From contig NZ_LN890656.1 of the NCBI RefSeq assembly GCF_900066015.1, positions 496,001 through 560,000 on the forward strand: a stretch of 64,000 bases of DNA, written 5' to 3'. This DNA comes from Candidatus Promineifilum breve (GTDB lineage: Bacteria; Chloroflexota; Anaerolineae; Promineifilales; Promineifilaceae). Made by a program: the position numbers and the translations under genes. Positions 1 through 64,000 of this stretch are shown here, one piece after another (within the stretch, counting starts at the first letter, position 1; each line of letters starts with the position of its first letter). A model generated the notes under the pieces. The model worked only from the letters and a program-made list of their open reading frames with translations, made no database searches and had not been told where the DNA came from.

Positions 1-412
1 CGTGGAGCACCACCATCGTGAAAATGTCGGATTCGGTGATGATGCCGACCACGTGCATCCCCTCATCGACCACCGGCAGGCCGCTGACGCGATACTCCAG
101 CATTGTCCGCGCCGCCTCGGCCAGTGTGGCGTCGGCGGTGATCGTCCTGGGGTGGCGGGTCATAATCTTTTCGATCTTGAGCGACGACAGCAGGTAGTTC
201 ATCTCCCAGATGCTGAGGGAAGTGGCCGGCGATGGCTCGGCACTGCGAATGTCGCCGATGGTGATGATGCCCACGAGGCGGCCCTCATCGTCAACGACGG
301 GCATACGCCGTATCTCCTCGGTGGTCATCATCTGGTGCGCTTCGGGCAGGGTCGTCTCCGGCCGGATGGTGATGACGTCGCTGGACATCCAGTCCCGCAC
401 GAGTTCTTTCAT
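1..412 (-). CDS. CBS-domain pair protein (3' end outside window)
   Basis: On the minus strand an ATG at 412 opens a frame that runs out of the window; 137 codons are visible. The protein starts MKELVRDWMSSDVITI and holds two CBS motifs, each ending in the usual V-G-I-I-T pattern (RLVGIITIGDI near residue 50 and HVVGIITESDI near residue 130). Tandem CBS domains form a Bateman module that typically binds adenine nucleotides and acts as an energy or ionic sensor. No extra catalytic domain is visible in the part present, so it may be a stand-alone CBS protein or the N-terminus of a larger one. It is divergent from the acetyltransferase at 740. Confidence 0.85.
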   Translation of the reverse strand, partial: MKELVRDWMSSDVITIRPETTLPEAHQMMTTEEIRRMPVVDDEGRLVGIITIGDIRSAEPSPATSLSIWEMNYLLSSLKIEKIMTRHPRTITADATLAEAARTMLEYRVSGLPVVDEGMHVVGIITESDIFTMVVLH

Positions 413-739
413 GGACTTCTCCCGTCCAGAAACCGAGCTTCTTCCTGGAAACTCGGTTTCTAAAACTTATACCTCATTATAACCGATTCGCCGGGGGAAA
501 AGACAGTAACAAACGTCACGCCCGCGGGGTGACAATTGCCGACAAGGTGTGTAAAAAAAAGGGGAGGCGGCGCCATCTTGGGAATGACGCCGCCCACAGA
601 AATGAACAGTTCCCATCGGGGTGGGAAGGAGTAAGGAGCATCTATAAAATAGCCCGCGAAACTTAATAAACGACTTACGGTATTATGAGAAAATTCACGG
701 GTTTTTTTCGCCAGGATGTTCTATTGTAGGTAAGGAATT
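413..739. other. Divergent intergenic region with two hairpins and a family A palindrome
   Basis: This 327-bp gap separates two divergent genes. It contains a family A palindrome (428-461), an A-rich run near 553-560, a GC stem (GGCGGCG 566-572 pairing with CGCCGCC 588-594) and a second hairpin (TTCCCA 610-615 with TGGGAA 622-627). It probably holds the promoters of both neighbours. The two stems could belong to the leader of the acetyltransferase mRNA, but I do not recognise a known riboswitch. Confidence 0.45.
428..461. repeat. Family A palindrome (AACCGAG / CTCGGTT)
   Basis: Inverted repeat AGAAACCGAG...CTCGGTTTCT with a short variable centre. The same element recurs at 21197, 22909, 22994, 27104, 27163 and 27219, and is split by the IS at 29918. 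Confidence 0.9.
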
Positions 740-1246
740 ATGCTGATTAGACCGGAAGAATTACACGATGAAACGGCTATTCGGGAGGTAAATCAACTGG
801 CTTTCGGCCAGGAGGCCGAAGGCGCATTAGTCGATGCCTTGCGGGAGGCCGGGGCGGTGCTTTGCTCGCTGGTGGCCGAGGACGACGGCCGGATCGTCGG
901 CCACATCCTGTTCAGTCCGGCCACGTTGGAGGACGGGCCAAGCCGTTGGGAAGTGGCCGCGCTGGGGCCGGTGGCGGTGCACCCCGAGCACCAGCGCCGT
1001 GGCATCGGCAGCGCCCTGATCCTTGCTGGGCTGGACATCTGCCGCGTGCGGGGTTATGACGTCGCCATCCTGCTGGGCCACCCGGCCTACTACCCCCGCT
1101 TTGGCTTTCGGCCGGCCGCGCCGCTGGGCATCCGCTGGGAACATGACGCGCCGGAAGAGGCGTTTATGGTGATGGAGCTTCAGGCGGGGGCATTGGCCGG
1201 GCGGCAAGGGATCATTCGCTTCCGGCCGGAGTTTGAGGGGGTGTGA
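740..1246 (+). CDS. GNAT family N-acetyltransferase (YhbS-like)
   Basis: A 168-residue single-domain GNAT protein that would transfer an acetyl group from acetyl-CoA to an amine of unknown identity in the cytoplasm. Motif A is clear: VAVHPEHQRRGIGSALI around residue 85 contains the Q/R-x-x-G-x-G pyrophosphate-binding loop. The later segment LGHPAYYPRFGF is typical of the YhbS/COG3153 subgroup. The ATG at 740 has AAGGA about 5 bases upstream. Its 3' end overlaps the convergent mscS-like gene by 35 bp, so transcription of the two genes may interfere. Confidence 0.85.
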   Translation: MLIRPEELHDETAIREVNQLAFGQEAEGALVDALREAGAVLCSLVAEDDGRIVGHILFSPATLEDGPSRWEVAALGPVAVHPEHQRRGIGSALILAGLDICRVRGYDVAILLGHPAYYPRFGFRPAAPLGIRWEHDAPEEAFMVMELQAGALAGRQGIIRFRPEFEGV

Positions 1247-2105
1247 CCGCCCCCATATTCACCAGACTCACCGGGCGCGGCGCGGCCATCGTGATGCCCG
1301 CCTCATCGAAGCGCAACTTCACCTGCTCGGTAAGATCGTACCGCACGCGGCCATAATCGGCCGGCTGCACGTAGGGCTGGAAGACAAGCTCAACACCGTT
1401 CTGGCTCAGGGCTTTCACGGCGATGACCGCCGGCGGCTCGGCGCGGACGCGCGGATCGGCCGCGGCCAGCGCCTGCAAGATCTCCTTGGCTCGCCGCAGA
1501 TCCGCCTCGTAGCCGACGGTGAACTCCATATCGACCCGCCGCCAGCCCAGGTCGGTGAAATTGACGATGGGATTGCCCATCACCTCGCGGTTGGGCATCA
1601 GCAGCAGGCTGTTATCGGGCGTGCGCAGGATGGTGTGGAAGAAGTGGACCGAATCGACCGTCCCCAGGCGGCGATCCCCGCCGACCTCGATGGAGTCGGC
1701 GTCGCGATAGGGGCGCAGCATGATGATCAACAGCCCCGAGGCCAGATTGGACAGCGAGTCCTGGAGGGCCAGACCAATCGCCAGGGCGCTGGCCCCCAGC
1801 ACAGCGATCAATGACGTCATCGGAATGCCCAGATTGCCCAGGGCGATGAGGGCGACGAGAATGATGCCGACGATGGTCAGGGCTTTGTCGAAGAAATCGA
1901 CGGTCAGCGCATCCAGCGGGCGGCGTTCCAGATTGCGCCGCACGAAACGCACCAGCAGGGTGACGAGGACGCGGCCGATCACAAAGATGAGGATCGACAC
2001 CAGCAGCCGCCCCAGCAGCACGGGCAGATCGTCAGCCTTGAAGCTGGTCAGCCAGGTGATGAATTGCTGATCGCCGGATTGGGTGAGGTCTATGACAGAG
2101 GGCAT
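1212..2105 (-). CDS. mscS: Small-conductance mechanosensitive channel, MscS family
   Basis: 297 residues, close to E. coli MscS (286). An N-terminal membrane segment (about residues 28-55) is followed by a second hydrophobic stretch (about 75-95) and by the pore helix TM3 with its small-residue packing (LIAVLGASALAIGLALQDSL), then the SNLASGLLIIM turn into the cytoplasmic beta and alpha/beta domains. These homoheptameric channels release solutes from the inner membrane during hypo-osmotic shock. The TM3 pattern of alternating Ala, Gly and Ser and the following V-DSVHFFHTILRT strand support a genuine MscS core without extra domains. The C-terminus overlaps the convergent acetyltransferase. Confidence 0.93.
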   Translation of the reverse strand: MPSVIDLTQSGDQQFITWLTSFKADDLPVLLGRLLVSILIFVIGRVLVTLLVRFVRRNLERRPLDALTVDFFDKALTIVGIILVALIALGNLGIPMTSLIAVLGASALAIGLALQDSLSNLASGLLIIMLRPYRDADSIEVGGDRRLGTVDSVHFFHTILRTPDNSLLLMPNREVMGNPIVNFTDLGWRRVDMEFTVGYEADLRRAKEILQALAAADPRVRAEPPAVIAVKALSQNGVELVFQPYVQPADYGRVRYDLTEQVKLRFDEAGITMAAPRPVSLVNMGAVTPPQTPAGSE

Positions 2106-2143
2106 GATAGGGTCTCCTCGTTCGTAGGAATTGAAATCAAAAA

Positions 2144-2176
2144 GCCTGACCGATCGGCTTGTCCGATCGGTCAGGC
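2144..2176 (-). terminator. Intrinsic terminator
   Basis: Perfect 14-bp stem GCCTGACCGATCGG (2144-2157) pairing with 2163-2176 across a 5-nt loop. On the minus strand it is followed by TTTTTGATTTC, as expected for a Rho-independent terminator of the Uma2 gene ending at 2209. Confidence 0.8.
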
Positions 2177-2208
2177 AATTATAGTCTAAACGCGCGATGA
2201 TTCGCCCG

Positions 2209-2907
2209 CTATGAGCTTGATTGGAGGGTTTGCCTGAACGCTTCGTGCTCCGGGGTGGCGATGCCCGCTCTCAAGTCGGCCAGCAATCCGGCCACGTCAT
2301 CGGCCCAAAATTTGTCCGAATGGAAATGCAGCCCGGGAAAGGCCTGGCTTCTGATGAGCCCATCCGCGCCAGGCGCGACGGCTACGTAGCGCCCCTCATC
2401 CAGTTGATACCAGATCGTCTCGCGTTCCAGCGTGAGCAGGATCACGTACTCCCGCACCCCGGCGCGACGATAGACCCGCATTTTTTCGTGCAGGTCGTAG
2501 GCGGCGCTGGAAATGGCGACCTCCACGACCAGTTCCGGCGCGCCGTGGAGATAGCTGCCGACGGCCTTCGTCTGGCCGCCCTCGGCCACACACAGGGCCG
2601 CGTCGGGTTGCACTTCGTTTTCCGCGTCCAGCCGCACGGTGGCATTGTCGAGAAGGAGTAAGCCCGGCGTGGCCGCGCAATAAGTGCCAAGCCAGCCTAT
2701 AACGGTCGCATGGCGACTACTGTGTTCTACGCCGACAGGCGACGGCACGTAGACAACACCTTCGATGAGTTCCGCTTTTTTCAAATGGGGCTGGGCGTGG
2801 TAACGACGCTCGAATTCGGCGCGGGTGAGGTGATCGCCGTTCTGGAGCGCGGGAATGGCGGCGTCCGGTATTCGTTTTTTCGCTTTTTCCTGAGTCCTGA
2901 CGCTCAT
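2209..2907 (-). CDS. Uma2 family (DUF820) putative restriction-like endonuclease
   Basis: 232 residues. The PD-(D/E)XK-like core of the Uma2/DUF820 family is recognisable: LIEGVVYVPSPVGVEHS near residue 48, VQPDAALCV (acidic residue), APELVVEVAISSAAYDLHEK and the GVREYVILL strand. These proteins are abundant in Cyanobacteria and Chloroflexota; their nuclease activity is predicted from the fold and the biological role is unsettled. The GVREYVILL segment deviates from the common GVxEYWxxD, so activity is uncertain here. It is followed by an intrinsic terminator and preceded by clpB on the same strand; two further Uma2 loci occur in the window. Confidence 0.85.
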   Translation of the reverse strand: MSVRTQEKAKKRIPDAAIPALQNGDHLTRAEFERRYHAQPHLKKAELIEGVVYVPSPVGVEHSSRHATVIGWLGTYCAATPGLLLLDNATVRLDAENEVQPDAALCVAEGGQTKAVGSYLHGAPELVVEVAISSAAYDLHEKMRVYRRAGVREYVILLTLERETIWYQLDEGRYVAVAPGADGLIRSQAFPGLHFHSDKFWADDVAGLLADLRAGIATPEHEAFRQTLQSSS

Positions 2908-2962
2908 GGCATGACCTTTGATTTAGTTAGGCGCAACTACCATAAATGATTATATCACATCA

Positions 2963-2996
2963 AGACCTGACAGGTTTCAGAAAACCTGTCAGGTCT
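2963..2996. repeat. Family D palindrome (CCTGTCAGG), likely clpB terminator
   Basis: Perfect 15-bp inverted repeat AGACCTGACAGGTTT (2963-2977) with 2982-2996 around a 4-nt centre, starting 6 bp beyond the clpB stop. Related copies occur at 23474-23517 and 59647-59695. No strong T-run follows on the minus strand. Confidence 0.8.
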
Positions 2997-3001
2997 ACTC
3001 C

Positions 3002-5605
<2,604 letters not shown>

Positions 5606-5624
5606 TGTCTACCTTCCGCAAACT

Positions 5625-5840
5625 TGTAGGGCGGGTTGGCAACCCGCCTTCTTCCACCCTGGGCGGGATACCATCCCGCCCTACAATATTTGTAGGGCGG
5701 GTTGGCAACCCGCCTTCTTCCACCCTGGGCGGGATACCATCCCGCCCTACAATATTTGTAGGGCGGGTTGGCAACCCGCCTTCTTCCACCCTGGGCGGGA
5801 TACCATCCCGCGCTACATTTAGGGCGGGTTGGCAACCCAC
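5625..5840. repeat. 66-bp tandem array of family C palindromes
   Basis: Units start at 5625, 5691 and 5757 (period 66 bp), with a partial fourth from about 5819. Each unit carries GTAGGGCGGG, GTTGGCAACCCGCC, a spacer TTCTTCCACCCTGG and GGCGGGATACCATCCCGCC, and can fold into a long hairpin. A single related element lies at 34006-34083. Because 66 is a multiple of three the array keeps several frames open, but nothing suggests coding. Confidence 0.95.
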
Positions 5841-6014
5841 GTCTGACCGCGAGACAAAAATCTCGCGCACCGATGGATAGTATGCCACAACCGGATCAGA
5901 AATTCGTTAGCCGGAAGTCAGAAATGCCTTAACAGTGGAAATTTGCTCCCAGCATGGCGCTCAGGACCGGTCATAACCCCCCTCCAACACAGCCGGAGGA
6001 TATACCTAATGACG

Positions 6015-6047
6015 TGACATTCGTCGGAAAAACACATGACATTCGTC
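6015..6047. promoter_or_regulatory. Direct repeat TGACATTCGTC, 22-bp spacing
   Basis: The 11-mer TGACATTCGTC occurs exactly at 6015-6025 and 6037-6047, two helical turns apart, 160 bp upstream of the secreted protein gene at 6209. The arrangement resembles a tandem activator site. No factor can be named from sequence. The rest of 5841-6208 shows no gene. Confidence 0.45.
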
Positions 6048-6208
6048 ACTATCCCCCACCAAATAAAGCTGCTTAGAATAATCAGTAGGGGAAGACTTCT
6101 CTCGCCGGAACCCATTAGATCAAGCCAGTCTGACCGATTCTGACGATCGGCAAGCCTCCCATCTCGATTCACCTCATTGTTCTTTGCTGTGAGTAAGGAG
6201 CCAGCAAA

Positions 6209-7510
6209 ATGAATACCAAGCGGATCATGCAGTGGGTAATCGTGCTGTTTCTATTGGCCGCGCTGCCGGTGATGACGGCGGTGTTGGCGCAGGGACAGGA
6301 ACCGGCGGCCAAGCAGTTGCCGGTCGCCACGGAGAAGGGCGAGTCGGCCGCGCCCGAAACATATAACAAGTACGAGAGTGAGGCGAACAACACGTTCGCG
6401 ACCGCCGACCCGATGAATATCGGGGACGTCATGGGCGGGGTCATCGGGAGCGCCGGTGATATCGATTACTTCAAGTTCTCGCCGGCCGAGAGAGGCTATG
6501 TCCTGATTGACATGGAGGCACAATCCATCGGGTCGACAAATCTCGACACGGTAATTTGCCTCTATAATTGGGCCGGCACGTTGGAGAAGTGCAACGACGA
6601 CACCTATTCAAGCCCGGACTCGATCCTGTTCTACAGTTCCGATCCGGCGCCATCACCCTACTACGTCACTGTGATCGATTATGCAAATTCCAGTGGCGGG
6701 GCCGATCATGACTACGAGTTGATTGTGTCCAGCCCCTTGCTGATCAGCGCGGATGCGAAAAAATTCGGGACGAAGGTAATTGACGGCATCTCCTTCCAGT
6801 CGCAGGATATTATGGCCTGGTCGGAGCTGAATACCGGCGACGAGAAGTGGATGATGTTCTTTGACGGTTCGGATGTCGGTGTCGACAAGCCGATGGCGTC
6901 TTTCGCCTATCAGGGTTCTCCCGGTGTCGATACCTTGATCATGGCGTTCCCCACGAATTTCACCATTCCGGGGCTAGGCACCGCAACACCCTATCATGTC
7001 GCGGCGTTCGATTTTGATGTCGCCGGGCCGGATACGGAGGGGGAGTTCACGTGGATTCACTCCGCGTGGAATAATGCCGATGGTTTATCGACGGCAGGCG
7101 AAAAGATCGATGCCTTCGATGTAACCGGCGGCGCCTATTGTTGGGGAGAGTACATCAGTACAACCGGCGCGGCCAAGCTGAAGGGATACTGGGGTAGCTT
7201 CTTCAACCAGGCCGACGAGGATATATTCGTGTGGAAAGAATCCTCCCCCTTCGGCTGGGATTACTGCTTCGACGGCAGCAATGTCCCCGGCTTGGCGGCC
7301 GAGGATGTTTACGCCCTGGCCTATGATGTTTTGAACAACCGGATGCTCATGACTATCGTGGGGAAAGGCAATATTGCCGGCCACCTTGTTACCCAGAAGG
7401 ACATCTTCGCCATCAACTTCCCCAGCTACACCTGGGGCGGTATCGTCTGGCACGGGCCAGATCACGGCTGGAACTTCAATATCGATGCGTTTGAGTGGAC
7501 CGGCTGGTAA
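6209..7510 (+). CDS. Secreted PPC-domain protein with GSDVG modules
   Basis: 433 residues. A signal peptide (about 1-28, hydrophobic VIVLFLLAALPVMTAVLA, cleavage likely before QGQ) is followed by a pre-peptidase C-terminal (PPC)-like domain at about 45-175 with ANNTFATADPM, the DIDYFKF core and the closing DHDYELIV strand. The C-terminal half (about 185-433) holds three modules marked by FDGSDVG, GLSTAGEKIDAFDV and FDGSNVPGLAAEDV. The same three-module block occurs in the proteins at 37192 and 46882. PPC domains are usually beta-sandwiches on exported proteins; no catalytic domain is seen. AAGGAG precedes the ATG by about 9 bases. A strong terminator follows at 7556. Confidence 0.85.
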   Translation: MNTKRIMQWVIVLFLLAALPVMTAVLAQGQEPAAKQLPVATEKGESAAPETYNKYESEANNTFATADPMNIGDVMGGVIGSAGDIDYFKFSPAERGYVLIDMEAQSIGSTNLDTVICLYNWAGTLEKCNDDTYSSPDSILFYSSDPAPSPYYVTVIDYANSSGGADHDYELIVSSPLLISADAKKFGTKVIDGISFQSQDIMAWSELNTGDEKWMMFFDGSDVGVDKPMASFAYQGSPGVDTLIMAFPTNFTIPGLGTATPYHVAAFDFDVAGPDTEGEFTWIHSAWNNADGLSTAGEKIDAFDVTGGAYCWGEYISTTGAAKLKGYWGSFFNQADEDIFVWKESSPFGWDYCFDGSNVPGLAAEDVYALAYDVLNNRMLMTIVGKGNIAGHLVTQKDIFAINFPSYTWGGIVWHGPDHGWNFNIDAFEWTGW

Positions 7511-7555
7511 CGGCCGGCTGGGTCAGCCCAGAGCGCGACCCATCCTCTGAAAGTC

Positions 7556-7598
7556 GAATCCGCCCGGCGGCCTGGAACCGCCGGGCGGATTCGTTTTC
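7556..7598 (+). terminator. Intrinsic terminator
   Basis: 15-bp perfect stem GAATCCGCCCGGCGG (7556-7570) with 7578-7592, 7-nt loop, followed by GTTTTCC. It ends the transcript of the secreted protein gene and insulates the downstream operon. Confidence 0.85.
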
Positions 7599-7682
7599 CT
7601 CAAGCTGTGTAGTCCATGAATGAGTCCCTTTCCCGACCGACGATGCAACCGGAACGGCCATTCATGCGTAATAATACACAGT

Positions 7683-9014
7683 ATGTCGGTTGTTACGAAC
7701 GACCGGCGTCTATTGACGCCGGAGCAGATTGCGGGCCTGGCCCCCGACCACGCCACGTTGCGTGGTGCGCGGGAGTTGGCCGGGGGCGATAACTGGCTGT
7801 CCAGCGGCTATCACCACAGCGACGGCCGCCGCCTGCTCTGGGCCGAATTCCCCGAAAGCCGCCGTCCCGCCACGCAAACGGCCATCACCTTGCCCACCTT
7901 GCGCGCGGCCTGCCACTGCGCCGCCCTGCGCTTCCCCTGCCGCCACGTCGTCGCCCTGCTGCTGCGCGACGACGCCGGCCGCCTCGAACCAGCCCAACCC
8001 CCACCGTGGGCCGCCGGTCTGACCCGCGCCCGATCGGCCGCCACCAAACCCGCCGCGCCGGCCACCGACGACCGCCGCCGGGCCGCCCTGTTGGCCGGTA
8101 TGGCCGACCTGCACCTGTGGCTGGCCGACCTGACCCGCCACGGCCTGGCCGACCTGCCGCGCCGCGACCGCCGCTTCTGGAACGACATGGCCGACCGGCT
8201 GGCCGGGAGCTACGCCGTCGAGGCCGCCCGCGAACTGCGCGAACTGGCCCTCATCCCCGGCAGCGGCCCCCATTGGCCGGAGCGCCTGCTGCCGCGCCTC
8301 GGCCGTCTGGCCTTGCTGGCCGAAGCCTGTCGCCACCTCGACGACCTGCCGCCGGGCGAGCGCGGCGACGTGCTGGCCGCCGCCGGGCGGCCGCCGCGCC
8401 CCGCCGATGACCTCGTCGCCGACGACCCTGTCGCCGACGACTGGCTCATCGTCGGGCGGCGACAGGACACCGTCAACCGCCAACACCGCGAGCGCGTCTG
8501 GCTCCACGGCCTCGCCTCCGGCCGCTGGGCGCTGCTGAGCGACACCTACACCATCGGGCGGCGCGAAGGCGTCTATTTGCCCGCCGGGGCCACGGTCGGC
8601 GGCGAACTGGCCTTCCTGCCCTCGGCCGCGCCGCTGGCCGCCCGTGCCGCGGCCGATCTGCAACTCTGCCCCACCTCGCCCGGCGAGCAGCCCGTGGCCG
8701 GCGATCTCGATCAGGCCATCGCCGCCTATGCCGCCGCGCTGGCCGCCAACCCGTGGCTGCGCGTCTATCCGCTGGCGTTGGCCCACGTCACGCTGGAGCC
8801 GCCGGCCACCGCCGCGTCCACGTGGCGCGTCCGCGATGGTGGCGGGCGCTGGCTGCCGCTGCCGCCGCGCTTCGCCCACGGCTGGCGGCTGCTGGCCCTG
8901 ACCGGCGGGCGGCCGATGACCCTCTTTGGCGAATGGGACGGGGCGACCTTCACGCCGCTCAGCGTCTATTGGGACGGCTGGCGCGCCCTGGCCGGCTGGC
9001 GGGGGTTGCCATGA
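7683..9014 (+). CDS. SWIM zinc-finger protein (first gene of MoxR/VWA operon)
   Basis: 443 residues from the ATG at 7683, chosen because MSVVTNDRRLLTPEQIAGLA matches the usual start of this family; an ATG at 7620 would add 21 residues with no family resemblance. The SWIM motif is at about residues 77-90: CHCAALRFPCRH gives the C-x-C-x(n)-C-x-H zinc ligands, which usually bind DNA or protein partners. The rest is Ala/Leu/Arg rich with no catalytic motif recognised. Its stop overlaps the start of the DUF5691 gene (ATGA), so the two are translationally coupled. It heads a five-gene operon with MoxR and VWA proteins; its role there is unknown to me. Confidence 0.85.
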   Translation: MSVVTNDRRLLTPEQIAGLAPDHATLRGARELAGGDNWLSSGYHHSDGRRLLWAEFPESRRPATQTAITLPTLRAACHCAALRFPCRHVVALLLRDDAGRLEPAQPPPWAAGLTRARSAATKPAAPATDDRRRAALLAGMADLHLWLADLTRHGLADLPRRDRRFWNDMADRLAGSYAVEAARELRELALIPGSGPHWPERLLPRLGRLALLAEACRHLDDLPPGERGDVLAAAGRPPRPADDLVADDPVADDWLIVGRRQDTVNRQHRERVWLHGLASGRWALLSDTYTIGRREGVYLPAGATVGGELAFLPSAAPLAARAAADLQLCPTSPGEQPVAGDLDQAIAAYAAALAANPWLRVYPLALAHVTLEPPATAASTWRVRDGGGRWLPLPPRFAHGWRLLALTGGRPMTLFGEWDGATFTPLSVYWDGWRALAGWRGLP

Positions 9015-10546
9015 GCGATGCCCTGACCGGCGCGGCCCTGCTCGGCGCGGCGCGGGCCGGGTTGCCGCCGGCCGAAACGCTGCCGGCGGCGTTGGCCGCG
9101 CTCCACGCTGAACTGAGCCAACGCCCACCGGCCGAGGCGCTGCTGCCGCTGATCGGCGCGACGGCGCTCTACGAGGCCGCCGGCCGCCGGCCCGCCCGCG
9201 ATGAAAGCGGCTGGCGCTTGCCCGCCTTCCGGCCGGAGGGGGATCTACCCCCCTGCTCCCCGGCCGCGGCCCACCTGCTGGAGCGCCTGTTGAACGGGCA
9301 AGACACGCCCCTCTTGCCGGAGTTTCTGGCTCGCCTGGCCGCCGCCGGGCAGCGCGCCCCGGACGACTTGCTGCCCTACGTGCTGGAACATGGCGCGAAA
9401 ATCCCCCGCCTGCGCCCGCAACTGCTGCCTATCGTGGGTGAGCGTGGCCGCTGGCTGGCGGCGCTCAATCCGGCCTGGCGCTATGCCGCCGTCGATCCGG
9501 CCGACCCGCGCTCGTTGCGCGGCGCGTGGGAGGCCGACCCCGCCGGGCGCGCGCCGCTGGCCGTCTATGTCCGCCAACGCGACCCGGCCGCCGCCCGCCG
9601 CCTGATCGAATCGACCTGGCGGGCGGAGCCGGACACGGCGCGGCGGGCGCTGCTGGGCGCGCTGGAAAACGGCCTGTCAATGGCCGACGAGCCGTTTCTG
9701 GAGCGGGCCTTGGACGACCGCGACGCGCTGACCCGGCACAAGGCGGCCGACCTGCTGGCCGCGTTGCCCGATTCGCGCCTCGTCGGGCGTATCACCGCCG
9801 CCGCCGGCGATATCCTGATCCTGAAGGACGGCAGCCTGGCCCCCCACTTTCCGGGGCCGGTCAGCGACGCGTTGGCCCGCGATGGCGTGGCACGCGAAGG
9901 CGTGGCACGCGAGAGCGTGGCCCGCACCGAGAACGACGCCCGCCCCGGCGCGCCGCGCTCGCCGACGGAATGGTCGCGCCTGCTCAGCAGCACCGTCGGC
10001 GTTATCCCCCCGGCCCACTGGGCGGCGCGCTTCGGGCTGGCGCCGGCGGCGCTGGTGAAGGCTGCGCTGGCCGGCAAGTGGCCGCGCACGCTGCTGAGCG
10101 CCCTGGCGACGGCCGCCCTGCGCCGCCGCGATATGGGCTGGATCGACGCTCTGTTCGCCGCCGACGGCTATAGCGAACGGGTGGGGCTATTACTAGGGGC
10201 GCTGGAACCGGCCGATTGCTACGCCCGCCTGGCCGAGTGCCTGCCGGCCGGCGACGACGCGGCCGTTGTCGTCTTCCTGCGCCGCTGGCCCGGCCCGTGG
10301 GATGAGCCGAGCGCCCGGCAATTGATCGACTTTCTGGCCGGCCACGCCGCCATTGCCCCGGACACGCGCCACGGCCCGACGCTGCGCTTTCTGTCGCGCC
10401 AATTCGCCCAGCGCTGCCCGCCGTCGCTGGCCGGCCACGCCGCCGATGCCGCCGCCCGCGCCGCCGGAAGTGCCTGGAAAGCGGCGCTCAGTCAGCTGGC
10501 GGCTACGCTGCGGCTGCGGCATCAGTTGGTTGAGGCGGTGGGATGA
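9011..10546 (+). CDS. DUF5691 family protein
   Basis: 511 residues from ATG 9011, which sits in a 4-bp ATGA overlap with the SWIM gene; the longer frame upstream is the SWIM gene read in another frame. MSDALTGAALLGAARAG is the typical family start. The protein is Ala/Leu rich with HEAT-like helical repeats around 210-260 (WEADPAGRAPLAV, SLRGAWEADP) and a second block from 330. Residues 286-305 come from a 15-bp tandem DNA repeat (four units, 9866-9925) encoding xALAR-DGVAR-EGVAR-ESVAR. Function unknown; its constant association with SWIM, MoxR, DUF5682 and VWA genes suggests a scaffold or adaptor role (inference). Confidence 0.85.
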   Translation: MSDALTGAALLGAARAGLPPAETLPAALAALHAELSQRPPAEALLPLIGATALYEAAGRRPARDESGWRLPAFRPEGDLPPCSPAAAHLLERLLNGQDTPLLPEFLARLAAAGQRAPDDLLPYVLEHGAKIPRLRPQLLPIVGERGRWLAALNPAWRYAAVDPADPRSLRGAWEADPAGRAPLAVYVRQRDPAAARRLIESTWRAEPDTARRALLGALENGLSMADEPFLERALDDRDALTRHKAADLLAALPDSRLVGRITAAAGDILILKDGSLAPHFPGPVSDALARDGVAREGVARESVARTENDARPGAPRSPTEWSRLLSSTVGVIPPAHWAARFGLAPAALVKAALAGKWPRTLLSALATAALRRRDMGWIDALFAADGYSERVGLLLGALEPADCYARLAECLPAGDDAAVVVFLRRWPGPWDEPSARQLIDFLAGHAAIAPDTRHGPTLRFLSRQFAQRCPPSLAGHAADAAARAAGSAWKAALSQLAATLRLRHQLVEAVG

Positions 10547-10584
10547 GCGATGAGAAACGCATAGACGCCAAGGAAGGAATAATT

Positions 10585-10653
10585 TGCCTTTGTAGTTAGT
10601 CGATTTATCGCCGTTCTTAAGAGGAGCACTAAAGTGCTTACTACGAGCAAAGA
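10585..10653. repeat. Family B palindrome inside the MoxR operon
   Basis: Imperfect inverted repeat GTAGTTAGTCGATTTATCGC...GTGCTTACTACGAGC between the DUF5691 stop and the MoxR start. It resembles copies at 27994, 42094 and 44103. It could form a hairpin in the polycistronic mRNA and change relative expression of the two halves of the operon. Confidence 0.85.
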
Positions 10654-10673
10654 GGGCAACAGAGGAGAACCAC

Positions 10674-11756
10674 ATGATTCAACCCATCCAGCGTGAACTG
10701 GCCGAGCAAGCCTACGGCCGCGAGCTTGACCTGCTGGCGCGGGCCGACCGGCGGCCCCGACCGCCCAACTGGCGGCTGTCGCCGTGGGCCGTCTCGACCT
10801 ACATCCTGGGCGGCACGCTCGACGACGGCACGCCCATCACCCCCAAATACATCGGCCGCCCGCGGCTGATCGAGATCGCCATCGCCACGCTGACCACCGA
10901 CCGGGCGCTCTTGCTGCTGGGCGTGCCGGGCACGGGCAAGACGTGGCTGTCGGAGCATCTGGCCGCGGCCGTCTCCGGCGATTCGACCCTGCTGGTGCAG
11001 GGCACGGCCGGCACCAGCGAGGAAGTCATCCGCTACGGCTGGAACTACGCCAGCCTCATCGCCCGCGGGCCGTCGGCCGAGGCCCTCGTCCCCAGCCCGG
11101 TGCTCAGCGGCATGCGCGACGGCAAGCTCGTCCGCGTCGAGGAATTGACCCGCATCCCGTCCGACGTGCAGGACGCGCTCATCACCATCCTGTCCGAAAA
11201 GCTGCTACCCATCCCCGAACTGGGTCAGGCGGTGCAGGCCGTCAAGGGTTTCAACGTCATCGCCACGGCCAACGACCGCGACCGGGGCATCAACGACCTG
11301 TCCAGCGCCCTCAAGCGCCGCTTCAACACCGTTGTGCTGCCGCTGCCGGCCACGCCGGAAGAGGAAGTGACCATCGTCACCCGGCGCGTGGCCGACCTGA
11401 GCCGGGCGCTGGAGCTGCCGGCCGAACCGCCGGCGGCCGAGGAAATCCGCCGCGTGGTCACCATCTTCCGCGAACTGCGCGGCGGTCTGACCGAGGACGG
11501 CCGGGCCAAGGTCAAATCCCCCAGCGGCACGCTGAGCACCGGCGAGGCCATCTCCGTGCTCAACAGCGGCCTGGCCCTGGCCGCCCACTTCGGCGATGGA
11601 CGGCTGGCCGCCGAAGATTTGGCGGCGGGGCTGACCGGCGCGGTGATCAAAGACCCGGTGCAGGATAGCGCCATCTGGCAGGAGTATCTGGAGACGGTCA
11701 TGCGCGAGCGCGACGGCTGGGGCGACCTCTACGCCGCCTGCCGGGAGTTAGTGTAG
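10674..11756 (+). CDS. MoxR-type AAA+ ATPase
   Basis: 360 residues. Walker A GVPGTGKTW at 83-91, an acidic Walker B-like segment KLVRVEELTR near 150-160, sensor 1 VIATANDRDRG near 200 and the ALKRRF arginine-finger region near 215 define a MoxR ATPase. MoxR ATPases act as chaperone-like motors and normally pair with a VWA protein (established for RavA-ViaA and CbbQ-CbbO); a VWA partner is encoded two genes downstream. GAGGAG precedes the ATG by about 6 bases. The gene is followed after 5 bp by the DUF5682 gene. Confidence 0.93.
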   Translation: MIQPIQRELAEQAYGRELDLLARADRRPRPPNWRLSPWAVSTYILGGTLDDGTPITPKYIGRPRLIEIAIATLTTDRALLLLGVPGTGKTWLSEHLAAAVSGDSTLLVQGTAGTSEEVIRYGWNYASLIARGPSAEALVPSPVLSGMRDGKLVRVEELTRIPSDVQDALITILSEKLLPIPELGQAVQAVKGFNVIATANDRDRGINDLSSALKRRFNTVVLPLPATPEEEVTIVTRRVADLSRALELPAEPPAAEEIRRVVTIFRELRGGLTEDGRAKVKSPSGTLSTGEAISVLNSGLALAAHFGDGRLAAEDLAAGLTGAVIKDPVQDSAIWQEYLETVMRERDGWGDLYAACRELV

Positions 11757-11761
11757 CCGCC

Positions 11762-14155
11762 GTGAGCGAACTGCGCGTTTTCGGCGTGCGCCACCACGGG
11801 CCGGGCACGGCGCGGGCGCTGTTGGCCGGGCTGGCCGCTTTCACCCCCGATTGCGTGCTGGTCGAGGGGCCACCCGACGCCGACGACCTCATCCCCTGGC
11901 TGGCCCACCCGGCGCTGGAGTTGCCCGTGGCCCTGCTGGTCTACCGGCCCGACGCGCCGCAGCGGGCCGTGTTCTACCCGTTCGCCGTCTTTTCGCCGGA
12001 GTACCGGGCACTGCGTTACGCGCTCGACCACGGCGCGGCGGCCGGTTTCATGGATCTGCCCCGCCGCCACACGCTGGCCATCGACTATCCGGCGGCCATG
12101 CCCCCCGGCGAGCCGTTTCGCCAACTGGCCGAGGCCGCCGGTCACGACAGCTACGAAACGTGGTGGAACGCGGCCGTGGAACAGTCCATTGCCAATGACG
12201 AGCTCTTCACCGCCGTGCTGGAACTGGCCGCCGAACTGCGCCGGGCTGCGCCCGACCCGCCGGCCGCGGCCGAGACCCCGGAGCAGCGCCTGGCCCGGCA
12301 GCGCGAGGCGGCCATGCGCGCCATTATCCGCCGCGCCGCGGCCAACGGCCATGCCCGCATCGCCGCCGTCTGTGGCGCGTGGCACTCCCCGGCGCTGGTG
12401 GATGCCCTCCAACTGCCCGGCGATGACGACGCCGCGCTGTTGGCCGATCTGCCGGCTGTGGATGTGGCCGCGGCCTGGGTTCCGTGGACCTACGGCCGCC
12501 TGGCCCAGAGCGGCGGCTACGGCGCGGGCATCGCCTCGCCCGGCTGGTATGATCACCTGTGGGCAATGGGCGACATCTCTTCGCGGTCGCCTGGTGAAAT
12601 GGAGACGTTCCAGCGCAACGTCTCTACCGTCTGGCTATCGCGGGTGGCGGCGCTGCTGCGCGAGGACGGGCTGGACACCTCGCCCGGCCACGTCATCGAG
12701 ACGGTGCGGCTGGCCGAGGCGTTGGCGGCGTTGCGCGGGCGGCCGTTTCCGGGGCTGCCCGAACTGGAAGAGGCGACCCGCAGCGCCATGTGCGCCGGCG
12801 ACGAGGAGCCGGTACACCTCATCCGGCGGCGGCTGATCGTCGGCGAACGTATGGGTCTCGTGCCGCCCGACGCCCCGGCCGTGCCCTTGCAGCGCGATCT
12901 GGCGGCGCAACAGGCCCGCCTGAAACTCCGCCCGGAGCCGGAACCGAGCACGCTCAAGCTCGACCTGCGCAACGAAAGCCACCTGGAGCGCAGCCGCCTG
13001 CTCCACCGGCTGGAGTTGCTCGATGTGCCCTGGGGCGTGGCCGCCAAAGCCAAGGGGCAACCGCTCGCCGGGTATAGCGAACTGTGGCAACTGCAATGGA
13101 CGCCGGAATTGTCGCTGCGGGTCATCACCGCCGCGCCCTACGGCAACACCGTGCGCGACGCCGCCGTGGCCCGCGCCGCCGAGGTGGCCGCGACCCACGA
13201 CGAGCTGCCCGGGCTGACCGAACTGGTTGACCGGGTGGTGCTGGCCGACCTGCCCGAAGCGCTGCCGGCCATCCTGGCCCGCATCGAGGAGTTGGCCGCA
13301 TTGGGCAACGACGCCGGCCACATGCGCGTCGTCCACATGCTGGCGACGCTGCCGCCGCTGGCCGATGCGCTGCGCTATGGCGGGTTGCGCCGCTCGGCCG
13401 AGCATTTGCCGCTGTTGCGCCGCGTCTTCGACCATCTGCTGACGCGGGCCTGCCTGGCCCTGCCCGCCGTGTGCGTGGGGCTGGATGAGAAGGCCGCGGC
13501 CGAGATGAACGAGCGCCTGTCGGCCGCCGGATCGGCCGTTCGTCTCATTCAGGACGCCGACGCCACCGCCCGCTGGCACGAGGCGTTGGGACGGCTGGCC
13601 GACCGCCGCGCCGTCCAGCCCGGGGTGGCCGGGCGGGCCACGCGCCTGCTCCACGACGAGGCCGCGCTGCGCGCCGACGGCGTGCTGGCCCGGTTGGAGC
13701 GCGCCCTGACGCCCGGCGGCTCGGCCGAAGTGGCCCGCTACGCCGCCGACTGGCTCGACGGCTTCCTGCGCGATAGCGGCCTGTTGCTGGTGCACGACCG
13801 CGCCTTATGGCACGCCATCGATCACTGGCTGCTGGGGCTGGGGGATGAGCGCTTCGTGGCCGTGCTGCCGCTGTTGCGCCGCACCTTCGCCGCCTACCCG
13901 GAGAGCGTGCGCCACCAACTCCACGAGCGCTTGCGCCGGACGGGGCGCGAGCCGTCCCCGGCGGCGCGACCGGCAACGTTTGACGCGGCGCGGGCGGCGG
14001 CGGTGTTGCCGGTGCTTGGTCGGCTGCTGGGCGAAGACCCTCTCCCTAACCCTCTCCCAAAGGGAGAGGGAACTCCGATCCCCCTCCCGGAGGGAGAGGG
14101 AACTCCGATCCCCCTCCCTCCGGGAGGGGTTAGGGGAGGGAGGTCTGACCAATGA
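11762..14155 (+). CDS. DUF5682 family protein
   Basis: 797 residues from a GTG start 5 bp after the MoxR stop. MSELRVFGVRHHGPGTARAL followed by VLVEGPPDADDLIP is the hallmark N-terminus of DUF5682; an AAVCGAWHSPAL segment near 205 includes a conserved G-x-W-H. The N-terminal alpha/beta region recalls TraB/ChaN-like folds (HHGPG, VEGP and GAWH positions), suggesting metal or hydrolase chemistry, but this is only inference. The final 40 residues, from EDPLPNPLPKGEG on, come from a repeated CCCTCTCCC/GGGAGAGGG palindrome tract at 14038-14142 and look like an acquired tail. The last four bases overlap the VWA gene. Confidence 0.85.
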   Translation: MSELRVFGVRHHGPGTARALLAGLAAFTPDCVLVEGPPDADDLIPWLAHPALELPVALLVYRPDAPQRAVFYPFAVFSPEYRALRYALDHGAAAGFMDLPRRHTLAIDYPAAMPPGEPFRQLAEAAGHDSYETWWNAAVEQSIANDELFTAVLELAAELRRAAPDPPAAAETPEQRLARQREAAMRAIIRRAAANGHARIAAVCGAWHSPALVDALQLPGDDDAALLADLPAVDVAAAWVPWTYGRLAQSGGYGAGIASPGWYDHLWAMGDISSRSPGEMETFQRNVSTVWLSRVAALLREDGLDTSPGHVIETVRLAEALAALRGRPFPGLPELEEATRSAMCAGDEEPVHLIRRRLIVGERMGLVPPDAPAVPLQRDLAAQQARLKLRPEPEPSTLKLDLRNESHLERSRLLHRLELLDVPWGVAAKAKGQPLAGYSELWQLQWTPELSLRVITAAPYGNTVRDAAVARAAEVAATHDELPGLTELVDRVVLADLPEALPAILARIEELAALGNDAGHMRVVHMLATLPPLADALRYGGLRRSAEHLPLLRRVFDHLLTRACLALPAVCVGLDEKAAAEMNERLSAAGSAVRLIQDADATARWHEALGRLADRRAVQPGVAGRATRLLHDEAALRADGVLARLERALTPGGSAEVARYAADWLDGFLRDSGLLLVHDRALWHAIDHWLLGLGDERFVAVLPLLRRTFAAYPESVRHQLHERLRRTGREPSPAARPATFDAARAAAVLPVLGRLLGEDPLPNPLPKGEGTPIPLPEGEGTPIPLPPGGVRGGRSDQ
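14038..14142. repeat. CCCTCTCCC/GGGAGAGGG palindrome cluster within coding sequence
   Basis: Three successive GC palindromes joined by the direct repeat GAACTCCGATCCCCCTCCC. They are read in frame as the C-terminal tail of the DUF5682 protein (NPLPKGEGTPIPLPEGEG) and lie directly before the VWA start codon. Confidence 0.9.
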
Positions 14156-15300
14156 ACGAACACGACGAACGAACGCGCCGCTGGCGGTTGGTTTTGGGCG
14201 GGGAAGAGGAGCAGGGGAGCGGGGGTGCGGGGGAGCAGGGGGGAGAGGGAGCGGCAGGCGACAAGACGCAGCTATCGCCGCGCGACAAGGCGCTGGATGA
14301 GGCATTGGGGGCGCTGTATGGCGAAAGCCACGGCGGCGACCTGAGTAAGTCATCGCCCGACGTGGCCCGCTGGCTGGGCGACATCCGCGCCTACTTCCCC
14401 GATGACGTGGTGCAGGTGATCCAACGCGACGCCCTGCGCCGCATGGACGCCCGCCGCCTCATCGAACACCCCGAACTGCTGGCCCAAGTGGAGCCGGACG
14501 CGGCCCTGGCGGCCACGCTGCTGTCGCTGCGCAAGGTGATGCCGCCGCGTACCCAGGAGACGGCCCGCCAGGTCGTGGCCCGCGTCGTGGCCGACCTGAC
14601 GCGGCGGCTCGAACTGCCGTTGCGCCAGGCGATCAGCGGCAGCCTCAACCGCGCCGCCCGCGCCCACCGGCCGCGCCGCCTCCAGGAAATCGACTGGAAC
14701 CGCACCATTCGCGCCAACCTGAAGCATTACCAGCCGGCCCTGGGCACGGTCATCCCCGAAAAGCTGGTCGGCTACGGCCGCCGCCGGCCCACGCTGAAAG
14801 ACGTGATCCTGCTGGTCGATACCAGCGGCTCGATGGCGACGTCGGTGGTCTATGCCGGAATCGCCGCCGCCGTGCTGGCCTCGATCCCCGCGCTGAATAC
14901 GCGGCTGGTGATGTTCGATACGGCCGTGGTCGATCTGACGGATCAGCTGGACGACCCGGTGGCGATGCTCTTCGGCGTGCGCCTGGGCGGGGGCACCAAT
15001 ATCGACCGGGCGCTGACCTACGCCCGCGCGTCCATCACCCGGCCGCGCGATACGGTGGTCATCCTCATCTCCGATCTCTTCGAGGGCGGCAGCAAGCCCG
15101 GCGTCGTCCGGCAGGTGGCAGCGCTATTGGCCGACGGGGTGGCCTTCATCGCCCTGCTGGCCCTCAACGACCAGGGCGCGCCCCGCTACGACGCGGTGAT
15201 GGCCCAGGAGTTGGCCGACCTGGGGGCGCGGGCTTTCGCTTGTACGCCGGAGGAGTTCCCGGAGTTGATGGGGCGGGCGCTGAACGGGAAGTTGTCGTAA
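14152..15300 (+). CDS. VWA domain protein, partner of MoxR ATPase
   Basis: 382 residues. A VWA domain occupies about 215-380 with a complete MIDAS: DTSGS at 223-227, the GGGTNIDRAL threonine loop, and VVILISDLFEGG for the third aspartate. N-terminal to it is a helical region (50-200) common to MoxR-associated VWA proteins. Residues about 17-37 (GGEEEQGSGGAGEQGGEG) come from a G-rich decamer-like tract at 14203-14262 that is probably a repeat expansion in a flexible segment. The ATG lies in an ATGA overlap with the DUF5682 gene. Expected role: substrate-recruiting partner of the MoxR ATPase in the cytoplasm. Confidence 0.92.
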   Translation: MNEHDERTRRWRLVLGGEEEQGSGGAGEQGGEGAAGDKTQLSPRDKALDEALGALYGESHGGDLSKSSPDVARWLGDIRAYFPDDVVQVIQRDALRRMDARRLIEHPELLAQVEPDAALAATLLSLRKVMPPRTQETARQVVARVVADLTRRLELPLRQAISGSLNRAARAHRPRRLQEIDWNRTIRANLKHYQPALGTVIPEKLVGYGRRRPTLKDVILLVDTSGSMATSVVYAGIAAAVLASIPALNTRLVMFDTAVVDLTDQLDDPVAMLFGVRLGGGTNIDRALTYARASITRPRDTVVILISDLFEGGSKPGVVRQVAALLADGVAFIALLALNDQGAPRYDAVMAQELADLGARAFACTPEEFPELMGRALNGKLS

Positions 15301-15308
15301 CGATTCGG

Positions 15309-18300
15309 TCAGCCCTGCTCTCTTTTCCATTCGGCCGCGATTTCCCGATTGGCCGCGACTTGCTGGAGAAAGGTTTGGCGCAACGCGGCGTCCTCGATGA
15401 GCGCGGCCTGGGCCTGGAGGAGCGCAACCCCGGCGGCCAGGATACCCGGCGCGCGGGGGTCGTTGTCGGCTCTCAGGGCGCGATAGGCCGTCCAAAAGAG
15501 GCGCAGCGGCTCAGCGGAAGAAGGCAGCGGTGCGCCGCCCAGGAGCGGCAGAAACCCCTCGGCCTGGGCCAGCGCCGCGGCCGTGTCGCCTTGGGCCAGG
15601 GCCAGGTCGGCCAAAGCGCGCCGGGCCGTGGCCGCGGCCAACGGATTAGTGCCCTTCAGGGCCAGAGCCAGGGCCGCTTGCAGGGCCTCGGCCGCTTCTG
15701 CCCACCGCGCCGAACGCGTGGCGCACTCCCCGGTCAGCAATCGAAAATGAAAGGTGTAGGGCGACAGAGGCGCTTCCGCCAGCGCGGCCGTCACCAGTTG
15801 CCGTGCCTGCCCATCGTCGCCGAGGTGGAAGGCAGCCCGGGCCAGCCGATAATAGAGGAAATGGTTGACGAGGCCGTGGCGTTGCCGCAGTTCGAGGGCG
15901 GCGCGGCCGTGCTGCAAGGCGTTTTCATAGTCACCCAAATAAGTCAGGACGCCACAGAGAGCGCTGAGCGTCCTGCTCATTGAGTCCGGCTCGGCGAGCA
16001 GCTGATGCAGCCAAAGAGCTTTTTCCCGGTAATGTAGCGCCTGCTCCAAAGAGCCTTCAGTTTCCAGCAACTCCGCAATGGAGTTACTGGTTTGCGCCTC
16101 GGCCAGCGAACTGCCCATTGCGCGGCACAATGCCAGCGCCGCCTCATAACGCTGCCTGGCCTCTGCTCTTTGCCCCCTGAGCAGGAGATAATTGCCCAGA
16201 GTGTTTAGGCACATATGTTCCACAGTCCGCGCCCGGTGCTGGTCGAGGCTGTCCGTTGCGGGAACCCGGCGGCCGAAAGCAATGGCTTGTTCCAGGCTTT
16301 CGCTGATACGGTCATACTCTTCGGCGGGCAGCAGGGCGAGGCTTGCCGCCAGGGCCAGACCGAAGCCAAAGGCAAAGGCACCGAGCGATTGTGTCAGGGG
16401 ATCCGCGGCCAGTTGCGCCCAATCAACGGCGACCCGAGCCAGTTCAAGGGCCGTGTCGGTCTTCATGTCGCGCTGTCCGACCAGCGCTGCCTGAAAGGCC
16501 AGGGCGCGGCCGAGCAAACGCGCCTCAATGCTCCCGGTTGCCGACGGGTGGAGGTGGGCCGCCAATTGGCCTAGCAGTTCAATTGCCCCGTTTAGCAGCC
16601 CTTCAGAGATGTAATAGCCCATCATACTAATTAGGGCGTCGTCCAGTAACGGCCAGACTTGATTCTGGGTGGCCCACTGCCAGGCGACGCGCACATTTTC
16701 GAGCACGGGGCGAATGTCGGCCCGCGCCTGCTGGGGGGTGGCGCTATGCCAGGCCCTTTCGCGGCCGGCGACAAAGCGCAGATAATAAACGGCCTGGCGC
16801 TCGCTCGCCGCATCTTCGGCCGCCGGCATCTGCTGCAATCGTTCCCGCGCAAATTGGCATACCAGCGAGTGCAGGGTATACCAGCCCGGCGAGGTCTGGC
16901 GCAAGAGGGATTTATTCACCAGGCTGACCAAATCCACCATACGCGCTTCGGCCACCGTCAGGGCCGCTTCGCGGGAAAAAGCGCCGCGCAGCACCGCCAG
17001 TTGCGCCAAAACGCACTGCTCATCCGCGGAGAGCAAGCCCCAGGCATAGTCAAAGGCGGCCCGCGGGCTACGCTGGCGGGCGGGCAGGTCAACGCGGGCG
17101 GCGCTTTCCGCGCTGAGGAAGTCGAGATTGGCCGCCATCTCGGCCGCGATTTCGGCGCAGGTGAAATGACCGGCCCAAGCGGCGGCCAGTTCAATGACCA
17201 GGGGCAGCCCTTCGGCCAGGCGGCAGATGCGAATCAGGCCGCGGCGTTCCGCTTCGTCCAGCGCCGGCCGCGCCCCCCGTTCCCGCGCCCGGTCGAAGAA
17301 GAGCCGCGCGCTGCTATAGGCGAGCAGCGACTCCCGGCTCGCGGCGGCCTCCTCAGGAGGCGTCGGCAACCCTTCGAGCATCAACAGGCGCTCGCCGCCG
17401 ACGCCCAGCGGCTCGCGCGAGGTGACCAGGGCGCGAACGCCGGGCGCGTTTTGCAGCAGCCGGAGCAGGATGGGCCAGGTGGATAGGAGACGCTCATAAT
17501 TGTCCAGCACCAGCAGCAGGCGACGGTCGCCCAGGCTGCGCGCCAGTTGCCGGTCGGGGCTTTCCGGCCCGGCCAAATTCAAGCCCAACGTCGTCGCCAC
17601 GGTGGACACAAAGTTGTCACCCACGTCCAAATTCGTGCCGGCCGTTGCGTTGTCGCCCGGCAGGCCGGCCAGCGGCACAAACCAGACGCCGTCGGGAAAG
17701 GCTGAAGGCTGAGGGCTGAAGGATGAGGGCTGGACAATCGTAGGCTGGGCGACGAAAGAGGAAGCGACGGCCAGGGCGAGGCGCGTTTTGCCCACGCCGC
17801 CGATGCCGCTGATCGTCACCAACCGCGCCCCCGGCTCGGCCAGCCAACCCGACAGTTCCGCCAACTCGCCTTCCCGCCCCAACAACGACGTCAGCCGCAC
17901 GGGCAAATTGTGAAGCGTGGCGAGTGGCGCGTTGGAGAATCTCCCCTGCCCCCCTGCCCCCCTGCTCCCCTGCACTCTGCTCCCCTCCCGAATAGCCTCC
18001 ACCAATTGCACCGTCTCCGGCTGGGGCGCGACGCCCAGCTCCTCGGCCAACAGGCGGCGGGCGTGGTCGTATTCGGCCAGCGCGGCGGCCTGGTTGCCGG
18101 CGGCGGCCAGCGCGTGGAGCAATTGGCGGATCGTCTCTTCGCGCCAATGGTCGAGGGCCAATTGCCGGCGGGCCAACGTGGCCGCGGTCGGGTAGTCGCC
18201 GGCGGCCAACGCTTCGTCGGTCAGCCGGAAGAGCGCGTCCAGCGCCAGCCGCCGGCAATGTTCGCGCTGGAGGAGCAGCCATTCGTCGAACGCCGGGCAG

Positions 18301-18731
18301 CCGGACAGGCTGAAACCGGCCATAAACTCACCGGCGTAGAGGGCCGCGGCGTCGCGGAGCGCGGCGAGGTCGGCCGCCCCCGGCGTTGTCCGGCGCTCCA
18401 GCAGGGCCAGGAAGCGCGGCGCGTCCACTTCGGCCGCGGCGGCCACGTTCCATTGCGCCTGTCGCCGGGTCAGCAGCAGAAAGGGCGGGTCGCCCTCGCC
18501 GATGGCCCGCCGTAGCCAGATCAGGGTTTGGGAGAGGTTGCGCAGGGCCGGCGCGTCGGGCATCTCCGGCCAGAAGAGGGCGGCCAGGGTGGCCCGTTCG
18601 CGCGGCCGGTCCGCTTCCATGACGAGATAGGCCAGCAGCGCGCGCGCTTTCTGGCTGCGAAAACCAGTGATCGGGCGACCTTCATGCCGGGCGGCAAAAC
18701 CGCCCAGGAGGGTCAATGTTAGTTGCGACAT
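15309..18731 (-). CDS. SARP/AfsR-like regulator: BTAD, NB-ARC ATPase, TPR
   Basis: 1140 residues. N-terminus: winged-helix plus BTAD region (1-250; LTLTLLGGFAARHEG start, SQKARALLAYLV, TLAALFWPE). Centre: STAND/NB-ARC ATPase with Walker A GIGGVGKTR near 310 and Walker B LLLVLDNYE near 405. C-terminus: TPR-like helical repeats from about 680. Such proteins bind direct-repeat promoters and activate adjacent genes when a signal or ATP state is sensed. Two low-complexity insertions are in frame: a Gly/Ser/Arg linker at about 250-265 (DNA 17935-17995) and a segment between Walker A and B (PSSFSPQPSAF, DNA 17694-17745). It is divergent from 18899, with a matching direct repeat between them. Confidence 0.93.
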   Translation of the reverse strand: MSQLTLTLLGGFAARHEGRPITGFRSQKARALLAYLVMEADRPRERATLAALFWPEMPDAPALRNLSQTLIWLRRAIGEGDPPFLLLTRRQAQWNVAAAAEVDAPRFLALLERRTTPGAADLAALRDAAALYAGEFMAGFSLSGCPAFDEWLLLQREHCRRLALDALFRLTDEALAAGDYPTAATLARRQLALDHWREETIRQLLHALAAAGNQAAALAEYDHARRLLAEELGVAPQPETVQLVEAIREGSRVQGSRGAGGQGRFSNAPLATLHNLPVRLTSLLGREGELAELSGWLAEPGARLVTISGIGGVGKTRLALAVASSFVAQPTIVQPSSFSPQPSAFPDGVWFVPLAGLPGDNATAGTNLDVGDNFVSTVATTLGLNLAGPESPDRQLARSLGDRRLLLVLDNYERLLSTWPILLRLLQNAPGVRALVTSREPLGVGGERLLMLEGLPTPPEEAAASRESLLAYSSARLFFDRARERGARPALDEAERRGLIRICRLAEGLPLVIELAAAWAGHFTCAEIAAEMAANLDFLSAESAARVDLPARQRSPRAAFDYAWGLLSADEQCVLAQLAVLRGAFSREAALTVAEARMVDLVSLVNKSLLRQTSPGWYTLHSLVCQFARERLQQMPAAEDAASERQAVYYLRFVAGRERAWHSATPQQARADIRPVLENVRVAWQWATQNQVWPLLDDALISMMGYYISEGLLNGAIELLGQLAAHLHPSATGSIEARLLGRALAFQAALVGQRDMKTDTALELARVAVDWAQLAADPLTQSLGAFAFGFGLALAASLALLPAEEYDRISESLEQAIAFGRRVPATDSLDQHRARTVEHMCLNTLGNYLLLRGQRAEARQRYEAALALCRAMGSSLAEAQTSNSIAELLETEGSLEQALHYREKALWLHQLLAEPDSMSRTLSALCGVLTYLGDYENALQHGRAALELRQRHGLVNHFLYYRLARAAFHLGDDGQARQLVTAALAEAPLSPYTFHFRLLTGECATRSARWAEAAEALQAALALALKGTNPLAAATARRALADLALAQGDTAAALAQAEGFLPLLGGAPLPSSAEPLRLFWTAYRALRADNDPRAPGILAAGVALLQAQAALIEDAALRQTFLQQVAANREIAAEWKREQG

Positions 18732-18831
18732 CGCCCTTCAATTGAGATGTTACAAGCTTGTGACAGGCAAATTATAAAAGAAATGATCCGAAAAGCCACA
18801 TTGCCTGGAAATTCCTCTCTGAGAACGTCTG

Positions 18832-18866
18832 TTGATCGTACTTTGATCGTAATCGTCGTCTATCCT
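18832..18866 (+). promoter_or_regulatory. SARP-type direct repeat and -10 element
   Basis: TTGATCGTA occurs at 18832-18840 and exactly 11 bp later at 18843-18851; a -10-like TATCCT lies at 18861-18866, 9 bp beyond the second copy. SARP activators characteristically bind 11-bp-spaced direct repeats about 8 bp upstream of the -10. The site lies between the SARP gene and the small gene at 18899 and points towards the latter. Confidence 0.6.
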
Positions 18867-18898
18867 GCTTGAAATGGTGGGAGGTAGGATATGGATGG

Positions 18899-19537
18899 GT
18901 GAACAAGAAACGTGTGGCCGAACGCCAGGCCACGAATCAGATCTATTTGCTGCGCCTATGGCGCGAGCCGCAAGATGGCATCTGGCGGGCGTCGTTGAAG
19001 ACAACGGCCGATGATCAGGAGATTGCCTTTGCCAACCTGGATGAACTGTTTGTCTATTTGTTGCGGCAGACAGAAGCGATGGAGCAGCCGAGGCGGAAGT
19101 TCCCTAGTGCTCAAGGAGAAACAGTGATGACAACCGACGTAGTGCAATTCACTCCACAAGATGATGGCCTAAACTTTGTAATAGGCCATGACGCTATCGC
19201 AACGATGACAAGGCAAGGGGAAGAAAACGTTAGGGACGAAGATATTGAAGCCAATGCGCAACGAATAATTAATGAATTGAACAAATCCGGCCTCGTGCCC
19301 GGGTATGTAGGGGATCGGTTAGGCTATGCCTTTGCGTCCGCGCTCTTCCGACGAAGAGGGGACATTTACAATGCCGATACCGGTAATGGGGTCTCCTGGC
19401 TCATTGCCTGGAATGTCTTTGGCGGTCTGATTGAAATCGCGTCCCAGGCGAAGGCGGACTTGCCCGATCTAATCGCTGACATAACGAGCGAATTGGCGGA
19501 CTCGCTGCTGGCCTGGAAAGCACCGATGCCCCTCTAG
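18899..19537 (+). CDS. Two-part small protein of putative SARP-controlled cassette
   Basis: 212 residues from GTG 18899, preferred over the ATG at 18869 because GGGAGG precedes it at a plausible distance. The first about 75 residues (QIYLLRLWREPQDGIWRASL, then FANLDELFVYLLRQTE) look like a small stand-alone family often seen in Chloroflexota. The remainder, from the internal ATG 19127 (which has its own AAGGAG), reads as an unrelated 136-residue segment with an Ala-rich C-terminus and a GNGVSW motif similar to one in the next protein. Either a fusion by stop loss or two overlapping products from separate starts. Function unknown. Conventional stop at 19537; the next gene follows after 43 bp. 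Confidence 0.65.
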   Translation: MNKKRVAERQATNQIYLLRLWREPQDGIWRASLKTTADDQEIAFANLDELFVYLLRQTEAMEQPRRKFPSAQGETVMTTDVVQFTPQDDGLNFVIGHDAIATMTRQGEENVRDEDIEANAQRIINELNKSGLVPGYVGDRLGYAFASALFRRRGDIYNADTGNGVSWLIAWNVFGGLIEIASQAKADLPDLIADITSELADSLLAWKAPMPL

Positions 19538-19580
19538 GAGCCGGAACCTTTCAATACTTACATTTAGGAGGAATAGCGAG

Positions 19581-19943
19581 ATGGCAGACGCAGAATCAAT
19601 CACTATCACAACCAATTGGTGGGGTTTTGATATGGTGATGAACGAAAAGTTAACCCAGGACATCATATCCGGCACCGAGACAACAGGCGTGCTTACCGGC
19701 GCAATCGTCACCGCCTTTGCGTATGCCGGAATTTTGACCGGCGGGCTGGCTTCGATAATTGGTGGCGCTTTCGCAGTGGCATTTGCCGCCAAAGTCTTTG
19801 AAATCAAGCTCGTGGATAATGGGAATGGCGTTCACTGGCCGATCACCTGGCCGCAATTGGGCTTGTTACTCGCCAGTACGGGTGGCGGTATACCGGGAGT
19901 GGTCCTGGGGATGATGGGGTGGCTACATCCGTTCCGCATGTAG
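19581..19943 (+). CDS. Small glycine-zipper membrane protein
   Basis: 120 residues with a strong AGGAGG 9 bases before the ATG. Residues about 35-72 form a long hydrophobic, Gly/Ala-rich stretch (TGVLTGAIVTAFAYAGILTG and on), followed by DNGNGVHWPITWPQ and a second Gly-rich hydrophobic segment (about 90-115). Two membrane-inserting helices with small-residue packing are likely. Such architecture is found in pore formers, bacteriocin-like peptides and small stress proteins; no family with known function is recognised. The GNGV motif shared with the upstream protein suggests the pair works together, possibly under the neighbouring SARP regulator (inference). Confidence 0.7.
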   Translation: MADAESITITTNWWGFDMVMNEKLTQDIISGTETTGVLTGAIVTAFAYAGILTGGLASIIGGAFAVAFAAKVFEIKLVDNGNGVHWPITWPQLGLLLASTGGGIPGVVLGMMGWLHPFRM

Positions 19944-19979
19944 GGGGTAGCCGGACAGTGCCCACGGCGGATGGGAGGG

Positions 19980-20104
19980 TTTAGTCCGCAGATTTCGCAG
20001 ATTGCCAGGAGCCGATTCTTTCAATCTGCCCAATCTGCCCAATCTGCGGATAAATCTCTGCCTCTTAAATCTGTGAAATCGGTGTAATCTGTGGTTTCTC
20101 TTCT
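19980..20104. repeat. Family H low-complexity repeats (AATCTGCCC / CAGATTTCGC)
   Basis: Tandem-like short words (CAGATTTCGCAGATTG, CAATCTGCCCAATCTGCCC, AAATCTGTGAAATCGGTG) with inverted-repeat potential, between the convergent small gene and dnaJ. Related text occurs at 44052-44090. Confidence 0.7.
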
Positions 20105-21127
20105 TTAATTATCCCGTAGTTCCCGCCACTGCCGGACAAGCTCTTTCTCTTCATCCCCCAGCTTCCTGGGCAGTTCGATAGCCACGGTCACGTACAGGTC
20201 GCCGCGCTCATCCGGCTGGCGCAGCTTGGGCATCCCCAGCTTCGTCAGCCGGAACACCTTGCCGTTGGACGTGCCCTCCGGGATGGTCAGGTTCACCGAC
20301 TTATCCAGCGCCGGCACACTGACCTTGCCGCCCAGCAGCGCCGTGAACAGGTCAATGGGCAGCGTCAGGCGCAGGTCGTCGCCGTCCCGTTCGTAGACGG
20401 CATGGGGCAGCACCTCGACCTTCAGGTACAGGTCGCCGGCGCGGCCGTCGCCGCCCCCGCCCTGGCCGCTCAGACGCACTTTGGAGCCGGTGCGCACGCC
20501 GCGCGGGATTTTGGCCTCCACGCGCTTGCCGTGTTCCCACTGCAAGGTGCGCGCCGTGCCCTGGAACGCCTCCTCCAGCGTCACCTGGATGGGGTGCTCC
20601 TGATCCAGCATAGCCGGCTGGCCGCGGCCGAGGTTGCCGAACGGGTCATCGCCGCCGGCCGAACTGAACGAGCCGCCAAAGCCGGGGCGCGAGCTGCCTG
20701 CTGTCCGACCGCCCATCGCCCCGAACAGCGTCTCGAAGAAATCGGAGAAGCCGCCGCCGCCCGCGCCGCGGCCGAACATCTGCTCGAACTCCTCCGGCGA
20801 GACGGTGCGATATTGCCCGCCGCCCGGCTGGCCCGCCCCGGGTTGCCCGGCTCCCCAGGCCCCCCAGTTGAAGTCCTGCGCCCGGCCGCCCGCCCCGGCG
20901 AACTGCTGCCACTCCGCGCCGAAGCGGTCATACTTGGCCCGCTTGTCCTCGTCCGACAAGACCTCGTAGGCCTCGTTGATGTCCTTGAACTTCTCCTCGG
21001 CCGCCTTGTCGCCCTGGTTCACGTCGGGATGGTGCTTGCGCGCCAGCTTGCGATAGGCTTTTTTGATGTCATCAGCGCCGGCGTTCTTCTTCACGCCCAG
21101 CGTTTTGTAGTAATCTTTATATTCCAT
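20105..21127 (-). CDS. cbpA: DnaJ-family co-chaperone, CbpA type
   Basis: 340 residues. J-domain at 1-70 ([20 protein letters not shown], with the HPD motif in [11 protein letters not shown]), a Gly/Phe-rich linker (about 75-185; [23 protein letters not shown]), then two C-terminal beta domains ([39 protein letters not shown]). No cysteine zinc-binding repeats are present, which makes it a type B (CbpA) rather than type A DnaJ. It stimulates DnaK ATP hydrolysis and delivers substrates. No dnaK or grpE neighbour is in the window; clpB lies 15 kb away. Confidence 0.95.
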
Positions 21128-21196
21128 GCGGCAAATACCCAGGCTAACTTTCTCGATGCTATTATGCCACGAACGGATCAGAATTGGGTAAGACCA

Positions 21197-21230
21197 GAAA
21201 CCGAGTTTTTTCCTGAAAACTCGGTTTCCA
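21197..21230. repeat. Family A palindrome
   Basis: GAAACCGAG (21198-21206) with CTCGGTTTC (21221-21229) around TTTTTTCCTGAAAA, in the divergent gap between the dnaJ-type gene and the hydantoinase gene. Confidence 0.9.
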
Positions 21231-21244
21231 GGTGATTATCGTAG

Positions 21245-21387
21245 GGGCGAGGCGACGGCGAATAACCTGGTCAAAACATAGAACCTCGGCTCGCCGTCGC
21301 CTCGCCCTTCTTTAGCCGTGAACGAAGAGGGTCAGGCAACCGGGAGAGAAGTATGCGCGCTTCGCAGCAACGCCTATCCCGGTTGCC
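21245..21387. repeat. Two further inverted repeats in the dnaJ-hydantoinase gap
   Basis: A perfect 17-bp inverted repeat GGGCGAGGCGACGGCGA (21245-21261) with 21291-21307, loop 29 nt, and an 11-bp repeat GGCAACCGGGA (21335-21345) with 21377-21387. Together with the family A element they fill most of the 345-bp gap; no other gene is visible there. Confidence 0.85.
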
Positions 21388-21472
21388 AGACCCCTACAAG
21401 CATTGCCGCATCTCCTTGGGATTTTGCCCATTTTGGGCGAAAATATAGGCAAACTATTGCGGAGCCAACCCC

Positions 21473-22900
21473 ATGACCACCCAATCCCCCGCCACCCCCC
21501 TCTACGACCTGGTCATCACCAACGGCACCATCGTCGCCGCCGATGCCGTCTATGACGCCGACGTGGCCGTGGTGGGCGAACGCATCGCCGCCATCGGCCA
21601 CGGCCTGCGCGGCCGGCGCGAACTATCGGCCGCCGGCTGCTACGTCATCCCCGGCGGCGTGGACATCCACGTCCACCTGGAAATGCCCATCGGCGCGTTC
21701 ACCTCGACCGATGACTTCTACCACGGCACACGGGCCGCGGCCTTCGGCGGCACCACGGCCATCGTCGATTTCGTCGAGACCCGGCCCGACGAGACGATGC
21801 TCCAGGCGCTGGCCGCCCGCCGCGCCAAAGCCGAGGGCCAGGCGGTCATCGACTACGGCCTGCACATGACCATTGGCCCGACCGACATCGCCAAGCTCGA
21901 TCAGGTGGCCGCCGCCCGCGCCGCCGGCTGCGCCAGCTTCAAGCTCTACATGGCCTACGGCCTGCGCCTGAGCGACGGCGAACTGCTCCTAGCATTGGAG
22001 GCCATCCGCGACGTGGCGGGGATGCCCGTCGTCCACGCCGAGAACTGGGACGTGATTACCACGCTCATCCGGCGCAATCTGGCCGCCGGGCGCACCGCGC
22101 CGCGCTGGCATCCGCGCAGCCGCCCGGCCGAACTGGAGGCCGAGGCCGCCGGGCGGGTCATCGACATCGCCGCCTGGGTGGGCACGCCGCTCCACATCTT
22201 CCACGTGTCGTGCGCGCCCACGGCCGAGCGCATCGCCGCGGCCAAGGCGCGTGACCTGCCCATTACCGGCGAGACCTGCCCGCAGTACCTCTATCTGACC
22301 GATGACCTGTATGACCGGCCGGGCGTCGCCGGCGCATTGCCGGTCTGCGCCCCGCCGCTGCGCCCGGCGGCCGACCGCGCCGCGCTCTGGCGGGCGCTGG
22401 CCGGCGGCGCGCTCGACCTGGTGACCACCGACCACTGCCCCTTCACCGCCGCCGAAAAAGCCACCGGGATAGCCACCGGGCAAGCCTCCGGGCAAGCCAC
22501 CGGGCTAGACGACTTCAGCCGCATCCCCGGCGGCGTCCCGTCCATTGAAAGCCGGGTGGCGCTGGTCTACGACGGGCTGGTGAATCGCGGGCTGGGCGGC
22601 GAGCGGACGGCCGCGCTGCAACGCTGGGTCGCCGTCTGCGCCACGACCCCGGCGGCGCTCATGGGCTTTACGCGCAAGGGCCGTCTGCTGCCCGGCTACG
22701 ACGCCGACATCGTAGTCTTCGACCCAAATGTTGACATAACCATTTCGCCTGAGTCGCTACACGAAACAGCCGGTTGGTCGCCCTATAGCGGCACGTCCCT
22801 GCGCGGCTGGCCGACCACGACCATCAGCCGTGGCGAAATCCTCGTGGACGACGGTGAGTGGCGCGGCGCGGCTGGGCACGGCCGCTTCGTCGCTCGATAG
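21473..22900 (+). CDS. hydA: Dihydropyrimidinase / hydantoinase
   Basis: 475 residues of the cyclic amidohydrolase family, hydrolysing the ring of dihydropyrimidines or 5-substituted hydantoins in the cytoplasm. Metal ligands are in place: GGVDIHVHLEMP (HxH, about residue 63), the carbamylated lysine in CASFKLYMAYG (about 157), HAENWD (about 190), FHVSCAP (about 245) and TTDHCPF (about 322). A 12-bp DNA repeat (four units, 22460-22507) encodes ATGI-ATGQ-ASGQ-ATGL in the loop before the DFSRIPGGVPSIESR segment, an unusual expansion near the active-site region. A family A palindrome follows the stop and may terminate transcription. Confidence 0.95.
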   Translation: MTTQSPATPLYDLVITNGTIVAADAVYDADVAVVGERIAAIGHGLRGRRELSAAGCYVIPGGVDIHVHLEMPIGAFTSTDDFYHGTRAAAFGGTTAIVDFVETRPDETMLQALAARRAKAEGQAVIDYGLHMTIGPTDIAKLDQVAAARAAGCASFKLYMAYGLRLSDGELLLALEAIRDVAGMPVVHAENWDVITTLIRRNLAAGRTAPRWHPRSRPAELEAEAAGRVIDIAAWVGTPLHIFHVSCAPTAERIAAAKARDLPITGETCPQYLYLTDDLYDRPGVAGALPVCAPPLRPAADRAALWRALAGGALDLVTTDHCPFTAAEKATGIATGQASGQATGLDDFSRIPGGVPSIESRVALVYDGLVNRGLGGERTAALQRWVAVCATTPAALMGFTRKGRLLPGYDADIVVFDPNVDITISPESLHETAGWSPYSGTSLRGWPTTTISRGEILVDDGEWRGAAGHGRFVAR

Positions 22901-22908
22901 ATGCTCCC

Positions 22909-23028
22909 CGAAACCGAGTTTTTTCCTGAAAACTCGGTTTCTTTCTTACCAACGATCTCCTCGCGAAACCATACTACGGTGGGTATGGTCAGAGAGAAAC
23001 CGAGTTTTCAAGAAAAAACTCGGTTTCT
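22909..23028. repeat. Two family A palindromes after the hydantoinase gene
   Basis: Copies at 22909-22942 and 22994-23028. The first follows the hydantoinase stop by 8 bp and is followed by TTTCTT, so it could serve as terminator. Confidence 0.9.
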
Positions 23029-23244
23029 TGAGCCGGCTTTAAGCCACAATCAGCCCCCCTTAAAGTCGCGCGGGCATTTGATGGGCTATCCTGTCTTTGT
23101 CATCAGCGCAGCACCACTGCCGCGCTACAGAGAGACCCGCACCCCGAACTGCGTTTAAGTCTCCGTACCCATCTTTCTGTCGCTCATCGTCGTCGCGCTG
23201 ATGACTTTTTAATTCATTGACCAGTGTTGCACCGTCGCGCCTGG

Positions 23245-23453
23245 CCACCACCTCTGGGGGATTGCTTTTGGTGGGGACCCTTCGGGGAGCATGACCGGGA
23301 TCGTTACCTAAACGACCCCGGTCGTGCTGGAGTAAAGCCGAATCATCTACCGGCACAGACGGACGCCGGTCTCTGGAGCGCGGGCCGCGCGGATCGAGTA
23401 GGAGCAGGAGAAAGGGGCATCGTATTGTTAGTTGCTCCCAACTCGATCCGCGC
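23245..23453. ncRNA. Candidate structured noncoding region (four consecutive stems)
   Basis: The 23043-23473 interval lacks a convincing gene but contains ordered stems: CCACCA (23245) with TGGTGG-like 23269-23274; GCATGACCGGG...CCCGGTCGTGC (23289-23327, 17-bp arms with one mismatch); ACCGGC (23349-23354) with GCCGGT (23365-23370); and GCGCGGATCGAGT (23387-23399) with 23441-23453, enclosing GGAGCA/TGCTCC. I do not recognise tmRNA, RNase P, 6S or SRP RNA. It may be a structured RNA or a pile-up of palindromic repeats. Confidence 0.35.
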
Positions 23454-23473
23454 CGCACGCGCTCTATTGTTTT

Positions 23474-23517
23474 GACCTGACAGGTTGGTGGACTTCCGTC
23501 CGCCAACCTGTCAGGTC
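23474..23517. repeat. Family D palindrome
   Basis: GACCTGACAGGTTGG...CCAACCTGTCAGGTC hairpin with GGAC/GTCC extending the stem; a half copy (AAACCTGTCAAGTCT) follows at 23525. It lies directly upstream of the response regulator gene. Confidence 0.9.
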
Positions 23518-23557
23518 TTTCAAGTAAACCTGTCAAGTCTCACTGGATTGCGCTAGA

Positions 23558-24274
23558 ATGATGGACATGGCCCGCCACATCCTCATCGTCGATGACGACG
23601 CCCTCATGCGCCGCAGTGTCAGTCTGCATCTGGAGCAGAACGGCTACCGCGCCGGCACCGCCGCCACCGCCGAAGACGCCCTGGCCTTGGCCCGCCGTGA
23701 CCGGCCCGACCTCATCCTGCTCGACATCGGCCTGCCGGGCATGGACGGCCTGCAAGCCATCCGCCACTTCCAGCGCGACATGGACGACGTGCCGGTCATC
23801 TTCGTCACCGCCCGCCGCCGCGAACTGGATACCATCCTGGGGCTGGAAATGGGGGCCGACGATTACATCACCAAGCCGTTCAATCTCGACATCCTGCTGG
23901 CCCACGTCAAGGCCATTTTGCGCCGCGCCGAGCGGGGCGCCACCGGCCAGCCACCGCCCGACGCGCTGATCGTCGGCGATCTCCACATCGACCCGGCCGC
24001 CCACGAAGTGACCATCGACGGCCGTCCCATCGCCCTGACGGCCAAGGAGTTCGCCGTGCTCCACACCCTGGCCCTCGACGCCGGCAAAGTCGTCAGCACC
24101 GAGGACATCCTCAGCCGCGTCTGGGGCGCGGAGTTCATGGGCGAACCGCAAGTGGTCTACGTCAACATCCGCTGGCTGCGCGAGAAGATTGAGACCGACC
24201 CCAACCAGCCGCGCCGTATCATCAACGTGCGCGGTGTCGGCTACAAGCTCATCCCCAACACCCCACCCGGCTGA
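23558..24274 (+). CDS. OmpR/PhoB-family response regulator
   Basis: 238 residues. Receiver domain at 1-125 with the acidic pair in ILIVDDDAL, phosphoacceptor Asp56 in LLDIGLPG, the T/S switch in IFVTARRR and the conserved lysine in YITKPFN. A winged-helix DNA-binding domain at 140-232 has the LTAKEFAVLHTLAL and YVNIRWLREKIE segments. An alternative start at 23567 would remove three residues. The histidine kinase gene begins 13 bp after the stop, so the pair forms a two-component system that regulates unknown targets. Confidence 0.95.
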   Translation: MMDMARHILIVDDDALMRRSVSLHLEQNGYRAGTAATAEDALALARRDRPDLILLDIGLPGMDGLQAIRHFQRDMDDVPVIFVTARRRELDTILGLEMGADDYITKPFNLDILLAHVKAILRRAERGATGQPPPDALIVGDLHIDPAAHEVTIDGRPIALTAKEFAVLHTLALDAGKVVSTEDILSRVWGAEFMGEPQVVYVNIRWLREKIETDPNQPRRIINVRGVGYKLIPNTPPG

Positions 24275-24287
24275 CGCAAAATCGATC

Positions 24288-25679
24288 ATGCGCACCCTTC
24301 GCGGCCGTTTCGTCCTCAGCCACATCCTGCCCTTCCTGGTCATCTTCCCCCTGGCCGGGCTGATTTTGCTCTACCTCATCGAGGCCCAGGTCATGCTCGT
24401 GCACCTGTCGGACGATCTTCAGGAGCGGGCCACGCTGATCGCCGCCGCCGTGGCCCAGCAGCCGGAAACGCTCACCAATGGCCCGGCCGCCGCAGAATTT
24501 CTGGCCGACATCGGCCCGCTGGTCGAGGGGGAAATCTATTTGATGCAGACTGACGGCCGGGTCATCGCCGCCCGATTGGCCGACGACGCCGCGTCCGACC
24601 CGCCGGCCGTCGGGGCCGACAGTGGCGCGGTGTATGTGTCCGTCGAAAATGGCCTGCTGGCCCAGGAAGGGGAAGCGCTGGCCCCGGTCATTGACGTCAA
24701 CGAACAGATCATCGGGCTGGTGGGCGTCCACGAATCGCTGGGCGGGCTGGCCTCGTCGTTCAACCGGCTGCGCGGGCTGGTGCTGCTGACGATTATGGGC
24801 GGCATGGTGTTGGGGGCACTGTTCGGCTACACGCTGGCCCGCCGGCTGGAACGGCCCATCGGCCGCACCGCCGCCGCCGTGGCCGGCATCGCCACCGGCG
24901 ATCAGACCGAGCCGATCCACCCCGAAGGCCCGGCCGAAGTGCAGCGGCTGGCGGCGGCCGTCAATTCGCTCACCGCCCGCTTGCAGGCGTTGGAAGAGAT
25001 GCGCCGCCGCTCGTTCGCCAATATCGTCCACGAACTGGGCCGGCCGCTGGGCGCGGTGCTGGCCGCCGTCCAGGTGTTGCGCGGCGACGCGGGCGGCGAC
25101 CCGGCCGTGCGCGATGAACTGCTGGCCGGGGTGCACAAGGAGCTGACGGCGATGGAGCCGCTGCTCGATGACCTGTCGCAGCTCCACGCCGACGCCACCG
25201 GCCGCCGCCGCCTCGACCGGCGCACGGTGGACGTAGCCGCCTGGCTGACGGGCATCCTGCCCCCCTGGCGCGAGGCGGCGGCGGCCAAGGGGCTGGTCTG
25301 GGCGGCCGAGATTCCGCCCGACCTGCCGCCGGCCGACATCGACGCGCCGCGCATGGCCCAGGTGGTGGGCAATCTGCTTAGCAATGCCATCAAATACACC
25401 GCCACCGGCGGCGTGGCCGTGTCGGCCACGGCCGGGGACGGGGCCATCCGCATCGCCGTGGCCGACACCGGGCCGGGCATCCCCGCCGCCGAACAGGCGC
25501 AGGTCTTCGAACCGTTCTATCGCGGCGCGGCGGCGCGCACGACCGAGGGGCTGGGCGTGGGCCTGGCCATCGCCCGCAGCCTGACCGAAGCCCACGGCGG
25601 CCGCCTGACAGTTGACAGCGCGCCCGGGCGGGGGAGCGTCTTTACGATTGATCTGCCAATAATGAATTATGAAGGATGA
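24288..25679 (+). CDS. Sensor histidine kinase
   Basis: 463 residues from ATG 24288, chosen because it follows the regulator by 13 bp and gives a standard N-terminal membrane anchor; the longer frame overlaps the regulator. TM1 about 10-32, periplasmic sensor about 33-160, TM2 about 162-185 (LVLLTIMGGMVLGALFGYTL), HAMP 186-238, HisKA with His248 in a variant H-box HELGRPLGAV, and HATPase with the N box NLLSNAIKYT, G1 VADTGPGI and G2 GLGVGLAIA. It autophosphorylates and passes phosphate to the adjacent regulator. The last codons (NYEG-stop) lie inside a 70-bp perfect palindrome. Confidence 0.94.
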   Translation: MRTLRGRFVLSHILPFLVIFPLAGLILLYLIEAQVMLVHLSDDLQERATLIAAAVAQQPETLTNGPAAAEFLADIGPLVEGEIYLMQTDGRVIAARLADDAASDPPAVGADSGAVYVSVENGLLAQEGEALAPVIDVNEQIIGLVGVHESLGGLASSFNRLRGLVLLTIMGGMVLGALFGYTLARRLERPIGRTAAAVAGIATGDQTEPIHPEGPAEVQRLAAAVNSLTARLQALEEMRRRSFANIVHELGRPLGAVLAAVQVLRGDAGGDPAVRDELLAGVHKELTAMEPLLDDLSQLHADATGRRRLDRRTVDVAAWLTGILPPWREAAAAKGLVWAAEIPPDLPPADIDAPRMAQVVGNLLSNAIKYTATGGVAVSATAGDGAIRIAVADTGPGIPAAEQAQVFEPFYRGAAARTTEGLGVGLAIARSLTEAHGGRLTVDSAPGRGSVFTIDLPIMNYEG

Positions 25680-25731
25680 ATTATGAATGAAGAGCGCGCT
25701 CTTCATTCATAATTCATCCTTCATAATTCAT
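25662..25731. terminator. 70-bp perfect palindrome, bidirectional terminator candidate
   Basis: Arms 25662-25696 and 25697-25731 are perfectly complementary with no spacer (centre GAGCG/CGCTC, arms ATGAATTATGAAGGATGAAT and on). It lies between the convergent kinase and P450 genes and includes the kinase stop codon. The arms are built from a shorter repeat, ATGAATTATGAAGG. Confidence 0.85.
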
Positions 25732-25740
25732 CCTTCCGAA

Positions 25741-27081
25741 TTATCTCCGCCGGTAACGAATGATCGTCGGCGCCGGCCGATTCGCTCCCGTGCCGCGCTG
25801 CACGGCCGGCCGCGTCGTCACCAGTTCCAGATCGAACTGCTGCAACAGCAGCGTCGAGATAATGGCGATCTCGTTGTTGGCGAAATTCATGCCCAGGCAC
25901 TTGTGGCCGCCGCCGCCGAAGCCGATCAGACTGAAGCGGTCGGACTTGTCCTCTTCGCGGCCGGGGGCGAAGCGCAGCGGGTCGTAGAAGTCCGGCTCGG
26001 TGAAGACCTCGGACATGCGGTGGGCGATCTCGCCCGCCACCTGCACCTTCCAGCCGGCGGGGATGTGGTAGCCGCCGAGGTCGAGGGCCTCATCCACGTC
26101 GCGCATCAGCATGTCGGCCGACGGCCGCAGCCGCTCGGTCTCGGTGACGGCGTAGTTCATGTGGCTCAGCGCGTGCAGCCCGCGGCCGTCGAGCGCTTTG
26201 CCACGTGGGGCCAGGCGGTCGATCTCCTCGCGCACCACGGCCAGATACTCCGGGTGTTGCAGCAGCAGGATCACGTTCCAGGCCGCCTGCCCGGCCGTCG
26301 TCTCGTGCCCGGCGAACATCAGCCCCAGCATCAGGTTCAGCAGGACTTCATCCTCTAATGGCTGGTCGGTATCGTTGTAGCGGGCGTTGACGAAATCCTG
26401 CAAGAAGTCATTGTAGGCGGTGGGGTTTTCCCGGCGCTCTTCCAGGATCGGCTCCAGCATGGCCGCCATCTTGACCTTGGCCCGGTCGCGCCGCCAGAAT
26501 TTGGGCAGCGGCAAGTTGGGCGGCAGGATGGGATCGAGCGCCTTGCCCAGATCGGCGTAGAGCGCCCAGAACTCCGGGCCGATCTCCTCCTGGAAGCGCG
26601 GCCCCATGAGGGCGTGGGCGGCGATCTCCTGGGCCAGCCGGCTCATCACCTCGACCACCTCGAATTCACCTTCATCGTCCAGCGTATCGAGCCACTTCTG
26701 GGCTTCCAATTGCATCACGGCCAGATAGTGGGCCATCTTCTCGCGCCGGAAGGCCTGGGTGATAAACGGCCGCTGGCGGAGGTACTCGTCGTGTCCGGCG
26801 ATGAAGAACACCTCGCCGAACGTGGCCCGCAAGAATTCATACGTCGTGCCGATGTTGAGCTTCTTGTCCGTCTCCATGAAGAACGTCTTGTGGAATTCCG
26901 GCCCCAGCAGCACGGCCACGTTTTGCGGGCCGAGCTTGACGGTGAAGATGTTGCCGTGCTCCTTCTGGCCGCGCATCACGATCCCTGGACGGTTGCGGCT
27001 GAACTCCAACAAGTGCCCGATGCCCGGCAGTGCGCCGGATACCACGGGCGGGGTTTTCAGTGTGACTGCTTCCTTTTCCAT
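25741..27081 (-). CDS. Cytochrome P450
   Basis: 446 residues, a complete soluble-type bacterial P450. I-helix oxygen-binding motif FAGHETTAG (about 266-274), K-helix ExxR in ETERLRP, PERF-like region FYDPLRFAPGR, and heme loop FGGGGHKCLG with the thiolate Cys395. The N-terminus (PPVVSGALPGIGHLLEFSRN) and the SLIGFGGGGHKC signature resemble the CYP51-like clan, so sterol or other lipid oxidation is conceivable, but the substrate cannot be deduced. No ferredoxin gene is adjacent. The TetR-type regulator upstream on the same strand may control it. Confidence 0.95.
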   Translation of the reverse strand: MEKEAVTLKTPPVVSGALPGIGHLLEFSRNRPGIVMRGQKEHGNIFTVKLGPQNVAVLLGPEFHKTFFMETDKKLNIGTTYEFLRATFGEVFFIAGHDEYLRQRPFITQAFRREKMAHYLAVMQLEAQKWLDTLDDEGEFEVVEVMSRLAQEIAAHALMGPRFQEEIGPEFWALYADLGKALDPILPPNLPLPKFWRRDRAKVKMAAMLEPILEERRENPTAYNDFLQDFVNARYNDTDQPLEDEVLLNLMLGLMFAGHETTAGQAAWNVILLLQHPEYLAVVREEIDRLAPRGKALDGRGLHALSHMNYAVTETERLRPSADMLMRDVDEALDLGGYHIPAGWKVQVAGEIAHRMSEVFTEPDFYDPLRFAPGREEDKSDRFSLIGFGGGGHKCLGMNFANNEIAIISTLLLQQFDLELVTTRPAVQRGTGANRPAPTIIRYRRR

Positions 27082-27103
27082 TGCTTAATTCTCCTTTGCG
27101 CCT

Positions 27104-27254
27104 CGAAACCGGGTTTTTTCTTGAAAACCCGGTTTCTAGCCGCCTTGTTAGTCCGCGCGTCCCGAAACCGAGTTTTTTCTTGAAAACCCGGTTTCTAGCC
27201 GCATTGTAGTCGCGCCCTTAGAAACCGAGTTTTCAGGAAAAAACTCGGTTTCCA
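27104..27254. repeat. Three family A palindromes in tandem
   Basis: Copies at 27104-27138, 27163-27197 and 27219-27254 between the TetR stop and the P450 start. The first two have variant GGGTTTT/AAAACCC centres (mixed AACCGGG and AACCGAG arms), showing sequence drift within the family. Confidence 0.9.
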
Positions 27255-27299
27255 GAGACGCAGATTGTCAAAATGGGGCAGCTCCCCCGACCAACGGCT

Positions 27300-27887
27300 C
27301 TAGGCCATTTCAACCGCCCCCAACGTCACTGCCGCCGCGCGCTCCAGCATCCCCCGCTCGGGATAAACCACGGCCAACATCGCCAGACTATACAGCCCCA
27401 TCATCACTGAATGGGCCAAATCGAGCGGCGCGAACCGGGATGACAGTTCGCCGCCGGCCTGGGCCGAGGCCAGCCGCCCGGCCAGCAGCGCGCCGATATC
27501 GTCGAAGTGGGCGCGCAATTGGGCCGTCACCGCCGGGTCGCGCCCGCCAAGTTCGATGGCCGCGTTCAGAGTGAATGAGCCGCGCCGGCCGTTATCGACC
27601 AGCAACGTGTCGATGGTCGTGGCGAATAGCTCGGCCAGCAGCAGGCGCAACGGCCGCGGCTCGGCCAGGATGGCGGCGAACTCGGCCCGCTCTTGCGCCC
27701 GGTAGCGCTCCAGGGCAGCCAGATAGATGTCGCGCTTGTCGCCATAGGTGGCATACAGGCTGCTGCTGCTGATGCCCGCCCCCACCATCAGGTCGCGCAC
27801 CGAGGTGGCCTCGAACCCTTGTTGCCAGAATACCGACAGCGCTCGGTCGAGGGTTTGCGCTTCGTCGAACATTTTCGTGCGGGCCAT
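27300..27887 (-). CDS. TetR/AcrR family regulator
   Basis: 195 residues from ATG 27887; this start gives the usual MARTKMFDEAQTLDRALSVF beginning, whereas a start at 27923 would run through the operator. Helix-turn-helix at about 25-48: FEATSVRDLMVGAGISSSSL followed by YATYGDKRDIY. The C-terminal ligand domain (60-195) includes FTLNAAIELGGRDP. It probably represses itself and perhaps the downstream P450 gene through the palindrome at 27906. Ligand unknown. Confidence 0.92.
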   Translation of the reverse strand: MARTKMFDEAQTLDRALSVFWQQGFEATSVRDLMVGAGISSSSLYATYGDKRDIYLAALERYRAQERAEFAAILAEPRPLRLLLAELFATTIDTLLVDNGRRGSFTLNAAIELGGRDPAVTAQLRAHFDDIGALLAGRLASAQAGGELSSRFAPLDLAHSVMMGLYSLAMLAVVYPERGMLERAAAVTLGAVEMA

Positions 27888-27905
27888 GCCGCTAGTGTAG
27901 CATAT

Positions 27906-27923
27906 TTGGAACGATCGTTTCAA
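27906..27923. promoter_or_regulatory. TetR-type operator palindrome
   Basis: TTGGAACGATCGTTTCAA, an 18-bp palindrome with one mismatched pair, lies 18 bp upstream of the TetR start codon, as expected for autoregulation. Confidence 0.6.
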
Positions 27924-27993
27924 TATTACTGACCGGATATTTAGAATCGGGATTGGTGTATAATTGATTAATCAGTCACACAACGATTCTGAG

Positions 27994-28069
27994 GTTCGTA
28001 GTCAGCAACTTTAGTTGCGTTCTTGAGCGCCATCTCTGAAGAACGCAACTAAAGTTGCTGACTACGAAC
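27994..28069. repeat. Family B palindrome (perfect 31-bp arms)
   Basis: GTTCGTAGTCAGCAACTTTA... (27994-28024) pairs perfectly with 28039-28069 across 14 nt. This is the best preserved family B copy in the window. Confidence 0.95.
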
Positions 28070-28094
28070 GGCTGTTGGTGGACAGGAGGCGAGG

Positions 28095-28622
28095 ATGGCA
28101 CAGTTCCGACGATTGACGACTATCGTGGCAGCGGTACTGTTGGCGGCGGTGGCATTGGCCGCGGCGCTGGCGCTGGCTCGGGCACCGGCGGCCGGGGCGC
28201 TGCCGGCGCTAACGGTCACGCCGACGACCACGCCCATCTTCAGCGCCACCCTCTCCCTCATCCCCGACCGCCAAACCCTGCTGGTGGGCGAGACACTGAC
28301 CATGACCGCCGATCTCACCGTGGGCGAGGGCTGCATCTACCCCATCTTCGAGCTACAACTGCGGCAACCCAGCAGCGAGACGGCCATCTTCAGCCACATC
28401 ACCCCGCCGGGCGACCTCATCACCGGCCCCATCCCACTGCCGTCGGTCTGGACATTCCAGGCCACCCAGCCGGGCACGGCCACCTTCGAGGGCCAAACCT
28501 TCGGCGAGAAGAATTGTGATGGAGCGTGGATATGGCAGTATGTGTACGGGTCGTCGGCGGCGATTACCGTCATTTCAACGACGCATGAGATCCGGCTGCC
28601 GGCCGTTATGAAAGAGGAATAA
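28095..28622 (+). CDS. Small secreted protein
   Basis: 175 residues. Signal peptide about 1-35 (LTTIVAAVLLAAVALAAALA, cleavage near AAGA-LPA). The mature part has a beta-rich Ig-like pattern (LLVGETLTMTADLTVGEGCIYP, a pair of Cys residues near 76 and 139) resembling a cohesin- or Ig-like fold with possible disulfide. The tail IRLPAVMKEE resembles the short hydrophobic-basic tail seen on many Chloroflexota exported proteins. Function unknown. GGAGGCGAGG precedes the ATG. Confidence 0.75.
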   Translation: MAQFRRLTTIVAAVLLAAVALAAALALARAPAAGALPALTVTPTTTPIFSATLSLIPDRQTLLVGETLTMTADLTVGEGCIYPIFELQLRQPSSETAIFSHITPPGDLITGPIPLPSVWTFQATQPGTATFEGQTFGEKNCDGAWIWQYVYGSSAAITVISTTHEIRLPAVMKEE

Positions 28623-28748
28623 ATTCACCACGGATTGACACGGATTGGCCGGTTATGACGGAAAGTGACCCATTCAATCCGTTCGATCCGTATCATCCGC
28701 GTCCCATCCGTGTTTAATCTCTTAATCGACGCCGAAATGAGAGGAACC

Positions 28749-29261
28749 ATGACCCAACCTATCGCCGACATCACCATCCGCCGCGCCACCCTCGACGACG
28801 CCGAAGCCCTCCAGCGCATCTTCGACCAGCCCCGCGCCCTGTGGGGCACGCTGCAAGTCCCCTATGCCTCGGCCGAGCAGCGCCGCAAGCGACTGGCCGA
28901 ACTCGACAACAGCGCCTACCCGCTGGTGGCCGTCGTTGCCGGCGAGGTCATCGGCCAACTGACGCTCCACATCAATGCGCGCTCGCCGCGCCGCAGCCAT
29001 AGCGGTTCGCTGGGCATGGCCGTCCGCGACGACTACCACGGCCGCGGCGTGGGCACGGCGCTCATGGTCGCCTGCCTCGATCTGGCCGACAACTGGCTCA
29101 ACCTCCACCGCGTGGACCTGGATGTCTACGTCGATAACGAACCGGCCCTGCGCCTCTACAAAAAGTTCGGCTTCGTCATCGAGGGGCGGCTGGTCGACTA
29201 CGCCTTCCGCGACGGCGAGTACGTCGACGTCTACATCATGGCCCGCCTGCGTGGGAAATAG
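28749..29261 (+). CDS. aaaT: GNAT acetyltransferase, AaaT (YhhY)-like
   Basis: 170 residues from ATG 28749, with GAGAGGAAC just upstream; an earlier start would include repeat sequence. Extensive similarity in memory to E. coli YhhY/AaaT, an N-acetyltransferase acting on phenylalanine and histidine: TLQVPYAS, SPRRSHSGSLGMAV, YHGRGVGTALM (acetyl-CoA loop), DNWLNLHRVDLDVYVDN, ALRLYKKFGFVIEG and FRDGEYVDVYIMARLR. The catalytic chemistry is likely conserved; exact substrate uncertain. Confidence 0.88.
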   Translation: MTQPIADITIRRATLDDAEALQRIFDQPRALWGTLQVPYASAEQRRKRLAELDNSAYPLVAVVAGEVIGQLTLHINARSPRRSHSGSLGMAVRDDYHGRGVGTALMVACLDLADNWLNLHRVDLDVYVDNEPALRLYKKFGFVIEGRLVDYAFRDGEYVDVYIMARLRGK

Positions 29262-29338
29262 TGAACAGTGGGCAGTGGACAGTGGTCAGTACGGAGACTG
29301 ACCACTGTCCACTGCCCACTACCCACTACCCACTATCT
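29262..29338. repeat. Family E palindromic repeat (GTGGACAGTGG)
   Basis: GTGAACAGTGGGCAGTGGAC... pairs with GTCCACTGCCCACTACCCAC around a centre TCAGTACGGAGACTGA. Similar elements flank the IS256 copy and occur at 46611 and 49046. Confidence 0.88.
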
Positions 29339-29382
29339 GTAAAATCTGTGGATTCTCCCTCTTTGTTATACAATCCTGGTTC

Positions 29383-29883
29383 ATGGCCCGCTTCCAACTA
29401 CGCATCGGCGACGAACAACGCGAATTTGATGCCGCCCGGCAGGGTGACCGGCTGCACATCACCGATGGCGACCACACCACCGAGGTCGTCATCCTCCACC
29501 GGGACGGCCCCACCCTGCTGCTCGAAATTCGACCGGCCGACGGCCCGGCGCGGCGCGTGCGGCTGGTGGGCGCGCGGCGCGGCGACCAGCGGCTGCTCTG
29601 GGTGAACGGCCGCGCCCTGACCGCCGAGCGCGTGCGGCAGCGCGCCGGCCAGGCCCCGGCGGCCGACGGCTCGCTGGCCTCGGCCATCCCCGCCGTCGTC
29701 TCGCAGCTGCTCGTCGCCCCCGGCGACGTGGTGGCCGCCGGCGACAAGCTCATCCTGCTGGAATCGATGAAGATGGTCATCCCCATCCTGGCCCCCCACG
29801 CCGGCCGGGTGAGCCGCGTCCATTGCGCGCCGGGCGATTCGGTGCCGGCCGGGGTGGCTTTGTTGGAGATTGAAGCTGAGTGA
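29383..29883 (+). CDS. Biotinyl-domain protein (BCCP-like)
   Basis: 166 residues. The C-terminal 75 residues form a biotinyl/lipoyl domain with the biotin attachment signature ESMKM (lysine about 128) in LLESMKMVIPILAPHAGRV. The N-terminal part (about 1-85) resembles the extra beta region of acyl-CoA carboxylase carrier proteins. It would carry carboxybiotin for a biotin-dependent carboxylase or decarboxylase; no carboxylase subunit lies nearby, so it may serve partners elsewhere or be a fragment of a larger alpha subunit that became independent. Confidence 0.85.
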   Translation: MARFQLRIGDEQREFDAARQGDRLHITDGDHTTEVVILHRDGPTLLLEIRPADGPARRVRLVGARRGDQRLLWVNGRALTAERVRQRAGQAPAADGSLASAIPAVVSQLLVAPGDVVAAGDKLILLESMKMVIPILAPHAGRVSRVHCAPGDSVPAGVALLEIEAE

Positions 29884-29917
29884 ACGCGACACAAGATAGA
29901 AACCGAGTTTCCAAGAA

Positions 29918-31369
29918 TAATACCTTCGCCAAATCACGAAGGGCAAAGGGCAGGTTGAGGGGGATGAATCCTGCCCAACCTGGAAATCCGGTCGAAAATT
30001 GCTTCCGTAAAAACCGGGTCTGGTTTTTGCGGAAGCAATTTTAGCACTTCGGCCACGTATTTATGGCCGCGATAATGAGCTTTCAAATCCAGCACGTTGA
30101 CCGCTGGGTCTTCACGCCGCAGGTCCTGTAACAACACCTGAGAAACGTTGACCATCAGGAAGGACAGATTGATGGCATTGGTCACCGGGGTCTTTTTGAC
30201 GTTCATAAAGTCCTCTAAACCCCAGTATTGTTTGGCGTCGCGGAAATTGAACTCGATTTGAAAACGCAGTTGATAATACTCTAGCACCTGCGACCAGTTC
30301 AGGGCCAGGTCGCTGGTGAACAACAACACACGGGCCTGCGCGCCGGTGGTCGGCCTTGTTTTGAGCAGGATGACCACATTGAGCGGCTGGGCGAACGCCT
30401 TGTGGCGCAGGGTAGCCTGATAGATGTCGGTGTGGACGCCGTCGTCGATGATCGTCTGCTGCCAGCAGCTGGCCGGGAGGTTGTCATAGGCGACCTTAGC
30501 GCCGTACTTACAACGTTTGTTGTCCCCCTGGTAGGGGAAATACAGGGCGGCATCGTGACGCAATTTGGAAACCAGGTGCAGCCCGCACTGCCGAACCATT
30601 TGCAGGGCATTGTTGTTGCCGAAGTGGCCGTCCAAGACCAGATAGGTCAATTTGAGTCGTTGGTCAACCACCGCCAAAAACTGCTTGACCATCGTTTGGA
30701 TGCGGGTCAGTTCGGGCGTTAAGGTCACCTCGGTTTTGATGCTGTTGCGACGCCCCGGCGGGCGGCCGGGGCGGCCCGCGCTACTTTGGGCGGCGGCTTT
30801 CTTGCGCCGCGTCCGCGGCTTGACCTCTCTGTTTACCCCTTCCTGGCTGGGCACTTGTTCGCTCATCACCGGATACGACCGCCGTTCCCGCGGGTTGACC
30901 AACGACAAGGCAAACAGGGCCACGCTGGACACTGGCCGGCCCCATAACGGCGCATAGAAGCGTCCCAAGCCGTGCGTCTCCTTGCCCGATTTGCTGACGA
31001 CACATTCATCCCCCACTAACAGGTACTCGTCCCCGGCCTGGTGCAGATGGTCACGGAAGAAGGCCCACATGACTTGTGTCCAGGGAATGGTGGTCTGGAA
31101 AAAACGTTGTACGCTCCGATAGCTGCCCCCTTTATCCGTCCAGCGCGCCATGCCCAACATCGTTACTCGTCCAGTCATGGCTAACATCGCCCCCATGAGT
31201 ACGCTCATCTGCCGCATGGTCGTTTGGCTAACAATAGGACGCAATGGTTGTAATAGTGCTAGAATATTCATCGTGGGTGGTTGTGTCGACGGTTCCTTTT
31301 CCTTGGTCGGTAAAGTTGCCTATCTTACACGCCCACCCACTTTTTGCTATTTTTTTGGCGAAGGTATTA
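29918..31369 (-). mobile_element. IS4-superfamily insertion sequence, 1452 bp
   Basis: Bounded by 16-bp perfect terminal inverted repeats TAATACCTTCGCCAAA (29918-29933 and, inverted, 31354-31369) and a 6-bp target duplication. It carries a single intact transposase gene on the minus strand and appears capable of transposition. Confidence 0.93.
29934..31271 (-). CDS. IS4-type DDE transposase
   Basis: 445 residues, nearly filling the element. DDE residues: Asp88 in VGDECVVSKSGK, an Asp in YLVLDGHFGNN (about 217) and the Glu of the Y-(2)-R-(3)-E-(6)-K signature in YYQLRFQIEFNFRDAKQ (about 343). The N-terminus (QMSVLMGAMLAMTGRVTML, SYRSVQRFFQ) belongs to the group related to IS4/IS701-type DDE proteins. 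A Lys/Arg-rich insertion (TRRKKAAAQSSAGRPGRPP) separates the first and second Asp. It cuts and joins DNA at the inverted repeats. Confidence 0.92.
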   Translation of the reverse strand: MNILALLQPLRPIVSQTTMRQMSVLMGAMLAMTGRVTMLGMARWTDKGGSYRSVQRFFQTTIPWTQVMWAFFRDHLHQAGDEYLLVGDECVVSKSGKETHGLGRFYAPLWGRPVSSVALFALSLVNPRERRSYPVMSEQVPSQEGVNREVKPRTRRKKAAAQSSAGRPGRPPGRRNSIKTEVTLTPELTRIQTMVKQFLAVVDQRLKLTYLVLDGHFGNNNALQMVRQCGLHLVSKLRHDAALYFPYQGDNKRCKYGAKVAYDNLPASCWQQTIIDDGVHTDIYQATLRHKAFAQPLNVVILLKTRPTTGAQARVLLFTSDLALNWSQVLEYYQLRFQIEFNFRDAKQYWGLEDFMNVKKTPVTNAINLSFLMVNVSQVLLQDLRREDPAVNVLDLKAHYRGHKYVAEVLKLLPQKPDPVFTEAIFDRISRLGRIHPPQPALCPS

Positions 31370-31410
31370 CAAGAAGAAACTCGGTTTCTAGGAAGCCGGA
31401 GAACACCCCC

Positions 31411-32526
31411 ATGAACGACGGAATGCATTCCCAACGCCTGCAACGCCTGACCGAACAAATCGTGGCCCACGGCCTGGACGGGCTGGCCCTGGTGCCCGGC
31501 CCCAACCTGCTCTACTTCAGCGGCATCCACGCCCACCTCAGCGAGCGGCCGATGGTGCTCATCATCCCCGCCGACGACGACCCGGCCATCATCATCCCCA
31601 CGCTCGAGGCGATGAAGGCCGAGGCCGCGGGCATCGCCGCCGACCGCATCTTCGCCTGGGACGATACCGAAGGGTTCCACGGCGCGTTCCAGCAGGCCTG
31701 CGCCCATCTGGAACTGGCCGACTACCTGCTGGGCGTCGAGGCCCTCCACATGCGCGTGCTGGAGATGCAAACGCTGCAACGCTTCGCCCCCGGCCTGCAA
31801 ATCGCCCACGCCGAGCCGGCGCTGTCGGCCTTGCGCGCGGTGAAGGAGCCGGCCGAGGTCGCCGCCATGGAAAAGGCCATCGCCGTGGCCGAGAAGGCGC
31901 TGCAACGCATCGCCAAACGGATCAAGATCGGCCTGACCGAGCGCCAGATCGCCGCTATGCTGACCCAGGAGTTGTTGGCCTCCGGCGCGGAGAGTATCGC
32001 CTTCGGCCCCATCGTCGCCGCCGGGCCGAACAGCGCCATCCCCCACGCCACGCCCAGCGACCGGGCCATCCGCGCCGGCGATCTGCTGGTCATCGACTGG
32101 GGCGTCTACGTGGACGGCTACCCCTCCGACATCACCCGCACTTTCGCCGTGGGGCCGATTGACCCCGAACTGCAACGCATCTACGAAGTGGTGAAGCTGG
32201 CCAACGAAGAGGCGCGGCGGGCGATACGGCCGGGCCTCACCGGGCGGCAGATCGACCGCGTGGCCCGCGACGTGATCGAGGATGCCGGCTATGGCGACTA
32301 TTTCATCCACCGCACCGGCCACGGGCTGGGGCTGGAAATCCACGAAGCGCCGGACATGAGTCCGGCCAACGACCGGCCCATCGTCGCCGGCAACGTCTTC
32401 ACCATCGAGCCGGGCATCTATCTGCCCGGACGCGGCGGGGTGCGCATCGAAGACAATGTGGTCGCCACGCAGGACGGCAGCCGGACGCTGACCACCTATG
32501 ATCGGGAACTATTGACGGTGGGGTAG
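31411..32526 (+). CDS. M24 family Xaa-Pro aminopeptidase
   Basis: 371 residues from ATG 31411; the longer frame enters the IS. N-terminal creatinase-like domain about 1-135 (NLLYFSGIHAHLSERPMVLI), then the pita-bread M24 domain with the five metal ligands: VIDWGVYVDGY (Asp), SDITRTF (Asp), HRTGHGLGLEIHE (His), FTIEPGIY (Glu) and VRIEDNV (Glu). Such enzymes remove N-terminal residues before proline and use two Mn or Co ions. It is cytoplasmic with no signal peptide. The IS inserted upstream may influence its expression. Confidence 0.94.
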   Translation: MNDGMHSQRLQRLTEQIVAHGLDGLALVPGPNLLYFSGIHAHLSERPMVLIIPADDDPAIIIPTLEAMKAEAAGIAADRIFAWDDTEGFHGAFQQACAHLELADYLLGVEALHMRVLEMQTLQRFAPGLQIAHAEPALSALRAVKEPAEVAAMEKAIAVAEKALQRIAKRIKIGLTERQIAAMLTQELLASGAESIAFGPIVAAGPNSAIPHATPSDRAIRAGDLLVIDWGVYVDGYPSDITRTFAVGPIDPELQRIYEVVKLANEEARRAIRPGLTGRQIDRVARDVIEDAGYGDYFIHRTGHGLGLEIHEAPDMSPANDRPIVAGNVFTIEPGIYLPGRGGVRIEDNVVATQDGSRTLTTYDRELLTVG

Positions 32527-32557
32527 TAATCTAGAGGCGAGAGGCGACATCAACAAC

Positions 32558-32815
32558 ATGACCGCGCTCTATTCCGACACCCACCCCCAAATGGAAGCGC
32601 TGCAAATTCAATTGTGGCGGCAGGCCAACCCGACCCAAAAGATGAACATGGTGGCGCAGTTGAACGCGTCCGCCCGCCTGCTGGCGTTGACCGGCTTACG
32701 CTCTCGCTATCCGCAGGCCGATGAAGCGGAACTGCGCCGTAGACTGGCAGCCCTGATTTTGGGTGAAGACCTGGCGCGTAAGGTATACGGAGATGACGCC
32801 AATGCGGGTAAATGA
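32558..32815 (+). CDS. Small conserved hypothetical protein
   Basis: 85 residues, helical: YSDTHPQMEALQIQLWRQ, then NMVAQLNASARLLALTGLRS and EAELRRRLAALILGEDLARKVYG. I recall similar short proteins in Chloroflexota and Cyanobacteria, often beside nucleotidyltransferase-like genes, but none is here. No function assigned. The stop codon lies in the left arm of the 17-bp hairpin at 32806, and it is separated by 31 bp from the M24 peptidase, so the two may be cotranscribed. Confidence 0.7.
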   Translation: MTALYSDTHPQMEALQIQLWRQANPTQKMNMVAQLNASARLLALTGLRSRYPQADEAELRRRLAALILGEDLARKVYGDDANAGK

Positions 32816-32843
32816 CAGACGGCAACCCGTCTGTCATTTACCC
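32806..32843. terminator. Bidirectional hairpin terminator
   Basis: Perfect 17-bp stem GGGTAAATGACAGACGG (32806-32822) with 32827-32843, loop CAAC. It contains the stop codons of both convergent genes (TGA at 32813 and, on the minus strand, TAA at 32838-32840). Confidence 0.8.
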
Positions 32844-33893
32844 AAAAAGACCTAATTGCCGCCCTTCGCCCTCCACCAACCCCGTCGCGCCGACGCCCAG
32901 TAGGCGCATCGGTCGCCCTTGCGGCCAGTTCTCGCGCCAGAGTAGCTCGGCGACGCGCAAGATCGTCGCCGCGTCGTCCGTGCCAACCTCCAGCGAACGC
33001 TGCCGGGTGAACGTGGTGAAGTCCGACCAGCGGAACTTGACGCGCACGGTATGGGCGATGAGGTTGTTCTTTTGTAGCTGCTCGGCCACCTCGGCCGACA
33101 TCTTCTCCAGGTAGTCGCGCAGCACGGCGGCGTCGCCCACGTCCCGGTTAAACGTCCACTCCTGGCTGATGCTCTTGGCCGGGCCGCGGTCGGGCGTCAC
33201 CGGGCGGTCGTCTTCACCCCGCGCCCGGCGCAGCAGGTTATCGGCCTCGCGGCCGAAGGCGGCCCGCAGCCGATCGGCGTCGGCCGCGGCCAGTTGGCCG
33301 CAGGTGGCGATGCCCAGCGCCGCCAACCGCTCGGCCGTGCGCGGCCCAATGCCCCAGATGGCCCGCACCGATTGCGGCGCGAGAAAGGCCGCCTCCTCGC
33401 CGGGCAAGACGACCGTCAGGCCGCGCGGCTTGTTGAAGTCGGAGGCCACCTTCGCCACCAGCTTGCTCGTCGCCAGGCCGACCGAGGCGGGCATCTTCGT
33501 CTCGGCCGGCACGCGGTCGCGCGCCTCGGCGGCCAGCGCCGGCGGGTCGGCCGCGCCGCTCAGGTCGATGTAGGCCTCGTCGACGCTCATCTGCTCCAGC
33601 GGGCCATACTGCTCCAGCACGGCCATGACCGCCCGCGAGCATTCGCGGATGCGCGACCAGTCGGGCGGCACGACGAGCATCCCCGGCGCGAGGCGCAACG
33701 CCTGGGCCATGGGCATGGCCGAGCGCACACCCAGCGCCCGCGCCTCATAGCTGGCCGAAGTGACCACGCCGCGCTCGTCCGGCCGCCCGCCCACGGCCAA
33801 CGGCCGCCCGCCGTCGGCCGGATGATCCAGCAGGTGGACGTTGACGTAGAAGGCGTCCATGTCGACGTGGAGGATTGCGCGGGACCAATGCAT
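32838..33893 (-). CDS. dinB: DNA polymerase IV
   Basis: 351 residues, full-length Y-family polymerase for translesion synthesis. Palm metal ligands: Asp11 and Asp13 context in HVDMDAFYVNV, and Asp104/Glu105 in SVDEAYIDL. The finger tyrosine region SASYEARALGVRSAMP and the helix-hairpin-helix IWGIGPRTAERLAALGI are present, followed by the little-finger domain (240-345). No beta-clamp motif is obvious, although the C-terminal EGRQLGLFG (QLGLF) is a good clamp-binding peptide. Confidence 0.96.
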   Translation of the reverse strand: MHWSRAILHVDMDAFYVNVHLLDHPADGGRPLAVGGRPDERGVVTSASYEARALGVRSAMPMAQALRLAPGMLVVPPDWSRIRECSRAVMAVLEQYGPLEQMSVDEAYIDLSGAADPPALAAEARDRVPAETKMPASVGLATSKLVAKVASDFNKPRGLTVVLPGEEAAFLAPQSVRAIWGIGPRTAERLAALGIATCGQLAAADADRLRAAFGREADNLLRRARGEDDRPVTPDRGPAKSISQEWTFNRDVGDAAVLRDYLEKMSAEVAEQLQKNNLIAHTVRVKFRWSDFTTFTRQRSLEVGTDDAATILRVAELLWRENWPQGRPMRLLGVGATGLVEGEGRQLGLFG

Positions 33894-34083
33894 AATTAGG
33901 AATTAGGAATTACGAATTAGGAATTATCGCCGGGTGGTGGGTGTTGGGCAACCGGGAATGGGGGTGGTGGGCAACGGGTGGCTTATTCTCGCGGTTGCCC
34001 TGGCATGTAGGGCGGGATGGTATCCCGCCCATCTTCAACCCCCATAGATCGAAGAGGGCGGGATACCATCCCGCCCTACAATA
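33894..34083. repeat. Family F and family C repeats upstream of dinB
   Basis: 33894-33927 holds AATTAGGAATTAGGAATTACG (family F). 34006-34083 is a single family C element (TGTAGGGCGGGATGGTATCCC...GGGATACCATCCCGCCCTACA) with a different loop from the tandem copies at 5625. No gene is seen in 33894-34185. Confidence 0.85.
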
Positions 34084-34185
34084 TGGGACGCGTGACGAGC
34101 AGTTGCCCACCCGTCACGCGCCACTGCACCTCAGGAGCACCCAGTACCGTGAAAATCCTCACTCGTTACCCATAACTCGTTACGC

Positions 34186-35904
34186 CTACTTCATAATGAT
34201 CACCAGTTGCGGTGATTGCAAGCTCTCACTGCTACCGAAGCTCACCGGCTTGGTGGCGTTGTTGGTGATCAACAGGCTTACCTGGCCGTCGCCTTCCAAC
34301 GCCGCCCTCACCGCGCCCGTGACGTCCAGCTCGACCCACTGCCGGCGACTCACCTTCCCCGGCCACTCGTCCTGCGGGTAGAAGCTTTCGACCGGCGGCG
34401 CGTTGTTCCACGTCAGTCCTGTCTCCAGCCACGGCGTGGTCGTTCCCAGATAGAAGGGACTGACGGCATAGGCCAGGCCGCCATCAAGACCCGCTTTCTT
34501 CACTTGCAAGCGCAGAGTCGCGCTATCGACCGCGCCGGATAACCCACTGACATCGAATTTCAGATAAGCGTGTACGTCGGTCGGGGCGTGCCAAGCATTT
34601 TTCACCTGCAACACCGGCCGCGTGCCATAGGTCGCATCCGGCCGTTGCTCCATCACGTAGGTGTCGTGGGTGGGGATCAACACCTGTGGCGCCACGACTT
34701 CACCGAAATCGAACAGTCGCCCGGTGAGTGGCACTCCCCCTACCCGTAGGGTGGCCCAGGCAGCCAGGAACGTATCGCCGCTGCCGGCGGCCAAAACCGC
34801 CGGGTGGTTGTCCCACTCAGCGACAACCACCGGCCGCGCCGGCCCAACGGGAACGCCGTTCGGCTCGTACGTACGCAGCCAAACGTCGCGCTGGAAAAGG
34901 GAGTTAAACGCGGTCGTCCACATGATGGCGAAACGACCTGAGGGTGCTACCACAACCTCGGGTAAATACTCCCCATGAGGCGTGGCGCCGCGCGGATTGA
35001 ATACGTTGCCCACCGGCGTCCCATCGGCGGCATAGCGGCGGGCAAGCACGTCAACATTGTAATCGCTGCCGATCCGCTCCACATCCGATGCAAAGGCAAT
35101 CACCGCGTTACCGGCCGCATCCATCCCCACGCTCGGATAATACTGGCTAAATTGTTGCCGCTGATTGACCCTAAACTGGGGGCCGCGCGGCGCGCCATTG
35201 CTATCGAAGAAACGGGCAAATATGCCTGCCCACTCCTGATCCAGACCATCCCAGACAACAATGAAGTTGCCGGCGGCATCCATCGCGATGTCGGGGTAGC
35301 GTTCATCGCCCGTGTCCACATCGTTAACCGTAAACGGCTCCCCCAACGGCGCGCACGCCGCCGAGAATAGCCGCGCGTTGATCTGATCGCTCTGGGGATA
35401 GGGCTGCCCCTGAATCCAAACAACGGCGAAAGCGCCATCCGGGGCCATCTCGACCGCCGAATTATGCCCGTTTTCGGCTATGACGAACTCCGGAGTTCGT
35501 GGTGTTCCATCCGCGGCATAGCAACGGCCGTTTACCTGATTGTAAGAATACCAAACGACAACGAAGTTCCCGGCCTCATCGCTGGAGAGATCGACGTGCC
35601 CCCCTGTCACAGTGGAGGGAGAATTGACCCATATGGGTAATCCCAACGGCGCGCCCGTGGGGTCAAGCCGTTGAACGAATAATACGCCTTCGCCGGCCCA
35701 GGCCACGATCATATTGCCCGCGGCGTCCATGTCCGCCGAAAAACTCCTTTTATCTCCCTCGAATGGGCCGATCGGAAACTCGTCACCGGCCGCCACCGTC
35801 TCGCTCAGGGCCGGCACGGCTGAATCCTCGGCCGCACCGGCCCCGCCCACCAGCACTACCAGCGCCAGCAGGACTCCGATTAACAACCACGTGTAACGCT
35901 TCAT
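34186..35904 (-). CDS. Secreted DNRLRE/CBM96-type protein with propeller-like repeats
   Basis: 572 residues from ATG 35904, chosen because MKRYTWLLIGVLLALVVLVG is a clean signal peptide. The middle (about 45-400) has at least five repeats of the form MDAAGNFIVVWDGxDQE..IFARFFDxNGxPxG, as in extracellular beta-propellers. The C-terminal 160 residues match the DNRLRE (CBM96-like) domain: DTYVMEQRPDATYGTRPVLQ, YLKFDVSGLSG, LTWNNAPP, WVELDVTGAV. This domain is expected to be a beta-sandwich that may bind polysaccharide. It ends QLVIIMK. Its first 55 bp are almost identical to those of the gene at 36038, indicating a shared signal-peptide cassette. Confidence 0.83.
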   Translation of the reverse strand: MKRYTWLLIGVLLALVVLVGGAGAAEDSAVPALSETVAAGDEFPIGPFEGDKRSFSADMDAAGNMIVAWAGEGVLFVQRLDPTGAPLGLPIWVNSPSTVTGGHVDLSSDEAGNFVVVWYSYNQVNGRCYAADGTPRTPEFVIAENGHNSAVEMAPDGAFAVVWIQGQPYPQSDQINARLFSAACAPLGEPFTVNDVDTGDERYPDIAMDAAGNFIVVWDGLDQEWAGIFARFFDSNGAPRGPQFRVNQRQQFSQYYPSVGMDAAGNAVIAFASDVERIGSDYNVDVLARRYAADGTPVGNVFNPRGATPHGEYLPEVVVAPSGRFAIMWTTAFNSLFQRDVWLRTYEPNGVPVGPARPVVVAEWDNHPAVLAAGSGDTFLAAWATLRVGGVPLTGRLFDFGEVVAPQVLIPTHDTYVMEQRPDATYGTRPVLQVKNAWHAPTDVHAYLKFDVSGLSGAVDSATLRLQVKKAGLDGGLAYAVSPFYLGTTTPWLETGLTWNNAPPVESFYPQDEWPGKVSRRQWVELDVTGAVRAALEGDGQVSLLITNNATKPVSFGSSESLQSPQLVIIMK

Positions 35905-36037
35905 GATAATCCCCCAAATTGTGTACCAAGTGTGGAGGGTTGAGTGACGAGCGAGGCAGCGCTCGTCACTCGTCACCGCTACTTGGAAGCTACCAGGACA
36001 ACCAGGCTCCCCACTCGTAACCCGTTACTCGTGACTC

Positions 36038-37078
36038 CTAATTCGTAATGATCACCAACTCCGGCGGGTGTGGCCCTTCCTTGCTACTATAGGTCACCAT
36101 ATTTCGCGAATCGTTGGTCAGGGCCAGGCTGACACGGCCGTCACTACCCAGGGCGGCGATCACCGCGCCGGTCACGTCCAATTCCACCCACGTACCCTTG
36201 ACTACCGCGCCCAGCGTGTCCAGGGGCGCGCCGCTAATGGCCGGGGCGTTGTTCCATTTCAACCCCGTCTCCAGCCACTGCGTGGTCGTATTCAGATAGA
36301 ACGAGCTGACGCTATAGACCGAGCCGCCGTCCGGGCCGGGGTCGTTCACCCACAGCCGCAGCGTGGCGCTCTGCACCGTCGCCGTCAGGCCGCTGACGTT
36401 GAATTTGAGGAAGCTATTCACATCCTTGGCCGCGTCCTTCACGCGCAGGATTGGCTTCGCGCCAAAGTTCGTCGATGGCCGCGACGCCATCACATAGGCG
36501 TCATTGGTCGGTTGATACACGGCATCATAGTAGCCCACCGTCACGCTATACCAAGCGGGTCCCGAAGGCCCACTGTCGTCGAACTCAATGATAAGCGTAA
36601 AGTCGTTGGCCGATTCCGGTTGCTGGATCACTCTCACCACGCCACGCACGCGGATTGGCGAAACGGACACGACGGCGGTTTCGAGCGGCAGGGGTGGAAC
36701 GACCACAAACTGATCGAGCGTGCGACAGTCACAGTCTCGAACCTCATTGTCGATGGGATCGGCCGGGTCATGTTCGGGCGGATCACCAGGCCAGATGGGA
36801 TACCACAGCTCTTCATTAATATAGGTAGGAACGTTCCCACCTGGCGCGTCGGAATGGCGGCCGGGCGCGGCGTATTCATAATGGCGCCAGTAAATCTGGT
36901 CACCCCGAATGATCAGATGAGTGCGGCCGTCGATATAGGCGCGCACGTTTAATGCCGGCACTGTACTTGTTTCGTTTGTCGGGCCATTTTCCGGCGCATT
37001 CGCTTGCGCCCCTGCCCCGCCCGCCAACGCCATAAGCGCCAGCAGGACTCCGATTAACAACCACGTGTAACGCTTCAT
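36038..37078 (-). CDS. Secreted DNRLRE/CBM96-type protein
   Basis: 346 residues from ATG 37078. Signal peptide MKRYTWLLIGVLLALMALAG, nearly identical to the neighbour's. The middle (about 40-185) is unique and contains Cys-Asp-Cys (DCDCRTLDQF). C-terminal DNRLRE domain: PTNDAYVMASRPSTNFGAKP, LKFNVSGLT, GLKWNNAPA, WVELDVTGAVIAAL; it ends ELVIITN. A paralogue of the protein at 34186 in both terminal parts with a different centre, suggesting modular shuffling. Likely surface or extracellular. Confidence 0.83.
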   Translation of the reverse strand: MKRYTWLLIGVLLALMALAGGAGAQANAPENGPTNETSTVPALNVRAYIDGRTHLIIRGDQIYWRHYEYAAPGRHSDAPGGNVPTYINEELWYPIWPGDPPEHDPADPIDNEVRDCDCRTLDQFVVVPPLPLETAVVSVSPIRVRGVVRVIQQPESANDFTLIIEFDDSGPSGPAWYSVTVGYYDAVYQPTNDAYVMASRPSTNFGAKPILRVKDAAKDVNSFLKFNVSGLTATVQSATLRLWVNDPGPDGGSVYSVSSFYLNTTTQWLETGLKWNNAPAISGAPLDTLGAVVKGTWVELDVTGAVIAALGSDGRVSLALTNDSRNMVTYSSKEGPHPPELVIITN

Positions 37079-37089
37079 GATAAACCCCC

Positions 37090-37190
37090 AAATCAATTAC
37101 GAATTACGAATTACGAATTACCAATTACGAATTACGAATTAGGAATTAGGAATGAACATCTCTGAATTCCTAATTCGTAATTCCTAATTT
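37090..37190. repeat. Family F repeats (AATTACGAATT) tract
   Basis: Runs of AATTACGAATTACGAATTAC followed by AGGAATTAGGAATGAACATC and an inverted copy AATTCCTAATTCGTAATTCC, forming a palindromic tract between two secreted protein genes. Confidence 0.88.
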
Positions 37191-37191
37191 C

Positions 37192-39384
37192 CTACGGCAT
37201 CCACGCCGGGCCAATCGCCAGCCCGTCGATCTTTTTGTCGGTCAACTGCTGCACGGCCGTCAGCCATTCTTCGCCGATGATCACGTCCAGCGGCGTGCCC
37301 GCCCGGCCGTCGATGACGAAGTTGGTAGCCATGCTCAACAGCAAGTAGGATTCGTGCTGCGGGTAGAGTTCCACCCGTGTCGCGGCGTTGATGTCCTCGG
37401 CCGCCAGGCCGGGCACGTCGGAGCCGTTCAGGTGCATACGCCAGTTGCCGGCCGAGTTCGCGCCGTAAGCCGTACCGACGAAGTTGATAATGTCCTCATC
37501 GGCCCACTTCAGCGTGCCGCCGTTGTTCTTGGGGGCCGAGCCGGCCCCGCTGGTGCTGATGCGCAGCGGGTTGTCGATGTCGCGGAACATGAGGATGGCA
37601 TCGATCTTCTCGCCGCTGGTCGTCAGGCCCACGTCGGAGCCGTCGAGGAACCACTGGAACGTGCCGGTGGTCGTGTCGCCCAGCGATGTGGGCAGGAACT
37701 GGATGATGTCGTGGGGCATGACCTTGCCCAACCCGGGCACGTTCTGCGCCGCGGCCAGGCTCATCAAGATCGAGCCGTTGGGCTTGCGCTCGAAGGCGGC
37801 CACGTTCTTGGTGATGCCCACGTCGGAAGCGTCGAAGACAAGCTGCCATTGCCCGGCGGCCGTCTGGCGGGTCACGATGTCGCCGGCCTTGATAGCCGCG
37901 TTGCCGCCCAGCCCATCGACGGCGGCGCTGACCCACAGGGCCTCGCCAACCCGCACCAGGTCATCCCATTCGATGCACTCCCGCCCATCCTCGTCATCAA
38001 AGTAGGTCGGCGCGGTGGCCAGGAAATAGACCCCGTCGGCCGGCAACACCTCGACGTATTGGATCGGCGACCCGTTGGCGTCCAGCAACATCGGCTGGTC
38101 GTCAGGCCCAAACCGATGCACGTTGCGGAACACGTCCCCGGCTCGCCCCTGGAAGCGATACCAATCCGTATCACACGGGAAGTCGGAGATGAACTCGACG
38201 GTCTGACCGACGACGACCGGGATGGCCGTCTCGATAGTGTCGTTAGGCTCCCCTTCGGCCAACAACACCAATTCGGTATAATATATTCCCATGTTATGGG
38301 ATGGGCTGATGGAGAAGGCGAGGTAATAATCACCAGTGGCCGGCAGACTCGCCCAACGGGAATCGCCGCTCAGGGGAATCGGATGCAGCGCCGCGTCATA
38401 CAGCGCCGGCTCATAGCCTGGATTATGATGCTCGGGAATGGCTGCCGGCACGGCGATGCGATCGCCCGCCTGAGCGTGGAACCGATAATAATCGACGGTG
38501 TCGGTTGCGTCGACCTCACCACTGATGTTGACGTTTAATGTGGTTGGAACTGCCTGGGCCGGGGTGTTGTTCGGCTCCTCATCGTCGGGACTAGGCCCCC
38601 AGGGCAGCCCGCCTTCGCCGTAGATGGAGTAATCCCCTGCCCCGCCGCTCGCCGAGCGGACGCGGAAGTAATAGGTCCCGTCAGCGGTCAAATCGTAGTG
38701 TAAATTACCCGGTCCCGCGGTAGCCAGTACCGTGCCGCCGGCGTTCATTAAGGACATCTCCGGGTTCAGGTCAGCGTCAAGCGTCGAAAGATTGGCGTAC
38801 CAATGCTCACCGGCCTTGCCTTCGAAGTGGTAAAAATCCACGTCGCCGGCCGGCTGGATGGCCCCATCGTTGAATTCAAGAAAAGGGTTGGCAGTGGCAC
38901 GGCTGTTATTCGGCTCCCATTCGATGGTCTCGGACCAACCAAAGATGTCGACACTGTACACCTGATCGCCATCGAACGCGCCGGCGCAGGCCCGCAGCCG
39001 CAGGTAATAGAGGCCGGCGGGCACGTATCGATCGGGCAACTCCATGGCCTCGTCACAGTTTGTGTCCTGGGCCAGTAAGTTTTGCCCGGCATCATAGAGG
39101 GCCAGCTCGACGCGCAACACGTCCGGCGGATCATAGTAGTCAGTCCACACATTGACGTGCGGCTGCAAGCGGTAGGCGCTGCTCAAGTCGACGCGCAGGA
39201 AATCGACGTCGGCCGGGGTCATCAGGTAACTTTCGTAGGCTTCGTTGGCGGTGGCGAACGTATCGTTCGGCTCGCCGGGGATGAAAGAGGCGGACGTGAC
39301 CGATGGTTCGGCCGCCGCCCAATTTGCCGGCAGCAACATCGCCGCCAGCAGGACGATTAACAATAGATACAGTTTGCGGTTCAT
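37192..39384 (-). CDS. Secreted multi-PPC protein with GSDVG domain
   Basis: 730 residues. Signal peptide about 1-26 (LYLLLIVLLAAMLLPANWAAA). Four PPC-like domains start at EPNDTFATA (about 37), EWEPNNSRATA (about 157), EEPNNTPAQA (about 268) and EGEPNDTIETA (about 378), each with a DVDFxxF/TDWYRF core. The C-terminus (about 480-730) carries the three-module GSDVG block (FDASDVGITKN, FLDGSDVGLTTSGEKIDA, LNGSDVPGLAAEDINA) also found at 6209 and 46882. No catalytic domain. Probably a surface or matrix protein. Confidence 0.85.
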   Translation of the reverse strand: MNRKLYLLLIVLLAAMLLPANWAAAEPSVTSASFIPGEPNDTFATANEAYESYLMTPADVDFLRVDLSSAYRLQPHVNVWTDYYDPPDVLRVELALYDAGQNLLAQDTNCDEAMELPDRYVPAGLYYLRLRACAGAFDGDQVYSVDIFGWSETIEWEPNNSRATANPFLEFNDGAIQPAGDVDFYHFEGKAGEHWYANLSTLDADLNPEMSLMNAGGTVLATAGPGNLHYDLTADGTYYFRVRSASGGAGDYSIYGEGGLPWGPSPDDEEPNNTPAQAVPTTLNVNISGEVDATDTVDYYRFHAQAGDRIAVPAAIPEHHNPGYEPALYDAALHPIPLSGDSRWASLPATGDYYLAFSISPSHNMGIYYTELVLLAEGEPNDTIETAIPVVVGQTVEFISDFPCDTDWYRFQGRAGDVFRNVHRFGPDDQPMLLDANGSPIQYVEVLPADGVYFLATAPTYFDDEDGRECIEWDDLVRVGEALWVSAAVDGLGGNAAIKAGDIVTRQTAAGQWQLVFDASDVGITKNVAAFERKPNGSILMSLAAAQNVPGLGKVMPHDIIQFLPTSLGDTTTGTFQWFLDGSDVGLTTSGEKIDAILMFRDIDNPLRISTSGAGSAPKNNGGTLKWADEDIINFVGTAYGANSAGNWRMHLNGSDVPGLAAEDINAATRVELYPQHESYLLLSMATNFVIDGRAGTPLDVIIGEEWLTAVQQLTDKKIDGLAIGPAWMP

Positions 39385-39861
39385 GGTAAAGCTCCCAAGG
39401 ACAGTGATGAGTCGTGACCCGGTGGCTAACCGGTCACGCGCAGGTCAACATTGATTAAGGAAGCTTGCGGATGTGGCTCCGACCCGACAACTGTCGGGCG
39501 TCAGATAAATCCCCCAGGCCGCGCGCGGGGCTGGCTTTCCCCGCCGACGGAGTGGCCGCGAACCCAGAGGCTCGATCCGACCAAGTGTGGAGAAAATCGA
39601 TCTGTTTTCTCCACTGACACGATACACCTTGCCAGTCCGTCGCGCTATTAACTACTTTACATGCAAATGATATATCTTTTGACAGGGGATGTCAAGGGGA
39701 AGCAGGGGGGCAGGGGGGCAGGGGGGCAGGGGGGCAGGGGTGTTTAGATGGCGGTCGCCTATGGAGAACCCAATCCGCAAATGCCAAGTCACAATGACGA
39801 TCTTTCTTCTCTCCCCCGCTCCCCCGCTCCCCCGCTCCCCTGCTCCCCCGCTCCCCTGCGC
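39385..39861. other. Intergenic region with hairpin and C/G decamer arrays
   Basis: Contains a hairpin GTGGAGAAAA (about 39586-39595) with TTTTCTCCAC (39604-39616 region) that could terminate the MFS transcript, a GGGGGGCAGG-type decamer array (39700-39740) and a CTCCCCCGCT-type array (39808-39857) abutting the MFS stop codon. No gene seen. Confidence 0.6.
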
Positions 39862-41205
39862 CTAATCCGCCACCACCGCCGCTTCCAACCGGCTCACACT
39901 CCGCCCCGTGTCGCGGGCAAAGCCGAGGATGTCGATGCGCGTCAGCAGCAGCGCCGCCGTCACCAGCCCCACCGCTTGCAACAGGAAGATGAGGCCATAG
40001 CTGAGGCCGGGCGCAAGCTCCAGGCGCAACAGGAACAGATCGCGCAGCGCCCCGCCCATGAGCGTGCCCAGCCCCTTGAACAGCAGGTTGGAGATCGTCC
40101 ACAGCCCCAGGTACAGCCCGGCGTGGCGGTCGGGCGACATGACGGCCATCAGGCTGACGCCGCCGTAGGTGTAGACGCCGAAGCCCGCGCCGAAGATGAG
40201 CAGGGCGACCTCGATCAAATGGCGCTGCCCGGTGACGGCCACCGGCAACAGCAGGCTCATGCCCGCGGCCATGATGACCAGGCCGATGGAAGTGATGCGC
40301 TGTTGGGCCTCCGGCGGCCGTTTGCGCCACAGGATGCCGCCGATGATCAGCACCACCACCGTGGCCGCCTGCCAATAGCTGTTGAACCGCGTCGTCACGC
40401 CCATGCTCAGGTCGAACACGTCGGCCCCGAACGGCTCCAGGATGGCCTCGTGGCTCCAGGCTGCCAGCGAGCCGAGCGACAGGAAGCCGAAGAACAGCCG
40501 CGTGCGCCGGTCGCTCCACATGGCGCGGATGACGTCGCCCAGGCGGTGGTCGGTGGCCGGCGTGGCGGCCGCTTCCGCCGGTTGTCGCCGTTCGATGCCC
40601 AGGATGGCGAAGACCCAGAAGAAGCCGCCGATGAGCATGGTGGCGGCGATCATTTGCCAGAACACTTGCCCGTCGTAGACCGGCATCCAGATGCTGAAGG
40701 CGATGCCGACGATGGGGAAGAAGATGATCAGCGCCGTCTGGGCCATGCTGATCGCCACGCCCTGCATCCGCTCCGGGGCCGATTCGCGGGTCAGGGCCAG
40801 GAAGGGGCTGCCGGAGATGAGCGTGCCCACGCCGTAGAGCAGCGACGAGAACAGGGCAAACAGCCAGCCCAGCGCGTCGGCCGACGACTGGCCCAGGCGC
40901 GCGGCGCTGAAGCCCAGGAAGGGCAGCGAGGCGATCATCAGCGCCCGGCCGAACCAGATGACCGGCGTGCGCCGCAGGCCGAAGAAGAAGCGGTGGTCGG
41001 TCAGGTTGCCCGCCCACAGGCTGAGCGGCGACAGCAGATAGCGCAGGGCCAGCAGCAGGCTGACCGGCGTGGCCGGGATGCCGAAATTGACGATGAGGAT
41101 ACGGTTCCAGATGCTGGTGATGAGGATGTCGCCCATCGCCGAGCCGATCTGGAAGCTGCTGAGGCGCAAGCCGCGCCATAAGGTGAATCGTTTGTCCTGT
41201 TCCAT
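39862..41205 (-). CDS. BCD/PucC-family major facilitator transporter
   Basis: 447 residues from ATG 41205. The N-terminal signature of the bacteriochlorophyll-delivery/PucC group is clear: LRLSSFQIGSAMGDILITSI, NRILIVNFGIPATPVS and RRTPVIWFGRALM. About 12 hydrophobic segments are visible, including PLPFLGFS, SSLLYGVGTLISGSPFLAL and FGVYTYGGVSLMAVMS. PucC assists light-harvesting complex assembly in phototrophs, but homologues also occur in non-phototrophic Chloroflexota and other bacteria with unknown cargo. No photosynthesis genes are near. A larger overlapping frame on the same strand has repeat-rich ends and was rejected. Confidence 0.85.
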   Translation of the reverse strand: MEQDKRFTLWRGLRLSSFQIGSAMGDILITSIWNRILIVNFGIPATPVSLLLALRYLLSPLSLWAGNLTDHRFFFGLRRTPVIWFGRALMIASLPFLGFSAARLGQSSADALGWLFALFSSLLYGVGTLISGSPFLALTRESAPERMQGVAISMAQTALIIFFPIVGIAFSIWMPVYDGQVFWQMIAATMLIGGFFWVFAILGIERRQPAEAAATPATDHRLGDVIRAMWSDRRTRLFFGFLSLGSLAAWSHEAILEPFGADVFDLSMGVTTRFNSYWQAATVVVLIIGGILWRKRPPEAQQRITSIGLVIMAAGMSLLLPVAVTGQRHLIEVALLIFGAGFGVYTYGGVSLMAVMSPDRHAGLYLGLWTISNLLFKGLGTLMGGALRDLFLLRLELAPGLSYGLIFLLQAVGLVTAALLLTRIDILGFARDTGRSVSRLEAAVVAD

Positions 41206-41229
41206 GCGTGTGATCCACTTCCTTCGAAG

Positions 41230-41430
41230 AAAATGATTAGCCACGGATTGACACGGATAAGACGGATTTTCACGGATCAAATCGTTCTGAATCCGTGTTA
41301 ATCCGTCAAATCCGTCTAAATCCGTGGGCTATTATTTTGCTTGAATGAACCACGAATTTAAGCGGGAATCCGTTCCTTTCTTATCCGTGTTCATCCGTCT
41401 AATCCGTCTAAATCCGTGTGCTATTATTCC
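41230..41430. repeat. Family G repeats (ATCCGTGTTAATCCGT / CACGGATTGACACGG)
   Basis: Several copies of CACGGATTGACACGGAT, ATCCGTGTTAATCCGT and TCCGTCTAAATCCGTG in both orientations between the MFS and DUF2332 genes. Related text occurs at 28620-28720, 42825-42890, 60056-60200 and 62536-62562. Confidence 0.85.
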
Positions 41431-41468
41431 GCGAGATTGTACACGATGGTTACAAAACACACAATTGC

Positions 41469-42806
41469 TTAGCTTTGCATAGCATTGCTTAGAAATTCCG
41501 CCCACCCCTCGCCAAATTCGACGGCCAACCCATGCGGATGCACCCAGCCCAACTGCCAACGGTGCGTCGCGCCGGCGCCGTCGTTGGGCCAATAGTCGGC
41601 CGTCCACGCCGCCCAGTCGCGCACCGGCGGCGGCGGCCCAGCCCAGGCCGGTTCCCACTGCAACCACAACACCGGCCCAGCCTGCCGCCGCGCCCATTCG
41701 TCCACCATGCTGCGCAGCGACGCGCCCCGGTCGGGCAGGTACATGGTCATAATGGTGTTGAACAGGACGATTGGGGCGTGGGGTGCGTCTTCAGTGCGTT
41801 TCAACGCACTTTGTGTATCAGCCGCGGGATTCATCCCGCGGTTAATGGGCCGCGCGATGACATCGTTCATCTGCCTCAAGAAGCCCGGCAACTCATCCGG
41901 CAGGCGCAGCGGCCACAGCCGCACCGGCGCGTCGCTCTGCTCCACCGCGCGCAGGGCGGCGATCCCCTCGCGCAGCCGGGCCATCCGTTGCGGCTGGTCG
42001 CCCCAGACGTAGGCGGCCAGCGTCAGCTCATCGGCCGCGTCCCGCAAATGAAACGGGTGGATGTCGCCGCCATCGCGCGACAGGATACGTACTCTTCGTT
42101 CGTAGTCAGGCGATTTATCGCCGTTCTCCAGAGCGGCACTAAAGTGCCTACTACGAGCAAAGAAGCCCCGCGCCATCATGGTAAACTGCGCCGGCCCTTC
42201 GCCCAACTCCAGCAGCACCCGCTCCGGCTCAGCCCCGTCCACCAGCCGATACCCCCGCCGCTCAGCCACCAGATTCAACCCCGCGCTGGCCCCTAACTCG
42301 ATCAGATGCACCGCCGGCCAGCCGAGACAGGCCACCGGCAATAACCAGGCCACCCCCCGCCCCGTCTCGTTGGTCTGCACCGTGGCCCGGCCGATGAAGG
42401 CGGTGTAGGCGTCGCGGCGGGCGAGGAGGGCGGCGTGGAGCGCAGGGGGGCTGGGGAGCAGGGGTGCAGGGGAGGAGGAGAGCGCGCCCTCGCGCCTCTC
42501 CTCTTCATTCCTAATTCCTAATTCGTAATTCCTAATTTCCCCATAGTATGGCGCAATGGCCGCCACCGCCGGCTCCCCGGCCAGCACGTCGCGGTGCAGC
42601 GCGGCCAGGAGAAGCAGGGTCACGTCGAACGGGGCGCGGTCGGCCGCGGCCCCGAGCAGCCAATCGACCAGCGGGTCCTCCCCCTCGCCCACCAGCCAAT
42701 CGGCGACGCAGCCGAACAGGTGGGCATAGAGGGGGGAGTAGCCGTCGGCGAACCGCTGTTGCTCGCGGAAGCGGGCTTCCAGTTGGCGGCGCAGGTCTGA
42801 GGGCAT
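41469..42806 (-). CDS. DUF2332 family protein with three repeat-derived insertions
   Basis: 445 residues. The conserved core reads REQQRFADGYSPLYAHLF, GEDPLVDWLLG, LLARRDAYTAFIGRATVQTNETGR, VHLIELGASAGLNL, and AYVWGDQPQRMARL with WLQWEPAW near the end. The family's function is unknown to me; the LIELGASAGLNL motif resembles an S-adenosylmethionine-binding loop, so a methyltransferase-like fold is possible. Three segments seem inserted from DNA repeats: EIRNYELGIRNEEERREG with the following Ser/Pro run (families F and G-rich), FFARSRHFSAALENGDKS (family B) and ARPINRGMNPAADTQSALKR. The reading frame stays open across all three. Confidence 0.85.
   Translation of the reverse strand: MPSDLRRQLEARFREQQRFADGYSPLYAHLFGCVADWLVGEGEDPLVDWLLGAAADRAPFDVTLLLLAALHRDVLAGEPAVAAIAPYYGEIRNYELGIRNEEERREGALSSSPAPLLPSPPALHAALLARRDAYTAFIGRATVQTNETGRGVAWLLPVACLGWPAVHLIELGASAGLNLVAERRGYRLVDGAEPERVLLELGEGPAQFTMMARGFFARSRHFSAALENGDKSPDYERRVRILSRDGGDIHPFHLRDAADELTLAAYVWGDQPQRMARLREGIAALRAVEQSDAPVRLWPLRLPDELPGFLRQMNDVIARPINRGMNPAADTQSALKRTEDAPHAPIVLFNTIMTMYLPDRGASLRSMVDEWARRQAGPVLWLQWEPAWAGPPPPVRDWAAWTADYWPNDGAGATHRWQLGWVHPHGLAVEFGEGWAEFLSNAMQS
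41790..41845. repeat. Repeat insertion inside DUF2332 gene (two hairpins)
   Basis: AGTGCGTT/AACGCACT (41793-41810) and CCGCGGGAT/ATCCCGCGG (41822-41841) hairpins in frame, encoding NRGMNPAADTQSALK on the minus strand. Confidence 0.7.
42094..42164. repeat. Family B palindrome inside DUF2332 gene
   Basis: CTTCGTTCGTAGTCAGGCGA...GTGCCTACTACGAGCAAAGA within the DUF2332 frame; the minus-strand reading gives FFARSRHFSAALENGDKSPD. The same element is intergenic at 10585, 27994 and 44103. Confidence 0.9.
42433..42540. repeat. G-rich tract and family F repeat inside DUF2332 gene
   Basis: GGGGGGCTGGGGAGCAGGGG-type tract followed by TTCCTAATTCCTAATTCGTA; read in frame as NYELGIRNEE plus a Ser/Pro-rich linker on the minus strand. 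Confidence 0.8.
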
Positions 42807-42891
42807 GGGAGAGAGAGAAGAATTGGCTACGGATATAAACGGAAAAAACGGATAAAAATCCGTTTTTTCCGTCTAAATCCGTAGCCAACTC

Positions 42892-44031
42892 TTAATTCTT
42901 CAAGATATGGGTCACAATCGTCGCCCCGCTGCCGCCGATGTTCTGCGTCATCGCCACCCGCGCGCCGTCGACTTGCAGCGCCCCGGCCTGGCCGCGCAGT
43001 TGCAGCGTGGCTTCCACCAACTGGTACAGCCCGGTCGCGCCCACGGGATGGCCGCGCGCCTTCAGGCCGCCCATCGTCGAGATGGGGATCCGGCCGCCAC
43101 GGGCGATGTCGCCATCCAGCCCCAGCCGCACCCCACCGCCACGCCCGGCAAAGCCGCACGCCTCCAGCGACAGCGCGGCCATGATGCTGAACGCGTCGTG
43201 CAGCTCGAACAGGTCGATGTCCTCCGGCCCCAGCCCCGCCTGGGCATAGGCCCGCCCGGCCGACAGCTCGGCCGCCCGCAGCCACAGGATGTCCTCGCGG
43301 TCATGGACGGCCACCGTATCCGTGGCCGAGGCCGAGCCGATGACCCGCACCGCCCCCGGCGCGCGCTCGGCCGCCACCAGCAGCAGCGCCGCCGCCCCGT
43401 CGCCGATGGGCGAGGCGTCGTAGAGCGTGATGGGATCGGCCACGTCCCGGCCGCGGTCGTATTCGCGCTGGTCGATGGCGTAGCGGTAGAGCGCGTTGGG
43501 GTTGGCGGCGGCGTTGGCGTGGGCGGTCAGGGCAAAGGGGGCGAAGTCGCGATGGTCATAGCCGTATTGGTGCATGTAGCGGCGCATGATCAGCGCGTTG
43601 AGGCCGACGAAGGTGATGCCGTGCTCCACCTCGTAGTCGGCATCGGCCGCCGTCGCCAGGGCGGCCGTCGTCTCGCGCCCCGGCTTCTCGGTCAGCTTCT
43701 CCGCGCCGATGATCAGCACCCGCTCCATCTCGCCCGAGGCCACGGCCAGCATGCCCTGGCGCATGGCCGACCCGGCCGAACCGCAGGCCGCCTCCAGCTT
43801 CACCGCCTCGATGCCGCGCTGCCCCAGATAGTCGGCCACCAGCGGCCCCAGGTGGCGCTGCCCCACCAGCCGGTCGCTGTTCATATTGCTCACGTACAGG
43901 GCATCCACCCGCTCGACGCCGGCATCGGCCAGCGCCGCGCGCCCGGCCTCCACGGCCAGCGCCCGCAGCGAGATGTCCCAATGCTCGCGCACCGGCGTTT
44001 GGCCCACGCCCAGAATGGCTACTTCACGCAT
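42892..44031 (-). CDS. Thiolase (acetyl-CoA acetyltransferase, SCP-x/archaeal type)
   Basis: 379 residues. Nucleophilic Cys83 in KLEAACGSAG, HDAFSIMAALSLE for the HxAF motif, and the C-terminal GGLKARGHPVGATG loop. The short length and the TQNIGGSGATIVTHIL end fit the SCP-x or archaeal thiolase group, which usually lacks the C-terminal catalytic Cys of standard thiolases and often works with a DUF35 OB-fold protein; no DUF35 gene is adjacent. It condenses or cleaves acyl-CoA esters. Family G repeats separate it from the DUF2332 gene. Confidence 0.93.
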   Translation of the reverse strand: MREVAILGVGQTPVREHWDISLRALAVEAGRAALADAGVERVDALYVSNMNSDRLVGQRHLGPLVADYLGQRGIEAVKLEAACGSAGSAMRQGMLAVASGEMERVLIIGAEKLTEKPGRETTAALATAADADYEVEHGITFVGLNALIMRRYMHQYGYDHRDFAPFALTAHANAAANPNALYRYAIDQREYDRGRDVADPITLYDASPIGDGAAALLLVAAERAPGAVRVIGSASATDTVAVHDREDILWLRAAELSAGRAYAQAGLGPEDIDLFELHDAFSIMAALSLEACGFAGRGGGVRLGLDGDIARGGRIPISTMGGLKARGHPVGATGLYQLVEATLQLRGQAGALQVDGARVAMTQNIGGSGATIVTHILKN

Positions 44032-44051
44032 AACTGTTACTCCGGTAAGAA

Positions 44052-44319
44052 GAAGGAGAATCCACAGATTACACAGATTTCACAGATTTGTTTGTACGCC
44101 TTCTTCGTAGTCAGCAACTTTAGTTGCGTTCTTCGCGCCAACACGGACTCATCGCCACCGACGGCGCTAAAGCGCCTGACTACGAACAAAGTCCTACCAG
44201 CAAGTGTAACCCGCTTTCCTGCCAGAAACTATCAGGATGGGCAGTGGACAGTGGACAGTGGGCAGTGGATAGTGGGCAGTGGATAGTGGGCAGTGGTCAG
44301 TGGTCTGTGGTCTGGGGTC
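44052..44319. repeat. Families H, B and E in series upstream of the IS256 element
   Basis: Family H (CAGATTACACAGATTTCACA, 44052-44090), family B (44103-44190; the right arm has the variant GCGCTAAAGCGC) and family E (GCAGTGGACAGTGGACAGTG and on, 44237-44316). The gap has no gene. Confidence 0.85.
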
Positions 44320-45681
44320 TGTCCTAAATTGTGTGTAAACACCATTTGGTGATGGCCAGGCCATCATAGCTCAAACCGTCCTTCAAACCGAATGGCCAGT
44401 TGGTTGAGGATCTTGGCCCAATCGCGGATGGGGGCTGTCCAGCCACGGGTGACTCGTTGCGTGGCCAGGTACAGCAGCTTACGGGCCGCCTCGGGGGTGG
44501 GGAAGGCGGCCTTGGTCTTCATTACCTTGCGCAACTGGCGATGGTAACTCTCCACGCTGTTGGTGGTGTAGATGATGCGCCTAATCTCAGCCGGATAGTC
44601 GAAGAAGGTCGAGACCTCCGGCCAGTTGGTCTGCCAGGAACGAATGGCCATGGGGTACTTTGTCCCCCAGCGCTGGCCTAGCTGCTCCAGGTTCAACTGG
44701 GCCTCGTCCCGTGTGGCCGCGCGATAGACGCGCTTGAGGTCGGCGACGAACGCCTTGTGGTCGGTCCAGGAGACGTATTTCAGGCTGCTGCGAATCTGGT
44801 GGATGACGCAGCGCTGCACCTGGGTCTGCGGGAAAACGGCCCGGATGGCCTCGCTGAAACCGTTCAGCCCATCGATACAGGCCAGGAAGATGTCGGCTAC
44901 GCCCCGGTTTTGCAGGTCGGTCAGGACGCTCAGCCAGAAGTTGGCCCCTTCGCCGCCGTCGCCCAGCCAATGCCCCAGAATGTCCCGGTGGCCCTCCATA
45001 TCCACGCCCAGAACGTTGTAGACAGCCGTGTTGGCCACGCGGCCCTCCCGCCGCAGCTTGATATGGATGGCATCCAGGTAGACGATGGGGTAAATGCGCG
45101 CCAACGGCCGGCTCTGCCACGCCTCCACCAGCGGCCACACCTTCTCGGTGATGGTGCTGATGGTCGTCGCCGAGATGTCTACCCCATACAGCTCGGCCAG
45201 CGTCCCGGCGATGTCGCGGGTCGACAGCCCGCGGGCGTACATGGCCAGCACCTTCTCCTCCAATTCGTTGGTGTTGCCGGCATATTTGGCCAACACCTGC
45301 GGCTCGAACGCGCCGTTGCGGTCGCGTGGTACCTGGATGCTCGTCTGGCCGGTCGACGTGCGCACCTTCTTGGTATAATGCCCGTTGCGGTTGTTGCCGG
45401 AGTTACGGCCGGCGGCTTCATACGGCTCGTAGCCCAGGTGTTCGCTCAGTTCGCCCTCCAGCATCTGTTCCAGCGTCGAGGCGAAGAGCCGGGCAAAGAC
45501 CCCTTCCTTGCCGAAAAAATCGTCCATCGACTGCACCTTGCCCAGTTCGGCCTGCACTGTCTCCGCCGATGGCATATACTCCTGCGGTGATTGGCTTTTC
45601 TTCTGCTTTGTCATCGTGTAACCTCCGACCGTCGCAATGGCTATACTGTAGTTGATTTCTGGTTACACACAATTGCGGACA
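44320..45681 (-). mobile_element. IS256-family insertion sequence, about 1362 bp
   Basis: Ends are defined by imperfect inverted repeats TGTCCTAAATTGTGTGTAAA (44320) and, inverted at 45681, TGTCCGCAATTGTGTGTAAC. The element sits inside a family E repeat: GTGGTCTGTGGTC lies on both sides. I could not see a clean 8-9 bp target duplication, so ends may be off by a few bases. Confidence 0.88.
44364..45614 (-). CDS. IS256-family transposase
   Basis: 416 residues, full length. N-terminal region with LEGELSEHLGYEPYE and GRNSGNNRNGHYTKKVRT, then the DDE core: YLDAIHIKLRREG (Asp), FLACIDGLNGFSEAIRAVFP (Asp) and the Glu in TTNSVESYHRQLRKVMKTK, plus the C-(x)-HQIRSSLKYV segment typical of mutator-type transposases. 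No frameshift is seen, so the copy may be active. Confidence 0.96.
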   Translation of the reverse strand: MTKQKKSQSPQEYMPSAETVQAELGKVQSMDDFFGKEGVFARLFASTLEQMLEGELSEHLGYEPYEAAGRNSGNNRNGHYTKKVRTSTGQTSIQVPRDRNGAFEPQVLAKYAGNTNELEEKVLAMYARGLSTRDIAGTLAELYGVDISATTISTITEKVWPLVEAWQSRPLARIYPIVYLDAIHIKLRREGRVANTAVYNVLGVDMEGHRDILGHWLGDGGEGANFWLSVLTDLQNRGVADIFLACIDGLNGFSEAIRAVFPQTQVQRCVIHQIRSSLKYVSWTDHKAFVADLKRVYRAATRDEAQLNLEQLGQRWGTKYPMAIRSWQTNWPEVSTFFDYPAEIRRIIYTTNSVESYHRQLRKVMKTKAAFPTPEAARKLLYLATQRVTRGWTAPIRDWAKILNQLAIRFEGRFEL

Positions 45682-45798
45682 CTACCGTGGTCTGTGGTCA
45701 GACTGTCCACTGTCCACTACCCACTATCCACTAAAACTGGTGTCCTTATGTCGCCTACCTTGCAGAACTCATCTTACGTTTTCCGTATACTGTATGGT

Positions 45799-46635
45799 AT
45801 GGACGCTTCAATCCGTTGGCATGGTTTGCGCGCCGCCCCGCACCGGCCGGCGGCATTCAATTGGGTAGGTTTTCTCTTATTGTTGCCGACGGCCGCCCTG
45901 GCCCTGACCTGGAACCCCAAGACGGATGCCCCGCCCGCCAACGTGGGCCTGGACAACGCTCGCCAATTGGACAGCGCCGGCAACCCCCACATCAGCTACC
46001 ACGACACGGCCGGCGGCGACCTGATGTACGCCGCCTGGAACGGCACAGGCTGGGATGTCGAAACGGTCGATAGCACCGGGCAAGTGGGCTGGTACACCGC
46101 GCTGGCCCTGGACAGCGCCGGCAATCCGCACATCAGCTACTACGACATCACCAACAGCGATCTGAAGTACGCCGCCTGGAACGGCACGGGGTGGGATGTC
46201 GAAACGGTCGATAGCGCCGGGCAAGTGGGCTGGTACACCGCGCTGGCCCTGGACGACGCCGGCCGGCCGCGCATCAGCTACTACGATGTCGGCCACGGCG
46301 ATCTGAAGTACGCCGCCTGGGACGGCGCGCGTTGGGTCATCACCACCGTCGATAGCGCCGGGCAGGTGGGCTACCACTCCTCGCTGGCCCTGGATAGCGA
46401 CGGCGACCCGCGCATCAGCTACTACGACATCACCAACACCGACCTGAAGTACGCCGCCTGGGACGGCGCGGGCTGGGCCGTCACCACGGTCGACAGCAGC
46501 GGCGACGTGGGCTACTACACCACGCTGGCCCTCGACAGCGCCGGCCGCCCGCGCATCAGCTACTACGACCTGACCCACGGCGACCAGAAGTCGGCCGCCT
46601 GGGACAATGGGCAGTGGGTAGTGAGTAGTGGGTAG
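45799..46635 (+). pseudogene. Truncated secreted propeller protein (five repeats)
   Basis: 278 residues from ATG 45799, matched to the paralogue's start (MDASIRWHGLRAA versus MDSSRRWYGIRAA). Signal peptide about 15-36. Five 47-residue repeats (LALDSAGNPHISYYD, LKYAAWNGTGWDVETVDS) follow. The last repeat runs straight into family E sequence, giving WDNGQWVVSSG-stop instead of the further blades, domain and C-terminal modules found in the paralogue at 46882. The 5' end lies next to the IS256 element. Probably a 3'-truncated copy; it may still be exported. Confidence 0.7.
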
Positions 46636-46689
46636 TGGGCAGTGGATAGTGGGCAGTCTGACCACTGCCCACTATCCACTGCCCACTTT
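46611..46689. repeat. Family E palindromic repeat at the truncation point
   Basis: GGGCAGTGGGTAGTGAGTAG... pairing with CCACTGCCCACTATCCACTG. It supplies the stop of the truncated propeller gene. Confidence 0.88.
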
Positions 46690-46881
46690 TCTCTCTGAAA
46701 TTGGCCGCTATCTGTAAACTAGTTTACAGACGGCGGCCTCTTTTCTTTGGTATTCTCTCTGTTGCATGCATTGGTATGCCGGTTGCGGCCAACGAACCTG
46801 AACGGGCGATGTACGCGGAGGGCGCGTCGCATCGCAGTTGGCCCGGCCAACCTGTCGCGGTTCCAGTTTGGGAGGAAAATC

Positions 46882-49017
46882 ATGGATAGTTCAAGGCGTT
46901 GGTATGGTATCCGCGCCGCCCGGCCCCGCCGTGCGGCATTGTTATTGGTGTTGCTATTGTGTCTATTGTTGCCGGCGGCGGCCGTCCTGGCCCTCTCCTG
47001 GAACACCCAAACGGTCGACAGCGCCGGGGACGTGGGTACATATCCATCGCTGGCGCTGGACAGCGCCGGCCGGCCGCGCATCAGCTACCAGGACTATACC
47101 AACGAAGACCTGAAGTACGCCGCCTGGAACGGCACGAGTTGGATCGTCGAGACGGTCGACAGCGCCGGGAACGTGGGCTGGTTCACCTCGCTGGCGCTGA
47201 ACAGCGCCGGCCGGCCGCGCATCAGCTACTTCGACAACAACAACACCAACCTGAAGTACGCCGCCTGGAACGGGACGACCTGGAACGTCGAGACAGTCGA
47301 CAGCGTCGGAATCGTGGGCGCGGACAACTCGCTGGCGCTGGACAGCGCCGGCCGGCCGCGCATCAGCTACTACGACGCCAGCAACGGCGACCTGAAATAC
47401 GCCGCCTGGAACGGGACGAGCTGGATCATCGAGACGGTCGACAGCGCCGGAGATGTGGGCTGGAACACCTCGCTGGCGCTGGACAGCACCGGCCGGCCAC
47501 GTATCAGCTACTATGACTACGACAACAACGACCTGAAGTACGCCGCCTGGAACGGCACGAGCTGGGCCGTCGAGACGGTCGCCACCGCCGGGGGCGCGGG
47601 CTACCATACATCGCTGGCGCTGGACAGCGCCGACCGGCCACGCATCAGCTACTATGACGAAACCAACACCAACCTGAAGTACGCTGCCTGGAATGGTACG
47701 AGCTGGGTCGTGACGACGGTCGCCAGCGCCGGTGACGTGGGCAGGTTCTCCTCGCTGGCGCTGGACAGCGCCGACCGGCCGCGTATCAGCTATTACGATG
47801 CCACCAATATAGTCCTGAAGTACGCCGCCTGGAACGGCACGAGTTGGGCTATCGAGACGGTCACCGGCGACGTGGGCTGGTTCTCATCGCTGGCGCTGGA
47901 CGCCTGTGACAACCCGCGCATCAGTGAATACGACTTTACCAACCTCGACCTGAAGTATATCGCGGCCGGCACGTGCGCGGCCCAGGCCCAGTTGACGGTC
48001 GTCAAGAGCGTGGTCGGCGGCCCGGCCTCGTGGTCGTTCGCCTTCAGCGGCGACCTCGGCCCGTTCAACTTGAGCGACGAAGACGACACCCAGCCGTTCG
48101 CCAACCTCGCGCCGGACGACTACACCTTCAGCGAGACGGCCGACCCCGATTACACCACGACCATCGCCTGCGACAACGGCGACAGCAGCGCCGGCCGCAG
48201 CATCACCGTGACCCTGGATGCGGGTGACGACGTGACCTGCACGGTGACCAATACCTTCGGCCCGCCCCCGCCGGCGTCCCTGCTCTACATCGCTCCCAAC
48301 TTCAACAACGGCGTGGTCGGCGGCGTGGCCTACATGGACGAGGACATCGTCGTCAATACCCTGGGCACGAGCAACTGGGCGATGTACTTCGACGGCTCCG
48401 ACGTGGGCATCACCAAGAATCTGACCGATTTCGCCTTCCTGCCCAACGGCTGTCTGCTGATGACCTTCTACGGCAACCAGAACGTGCCGGGCGTGGGGCT
48501 GGTGAAGCCGCAGGATCTGGTGAAGTTCTGCCCGACCTCGACCGGCACGACGACGGCCGGGACGTTCTCGATGTACTTCGACGGCTCCGACGTGGGGCTG
48601 GCCGCGGGCGGCGAGACCATCGACGCGGTGGATGTGCGGCCCAATGGCGATCTGGTGATCAGCACCAAGGGGTCGTCGAACATCCCGCGGCCGCCGCTGG
48701 CCCCGTTGAAGGCCAAGAAGAACGACCTGCTGGTCTTCCACGGCACGCAGTATGGGCCGACGACGACCGGGACGTGGGACGTTTACTTCTCCAACCTGTT
48801 GGTGACCGGGCTGAAGAAGGAGAACGTCATCAGCCTGTACATTGACCCGGCCCAGGGCAAGTATGTGTCCTTCTGGGACGGCTACAACGTGGGCGGCGTG
48901 ATTGGCGACGCGAACGATATCGTCATCATCCACCCCAATAACAGCGTGACGAAGTTCTGGGAAGGCAGCGATTGGGGCTACACGGGCCGGGTGCATGGGC
49001 TGCATATCGGAAATTAG
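46882..49017 (+). CDS. Secreted seven-blade propeller with SpaA-like and GSDVG domains
   Basis: 711 residues from ATG 46882 with GGAGGAAAA upstream. Signal peptide about 1-36 (LLLVLLLCLLLPAAAVLALS). Seven repeats of 45-47 residues with the core SLALDSAGRPRISYYD and LKYAAWNGTSW fill about 37-365, matching a seven-bladed beta-propeller. Then a prealbumin/SpaA-like domain (about 370-470; LTVVKSVVGGPASWSFAFSG, TCTVTNTF) as in surface adhesins, and finally the three-module GSDVG block (FDGSDVGITKN, YFDGSDVGLAAGGETIDAVD). Ends with GSDWGYTGRVHGLHIGN. Likely a large surface or matrix protein. Confidence 0.87.
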   Translation: MDSSRRWYGIRAARPRRAALLLVLLLCLLLPAAAVLALSWNTQTVDSAGDVGTYPSLALDSAGRPRISYQDYTNEDLKYAAWNGTSWIVETVDSAGNVGWFTSLALNSAGRPRISYFDNNNTNLKYAAWNGTTWNVETVDSVGIVGADNSLALDSAGRPRISYYDASNGDLKYAAWNGTSWIIETVDSAGDVGWNTSLALDSTGRPRISYYDYDNNDLKYAAWNGTSWAVETVATAGGAGYHTSLALDSADRPRISYYDETNTNLKYAAWNGTSWVVTTVASAGDVGRFSSLALDSADRPRISYYDATNIVLKYAAWNGTSWAIETVTGDVGWFSSLALDACDNPRISEYDFTNLDLKYIAAGTCAAQAQLTVVKSVVGGPASWSFAFSGDLGPFNLSDEDDTQPFANLAPDDYTFSETADPDYTTTIACDNGDSSAGRSITVTLDAGDDVTCTVTNTFGPPPPASLLYIAPNFNNGVVGGVAYMDEDIVVNTLGTSNWAMYFDGSDVGITKNLTDFAFLPNGCLLMTFYGNQNVPGVGLVKPQDLVKFCPTSTGTTTAGTFSMYFDGSDVGLAAGGETIDAVDVRPNGDLVISTKGSSNIPRPPLAPLKAKKNDLLVFHGTQYGPTTTGTWDVYFSNLLVTGLKKENVISLYIDPAQGKYVSFWDGYNVGGVIGDANDIVIIHPNNSVTKFWEGSDWGYTGRVHGLHIGN

Positions 49018-49104
49018 GAATTAGGAATTACGAATTAGGAATGAAGAAGTGGACAGTGGACAGTCTCCAGACTGATCACTGTCCACTGTCCACTGTCCAC
49101 TGTC
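49010..49104. repeat. Family F and family E repeats
   Basis: AATTAGGAATTAGGAATTAC (family F) directly after the propeller gene, then GTGGACAGTGGACAGTCTCC with TCCACTGTCCACTGTCCACT (family E). Convergent gap to the aminotransferase gene; may act as terminator. Confidence 0.8.
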
Positions 49105-49105
49105 T

Positions 49106-50188
49106 CTAATGCCCGTTGGGCGAAATAGTATAGACCCAGCCGAACGGGTCAGGGGCGCGGCCGTATTGGATGTCGGTCAGGTGCTCGAACAACTCCCGCG
49201 CCACCGGGCCGGTCTGGCCGTCGCTGATGGCGATCTCCTCGTCGTGGAAGCCGAACTTGCCTACCGGGGCGATGACCGCCGCCGTGCCGGAGCCGAAGAC
49301 CTCGGTGATACGGCCGCTCTTCACGTCGGCCAGCATCTCGTGCACGTCGATCATGGCCTCCTCGACCTCGTAGCCCAGATGGCGGCCCAGTTCGATGACC
49401 GAGCGCCGCGTGACGCCGGGCAGGATGCTGCCCGTCAGCGACGGCGTGACGATGCGCCGCCCGTCGTAGACGAAGCAGATGTTCATCGCCCCCACCTCTT
49501 CTACGTAGCGCCGCTCAATGGCGTCGAGCCATAGCACCTGCGAATACCCCTTGCGGCGGGCGTCTTCGCCGGCGAAGAGGCTGGCGGCGTAGTTGCCGCC
49601 GGTCTTGGCCTCGCCCACGCCGCCGCGCACCGCCCGCGCGTACGCGTCGGTGATGTAGACCGACACGGGGTTGAAGCCCTCGCTGAAGTAGGGGCCGACC
49701 GGGCTGATGATGACGAAATGCAGATAGGCGGCGCCGGCCCGCACGCCCAGCATCGTCTCGGTGGCGATCATCGTCGGGCGTATATATAAGGAAGCGTCGG
49801 CCTGCGACGGAACCCACTCGTCCTCGATATTGATCAGCTTGCAGATGGCCGCCAGATGCTCTTCCTCGTCCACCACCGGCATCGCCATGCGTAGCGCTGA
49901 ATTGTTAAAACGTCTGGTGTTGTCCCACGGCCGAAAAAGATTGATCCGGCCGTCGGCGCGGCGATAGGCTTTCATGCCCTCGAAGATCATCTGGGCATAG
50001 TGCAACGACGACGTGGCCGGCGACAGGCTGAACGGCGCGAACGGCTCGATTTTGGCGTCGTGCCAGCCGCGATCGCGGGTGTAATGCTGGGTGAACATGC
50101 GATTGGCGAAGGTGACGCAGAAGCCGTAGTCGGCCTTTGGCGGTTGGCGCAACTGATCGGCGGCAACGGGCAGCACTTGAATTTCCAT
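49106..50188 (-). CDS. ilvE: Branched-chain amino acid aminotransferase
   Basis: 360 residues of fold-type IV PLP enzyme, class similar to mammalian and Mycobacterium BCATs. PLP lysine Lys195 in GGVGEAKTGGNYAASL; SSLHYAQMIFEGMKAYRR for the N-terminal substrate region; GSILPGVTRRSVIELGRHLG and EVFGSGTAAVIAPV for phosphate and cofactor contacts. It interconverts Leu, Ile and Val with their 2-oxo acids using 2-oxoglutarate. Stand-alone gene between repeats and mgsA. Confidence 0.96.
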   Translation of the reverse strand: MEIQVLPVAADQLRQPPKADYGFCVTFANRMFTQHYTRDRGWHDAKIEPFAPFSLSPATSSLHYAQMIFEGMKAYRRADGRINLFRPWDNTRRFNNSALRMAMPVVDEEEHLAAICKLINIEDEWVPSQADASLYIRPTMIATETMLGVRAGAAYLHFVIISPVGPYFSEGFNPVSVYITDAYARAVRGGVGEAKTGGNYAASLFAGEDARRKGYSQVLWLDAIERRYVEEVGAMNICFVYDGRRIVTPSLTGSILPGVTRRSVIELGRHLGYEVEEAMIDVHEMLADVKSGRITEVFGSGTAAVIAPVGKFGFHDEEIAISDGQTGPVARELFEHLTDIQYGRAPDPFGWVYTISPNGH

Positions 50189-50234
50189 CGGGTATCTCCT
50201 TAGGCCGGGCGCAATCGGTGGCCGGCGGTTATGA

Positions 50235-50711
50235 TCAGATCTTCGGCTCCAGCCGGGTGCGGTAATCGTGGTAATCGGTCAGCAGGCGCTCATACGCGGC
50301 CGACATGAGCGGCGACGACACCAGGAAATCGGCCGTGGCCCGGTTGGTCGCCACGGGGATATTCCACACGGCGGCGATGCGCAACAGGGCGCGGATGTCG
50401 GGGTCGTGGGGTTGCGCCTCCAGCGGATCGAAGAAGAAGAACAGCATATCGATCTCGCGATTGGCGATCATCGCCCCGAGCTGCAAGTCGCCGCCCAGCG
50501 GCCCGCTTTGCAGGCGGGTCACGTCGAGGCCCAGCTTGTCGGCCAACATGCGGCCGGTCGTGCCCGTGGCGCAGAGGTGATGCTGACGCAACACCGCCTG
50601 ATTGTGGTCGGCCCATTCCAACAGGTCGTCCTTCTTGTTATCATGGGCCACCAGGGCAATGGTCTTGCGGGGCTGCATGGTGGCGCTGGGCCGCTCGTTG
50701 GGCTGGGTCAT
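50235..50711 (-). CDS. mgsA: Methylglyoxal synthase
   Basis: 158 residues from ATG 50711; earlier codons have no family resemblance. It converts dihydroxyacetone phosphate to methylglyoxal and phosphate. E. coli catalytic residues are matched: Asp75 in SGPLGGDLQ, Asp95 in FFFFDPLEAQ, His102 and Asp105 in QPHDPDIRALL; the phosphate loop ATGTTGRMLAD is present. The alternative ATG at 50678 would still retain all motifs. In a methylglyoxal bypass, glyoxalase or VOC enzymes would be partners; a VOC protein occurs at 62658 but need not be related. Confidence 0.95.
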   Translation of the reverse strand: MTQPNERPSATMQPRKTIALVAHDNKKDDLLEWADHNQAVLRQHHLCATGTTGRMLADKLGLDVTRLQSGPLGGDLQLGAMIANREIDMLFFFFDPLEAQPHDPDIRALLRIAAVWNIPVATNRATADFLVSSPLMSAAYERLLTDYHDYRTRLEPKI

Positions 50712-50917
50712 GGCTCTTATCCGCCTACAGGCTGAAGCACCGGCCATCCGGCTCAGGTAATTGTACGATGAAACCGCGCCCTCGCAACGAAAAAAACCAC
50801 AGTGAGAAAATCCTGTTAATCTTGTTAATCCTGTCAAATTATCTTCCGGCGACGGCATTTTCGGGTATGATAGACTGAACCATCGCTGCCATCCAATTCA
50901 CTTCAAGTAAGTGGATC

Positions 50918-50968
50918 GCCATCGCTATCTCTATCGTTATCGTTATCGTTATCGCTATCGTTATCGTT
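50918..50968. repeat. Hexanucleotide microsatellite (ATCGTT/ATCGCT)
   Basis: About eight consecutive 6-bp units (TCGCTATCTCTATCGTTATC and on) in the gap upstream of the gene at 51024. Copy number could vary by slippage; it lies about 55-105 bp upstream of the start codon. Confidence 0.85.
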
Positions 50969-51023
50969 CTTCAGCGTTCCACAATCAATCGATCAGTGAG
51001 TCAATCAAAATAGGAGAATCCCA

Positions 51024-51806
51024 ATGAATGAATCCAGCACCTATCAATTGCTCATCGCCACGTTCGGCGGCGAGACGGCCGGGGTAGCGGCCGTGTCCGG
51101 GTTGGTCGATGCCTTCCGCCAGCGGCCGGGCGATCTGCCCGCGGCGGCGTCGATTGTCAAGGACGCGGCCGGCGAACTGACGATCAGGGAAACGACCGAC
51201 GTGGGCGCGCGGCAGGGCGCGGCGGCCGGAGCGCTGGCCGGCGGGCTGATCGGCCTGCTCAGCCGCAAGCGCGGCACGATCGGTTCGGCGGCCCTGGGCG
51301 CGTTGCTGGGCGGCGCGGCCGCCCATCGGCTCGACACTGGCATCCCCGATCCGCGCCTGGAAGCCATCGGCCACTCGTTGGCCGCGGCTTCGTCGGCGGC
51401 CGTGGCCGTGGTCAGCGATGACGGCTTCGGCGAGGTCAAGGCCATGTTGTCGGGGTTGGGCGCGGCCGTCCAAGCCGAAGCGTTCGACTACGACACCGAT
51501 TTCGTCGAACAGATGAAAGCCGGCGATTACCGCCGGGCCATGACCTCCCTGGCAAACCGGGCCGAGAGCATGGTCGCCGGGGCTACCACGGTTGCCGGGG
51601 CCACGACGCTGGCCGTCGACCGGGCCGAGGCGCTGGGCGAGCAGGTGAGCCACCTCGCCGGCAACGAGATGAAGCCCGTAGCGCAGCCCACGCCGGCCGA
51701 ACTGGCCGGCGCCGAGGCCCAGCCCGACAGCGACGCCGGCGGCCTGGCCCGCAACGACATTGACCCGGCCGGGGCGGGGGTGGCGAATTTTAAGCCGCCG
51801 CTGTAA
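51024..51806 (+). CDS. DUF1269-like glycine-zipper membrane protein
   Basis: 260 residues. The N-terminal 150 residues fit the DUF1269 pattern: YQLLIATFGGETAGVAAVSG, VKDAAGELTIRETTDVG, then the Gly/Ala zipper GAAAGALAGGLIGLL and GSAALGALLGGAAAHRLD. The C-terminal 100 residues are Ala/Glu/Pro-rich and disordered-looking. DUF1269 proteins are membrane-associated and often stress-linked; molecular function is unknown. AGGAGA precedes the ATG. It may be regulated by the hexamer repeats upstream. Confidence 0.8.
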   Translation: MNESSTYQLLIATFGGETAGVAAVSGLVDAFRQRPGDLPAAASIVKDAAGELTIRETTDVGARQGAAAGALAGGLIGLLSRKRGTIGSAALGALLGGAAAHRLDTGIPDPRLEAIGHSLAAASSAAVAVVSDDGFGEVKAMLSGLGAAVQAEAFDYDTDFVEQMKAGDYRRAMTSLANRAESMVAGATTVAGATTLAVDRAEALGEQVSHLAGNEMKPVAQPTPAELAGAEAQPDSDAGGLARNDIDPAGAGVANFKPPL

Positions 51807-51962
51807 GGGCTAGTTGTCGGGGGACGCGGCGGCCAAGACCGACCGCGTCCCCTGGCGCTTGATCTCGTACCATTTTAGTACGATAATGGGCGTGCCGATG
51901 GTTCGTCGGGCACGGGAAGTAATCATGCAACACACGCCGACCGCTCCTAAAACGAAACCCGC

Positions 51963-52235
51963 GCCGGCGTGCGCGAATATTGGGTGATCGACCCACGCCC
52001 CGGCCGGCAGCGGGCCGACTTCTTCCGCCTGTTGCCCGAAGGGCGCTACGAACTGTTCGCCACCGAGGATGATGAGCGCGTCGAATCGGGCGTGCTGGCC
52101 GGCTTCTGGCTCAATCCGGCCTGGCTGTGGGAAGCCGAGGAGCGCGACCCCCTGCTGACGCTCATGGAAACCCGCGGCCTGTCGGCCGAAGCCACCGAGC
52201 AAATCCAAACACTCCTGCGCGGCAGCGAGAGTTAA
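51963..52235 (+). pseudogene. C-terminal remnant of a Uma2 family gene
   Basis: In-frame sequence starting AGVREYWVIDPRPGRQRADF and ending LLRGSES matches the last third of Uma2 proteins. An in-frame stop at 51948 and no catalytic N-terminal part upstream show that it is a fragment; a GTG at 51969 could start an 88-residue product. The ORF is otherwise in good frame. Confidence 0.75.
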
Positions 52236-52295
52236 TCTTTCCCCCTTCCGCGCTCTCCGCGTCCGCCCTTCGCGCTCTCCGCGTCCCTCTTCACG

Positions 52296-54527
52296 CTATG
52301 GCAAGACCCGCACGATACGCGGCGCGTCCCAGCCCGCCCAATCGGCCGTCCCGTCGCCCGCCGGCCCCACCTCGGTTGACAGAGTAAGCGTCACCGCCCG
52401 CCCGGCCCATTCGGCCAGCGACAGTTCGGCCGCGTGCCAGCCGCGCCCGGCCTCGTCGCGCCCCAGGTGGCGGCGATACAGCTCCCGCGCCGGTTCACCC
52501 GCCGCCTGGGCCGTCACCACGAACGTCACCCCATCGCCGCCCCATTCCCAACTCTGCGGGTCGAGGGCCACACGGAAGCGCAACGCCGCCGGCTCCGGCG
52601 GCAACGTGACCGCCAGCGCCGCCGCCGCCGTCGGGTGCATGAAAAGCACGTCGCCCCAATCGCCGTCCTGGGGCATGGTGAAGCGGCGCATCGCCACCGG
52701 CTCCGGTGACGCGGCGGCATCGACCGTCAGCCGCCCCGCTTCCAGTTCGGCCAGCCAATTCACCACGGTAATCGCCGCCAATGCCGCCTCGTGGCGCGGA
52801 TTTAGGGCCAACAGCGCCGCCGTAACCGCGTCGGCCGCCGCCCGGTCGCCGTCGGCCAGGGCCGCGGCCAGCCGCGCCTCATGGATGCGCGTCATGATCT
52901 CGCCCCGCTCCGCCCCGCCCGGCGGGCAGTCGCCGGCGTCCATCGCCGCCGCCGCGCGCTCCGTCTCGCCCCGGCCCAGCTCCACCCGAGCCAGCTTCAG
53001 CCGCAAACTGCATGCCGGTTCGGGCGCGGTAGCCTGCGGAATGAGTTGCCCGTACAGATCGGCCAGTTGGGACAACAGGTCGCCCGGCTCGCCCGTAGGG
53101 GTGGCGGCATAGAGCGATCCCCGGTGGTGGCTAACGTCCCAGCCGCGCAGCGTCACCGGCCGGTAGAGGTGGAGCAGCAGGGCCGACACGCGCCCCGTCT
53201 GCCCGGCCAGCCCGGCCACGTCTTCGGCCGACAGGTGATTGCCGTCCAGCAGCTTGAAGCCGGGGTCGAGATAGACCGGGGCCATAATGCCGGCGGCGTT
53301 GAAGCCGTCGCCGGTGTCCAGGGCCAGGGCCAGCGCCACGTCACCCGCCGCGCCCGGCCCCAATTGCCCGGCCGCGCCGCGCCAGTCATGCACCATATCG
53401 TCGATCTCCGCCCGCAACGGCGGCAAGGCCAAGAGCGCCAGCGCGGCGGCCATCGCCGTAGCGGCCATCCAGCGGCGGGCGCGCGGATTGCCCGGCCAGG
53501 TCAGCCGTTGGGCGGCGTCCACGGCCGCGGCCAATCCCATCCCCGCCAACAGCAACCACGACGGCAGCATGAAGATGACGTACTTGGGCAGGGCAAAGCG
53601 CGTCACGTGAAATAGCTGGATGAGCGCCACGGGCACAATAACTGGCAGAAGCAGGGCCGCCAACGTCCACCACTGCCGCCGCCGCGCCAGGCTCACCAAC
53701 CCCATGACAACCGCCACGCTCAGGATCGCCGCCGTCCCGGCGGCCCCCATCCCGAACGCCCGCCACACCTCCCCCAGCCAGACGCCCAACCCGGCGGCGG
53801 CCGTCGTGCCCATCGCCCCGCCCGTATTGGCCCGCAACGCCACCATCGCCCGCGCCCCCAGCAGCGCCACCGTCACGCCAATGATCACGACCGCCGGGGC
53901 CACCCGCCGCCACGCCCCGCGCTCGCGCCGGATAGCCGCCGCCAGCCACGCCGCCCCCAGCAGCCCGTGGGCCACCAGCAGCAGCCAGGCGCTATAGTGG
54001 ATCAGCAGATTGACGGCCGTTACCGCGCCAAAAGCGACCCACGGCCAGCCCCGCCGCCCGCTCATGGCCCGATAGAGCCAGTAGCTCGCCAGCAGCGAGA
54101 AAAACAGCAGCAGCGCGTAATGGCGCGCCTCCTGAGAGTAGCGCACGTGGAACGGCAACAGGGCCAGCAGGAACGCCGCCCACAGTCCGGCCCGCGGCCG
54201 GCCCAATGCCCGGCCATAGGCGAATAGCAGCGGCACGGTCAGCACGCCGGCCAGCGCCGACGGCAGGCGCAGGGTGATGGCGTGTTCGGGCAAGAGGCGC
54301 AGCACGGCGGCCGTCAGCCAGTAGAGCAGCGGCAAATGATCGCGGCCCGACAGCGCCGTCACGTCGGCGGCCAGCCCCTGCACCGCGCCGTGGCGGGTCA
54401 TGATTTCGTCGAACCACAGGCTATCGTGGCCCAGAAAGAGCAACCGGGGAATGGCGGCCAACAGGGTGATAGCGACGGCCGCCAGGAAATGGAAGCGGGG
54501 CGGGCGCTGGTAGTTGGCCGGGGGCAT
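52296..54527 (-). CDS. Glycosyltransferase family 39-like membrane protein
   Basis: 743 residues from ATG 54527 (MPPANYQRPPRFHFLAAVAI). GT39/PMT-like features: luminal loop DSLWFDEIMTRHGAVQG with the acidic DE pair near residue 34-35, SGRDHLPLLYWLTAAVLRLL, RLPSALAGVLTVPLLFAYGR, SQEARHYALLLFFSLLASYW, and about 10-12 membrane helices to residue 400. The C-terminal extracytoplasmic part includes a beta-sandwich-like region (650-743). Such enzymes use a polyprenyl-phosphate sugar. It follows the degenerate receiver gene at 11 bp, so the two are probably coexpressed. Confidence 0.88.
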   Translation of the reverse strand: MPPANYQRPPRFHFLAAVAITLLAAIPRLLFLGHDSLWFDEIMTRHGAVQGLAADVTALSGRDHLPLLYWLTAAVLRLLPEHAITLRLPSALAGVLTVPLLFAYGRALGRPRAGLWAAFLLALLPFHVRYSQEARHYALLLFFSLLASYWLYRAMSGRRGWPWVAFGAVTAVNLLIHYSAWLLLVAHGLLGAAWLAAAIRRERGAWRRVAPAVVIIGVTVALLGARAMVALRANTGGAMGTTAAAGLGVWLGEVWRAFGMGAAGTAAILSVAVVMGLVSLARRRQWWTLAALLLPVIVPVALIQLFHVTRFALPKYVIFMLPSWLLLAGMGLAAAVDAAQRLTWPGNPRARRWMAATAMAAALALLALPPLRAEIDDMVHDWRGAAGQLGPGAAGDVALALALDTGDGFNAAGIMAPVYLDPGFKLLDGNHLSAEDVAGLAGQTGRVSALLLHLYRPVTLRGWDVSHHRGSLYAATPTGEPGDLLSQLADLYGQLIPQATAPEPACSLRLKLARVELGRGETERAAAAMDAGDCPPGGAERGEIMTRIHEARLAAALADGDRAAADAVTAALLALNPRHEAALAAITVVNWLAELEAGRLTVDAAASPEPVAMRRFTMPQDGDWGDVLFMHPTAAAALAVTLPPEPAALRFRVALDPQSWEWGGDGVTFVVTAQAAGEPARELYRRHLGRDEAGRGWHAAELSLAEWAGRAVTLTLSTEVGPAGDGTADWAGWDAPRIVRVLP

Positions 54528-54538
54528 CAGGGGGTGGC

Positions 54539-54922
54539 TCAGGCGTCGCGCTGTCGGGCGGGCTGAACGGCCGTCAGGCACAATCGATGGAGCAGGCCCA
54601 GGAAATCCTCGAACGGCTGAGTCGTATCGACGTAATAATCGGCCCCGGCGGCCAGCGCCGCCGCCGCCGCCTCGGCATAGTGACCCAGGACGACGACCAC
54701 CAGACCCGGCCGCCGCGCCTTGGCCACGGCGATAAACGTCGCCGCCGTCAGGCCGTGCAGCTCCCACTCCAGCACCACCGCGTCGGCGCCAAAGGCCAGC
54801 GCGGCCAGGGCATCGTCGCCGCCGGTGGCCTCGTCGATGCCCGCGCACAGCGTGTCATGCTCCAGCGCCGCCCGCAAGGCCGCCCGCACCGACGGCCGCT
54901 CATCGACAATTAGCACGCGCAT
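54539..54922 (-). CDS. Degenerate (pseudo-)receiver domain protein
   Basis: 127 residues from ATG 54922; only a receiver fold. The acidic pair is VDERPSV, but the position of the phosphoacceptor Asp is Glu in VVLEWELHG, and the conserved Lys near the end is replaced in VDTTQPFED. A constitutively phospho-mimicking or phosphorylation-independent receiver is likely. It sits 11 bp upstream of the GT39-like gene and could regulate that membrane enzyme. No output domain is fused. Confidence 0.85.
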   Translation of the reverse strand: MRVLIVDERPSVRAALRAALEHDTLCAGIDEATGGDDALAALAFGADAVVLEWELHGLTAATFIAVAKARRPGLVVVVLGHYAEAAAAALAAGADYYVDTTQPFEDFLGLLHRLCLTAVQPARQRDA

Positions 54923-54956
54923 GACTCCCAACTCCTCACCATGCCGTCCGTTCTGA

Positions 54957-55230
54957 ATCCGTTTCGCCCGTCCCCATCTGTCGCCAATTCTTTTCTACTC
55001 TTTCCGTCTTAAATCCGTGCCGTCCGTCACCATCCGTAGCCAATCTTCTCTTCTATCCGTCTTAAATCCGTTTCGCCCGTCCGCATCCGTCGCCAATTAC
55101 TTCTCTTCTTTCCGTCTTAAATCCGTGCCGTCCGTCCCCATCCGTAGCCAATCTTCTCTTCTGTCCGTCTTAAATCCGTTTCGTCCGTCCCTATCCGTAG
55201 CCAATTCTTTTCCACTCTATCCGCCGCCAA
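54957..55230. repeat. Tandem array of 53-55-bp units
   Basis: Five units start near 54957, 55011, 55064, 55119 and 55172. Two alternating types (AAATCCGTTTCGCCCGTCC and AAATCCGTGCCGTCCGTC) each continue with CATCCGTAGCCAAT and TTCTCTTCT. It is the longest simple array here after 5625. The gap between the receiver and Uma2 genes holds nothing else. Confidence 0.92.
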
Positions 55231-55234
55231 CTCT

Positions 55235-55921
55235 TCACTCTTCCCGACTCGCGAACCGTTCATCGCTGTCGAAAATCTGGCGCAAGAGGCGGCTGGTTTT
55301 AGGCTGCGGCTCCTGCCACAGCCACGAGACGTGGAGCCAGAAGCGCGCCCCCTCATAGGTCAGCACCGACGAATAGAGCCGGCCGTCCGCGTCGGCTTCC
55401 ACCGGCTGGAAGATGCCCGCCGCGTCGCGGACGAAGCATTCCACCGTGCGCTGGTTCGGCCGCGGGTCGATCAGCCAATACTCGCCCACCCCGGCCTGCT
55501 CGTACTCGGTGAACTTGCGCACGCGATCCTCGCGCACGCTGCCGGGCGAGACGATCTCCAGCACCATGTCCGGCGCGCCGTTGAAGCGCATTTTGTCGAA
55601 GCCGGACAGACGATCTTTGAGGACGACGAACACGTCCGGCTCGCGTGATGGCCCACCCGGCCACAGCTTGACTTCCCAGGGGGCTACCCCGGCCTGGCCG
55701 ATATCAAGTTCATCGACGAATGTACTGATCAAACGAATCAAAAAAACGACCGAACTCTGGTGTTCAGATGACGGCGGCATATATTCGATGTACTCCCCAT
55801 CCACCCACTCGGCAATGCGCGTCTCGCCGGCCAGCGCCAGATACTCCTCATAGGAAGCCGGACGGCGCACAACTTCCGGTTCAGCCCGAACAACTGCGGG
55901 AGCGATTGTCATTGTTGCCAT
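55235..55921 (-). CDS. Uma2 family (DUF820) putative endonuclease
   Basis: 228 residues. Core motifs are better preserved than in the copy at 2209: REPDVFVVLKDRLSGFDKMR, GAPDMVLEIVSPGSVREDRV (Asp and Glu), KFTEYEQAGVGEYWLIDPRP. The PD-(D/E)XK fold predicts a nuclease, but physiological role is unsettled. Its 3' end abuts the 54-bp tandem array and its 5' side faces a 25-bp-armed palindrome that ends the ALDH transcript. Confidence 0.88.
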   Translation of the reverse strand: MATMTIAPAVVRAEPEVVRRPASYEEYLALAGETRIAEWVDGEYIEYMPPSSEHQSSVVFLIRLISTFVDELDIGQAGVAPWEVKLWPGGPSREPDVFVVLKDRLSGFDKMRFNGAPDMVLEIVSPGSVREDRVRKFTEYEQAGVGEYWLIDPRPNQRTVECFVRDAAGIFQPVEADADGRLYSSVLTYEGARFWLHVSWLWQEPQPKTSRLLRQIFDSDERFASREE

Positions 55922-55950
55922 ACGTCTAGTATACCAGAAGCGTCAACTCT

Positions 55951-56023
55951 GTAGGTTGAACATCCCTGTTCAACCAAAAAACCAGGTGGTCGCCGCGGGG
56001 TTGAACAGGGATGTTCAACCTAC
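55951..56023. terminator. 25-bp-armed inverted repeat ending the ALDH gene
   Basis: GTAGGTTGAACATCCCTGTT... (55951-55975) pairs perfectly with 55999-56023. Each arm contains its own palindrome TTGAACATCCCTGTTCAA. The ALDH stop codon (56020-56022) lies within the right arm. Confidence 0.85.
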
Positions 56024-57648
56024 GAGCGGCGCACGCGCAACAGCATCACCGCCAGCGCGGCCACGGCCGACAGCGCCCCCACCCCGGCCGCCGTCCGCGT
56101 CGCCACGGCGCGCACCTCCTGATGTTGCTCCAGCAACTCACCCAGCGGCTCCACCCGTTGCCGCCAGGTCAGGCCATAGGTCGCGCCCATCATCGCCTTC
56201 AGCAGCCGGTAGGTTCCCGGCCGGCGAATCCAGATCACCGGGTCGATGGCGCTGGGCGGACGGCTGATGGAATACGCCTTCATGCGTGTGAATTGCGTCA
56301 CCTCGCCCCGGCCGTGGGTGCGCGTGTTGCCGCTCAGCTTCGTGCCGCCAAAGGGCAGTTGGGCCACCGAATAGTGCGACATGGTGTCGTTGATGTTGAC
56401 CACGCCGACGTGCAACTGCCGCCCCACGCGCTCGGCGTGTTTCAGATCGTTGCTCCACACGTAGGCGCTCAGCCCCATGTCGCTATGGTTGGCTAACTGG
56501 ATGGCCTGGGTGTCGTCGTGAACCTTCATAATGGGCATGATCGGCCCGAAGGTCTCGTCGGTCATAATCTTCATGGAGTGATCCACGTCCACCAGCACCG
56601 TCGGCTCGATGAACATGCCCGTCTGCTTGCCGCCCAGCACCACCCGTGCCCCCTTGTCCAGCGCGTCGCTCAGATGGCTGTTGACGATGTCGCATTGCCG
56701 CTGGAAGGTCAACGGCCCCATCCAGTTGGGGTTATCCACCTCGGCCGAGTAGCCGACGCTGAACTTGGCCGTCTCGTCCAGCACGGCGGCCAGGAACTTG
56801 TCATACACCTTCTCGTGGACGTAGACCCGTTCGACGGAGACGCAGGCCTGGCCGGTGGAGTAGAACGCGCCCCACACGCCCCACTTGGCCGCGGCCGGGA
56901 TGTCGGCGTCTTCCAGCACCAGCATGGCATCCTTGCCACCCAGTTCGTACATGAACGGGATCATGTCTTCGACGGCCATCTTGGCTACGATCTGCCCCGT
57001 CTTCACCGAGCCGGTCAGGAACAGCAGATCGGGCTTGGCCCGCACCAGCGCCTGGCCCACCCGCGCGTCGCCGTGCAGGAAGCGCACATACGGCGCCAGC
57101 TCCGGCACGCGGTTGAAAAGCTCCTCCAGCAGCACGCCCGTGGCCGCGGCCACCTCCGACGGCTTCACCAGCACCGTGTTGCCGGCCAGCAACGCCGAGA
57201 CGATGGGCGGGATCATCAGATCGATGGGATAGTTCCACGGGCCGATGATGCCCACCACGCCATACGGCTCGCGCTCGGCCAGGAAGCGCTTGAAGAAGTA
57301 GAGGCCGCGCGGCACGCGCTCGGGGGCCAGCCACTTGGGGGCCTGGGCGGTGTAGTGGTGAATCTTCTCGACGGTCATAAACACTTCGTGCAGCGCGTCG
57401 AGGCGGCTCTTGCCATGATCCTGATTGACCACGGCGGTGATCTCGTCGGTGGCGTCGAGCATCACGCCCTGCAGCTTCTTGAGCAGCCGCGCCCGCTCCT
57501 TCACCGGCCGGGCGGCCCAGGCCGCCTGGGCCGCGCCCATCTCGCGCCGCGCCTTCTGCACCTCGGCCTCGGTCGTCATGCGCACCTGGCCGAACTTTTG
57601 GCCGGTGGCCGGGTTGTGGAAGTCGATACAGTCGTTTTGTGGGGGCAT
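56020..57648 (-). CDS. Aldehyde dehydrogenase with C-terminal membrane tail
   Basis: 542 residues of the NAD(P)-dependent ALDH superfamily. Catalytic Cys269 in STGQACVSVERV, general base Glu235 in YELGGKDAM, and the oxyanion Asn139 in IIGPWNYPIDL. The last 40 residues add a hydrophobic segment GVGALSAVAALAVMLLRVRR, suggesting a membrane anchor as in fatty aldehyde dehydrogenases. The gene follows the GMC oxidoreductase by 13 bp; together they could oxidise an alcohol to an aldehyde and then to an acid at the membrane. Confidence 0.93.
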   Translation of the reverse strand: MPPQNDCIDFHNPATGQKFGQVRMTTEAEVQKARREMGAAQAAWAARPVKERARLLKKLQGVMLDATDEITAVVNQDHGKSRLDALHEVFMTVEKIHHYTAQAPKWLAPERVPRGLYFFKRFLAEREPYGVVGIIGPWNYPIDLMIPPIVSALLAGNTVLVKPSEVAAATGVLLEELFNRVPELAPYVRFLHGDARVGQALVRAKPDLLFLTGSVKTGQIVAKMAVEDMIPFMYELGGKDAMLVLEDADIPAAAKWGVWGAFYSTGQACVSVERVYVHEKVYDKFLAAVLDETAKFSVGYSAEVDNPNWMGPLTFQRQCDIVNSHLSDALDKGARVVLGGKQTGMFIEPTVLVDVDHSMKIMTDETFGPIMPIMKVHDDTQAIQLANHSDMGLSAYVWSNDLKHAERVGRQLHVGVVNINDTMSHYSVAQLPFGGTKLSGNTRTHGRGEVTQFTRMKAYSISRPPSAIDPVIWIRRPGTYRLLKAMMGATYGLTWRQRVEPLGELLEQHQEVRAVATRTAAGVGALSAVAALAVMLLRVRRS

Positions 57649-57661
57649 GTCGCACCTATAG

Positions 57662-59536
57662 TTATTTCTTTTTCAACCCAAACAACATCATCAACACCGG
57701 CAGCAGCCCGACCAGCAACATCAACAGCGCCGCCAGCGGCGCGCGCGCCTTCTGCTCGGCCGCGCCATTGACCGCCGCCGGCTTCTCGGCTACCGGCTGG
57801 GCAATCGGCCGCCCATCGACGGTGATCAGATGCGGGTAGGCCAACGGCGCAATGGTCGGCAGGGCGGCCCTGGCCGGGATACGGCTCATGGCCCGTTCGG
57901 TCATGGCGGCGATGGTCAGGCTGGGGTTCACCCCCAGATTGGCCGGCACCACCGAGCCATCGGCCACGTACAGCCCCGGATAGTTGAACACCTGCTGATC
58001 GATATCGACCACGCCCTCGGCCGCGTTGCCGCCCATCGGGCAGCCGCCCAGAATGTGGGCCGTGTTGGGGATGTCGAGCAGGTCATTGAGGCCGACCCAG
58101 GGCACGCCATCGACCTTCTGGGCGAAGCGGTTGACCACGTCGCTGCCGGCCACCACACAGGTCGGGATAGGGTCTTCCGGGTCGCGCTCGGTTTGCAGCC
58201 CCAGGCGGAAGCCGTTGGACAGCATCCGGCCGCGCCGCAGGGACATCTTGTTCTCCACCGACTGCATGATCAGCAACACCGTGTCGCGCTCAGCCCAGCC
58301 GGGCAGCAGCCGCGTGTGCAGAAAATCCCCCGGCCGGCGGACGAAATGCTTCAGCGACTCCCACATCCGCCCGCCCAACCCTTGCCCGGCGCTGCCATAG
58401 CCGGCCAGCGGCCAGATGAGCGTGCGCATGAACGACGACCCCGGCGGATAGCGGCACGGCTCCACGCTGGTCACGTCGTCGGCCCAGAAGTGGCTGGTGA
58501 TGGCGACGCCCTCCGAGAAGTCCTGCCGCCGGTCGCGGGCGGTCACGCCCATGAGGGCCTCGCTGTTGCTGCGCACCGACTCGCCCAGCATGGGCGACAC
58601 GAGCGGCAGGGTGCGCGAGACGTCACGGCAGTTGAGCAGCAGTTCGACCGTGCCCAATACCCCGGCGGCGACGATGACATTGCGGGCGCGCACGCTGTCG
58701 CGCCGCTTGTGGCCGACGTCGGTGATTTTCTCGAAGGCGACCTCGTAACGCGCCTCGTCCGGTCGCTCGCCGTAGAGCGGCTTGATGACCTCCACGTTGC
58801 GCTCCGGCAGCACGGTAGCCCCGAACTTCTCGGCCAGATAGAGGTAATTCTTGTCCAGCGTGTTCTTGGCATTATGGCGGCAGCCGACCATGCAGCCGCC
58901 GCAATGGATGCAGCCGGTGCGCGTGGGGCCGTGGCCGTCGAAAAACGGGTCGTGGACGGTGACGCCGCGCTCGCCGAAATAGATGCCCACGCCGGTGGCC
59001 TCGAACGTGTCGCTCTGGCCCAGGTCGGTGGCGATGTCGAGCAGGGTGTCGTCGGCCGGCCACATGCACGGGTTGGTGGCCGTGCCCAACATGCGGTTGG
59101 CGGTGTGGTAATGGGGCATCAGTTCCGCTTCCCAATCGGCCAGATGCGCCCATTCGTCGGCCTCGAAAAACGCCTTGGGCGGGATGCGGTGGGTGCTGGC
59201 GTAGATGAGACTGCCGCCGCCCACGCCGGAGCCGTTGAGCAGCCAGATGTCGCGGAAAAAATTCAGCCCCTGTGGGCCGAAGCAGCGCAGCGAAGGCATC
59301 CACAGATATTTGAAGACGTTCATGTTCGTCTTGGGGAAATCCTCGGCGTTCCAGCGCTTGCCGCGCTCGATGACCAGGACGGAGTACCCCTTCTCGGTCA
59401 GCCGCCAGGCGGACACGGAGCCGCCGAAGCCCGAACCGATGATCACGTAATCATAAACGCCGTTGGCCGCCGGTCGGCCGCTTTGCGCCGCCCGACCATG
59501 ACCGTTTGTCCGCTTCTCATCCAGGACGATGTTCAT
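57662..59536 (-). CDS. GMC oxidoreductase with C-terminal membrane tail
   Basis: 624 residues from ATG 59536. FAD-binding GSGFGGSVSAWRL at 34-46 after a Rossmann start, a Cys-rich CIHCGGCMVGC motif (about 220) as found in fatty-alcohol or long-chain alcohol oxidases and cholesterol oxidase-like enzymes, and HILGGCPMGGNAAEGVVD and NLGVNPSLTIAAMTERA for the C-terminal FAD domain with its conserved His and Asn. The C-terminal 25 residues (LMLLVGLLPVLMMLFGLKKK) form a membrane tail. It heads the operon with the ALDH gene and starts from a palindrome-covered promoter. Confidence 0.92.
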   Translation of the reverse strand: MNIVLDEKRTNGHGRAAQSGRPAANGVYDYVIIGSGFGGSVSAWRLTEKGYSVLVIERGKRWNAEDFPKTNMNVFKYLWMPSLRCFGPQGLNFFRDIWLLNGSGVGGGSLIYASTHRIPPKAFFEADEWAHLADWEAELMPHYHTANRMLGTATNPCMWPADDTLLDIATDLGQSDTFEATGVGIYFGERGVTVHDPFFDGHGPTRTGCIHCGGCMVGCRHNAKNTLDKNYLYLAEKFGATVLPERNVEVIKPLYGERPDEARYEVAFEKITDVGHKRRDSVRARNVIVAAGVLGTVELLLNCRDVSRTLPLVSPMLGESVRSNSEALMGVTARDRRQDFSEGVAITSHFWADDVTSVEPCRYPPGSSFMRTLIWPLAGYGSAGQGLGGRMWESLKHFVRRPGDFLHTRLLPGWAERDTVLLIMQSVENKMSLRRGRMLSNGFRLGLQTERDPEDPIPTCVVAGSDVVNRFAQKVDGVPWVGLNDLLDIPNTAHILGGCPMGGNAAEGVVDIDQQVFNYPGLYVADGSVVPANLGVNPSLTIAAMTERAMSRIPARAALPTIAPLAYPHLITVDGRPIAQPVAEKPAAVNGAAEQKARAPLAALLMLLVGLLPVLMMLFGLKKK

Positions 59537-59593
59537 GTTCCGGTTCCTCTTTCGCCGCGCGTATCTCGCGCCGGCGCGCCGCAGATGACGTAC

Positions 59594-59628
59594 ATTATAA
59601 CACATTGCGTCATTATGACGCAATGTGT
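59594..59628 (-). promoter_or_regulatory. Promoter with 29-bp perfect palindromic operator
   Basis: ACACATTGCGTCAT (59600-59613) is perfectly palindromic with 59615-59628 around one central base. On the minus strand a consensus TATAAT at 59599-59594 directly follows it. The palindrome thus covers the -35 to -10 spacer, the position of a repressor operator. It lies about 60 bp upstream of the GMC start. Confidence 0.7.
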
Positions 59629-59646
59629 CAATTGGGTATTTTGACC

Positions 59647-59695
59647 AGACCTGACCGGTTGCATGCGGACTCCTGTCCGCCAACCTGTCAGGTCT
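59647..59695. repeat. Family D palindrome
   Basis: AGACCTGACCGGTTG...CAACCTGTCAGGTCT with a loop containing GCGGACTCCTGTCCGC. The rest of 59537-59845 shows no gene. Confidence 0.85.
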
Positions 59696-59845
59696 GCAAT
59701 TTTGTTATGATTGTTATGCGAATTGTAATGTAACGCCGCTACCATACGCACCAGGAACAGGAGCACAGCGGCATAGCTGAGGCGCGCCCGCCCGGGAATT
59801 CGGGACGGTCAGTCCGCCCCCTCGCCTCGAAGGATGCAGCGATAG

Positions 59846-60040
59846 ATGAACCAGCGCGATACCGGCATCGTGGAACACGACGGCGAACGCTACATCAAGA
59901 TCCGCGGCGCGTGGTATAACGCCCGCACCTACATCAAGCCCCCGGAGATTGTCAGTCGACGGCTGGACGAGCGCTTCGGCAACGCCCTGCCCCCGGAGAA
60001 ACCGGCCCGTCTGAAACACCGTCCGCCCCTGTCCCTCTAG
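59846..60040 (+). CDS. Small hypothetical protein
   Basis: 64 residues: IVEHDGERYIKIRGAWYNAR, then KPPEIVSRRLDERFGNALPP. The GERYIKIRGxWYxA segment looks like a small conserved beta unit rather than a chance frame, and codon usage is like its neighbours. GAAGGA lies upstream at a slightly long distance. Function unknown. Confidence 0.5.
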   Translation: MNQRDTGIVEHDGERYIKIRGAWYNARTYIKPPEIVSRRLDERFGNALPPEKPARLKHRPPLSL

Positions 60041-60055
60041 GCCGGGGTCACACGA

Positions 60056-60150
60056 ATAGAACGCGGATGACGCGGATCACACGGCTTTTCGCCGATTTGG
60101 AGAGCTCTTATCGGCGACGATCCGCTTGATCCGCGTCCTCCGCGTTCTAT
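60056..60150. repeat. Family G-type inverted repeat (GAACGCGGATGACGCGGAT)
   Basis: AGAACGCGGATGACGCGGATCA pairs with TGATCCGCGTCCTCCGCGTTCT over about 45 nt. More family G words continue to 60200. No gene in 60041-60277. Confidence 0.85.
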
Positions 60151-60277
60151 CTTTTCTTTTCTGCGTTAATCCGCGCCAATCCGCGTCAGCCGCATTCTAT
60201 CTCTTCCCAATTGCCCCCACCCTCTCCGGCGGCTATAATCCGGCGTTGATCCCACCCAAGGACGCCGGAGCCTCGCC

Positions 60278-62536
60278 TTGATTCAAGTCGCCACCGCCAA
60301 CCGAACAACCACATCGCCCGCCTGGTGGCAAACGGCCGCCCGCCGCCTCGCGCCCGGGGCGGTTTTCGCGCTCTTCATGGCCTATCATTGGCGCATCATC
60401 AACCTGGCCGGGGCTGTCCCGGCCTATGGCGACGTGCTGGAGAATATCTGGGCCATCGACTGGTTCCTCGACGGGCTGCGGGCGGGCGAAGGGCTGCGCC
60501 TGTTCGCCCCCCACGTCTTCATGCCCGAAGGCTGGGCGCTGTCGACCTTTGCCAATGGGCTGGGCGTGTTCGCGCTGGCCTTGCCCATCGCCGCGCTGAC
60601 CGGCGCGGCCGTGGCCTTCAACGTCCTGCAACTGAGCGCTTTCTTGATCGCCTATTTCGGGGCCTACCGGCTGGGGCGGTTGGTGGCCGGGCAAGGCGCG
60701 GCTATCCTGGTGGCCCTGCTCTATCTGCTATGGGGCGGCCGTTGGTTGCGTGTCGGCCATCTCAACCTTCTGCTCGGCTCGGCGCTGTTGCCCTGGCTTA
60801 TCCTGGCGCTGGAGCGGGCACTGGCCGACCGGCCCGGCCGTTGGCGGTGGGCCGTGGCTGCCGGCCTCGTCTGGGCGCCGGCCATCACCTTCAGCCTCTA
60901 TTTCATCTGGATCGGCTTCTTCCTCTGCGTCGCCTGGCTGCTGGGCGCGGCGCTGGCCCGGCGCGTCACTTGGCGCGGCGCGTTGTGGCGGCTGATCGTC
61001 GCCGGCGGCGTGGCCGTGCTCGTTTGCGCCCCCTACTTCTACATCTACTGGCGGAGCCAGAGCGCCGCGGCCGGCTGGGATGTGCGCCACGTCAACGTCT
61101 GGAACATGAGCCTCGATTGGCTACCGGCGTACTTCCCCGACCACCGTCTGGCCTTCCTGCGCGAACTCTCCGCGCGACAGGTGGATGGCGTCCGCATTGA
61201 GGGCAGTTTCTCCGGCTTCGGCCTCTTGCTGCCCCTGGTGGCCTTGCTGGGATTGGCCACGGGGCGCGACAGCCGATGGTCGCGCCGGGCAACGGGCAGC
61301 ACCGGCGCGGCCATCGTCATCGGCGTCATTCTGGCGCTGGGGATGACCCTCACCTGGAATAACAAATACATCCCCGTCCCGGCGCTGCGTCCACTGAATG
61401 AGGCCATCTGGGACGTGGGCCGCGCCGTCAAGCCCGAGGTCTTCCCCGGTCCCGACGCCCCACCGGAATTCGCCGAGGCCATACCCCTGCCCGGCCTGCT
61501 GCTGGCCGCCGTGGTGCCCTTTTTCGAGGACGCTCGCGTGTCGGCCCGTTACCTGATGATCGCCGCCCCGGCGCTGTTGTTGCTGGTCGCCGTGGGCCTC
61601 GAGCGGCTGCCCCGCGCCTGGCTAAAAGTCGCCCTGGCCGCGCTGTTGCTGGTCGAGGCCGCCCGCTTCCCCCTCACCGGCGCTCGCTACCCGCCGCCGG
61701 CCTCGCCCGCCTTCGCCTGGTTGGCCGAGCGCCCGCCGGGGCCGGGCGAGAGCGTCCTCGACATCACGGCTCCAGGTCGGGGCTTCATCACCCTGGGGGT
61801 GGGCGGCGAAGTGTTGGCCGCGACCGGACTCCACGGTTGGCCCATCGCCGGCGGCGGCGGTAGCATCTTGCCCGCCCACGCGGCCTATCTGCGCGACTGG
61901 CTGCACGCCCACCCCGACCCGGCCGACGCCGCCGAATTTCCGACGCTATTGCGCGACTACGGCATCCGCTTCGTCCTGCTCCACATGCCGCCCAACCCGG
62001 CCGACGGTCCGCAACGGCTGGCGGCGGGCACGGCGGAACTGATCGCCGCCGGTTGCCACGACAATCAGGCCAAGCTCCCGTGGGATCGCACCATCTGCAT
62101 CCTGGAAGTGGCCCCGGCCGCGCTGCCGGCGGTCACCGTCCATCTGGCCCGCGGCTGGTCGGGCGTCGAGCCGTGGGGCGTATGGGCGCTGGGCCGCGAA
62201 AGCGCCGTCGGCTGGGCGGCCACCGCCGGCCGCGAGACGCGCTTCGCCGTCGAAGCTTTCCCGTTCTGCGTGGACAACCAGCCGACGGGCCAGACGGTGG
62301 AGTTCGTCGTGGACGACCGGGTCGTGGGCGATCAGGTCGTGGCCGCCCACCGCTGGGACAGTTGCGACGCGGCGCAAATCGAGGTCGTCGTGCCGGCCGA
62401 ACTGGTCGCCATCGGCTGGAACGAGCTGACCTTGCGCTTCGGCCGCGCCGACCGCCCGGCCGACGTGACCGGCGGCGCCAACCCCGACGGGCGCGAATTG
62501 AGCGTGGGCTTCACTCGGCTGGAGAGAATAAAATAA
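60278..62536 (+). CDS. Large polytopic membrane protein, glycosyltransferase-like
   Basis: 752 residues from a TTG start at 60278. About 12 membrane helices to residue 470. An N-terminal loop AYGDVLENIWAIDWFLDGLR with Asp near residue 47-62 and FAPHVFMPEGWALSTFANG resembles GT-C-type or YfhO-like membrane glycosyltransferases. The C-terminal third is extracytoplasmic with a beta-rich end. Sugar and acceptor are unknown. A distant relative of the GT39-like protein at 52296 is possible but not shown. Confidence 0.75.
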   Translation: MIQVATANRTTTSPAWWQTAARRLAPGAVFALFMAYHWRIINLAGAVPAYGDVLENIWAIDWFLDGLRAGEGLRLFAPHVFMPEGWALSTFANGLGVFALALPIAALTGAAVAFNVLQLSAFLIAYFGAYRLGRLVAGQGAAILVALLYLLWGGRWLRVGHLNLLLGSALLPWLILALERALADRPGRWRWAVAAGLVWAPAITFSLYFIWIGFFLCVAWLLGAALARRVTWRGALWRLIVAGGVAVLVCAPYFYIYWRSQSAAAGWDVRHVNVWNMSLDWLPAYFPDHRLAFLRELSARQVDGVRIEGSFSGFGLLLPLVALLGLATGRDSRWSRRATGSTGAAIVIGVILALGMTLTWNNKYIPVPALRPLNEAIWDVGRAVKPEVFPGPDAPPEFAEAIPLPGLLLAAVVPFFEDARVSARYLMIAAPALLLLVAVGLERLPRAWLKVALAALLLVEAARFPLTGARYPPPASPAFAWLAERPPGPGESVLDITAPGRGFITLGVGGEVLAATGLHGWPIAGGGGSILPAHAAYLRDWLHAHPDPADAAEFPTLLRDYGIRFVLLHMPPNPADGPQRLAAGTAELIAAGCHDNQAKLPWDRTICILEVAPAALPAVTVHLARGWSGVEPWGVWALGRESAVGWAATAGRETRFAVEAFPFCVDNQPTGQTVEFVVDDRVVGDQVVAAHRWDSCDAAQIEVVVPAELVAIGWNELTLRFGRADRPADVTGGANPDGRELSVGFTRLERIK

Positions 62537-62657
62537 CCACGGATTGACACGGATTTCACGGATCAACACGCCCCATAAAACTTGAGTACCTTACAGAATA
62601 GGCTATATTCTTAAGCCCTCGGAGCGACGGCGCTCACGCTCAACGGAGGCACACGCG

Positions 62658-63044
62658 ATGCACCACAACTTCAAACCCGACGGCTACAACAGCGTCTCGG
62701 TCTACATCATGGCCGACGACCCGCCCGCGGTCATCGACTTCCTGACGGCCGCCTTCGACGCCCAGCCGCTGCGCCAATCCCAGCGCTCCGACGGCAGCCT
62801 GGCCCACGGCGAACTGCGCCTCGACGACACGATCGTCATGATCTCCGGCGCGAATCCTGACGCCCCGGCCTTCCCGACCTGGCTCCACGTCTACGTGCCC
62901 GATGTCGCTGAGACCTACCGCCGCGCCCTGGCCGCCGGCGGCCGTTCCATTATGGCGCCGGTGGTGCAGGCCGGTGACAGCGACAAACGCGGCGCGGTGG
63001 CCGACCCGGCCGGCAATACGTGGTGGATATCAACCCAACAATGA
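62658..63044 (+). CDS. VOC family (glyoxalase/bleomycin-resistance-like) protein
   Basis: 128 residues. Two beta-alpha-beta-beta-beta repeats: SVSVYIMADDPPAVIDFLTA with VIDFLTAAFDA, and WLHVYVPDVAETYRRALAAG with DKRGAVADPAGNTWWIST. The latter motif is common to the PhnB/YfdE-like VOC subgroup. Such proteins bind a metal or a small ligand, but no specific reaction can be assigned. GGAGGC precedes the ATG. The stop overlaps the start of the ligase gene (ATGA), so the two are translationally coupled. Confidence 0.88.
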   Translation: MHHNFKPDGYNSVSVYIMADDPPAVIDFLTAAFDAQPLRQSQRSDGSLAHGELRLDDTIVMISGANPDAPAFPTWLHVYVPDVAETYRRALAAGGRSIMAPVVQAGDSDKRGAVADPAGNTWWISTQQ

Positions 63045-64000
63045 CAACTTTTACCCCCGAACACGCCGCCCGCTTCGACGAACTGCAAACCAAACTGGCC
63101 CCCCTGTGGCGGCTCATCGGCCGCACCGACCCCGGCGGCGTGGTGCAGGACGAAAACACCCTCGTCGTCCTCTCTTCGCTCACCGGCGAATTCGGCGCGC
63201 CTGGCATCGTCCAGAAGGTCTACGAGGAGCGCTTCCTCTTTATGACCTTCCTGCTGCGCCAGCCCAATCTGCGGCTCATCTACCTCACCTCGCAGCCCGT
63301 CGCCCCGCTGACCATCGACTACTACCTCCACAACCTGCCCGACGTCACCGTCAGCCACGCCCGCAAGCGGCTGCATCTGCTGTCGCCGCAGGACGGCTCC
63401 AACGCCTCGCTGGTGGAGAAGGTGCTGGCCCGGCCGTGGTTCGTGCGCCTCATCCGCGACCACATCCCCAACCCCGACCGCGCCCACCTTGTGCCCTTCC
63501 TGACGACTGACCTGGAGCGCGAGCTGGCCCTGCAATTGGGCATCCCCATGTATGCCGCCGACCCGCGCCACTTCGCCCTGGGCGGCAAGAGCGGGGCGCG
63601 GCGCGTCTTCGCCGAGGAAGAATTGCGCCACCCGCCCGGCGTCGAAGACATCAGCGACGAGGCCGGCTTCGTCGCCGCCATCATCAGCCTGCGCGCCCAA
63701 CACCCGGCCATCGGGCGGGTGATCACCAAGCACAACCAGGGCGTGTCGGGCGAGGGCAACGCCGTGGTCGATCTGCGCGGCCTGCCGCCGCCCGGCAGCC
63801 CCAGCGAGGCCGCAGCCGTCACCGAACGCCTGCGAGCGATGCGCTTCGAGAACGCCAACCTGACCTACGACGCCTACATGGGCGCGATGGCCCGGCAGGG
63901 CGGCATCGTCGAGGAGATGATCGACGGCGCGGAGAAGCGCAGCCCCAGCGTGCAGATGCGCATCTCCCCCCTGGGCAAGGTCGAAATCCTCTCCACCCAC
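63041..64000 (+). CDS. PGM1-related carboxylate-amine ligase (3' end outside window)
   Basis: 320 codons are present; the frame continues past the window. The sequence resembles the peptide ligase PGM1-related family: LIRDHIPNPDRAHLVPFLTT, LGIPMYAADPRHFALGGKSG and an ATP-grasp-like core VITKHNQGVSGEGNAVVDLR. ATP-grasp enzymes of this type join an acid to an amine with ATP. Substrate unknown. The start is in an ATGA overlap with the VOC gene. Confidence 0.8.
   Translation, partial: MTTFTPEHAARFDELQTKLAPLWRLIGRTDPGGVVQDENTLVVLSSLTGEFGAPGIVQKVYEERFLFMTFLLRQPNLRLIYLTSQPVAPLTIDYYLHNLPDVTVSHARKRLHLLSPQDGSNASLVEKVLARPWFVRLIRDHIPNPDRAHLVPFLTTDLERELALQLGIPMYAADPRHFALGGKSGARRVFAEEELRHPPGVEDISDEAGFVAAIISLRAQHPAIGRVITKHNQGVSGEGNAVVDLRGLPPPGSPSEAAAVTERLRAMRFENANLTYDAYMGAMARQGGIVEEMIDGAEKRSPSVQMRISPLGKVEILSTH

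What the first reader, a model, noticed from the sequence alone, without database searches (positions are those of the whole stretch)
7683..15300. SWIM-DUF5691-MoxR-DUF5682-VWA operon as a candidate undescribed system
Five co-directional genes with ATGA overlaps (9011 and 14152) and a 5-bp gap (11757-11761) form one unit, insulated upstream by a strong terminator. MoxR ATPases and VWA proteins are established partners in chaperone-like remodelling. The three other families (a SWIM zinc finger, DUF5691, DUF5682) have no function that I know of. The VWA protein has a full MIDAS and the ATPase a full Walker A, so the motor looks active. The DUF5682 N-terminus (RHHGPG, VEGPP, GAWH) hints at a metal- or hydrolase-like core. 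The set could be a metal-insertion, protein-assembly or conflict system.
Basis: partly seen in the sequence, partly recalled or inferred. Interest (0 to 1): 0.75.

Follow-up and report, generated by a model that had tools for sequence, protein, structure and literature searches.

The report
Conserved YehL-type MoxR–VWA–hydrolase operon
Five neighbouring genes form an unstudied ATP-driven protein-remodelling machine whose order is kept across twelve bacterial phyla and whose core is also present in 98% of E. coli genomes examined; one part, a protein of unknown function, looks like an enzyme of the TraB family, which gives a first testable idea of what the machine does.

Summary
The window holds SWIM–DUF5691–MoxR–DUF5682–VWA, all on + strand. 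Among 80 DUF5682 loci from public genomes, 57 carry all five genes and 55 of those keep the same order and strand, across 12 phyla. In seven loci SWIM and DUF5691 are fused into one protein. Flanking genes are not conserved.

It is not without known relatives: three of the proteins are homologues of E. coli YehL, YehM and YehP, and the SWIM protein matches YehQ weakly. yehLMPQ is found in 5,301 of 5,426 E. coli genomes and can be deleted. The MoxR 'YehL subfamily' is already named, but I found no functional paper on it in the library searched.

New here: DUF5682 carries an invariant GxxH/E/RE..M/GAxH set and a predicted N-terminal fold pointing to the TraB/TIKI hydrolase superfamily, followed by a helical solenoid. 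DUF5691 is predicted as a HEAT-like solenoid.

Best reading: an ATP-driven MoxR–VWA remodeller coupled to a TraB-like hydrolase, with SWIM and HEAT-like accessory proteins. Activity, substrate and assembly are inferred, not shown. Conflict-system and neighbouring-metalloenzyme readings found no support.

The parts
7555..7593 (+). Predicted hairpin (16 pairs, 13 G-C) followed by TTTTCC, upstream of the operon; candidate terminator
   Evidence: scan, sequence; function not tested
7683..9014 (+). SWIM zinc-finger protein, 443 aa; CHC-x6-CRH at residues 77-88; weak YehQ relative
   Evidence: below Pfam cut-off; CxC...CxH invariant in 36 aligned family members; YehQ E 4e-4
9011..10546 (+). DUF5691 protein, 511 aa; predicted all-helical HEAT-like solenoid
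   Evidence: E 1.5e-101; AlphaFold2 pLDDT 91.7; weak profile match to HEAT/alphaRep
10580..10653 (.). Interspersed repeat inside the 127-bp gap between DUF5691 and MoxR (84% identical copy at 42090-42163)
10674..11756 (+). MoxR AAA+ ATPase of the YehL type, 360 aa; Walker A GVPGTGKT, EE156/157, N200, R215/R216
   Evidence: (YehL 41%, E 6e-77)
11762..14155 (+). DUF5682 (YehM) protein, 797 aa; N-terminal TraB/TIKI-like domain (about 1-245) with G8..H11-H12, E35, R181-E182..M185, G205..H208; C-terminal helical solenoid (about 445-730)
14035..14150 (+). Repeat-rich C-terminal extension of DUF5682 (LPNPLPKGEGTPIPLPEGEGTPIPLPPGG), without counterpart in homologues, low confidence in the model
14152..15300 (+). 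VWA (CoxE-like) protein, 382 aa, complete MIDAS (D223xSxS227, T282, D308); YehP homologue
   Evidence: (34%, E 4e-69)

Best explanation
A five-protein ATP-driven remodelling machine of the E. coli YehL-YehM-YehP type. The MoxR AAA+ protein would form the ATPase ring and the VWA protein, through its MIDAS site, would bind a peptide or metal-linked carboxylate of the target or of DUF5682. ATP-driven movement would then activate, load or feed DUF5682, whose N-terminal domain resembles TraB/TIKI-superfamily hydrolases (putative metal-dependent peptidase or esterase) and whose C-terminal half is a helical solenoid. DUF5691 (HEAT-like) and the SWIM zinc protein, fused to each other in some bacteria, would act as scaffold and substrate recognition. 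SHOWN by sequence: conserved operon, homology to YehL/M/P, intact motor and MIDAS motifs, invariant TraB-like motif residues. PREDICTED: folds. INFERRED: physical complex, hydrolase activity, direction of coupling, substrate.
For: Same five-gene order and strand in 55 of 57 complete loci from 12 phyla; co-occurrence P about 1e-23; seven SWIM-DUF5691 fusions; MoxR-DUF5682-VWA core kept where SWIM is after VWA or DUF5691 is missing, as in E. coli and L078/L079, with another HEAT-repeat protein inside the cluster in L079. DUF5682: H11, H12, E35, R181, E182, M185, G205, H208 invariant in 17 diverse sequences and in a 54-row alignment. The TraB profile built here has invariant G45/H48, E74, R247/N248, G273/H276 with like spacing. 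The combined motif is in 54 of 54 DUF5682 rows and 8 of 687 flanking proteins. AlphaFold2 pLDDT 88; Foldseek best viral hit 'TraB family protein', probability 1.00, E 0.017, TM 0.47 on the target; VIA-align hit 7w5z_E on model residues 1-222, Z 8.9, from a complex reported to hold a TraB-family subunit. MoxR-VWA coupling is established elsewhere (PMC7159879).
Against: No activity or complex is shown. Profile comparison of DUF5682 with TraB is weak (hhalign probability 2.7%, P 0.017), although it beat the unrelated controls and TraB against erythromycin esterase scored no better. Foldseek E-values are above 0.001 in both libraries, and PDB hits are dominated by the helical half. Chain 7w5z_E was not verified to be the TraB-family subunit. 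The N-terminal domain was not folded alone. Some loci carry DUF5682 without the other genes (nine of 80, some close to a contig end), so it may act alone there.
Confidence: 0.5

Rival explanations
1. A MoxR-VWA chaperone that matures or inserts a metal cofactor into a client enzyme encoded elsewhere; DUF5682 is a client adaptor or metal carrier whose TraB-like site is not catalytic (compare heme-binding ChaN).
For: MoxR-VWA pairs such as CoxD-CoxE do this (PMC7159879; PMC3893208). The VWA protein is CoxE-like. TIKI-fold proteins include members that lack the catalytic residues (PMC6254334).
Against: Those systems usually sit beside their client (own knowledge); here flanks are not conserved over 12 phyla. 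Full retention of the TraB-like motif residues argues for a catalytic or metal site.
Confidence: 0.25
2. A biological conflict or anti-phage system, analogous to the MoxR-vWA ternary systems, with DUF5682 as a toxic effector hydrolase.
For: MoxR-vWA ternary systems are proposed conflict systems (PMC7159879). TIKI-fold proteins include protein-cleaving effectors (PMC6254334). Patchy in the window's phylum, 33 of 251 genomes.
Against: 5,301 of 5,426 E. coli genomes hold it. No PADLOC model matches beyond weak P-loop hits. 96 genes sampled from the flanks show no recurrent defence association. Components do not vary as effectors do: five constant genes in fixed order. One phage and 28 plasmid records only.
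Confidence: 0.1
3. Nucleic-acid-linked stress or repair function: the SWIM protein binds DNA or RNA and recruits the MoxR-VWA remodeller, with DUF5682 as scaffold.
For: SWIM zinc fingers can bind DNA or proteins (own knowledge). In E. coli the cluster follows yehF (WGR domain) and yehI (DUF4132).
Against: No recurrent neighbour of any kind was found in the 80-locus survey. The TraB-like motif set is unexplained.
Confidence: 0.1

Closest known systems
E. coli yehL-yehM-yehP-yehQ (MoxR 'YehL subfamily')
   Same: Homologous MoxR, DUF5682 and VWA in the same order; SWIM protein in the cluster
   Different: E. coli lacks DUF5691, the SWIM gene is last, and YehQ is longer with two CxC...CxH motifs
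RavA-ViaA
   Same: MoxR AAA+ with VWA partner gene
   Different: No BLAST homology of the MoxR beyond chance; VWA only very weakly related; no DUF5682, DUF5691 or SWIM
CoxD-CoxE, NorQ-NorD, CbbQ-CbbO
   Same: MoxR-VWA pair; VWA is CoxE-like
   Different: Those have dedicated client enzymes (own knowledge); here there are no conserved client neighbours
vWA-MoxR ternary conflict systems (VMAP, iSTAND, FtsH, beta-propeller; PMC7159879)
   Same: MoxR plus vWA plus a third protein
   Different: Third component is DUF5682; constant composition; core gene set of E. coli; bpMoxR match below its cut-off
TraB/PrgY/GumN, TIKI and erythromycin esterase superfamily
   Same: GxxH, E, R(N/E), GAxH motif set and predicted fold of the DUF5682 N-terminus
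   Different: Fused to a long helical solenoid and encoded with an AAA+/VWA pair; sequence similarity below significance

Membership tests
MoxR YehL subfamily | MoxR AAA+ closer to YehL than to RavA | tested here: met
   YehL 41% over 363 aa, E 6e-77; RavA E 0.47
MoxR YehL subfamily | Linked to YehM (DUF5682) and YehP (VWA) | tested here: met
MoxR YehL subfamily | SWIM protein (YehQ) in the cluster | tested here: met
   SWIM present, but homology to YehQ is weak (E 4e-4) and the position differs
MoxR AAA+ ATPase | Walker A, Walker B, sensor 1, arginine finger conserved | tested here: met
   (Walker B-like EE instead of DE)
MoxR AAA+ ATPase | Helix-2 insert of the MoxR clade | not tested
VWA with MIDAS | DxSxS...T...D | tested here: met
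   D223, S225, S227, T282, D308 invariant in 26 sequences
TraB/TIKI superfamily (DUF5682 N-terminus) | GxxH, E, R and GxxH motif residues | tested here: met
   in four-motif order with like spacing; the first G is not invariant in distant members
TraB/TIKI superfamily (DUF5682 N-terminus) | Superfamily fold | tested here: inconclusive
   Best BFVD hit TraB, probability 1.00 but E 0.017; VIA Z 8.9 to 7w5z_E; N-terminal domain not folded alone
TraB/TIKI superfamily (DUF5682 N-terminus) | Significant profile similarity | tested here: inconclusive
   hhalign P 0.017, probability 2.7%; TraB against erythromycin esterase itself not significant
TraB/TIKI superfamily (DUF5682 N-terminus) | Hydrolase activity | not testable with these tools
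   needs purified protein
HEAT-like solenoid (DUF5691) | Tandem helical pairs in a superhelix | tested here: inconclusive
   Model nearly all helical, pLDDT 91.7; profile match to alphaRep HEAT, E 3e-5; Foldseek E 0.01
vWA-MoxR ternary conflict systems | VMAP, iSTAND, FtsH or beta-propeller third component with variable effectors | tested here: not met
   No such domain over cut-off in Pfam scans of the five proteins; composition constant
Known anti-phage systems | Match to PADLOC models | tested here: not met
   only weak P-loop matches of the MoxR

The most novel reading that the evidence does not exclude
The operon encodes a previously unrecognised AAA+-driven proteolytic or hydrolytic machine: a MoxR-VWA motor that gates a TraB/TIKI-type metallohydrolase, with HEAT-like and zinc-finger substrate receptors, widespread in bacteria and part of the E. 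coli core genome.
Probability: 0.3. Interest if true: 0.85.

Novelty: new variant of a known kind. Interest (0 to 1): 0.62.

Why it matters
YehL is the other MoxR ATPase of E. coli K-12 beside RavA, and I found no functional study of it. A five-gene unit with nearly fixed order in 12 phyla must have a function worth keeping, yet three of its families are named only as unknown or by a weak zinc-finger match. Assigning DUF5682 to the TraB/TIKI hydrolase superfamily would give this machine a catalytic centre with four named residues that can be tested in laboratory E. coli, where the genes are non-essential.

Tried and rejected
Literature: no paper in the library mentions DUF5682 or DUF5691; all four yeh genes appear together only in a deletion list. 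NCBIfam and PADLOC gave no family for DUF5682, DUF5691 or SWIM above chance level. PDB sequence search found nothing convincing for DUF5682 or VWA; MoxR is nearest to midasin. Foldseek on the whole DUF5682 model gave only helical-repeat proteins at the top in the PDB, as expected for a long solenoid; not taken as evidence about the N-terminus. Absence of Ere and ChaN chains from that list is not taken as evidence. The search for TraB (PF01963) in the window's phylum found none, so the TraB profile was built from other genomes; ChaN (PF04187) gave too few sequences. A recurrent sixth gene was sought and not found; DUF5682-only loci sit beside unrelated genes such as SAICAR synthetase or HPPK. 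Defence-island reading rejected. The first related-locus scan failed because the alignment was too divergent and was repeated with closer sequences.

Full report
WHAT IS THERE. Window 7683-15300 carries five + strand genes: SWIM zinc finger, DUF5691, MoxR AAA+ ATPase, DUF5682 and a CoxE-like VWA protein. Two ATGA overlaps and a 5-bp gap are as described. A 127-bp gap separates DUF5691 from MoxR and holds an interspersed repeat. A GC-rich hairpin precedes the operon. The motor has Walker A GVPGTGKT, a Walker B-like EE, sensor-1 N200 and R215/R216; the VWA protein has a complete MIDAS. The SWIM match is under Pfam's cut-off, but CxC...CxH is invariant in 36 aligned family members.

IT IS A REAL UNIT. 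In 251 genomes of the same phylum DUF5682 occurs in 33, DUF5691 in 24 over cut-off, both in 23 (P about 1e-23). In the fetched contigs the order SWIM–DUF5691–MoxR–DUF5682–VWA recurs in most stretches not cut by a contig end. A scan of public genomes gave over 570 relatives, of which the best 80 loci were kept. Of these, 57 carry all five genes and 55 have the same order and strand, in 12 phyla; median gaps are -4 to +7 bp, with a few larger insertions. The two exceptions are shuffles, L123 and L153. In seven loci SWIM and DUF5691 are one protein. Independent annotation of Rhizobium, Methylosinus and Deinococcus megaplasmids shows the same order, with VWA unlisted in Methylosinus. No sixth gene recurs. 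Pairwise tree distances of the five proteins correlate (Spearman 0.47-0.77); shared ancestry of the hosts contributes to this, so it is only consistent with co-inheritance.

IT HAS KNOWN RELATIVES. The closest named relatives are E. coli YehL (41%, E 6e-77), YehM (28%, E 4e-35), YehP (34%, E 4e-69) and, weakly, YehQ (E 4e-4). E. coli lacks DUF5691 and has the SWIM gene last. PMC3893208 names YehL as one of the two MoxR proteins of E. coli K-12 and as a subfamily. The cluster is in 5,301 of 5,426 E. coli genomes, essentially always on the chromosome, and is deleted in the reduced genome DGF-298 (PMC10652928), so it is core but not essential. Three arrangements exist: the window type; MoxR–DUF5682–VWA–SWIM (E. 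coli, L078, L079); and VWA–MoxR–DUF5682 (L081-L083). The common core is MoxR–DUF5682–VWA. In L079 another HEAT-repeat protein lies between DUF5682 and VWA.

WHAT DUF5682 LOOKS LIKE. Seventeen diverse sequences share invariant H11, H12, E35, S78, E80, D98, W135, E140, R181, E182, M185, G205 and H208; a separate 54-row alignment agrees. The pattern G-x-x-H, then E about 24 residues on, then R[E], then G-A-x-H about 27 residues after R, is that of TraB/PrgY proteins, whose profile built here has G45/H48, E74, R247/N248 and G273/H276 invariant. The pattern as a regular expression fits all 54 DUF5682 rows, 11 of 14 TraB rows and 8 of 687 flanking proteins. Active-site His, Glu and Arg of TIKI-fold enzymes are described in PMC6254334. 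The AlphaFold2 model (pLDDT 88.3) has an alpha/beta N-terminal domain, with the motif residues at the ends of strands 3-9, 31-34 and 199-205 and in helix 173-194, and a helical C-terminal half. Foldseek against viral models put a TraB family protein first with probability 1.00, E 0.017. The second-look aligner found chain E of Tetrahymena complex IV over residues 1-222 at Z 8.9 (177 aligned residues, rmsd 4.7); that complex is reported to contain a TraB-family subunit (PMC10060162), though I did not verify that it is chain E. Profile-profile comparison is not significant. Taken together I consider the TraB/TIKI assignment likely (about 75%) but not proven. DUF5691 is predicted nearly all-helical at pLDDT 91.7 and resembles HEAT-type repeats.

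HOW IT MAY WORK. In established MoxR–VWA systems the VWA domain captures a peptide through its MIDAS and the AAA+ ring transmits force (PMC7159879). Applied here, the ring with VWA would act on DUF5682 or on its substrate. The TraB-like site would then hydrolyse something, or hold a metal or cofactor. DUF5691 and SWIM, fused in some lineages, would form the recognition arm. Every step in this paragraph after the first sentence is inference.

RIVALS. A chaperone for an unlinked metalloenzyme fits MoxR–VWA precedent, but no client lies nearby. A conflict system is unlikely given E. coli core conservation, no defence neighbours in the sample and constant composition. A nucleic-acid role via SWIM is open.

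NOVELTY. The subfamily name and E. coli genes are old; the wide, ordered five-gene unit, the fusions, the HEAT-like nature of DUF5691 and the TraB-like nature of DUF5682 are, as far as the searched library shows, not described. Subscription literature was not searchable, in particular the original MoxR subfamily classification, so part of the neighbourhood may be on record there.

Noticed in passing
L079:7589-9988: The MoxR ORF (799 aa) is interrupted right at the Walker A lysine (GEPGTAK|CVKHDTLI...) by what looks like an intein.
   Followed up: no
window 14035-14150: A repeat (CCCTCTCCC...GGGAGAGG units) runs in frame through the 3' end of DUF5682, adding about 40 residues absent from homologues; it ends at the ATGA overlap with VWA.
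   Followed up: partly
window 10580-10653 and 42090-42163: An interspersed palindrome-like element, 84% identical in two copies, one of them inside the operon.
   Followed up: no
window 5624-5838: Three near-perfect 66-bp tandem units, plus a partial one, containing palindromes, just upstream of a clpB-like gene on the - strand.
   Followed up: no
window 45827-47920: Eleven copies of a 141-bp-spaced tandem repeat.
   Followed up: no
window 15309-18731 (-): Convergent neighbour: BTAD/TPR regulator of 1140 aa with a weak NB-ARC match, not part of the conserved unit.
   Followed up: no
L002 (E. coli) 2475-9912: yehF (WGR domain) and yehI (DUF4132) lie directly upstream of yehLMPQ; whether this link is older than enterobacteria was not tested.
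   Followed up: no
L156, L159, L165, L167: Saprospiraceae have DUF5682 without the other four genes (contig ends permitting), next to unrelated housekeeping genes.
   Followed up: partly
L002:15101-16945: YehQ carries two CxC...CxH motifs (residues 70 and 166), the window protein only one.
   Followed up: no
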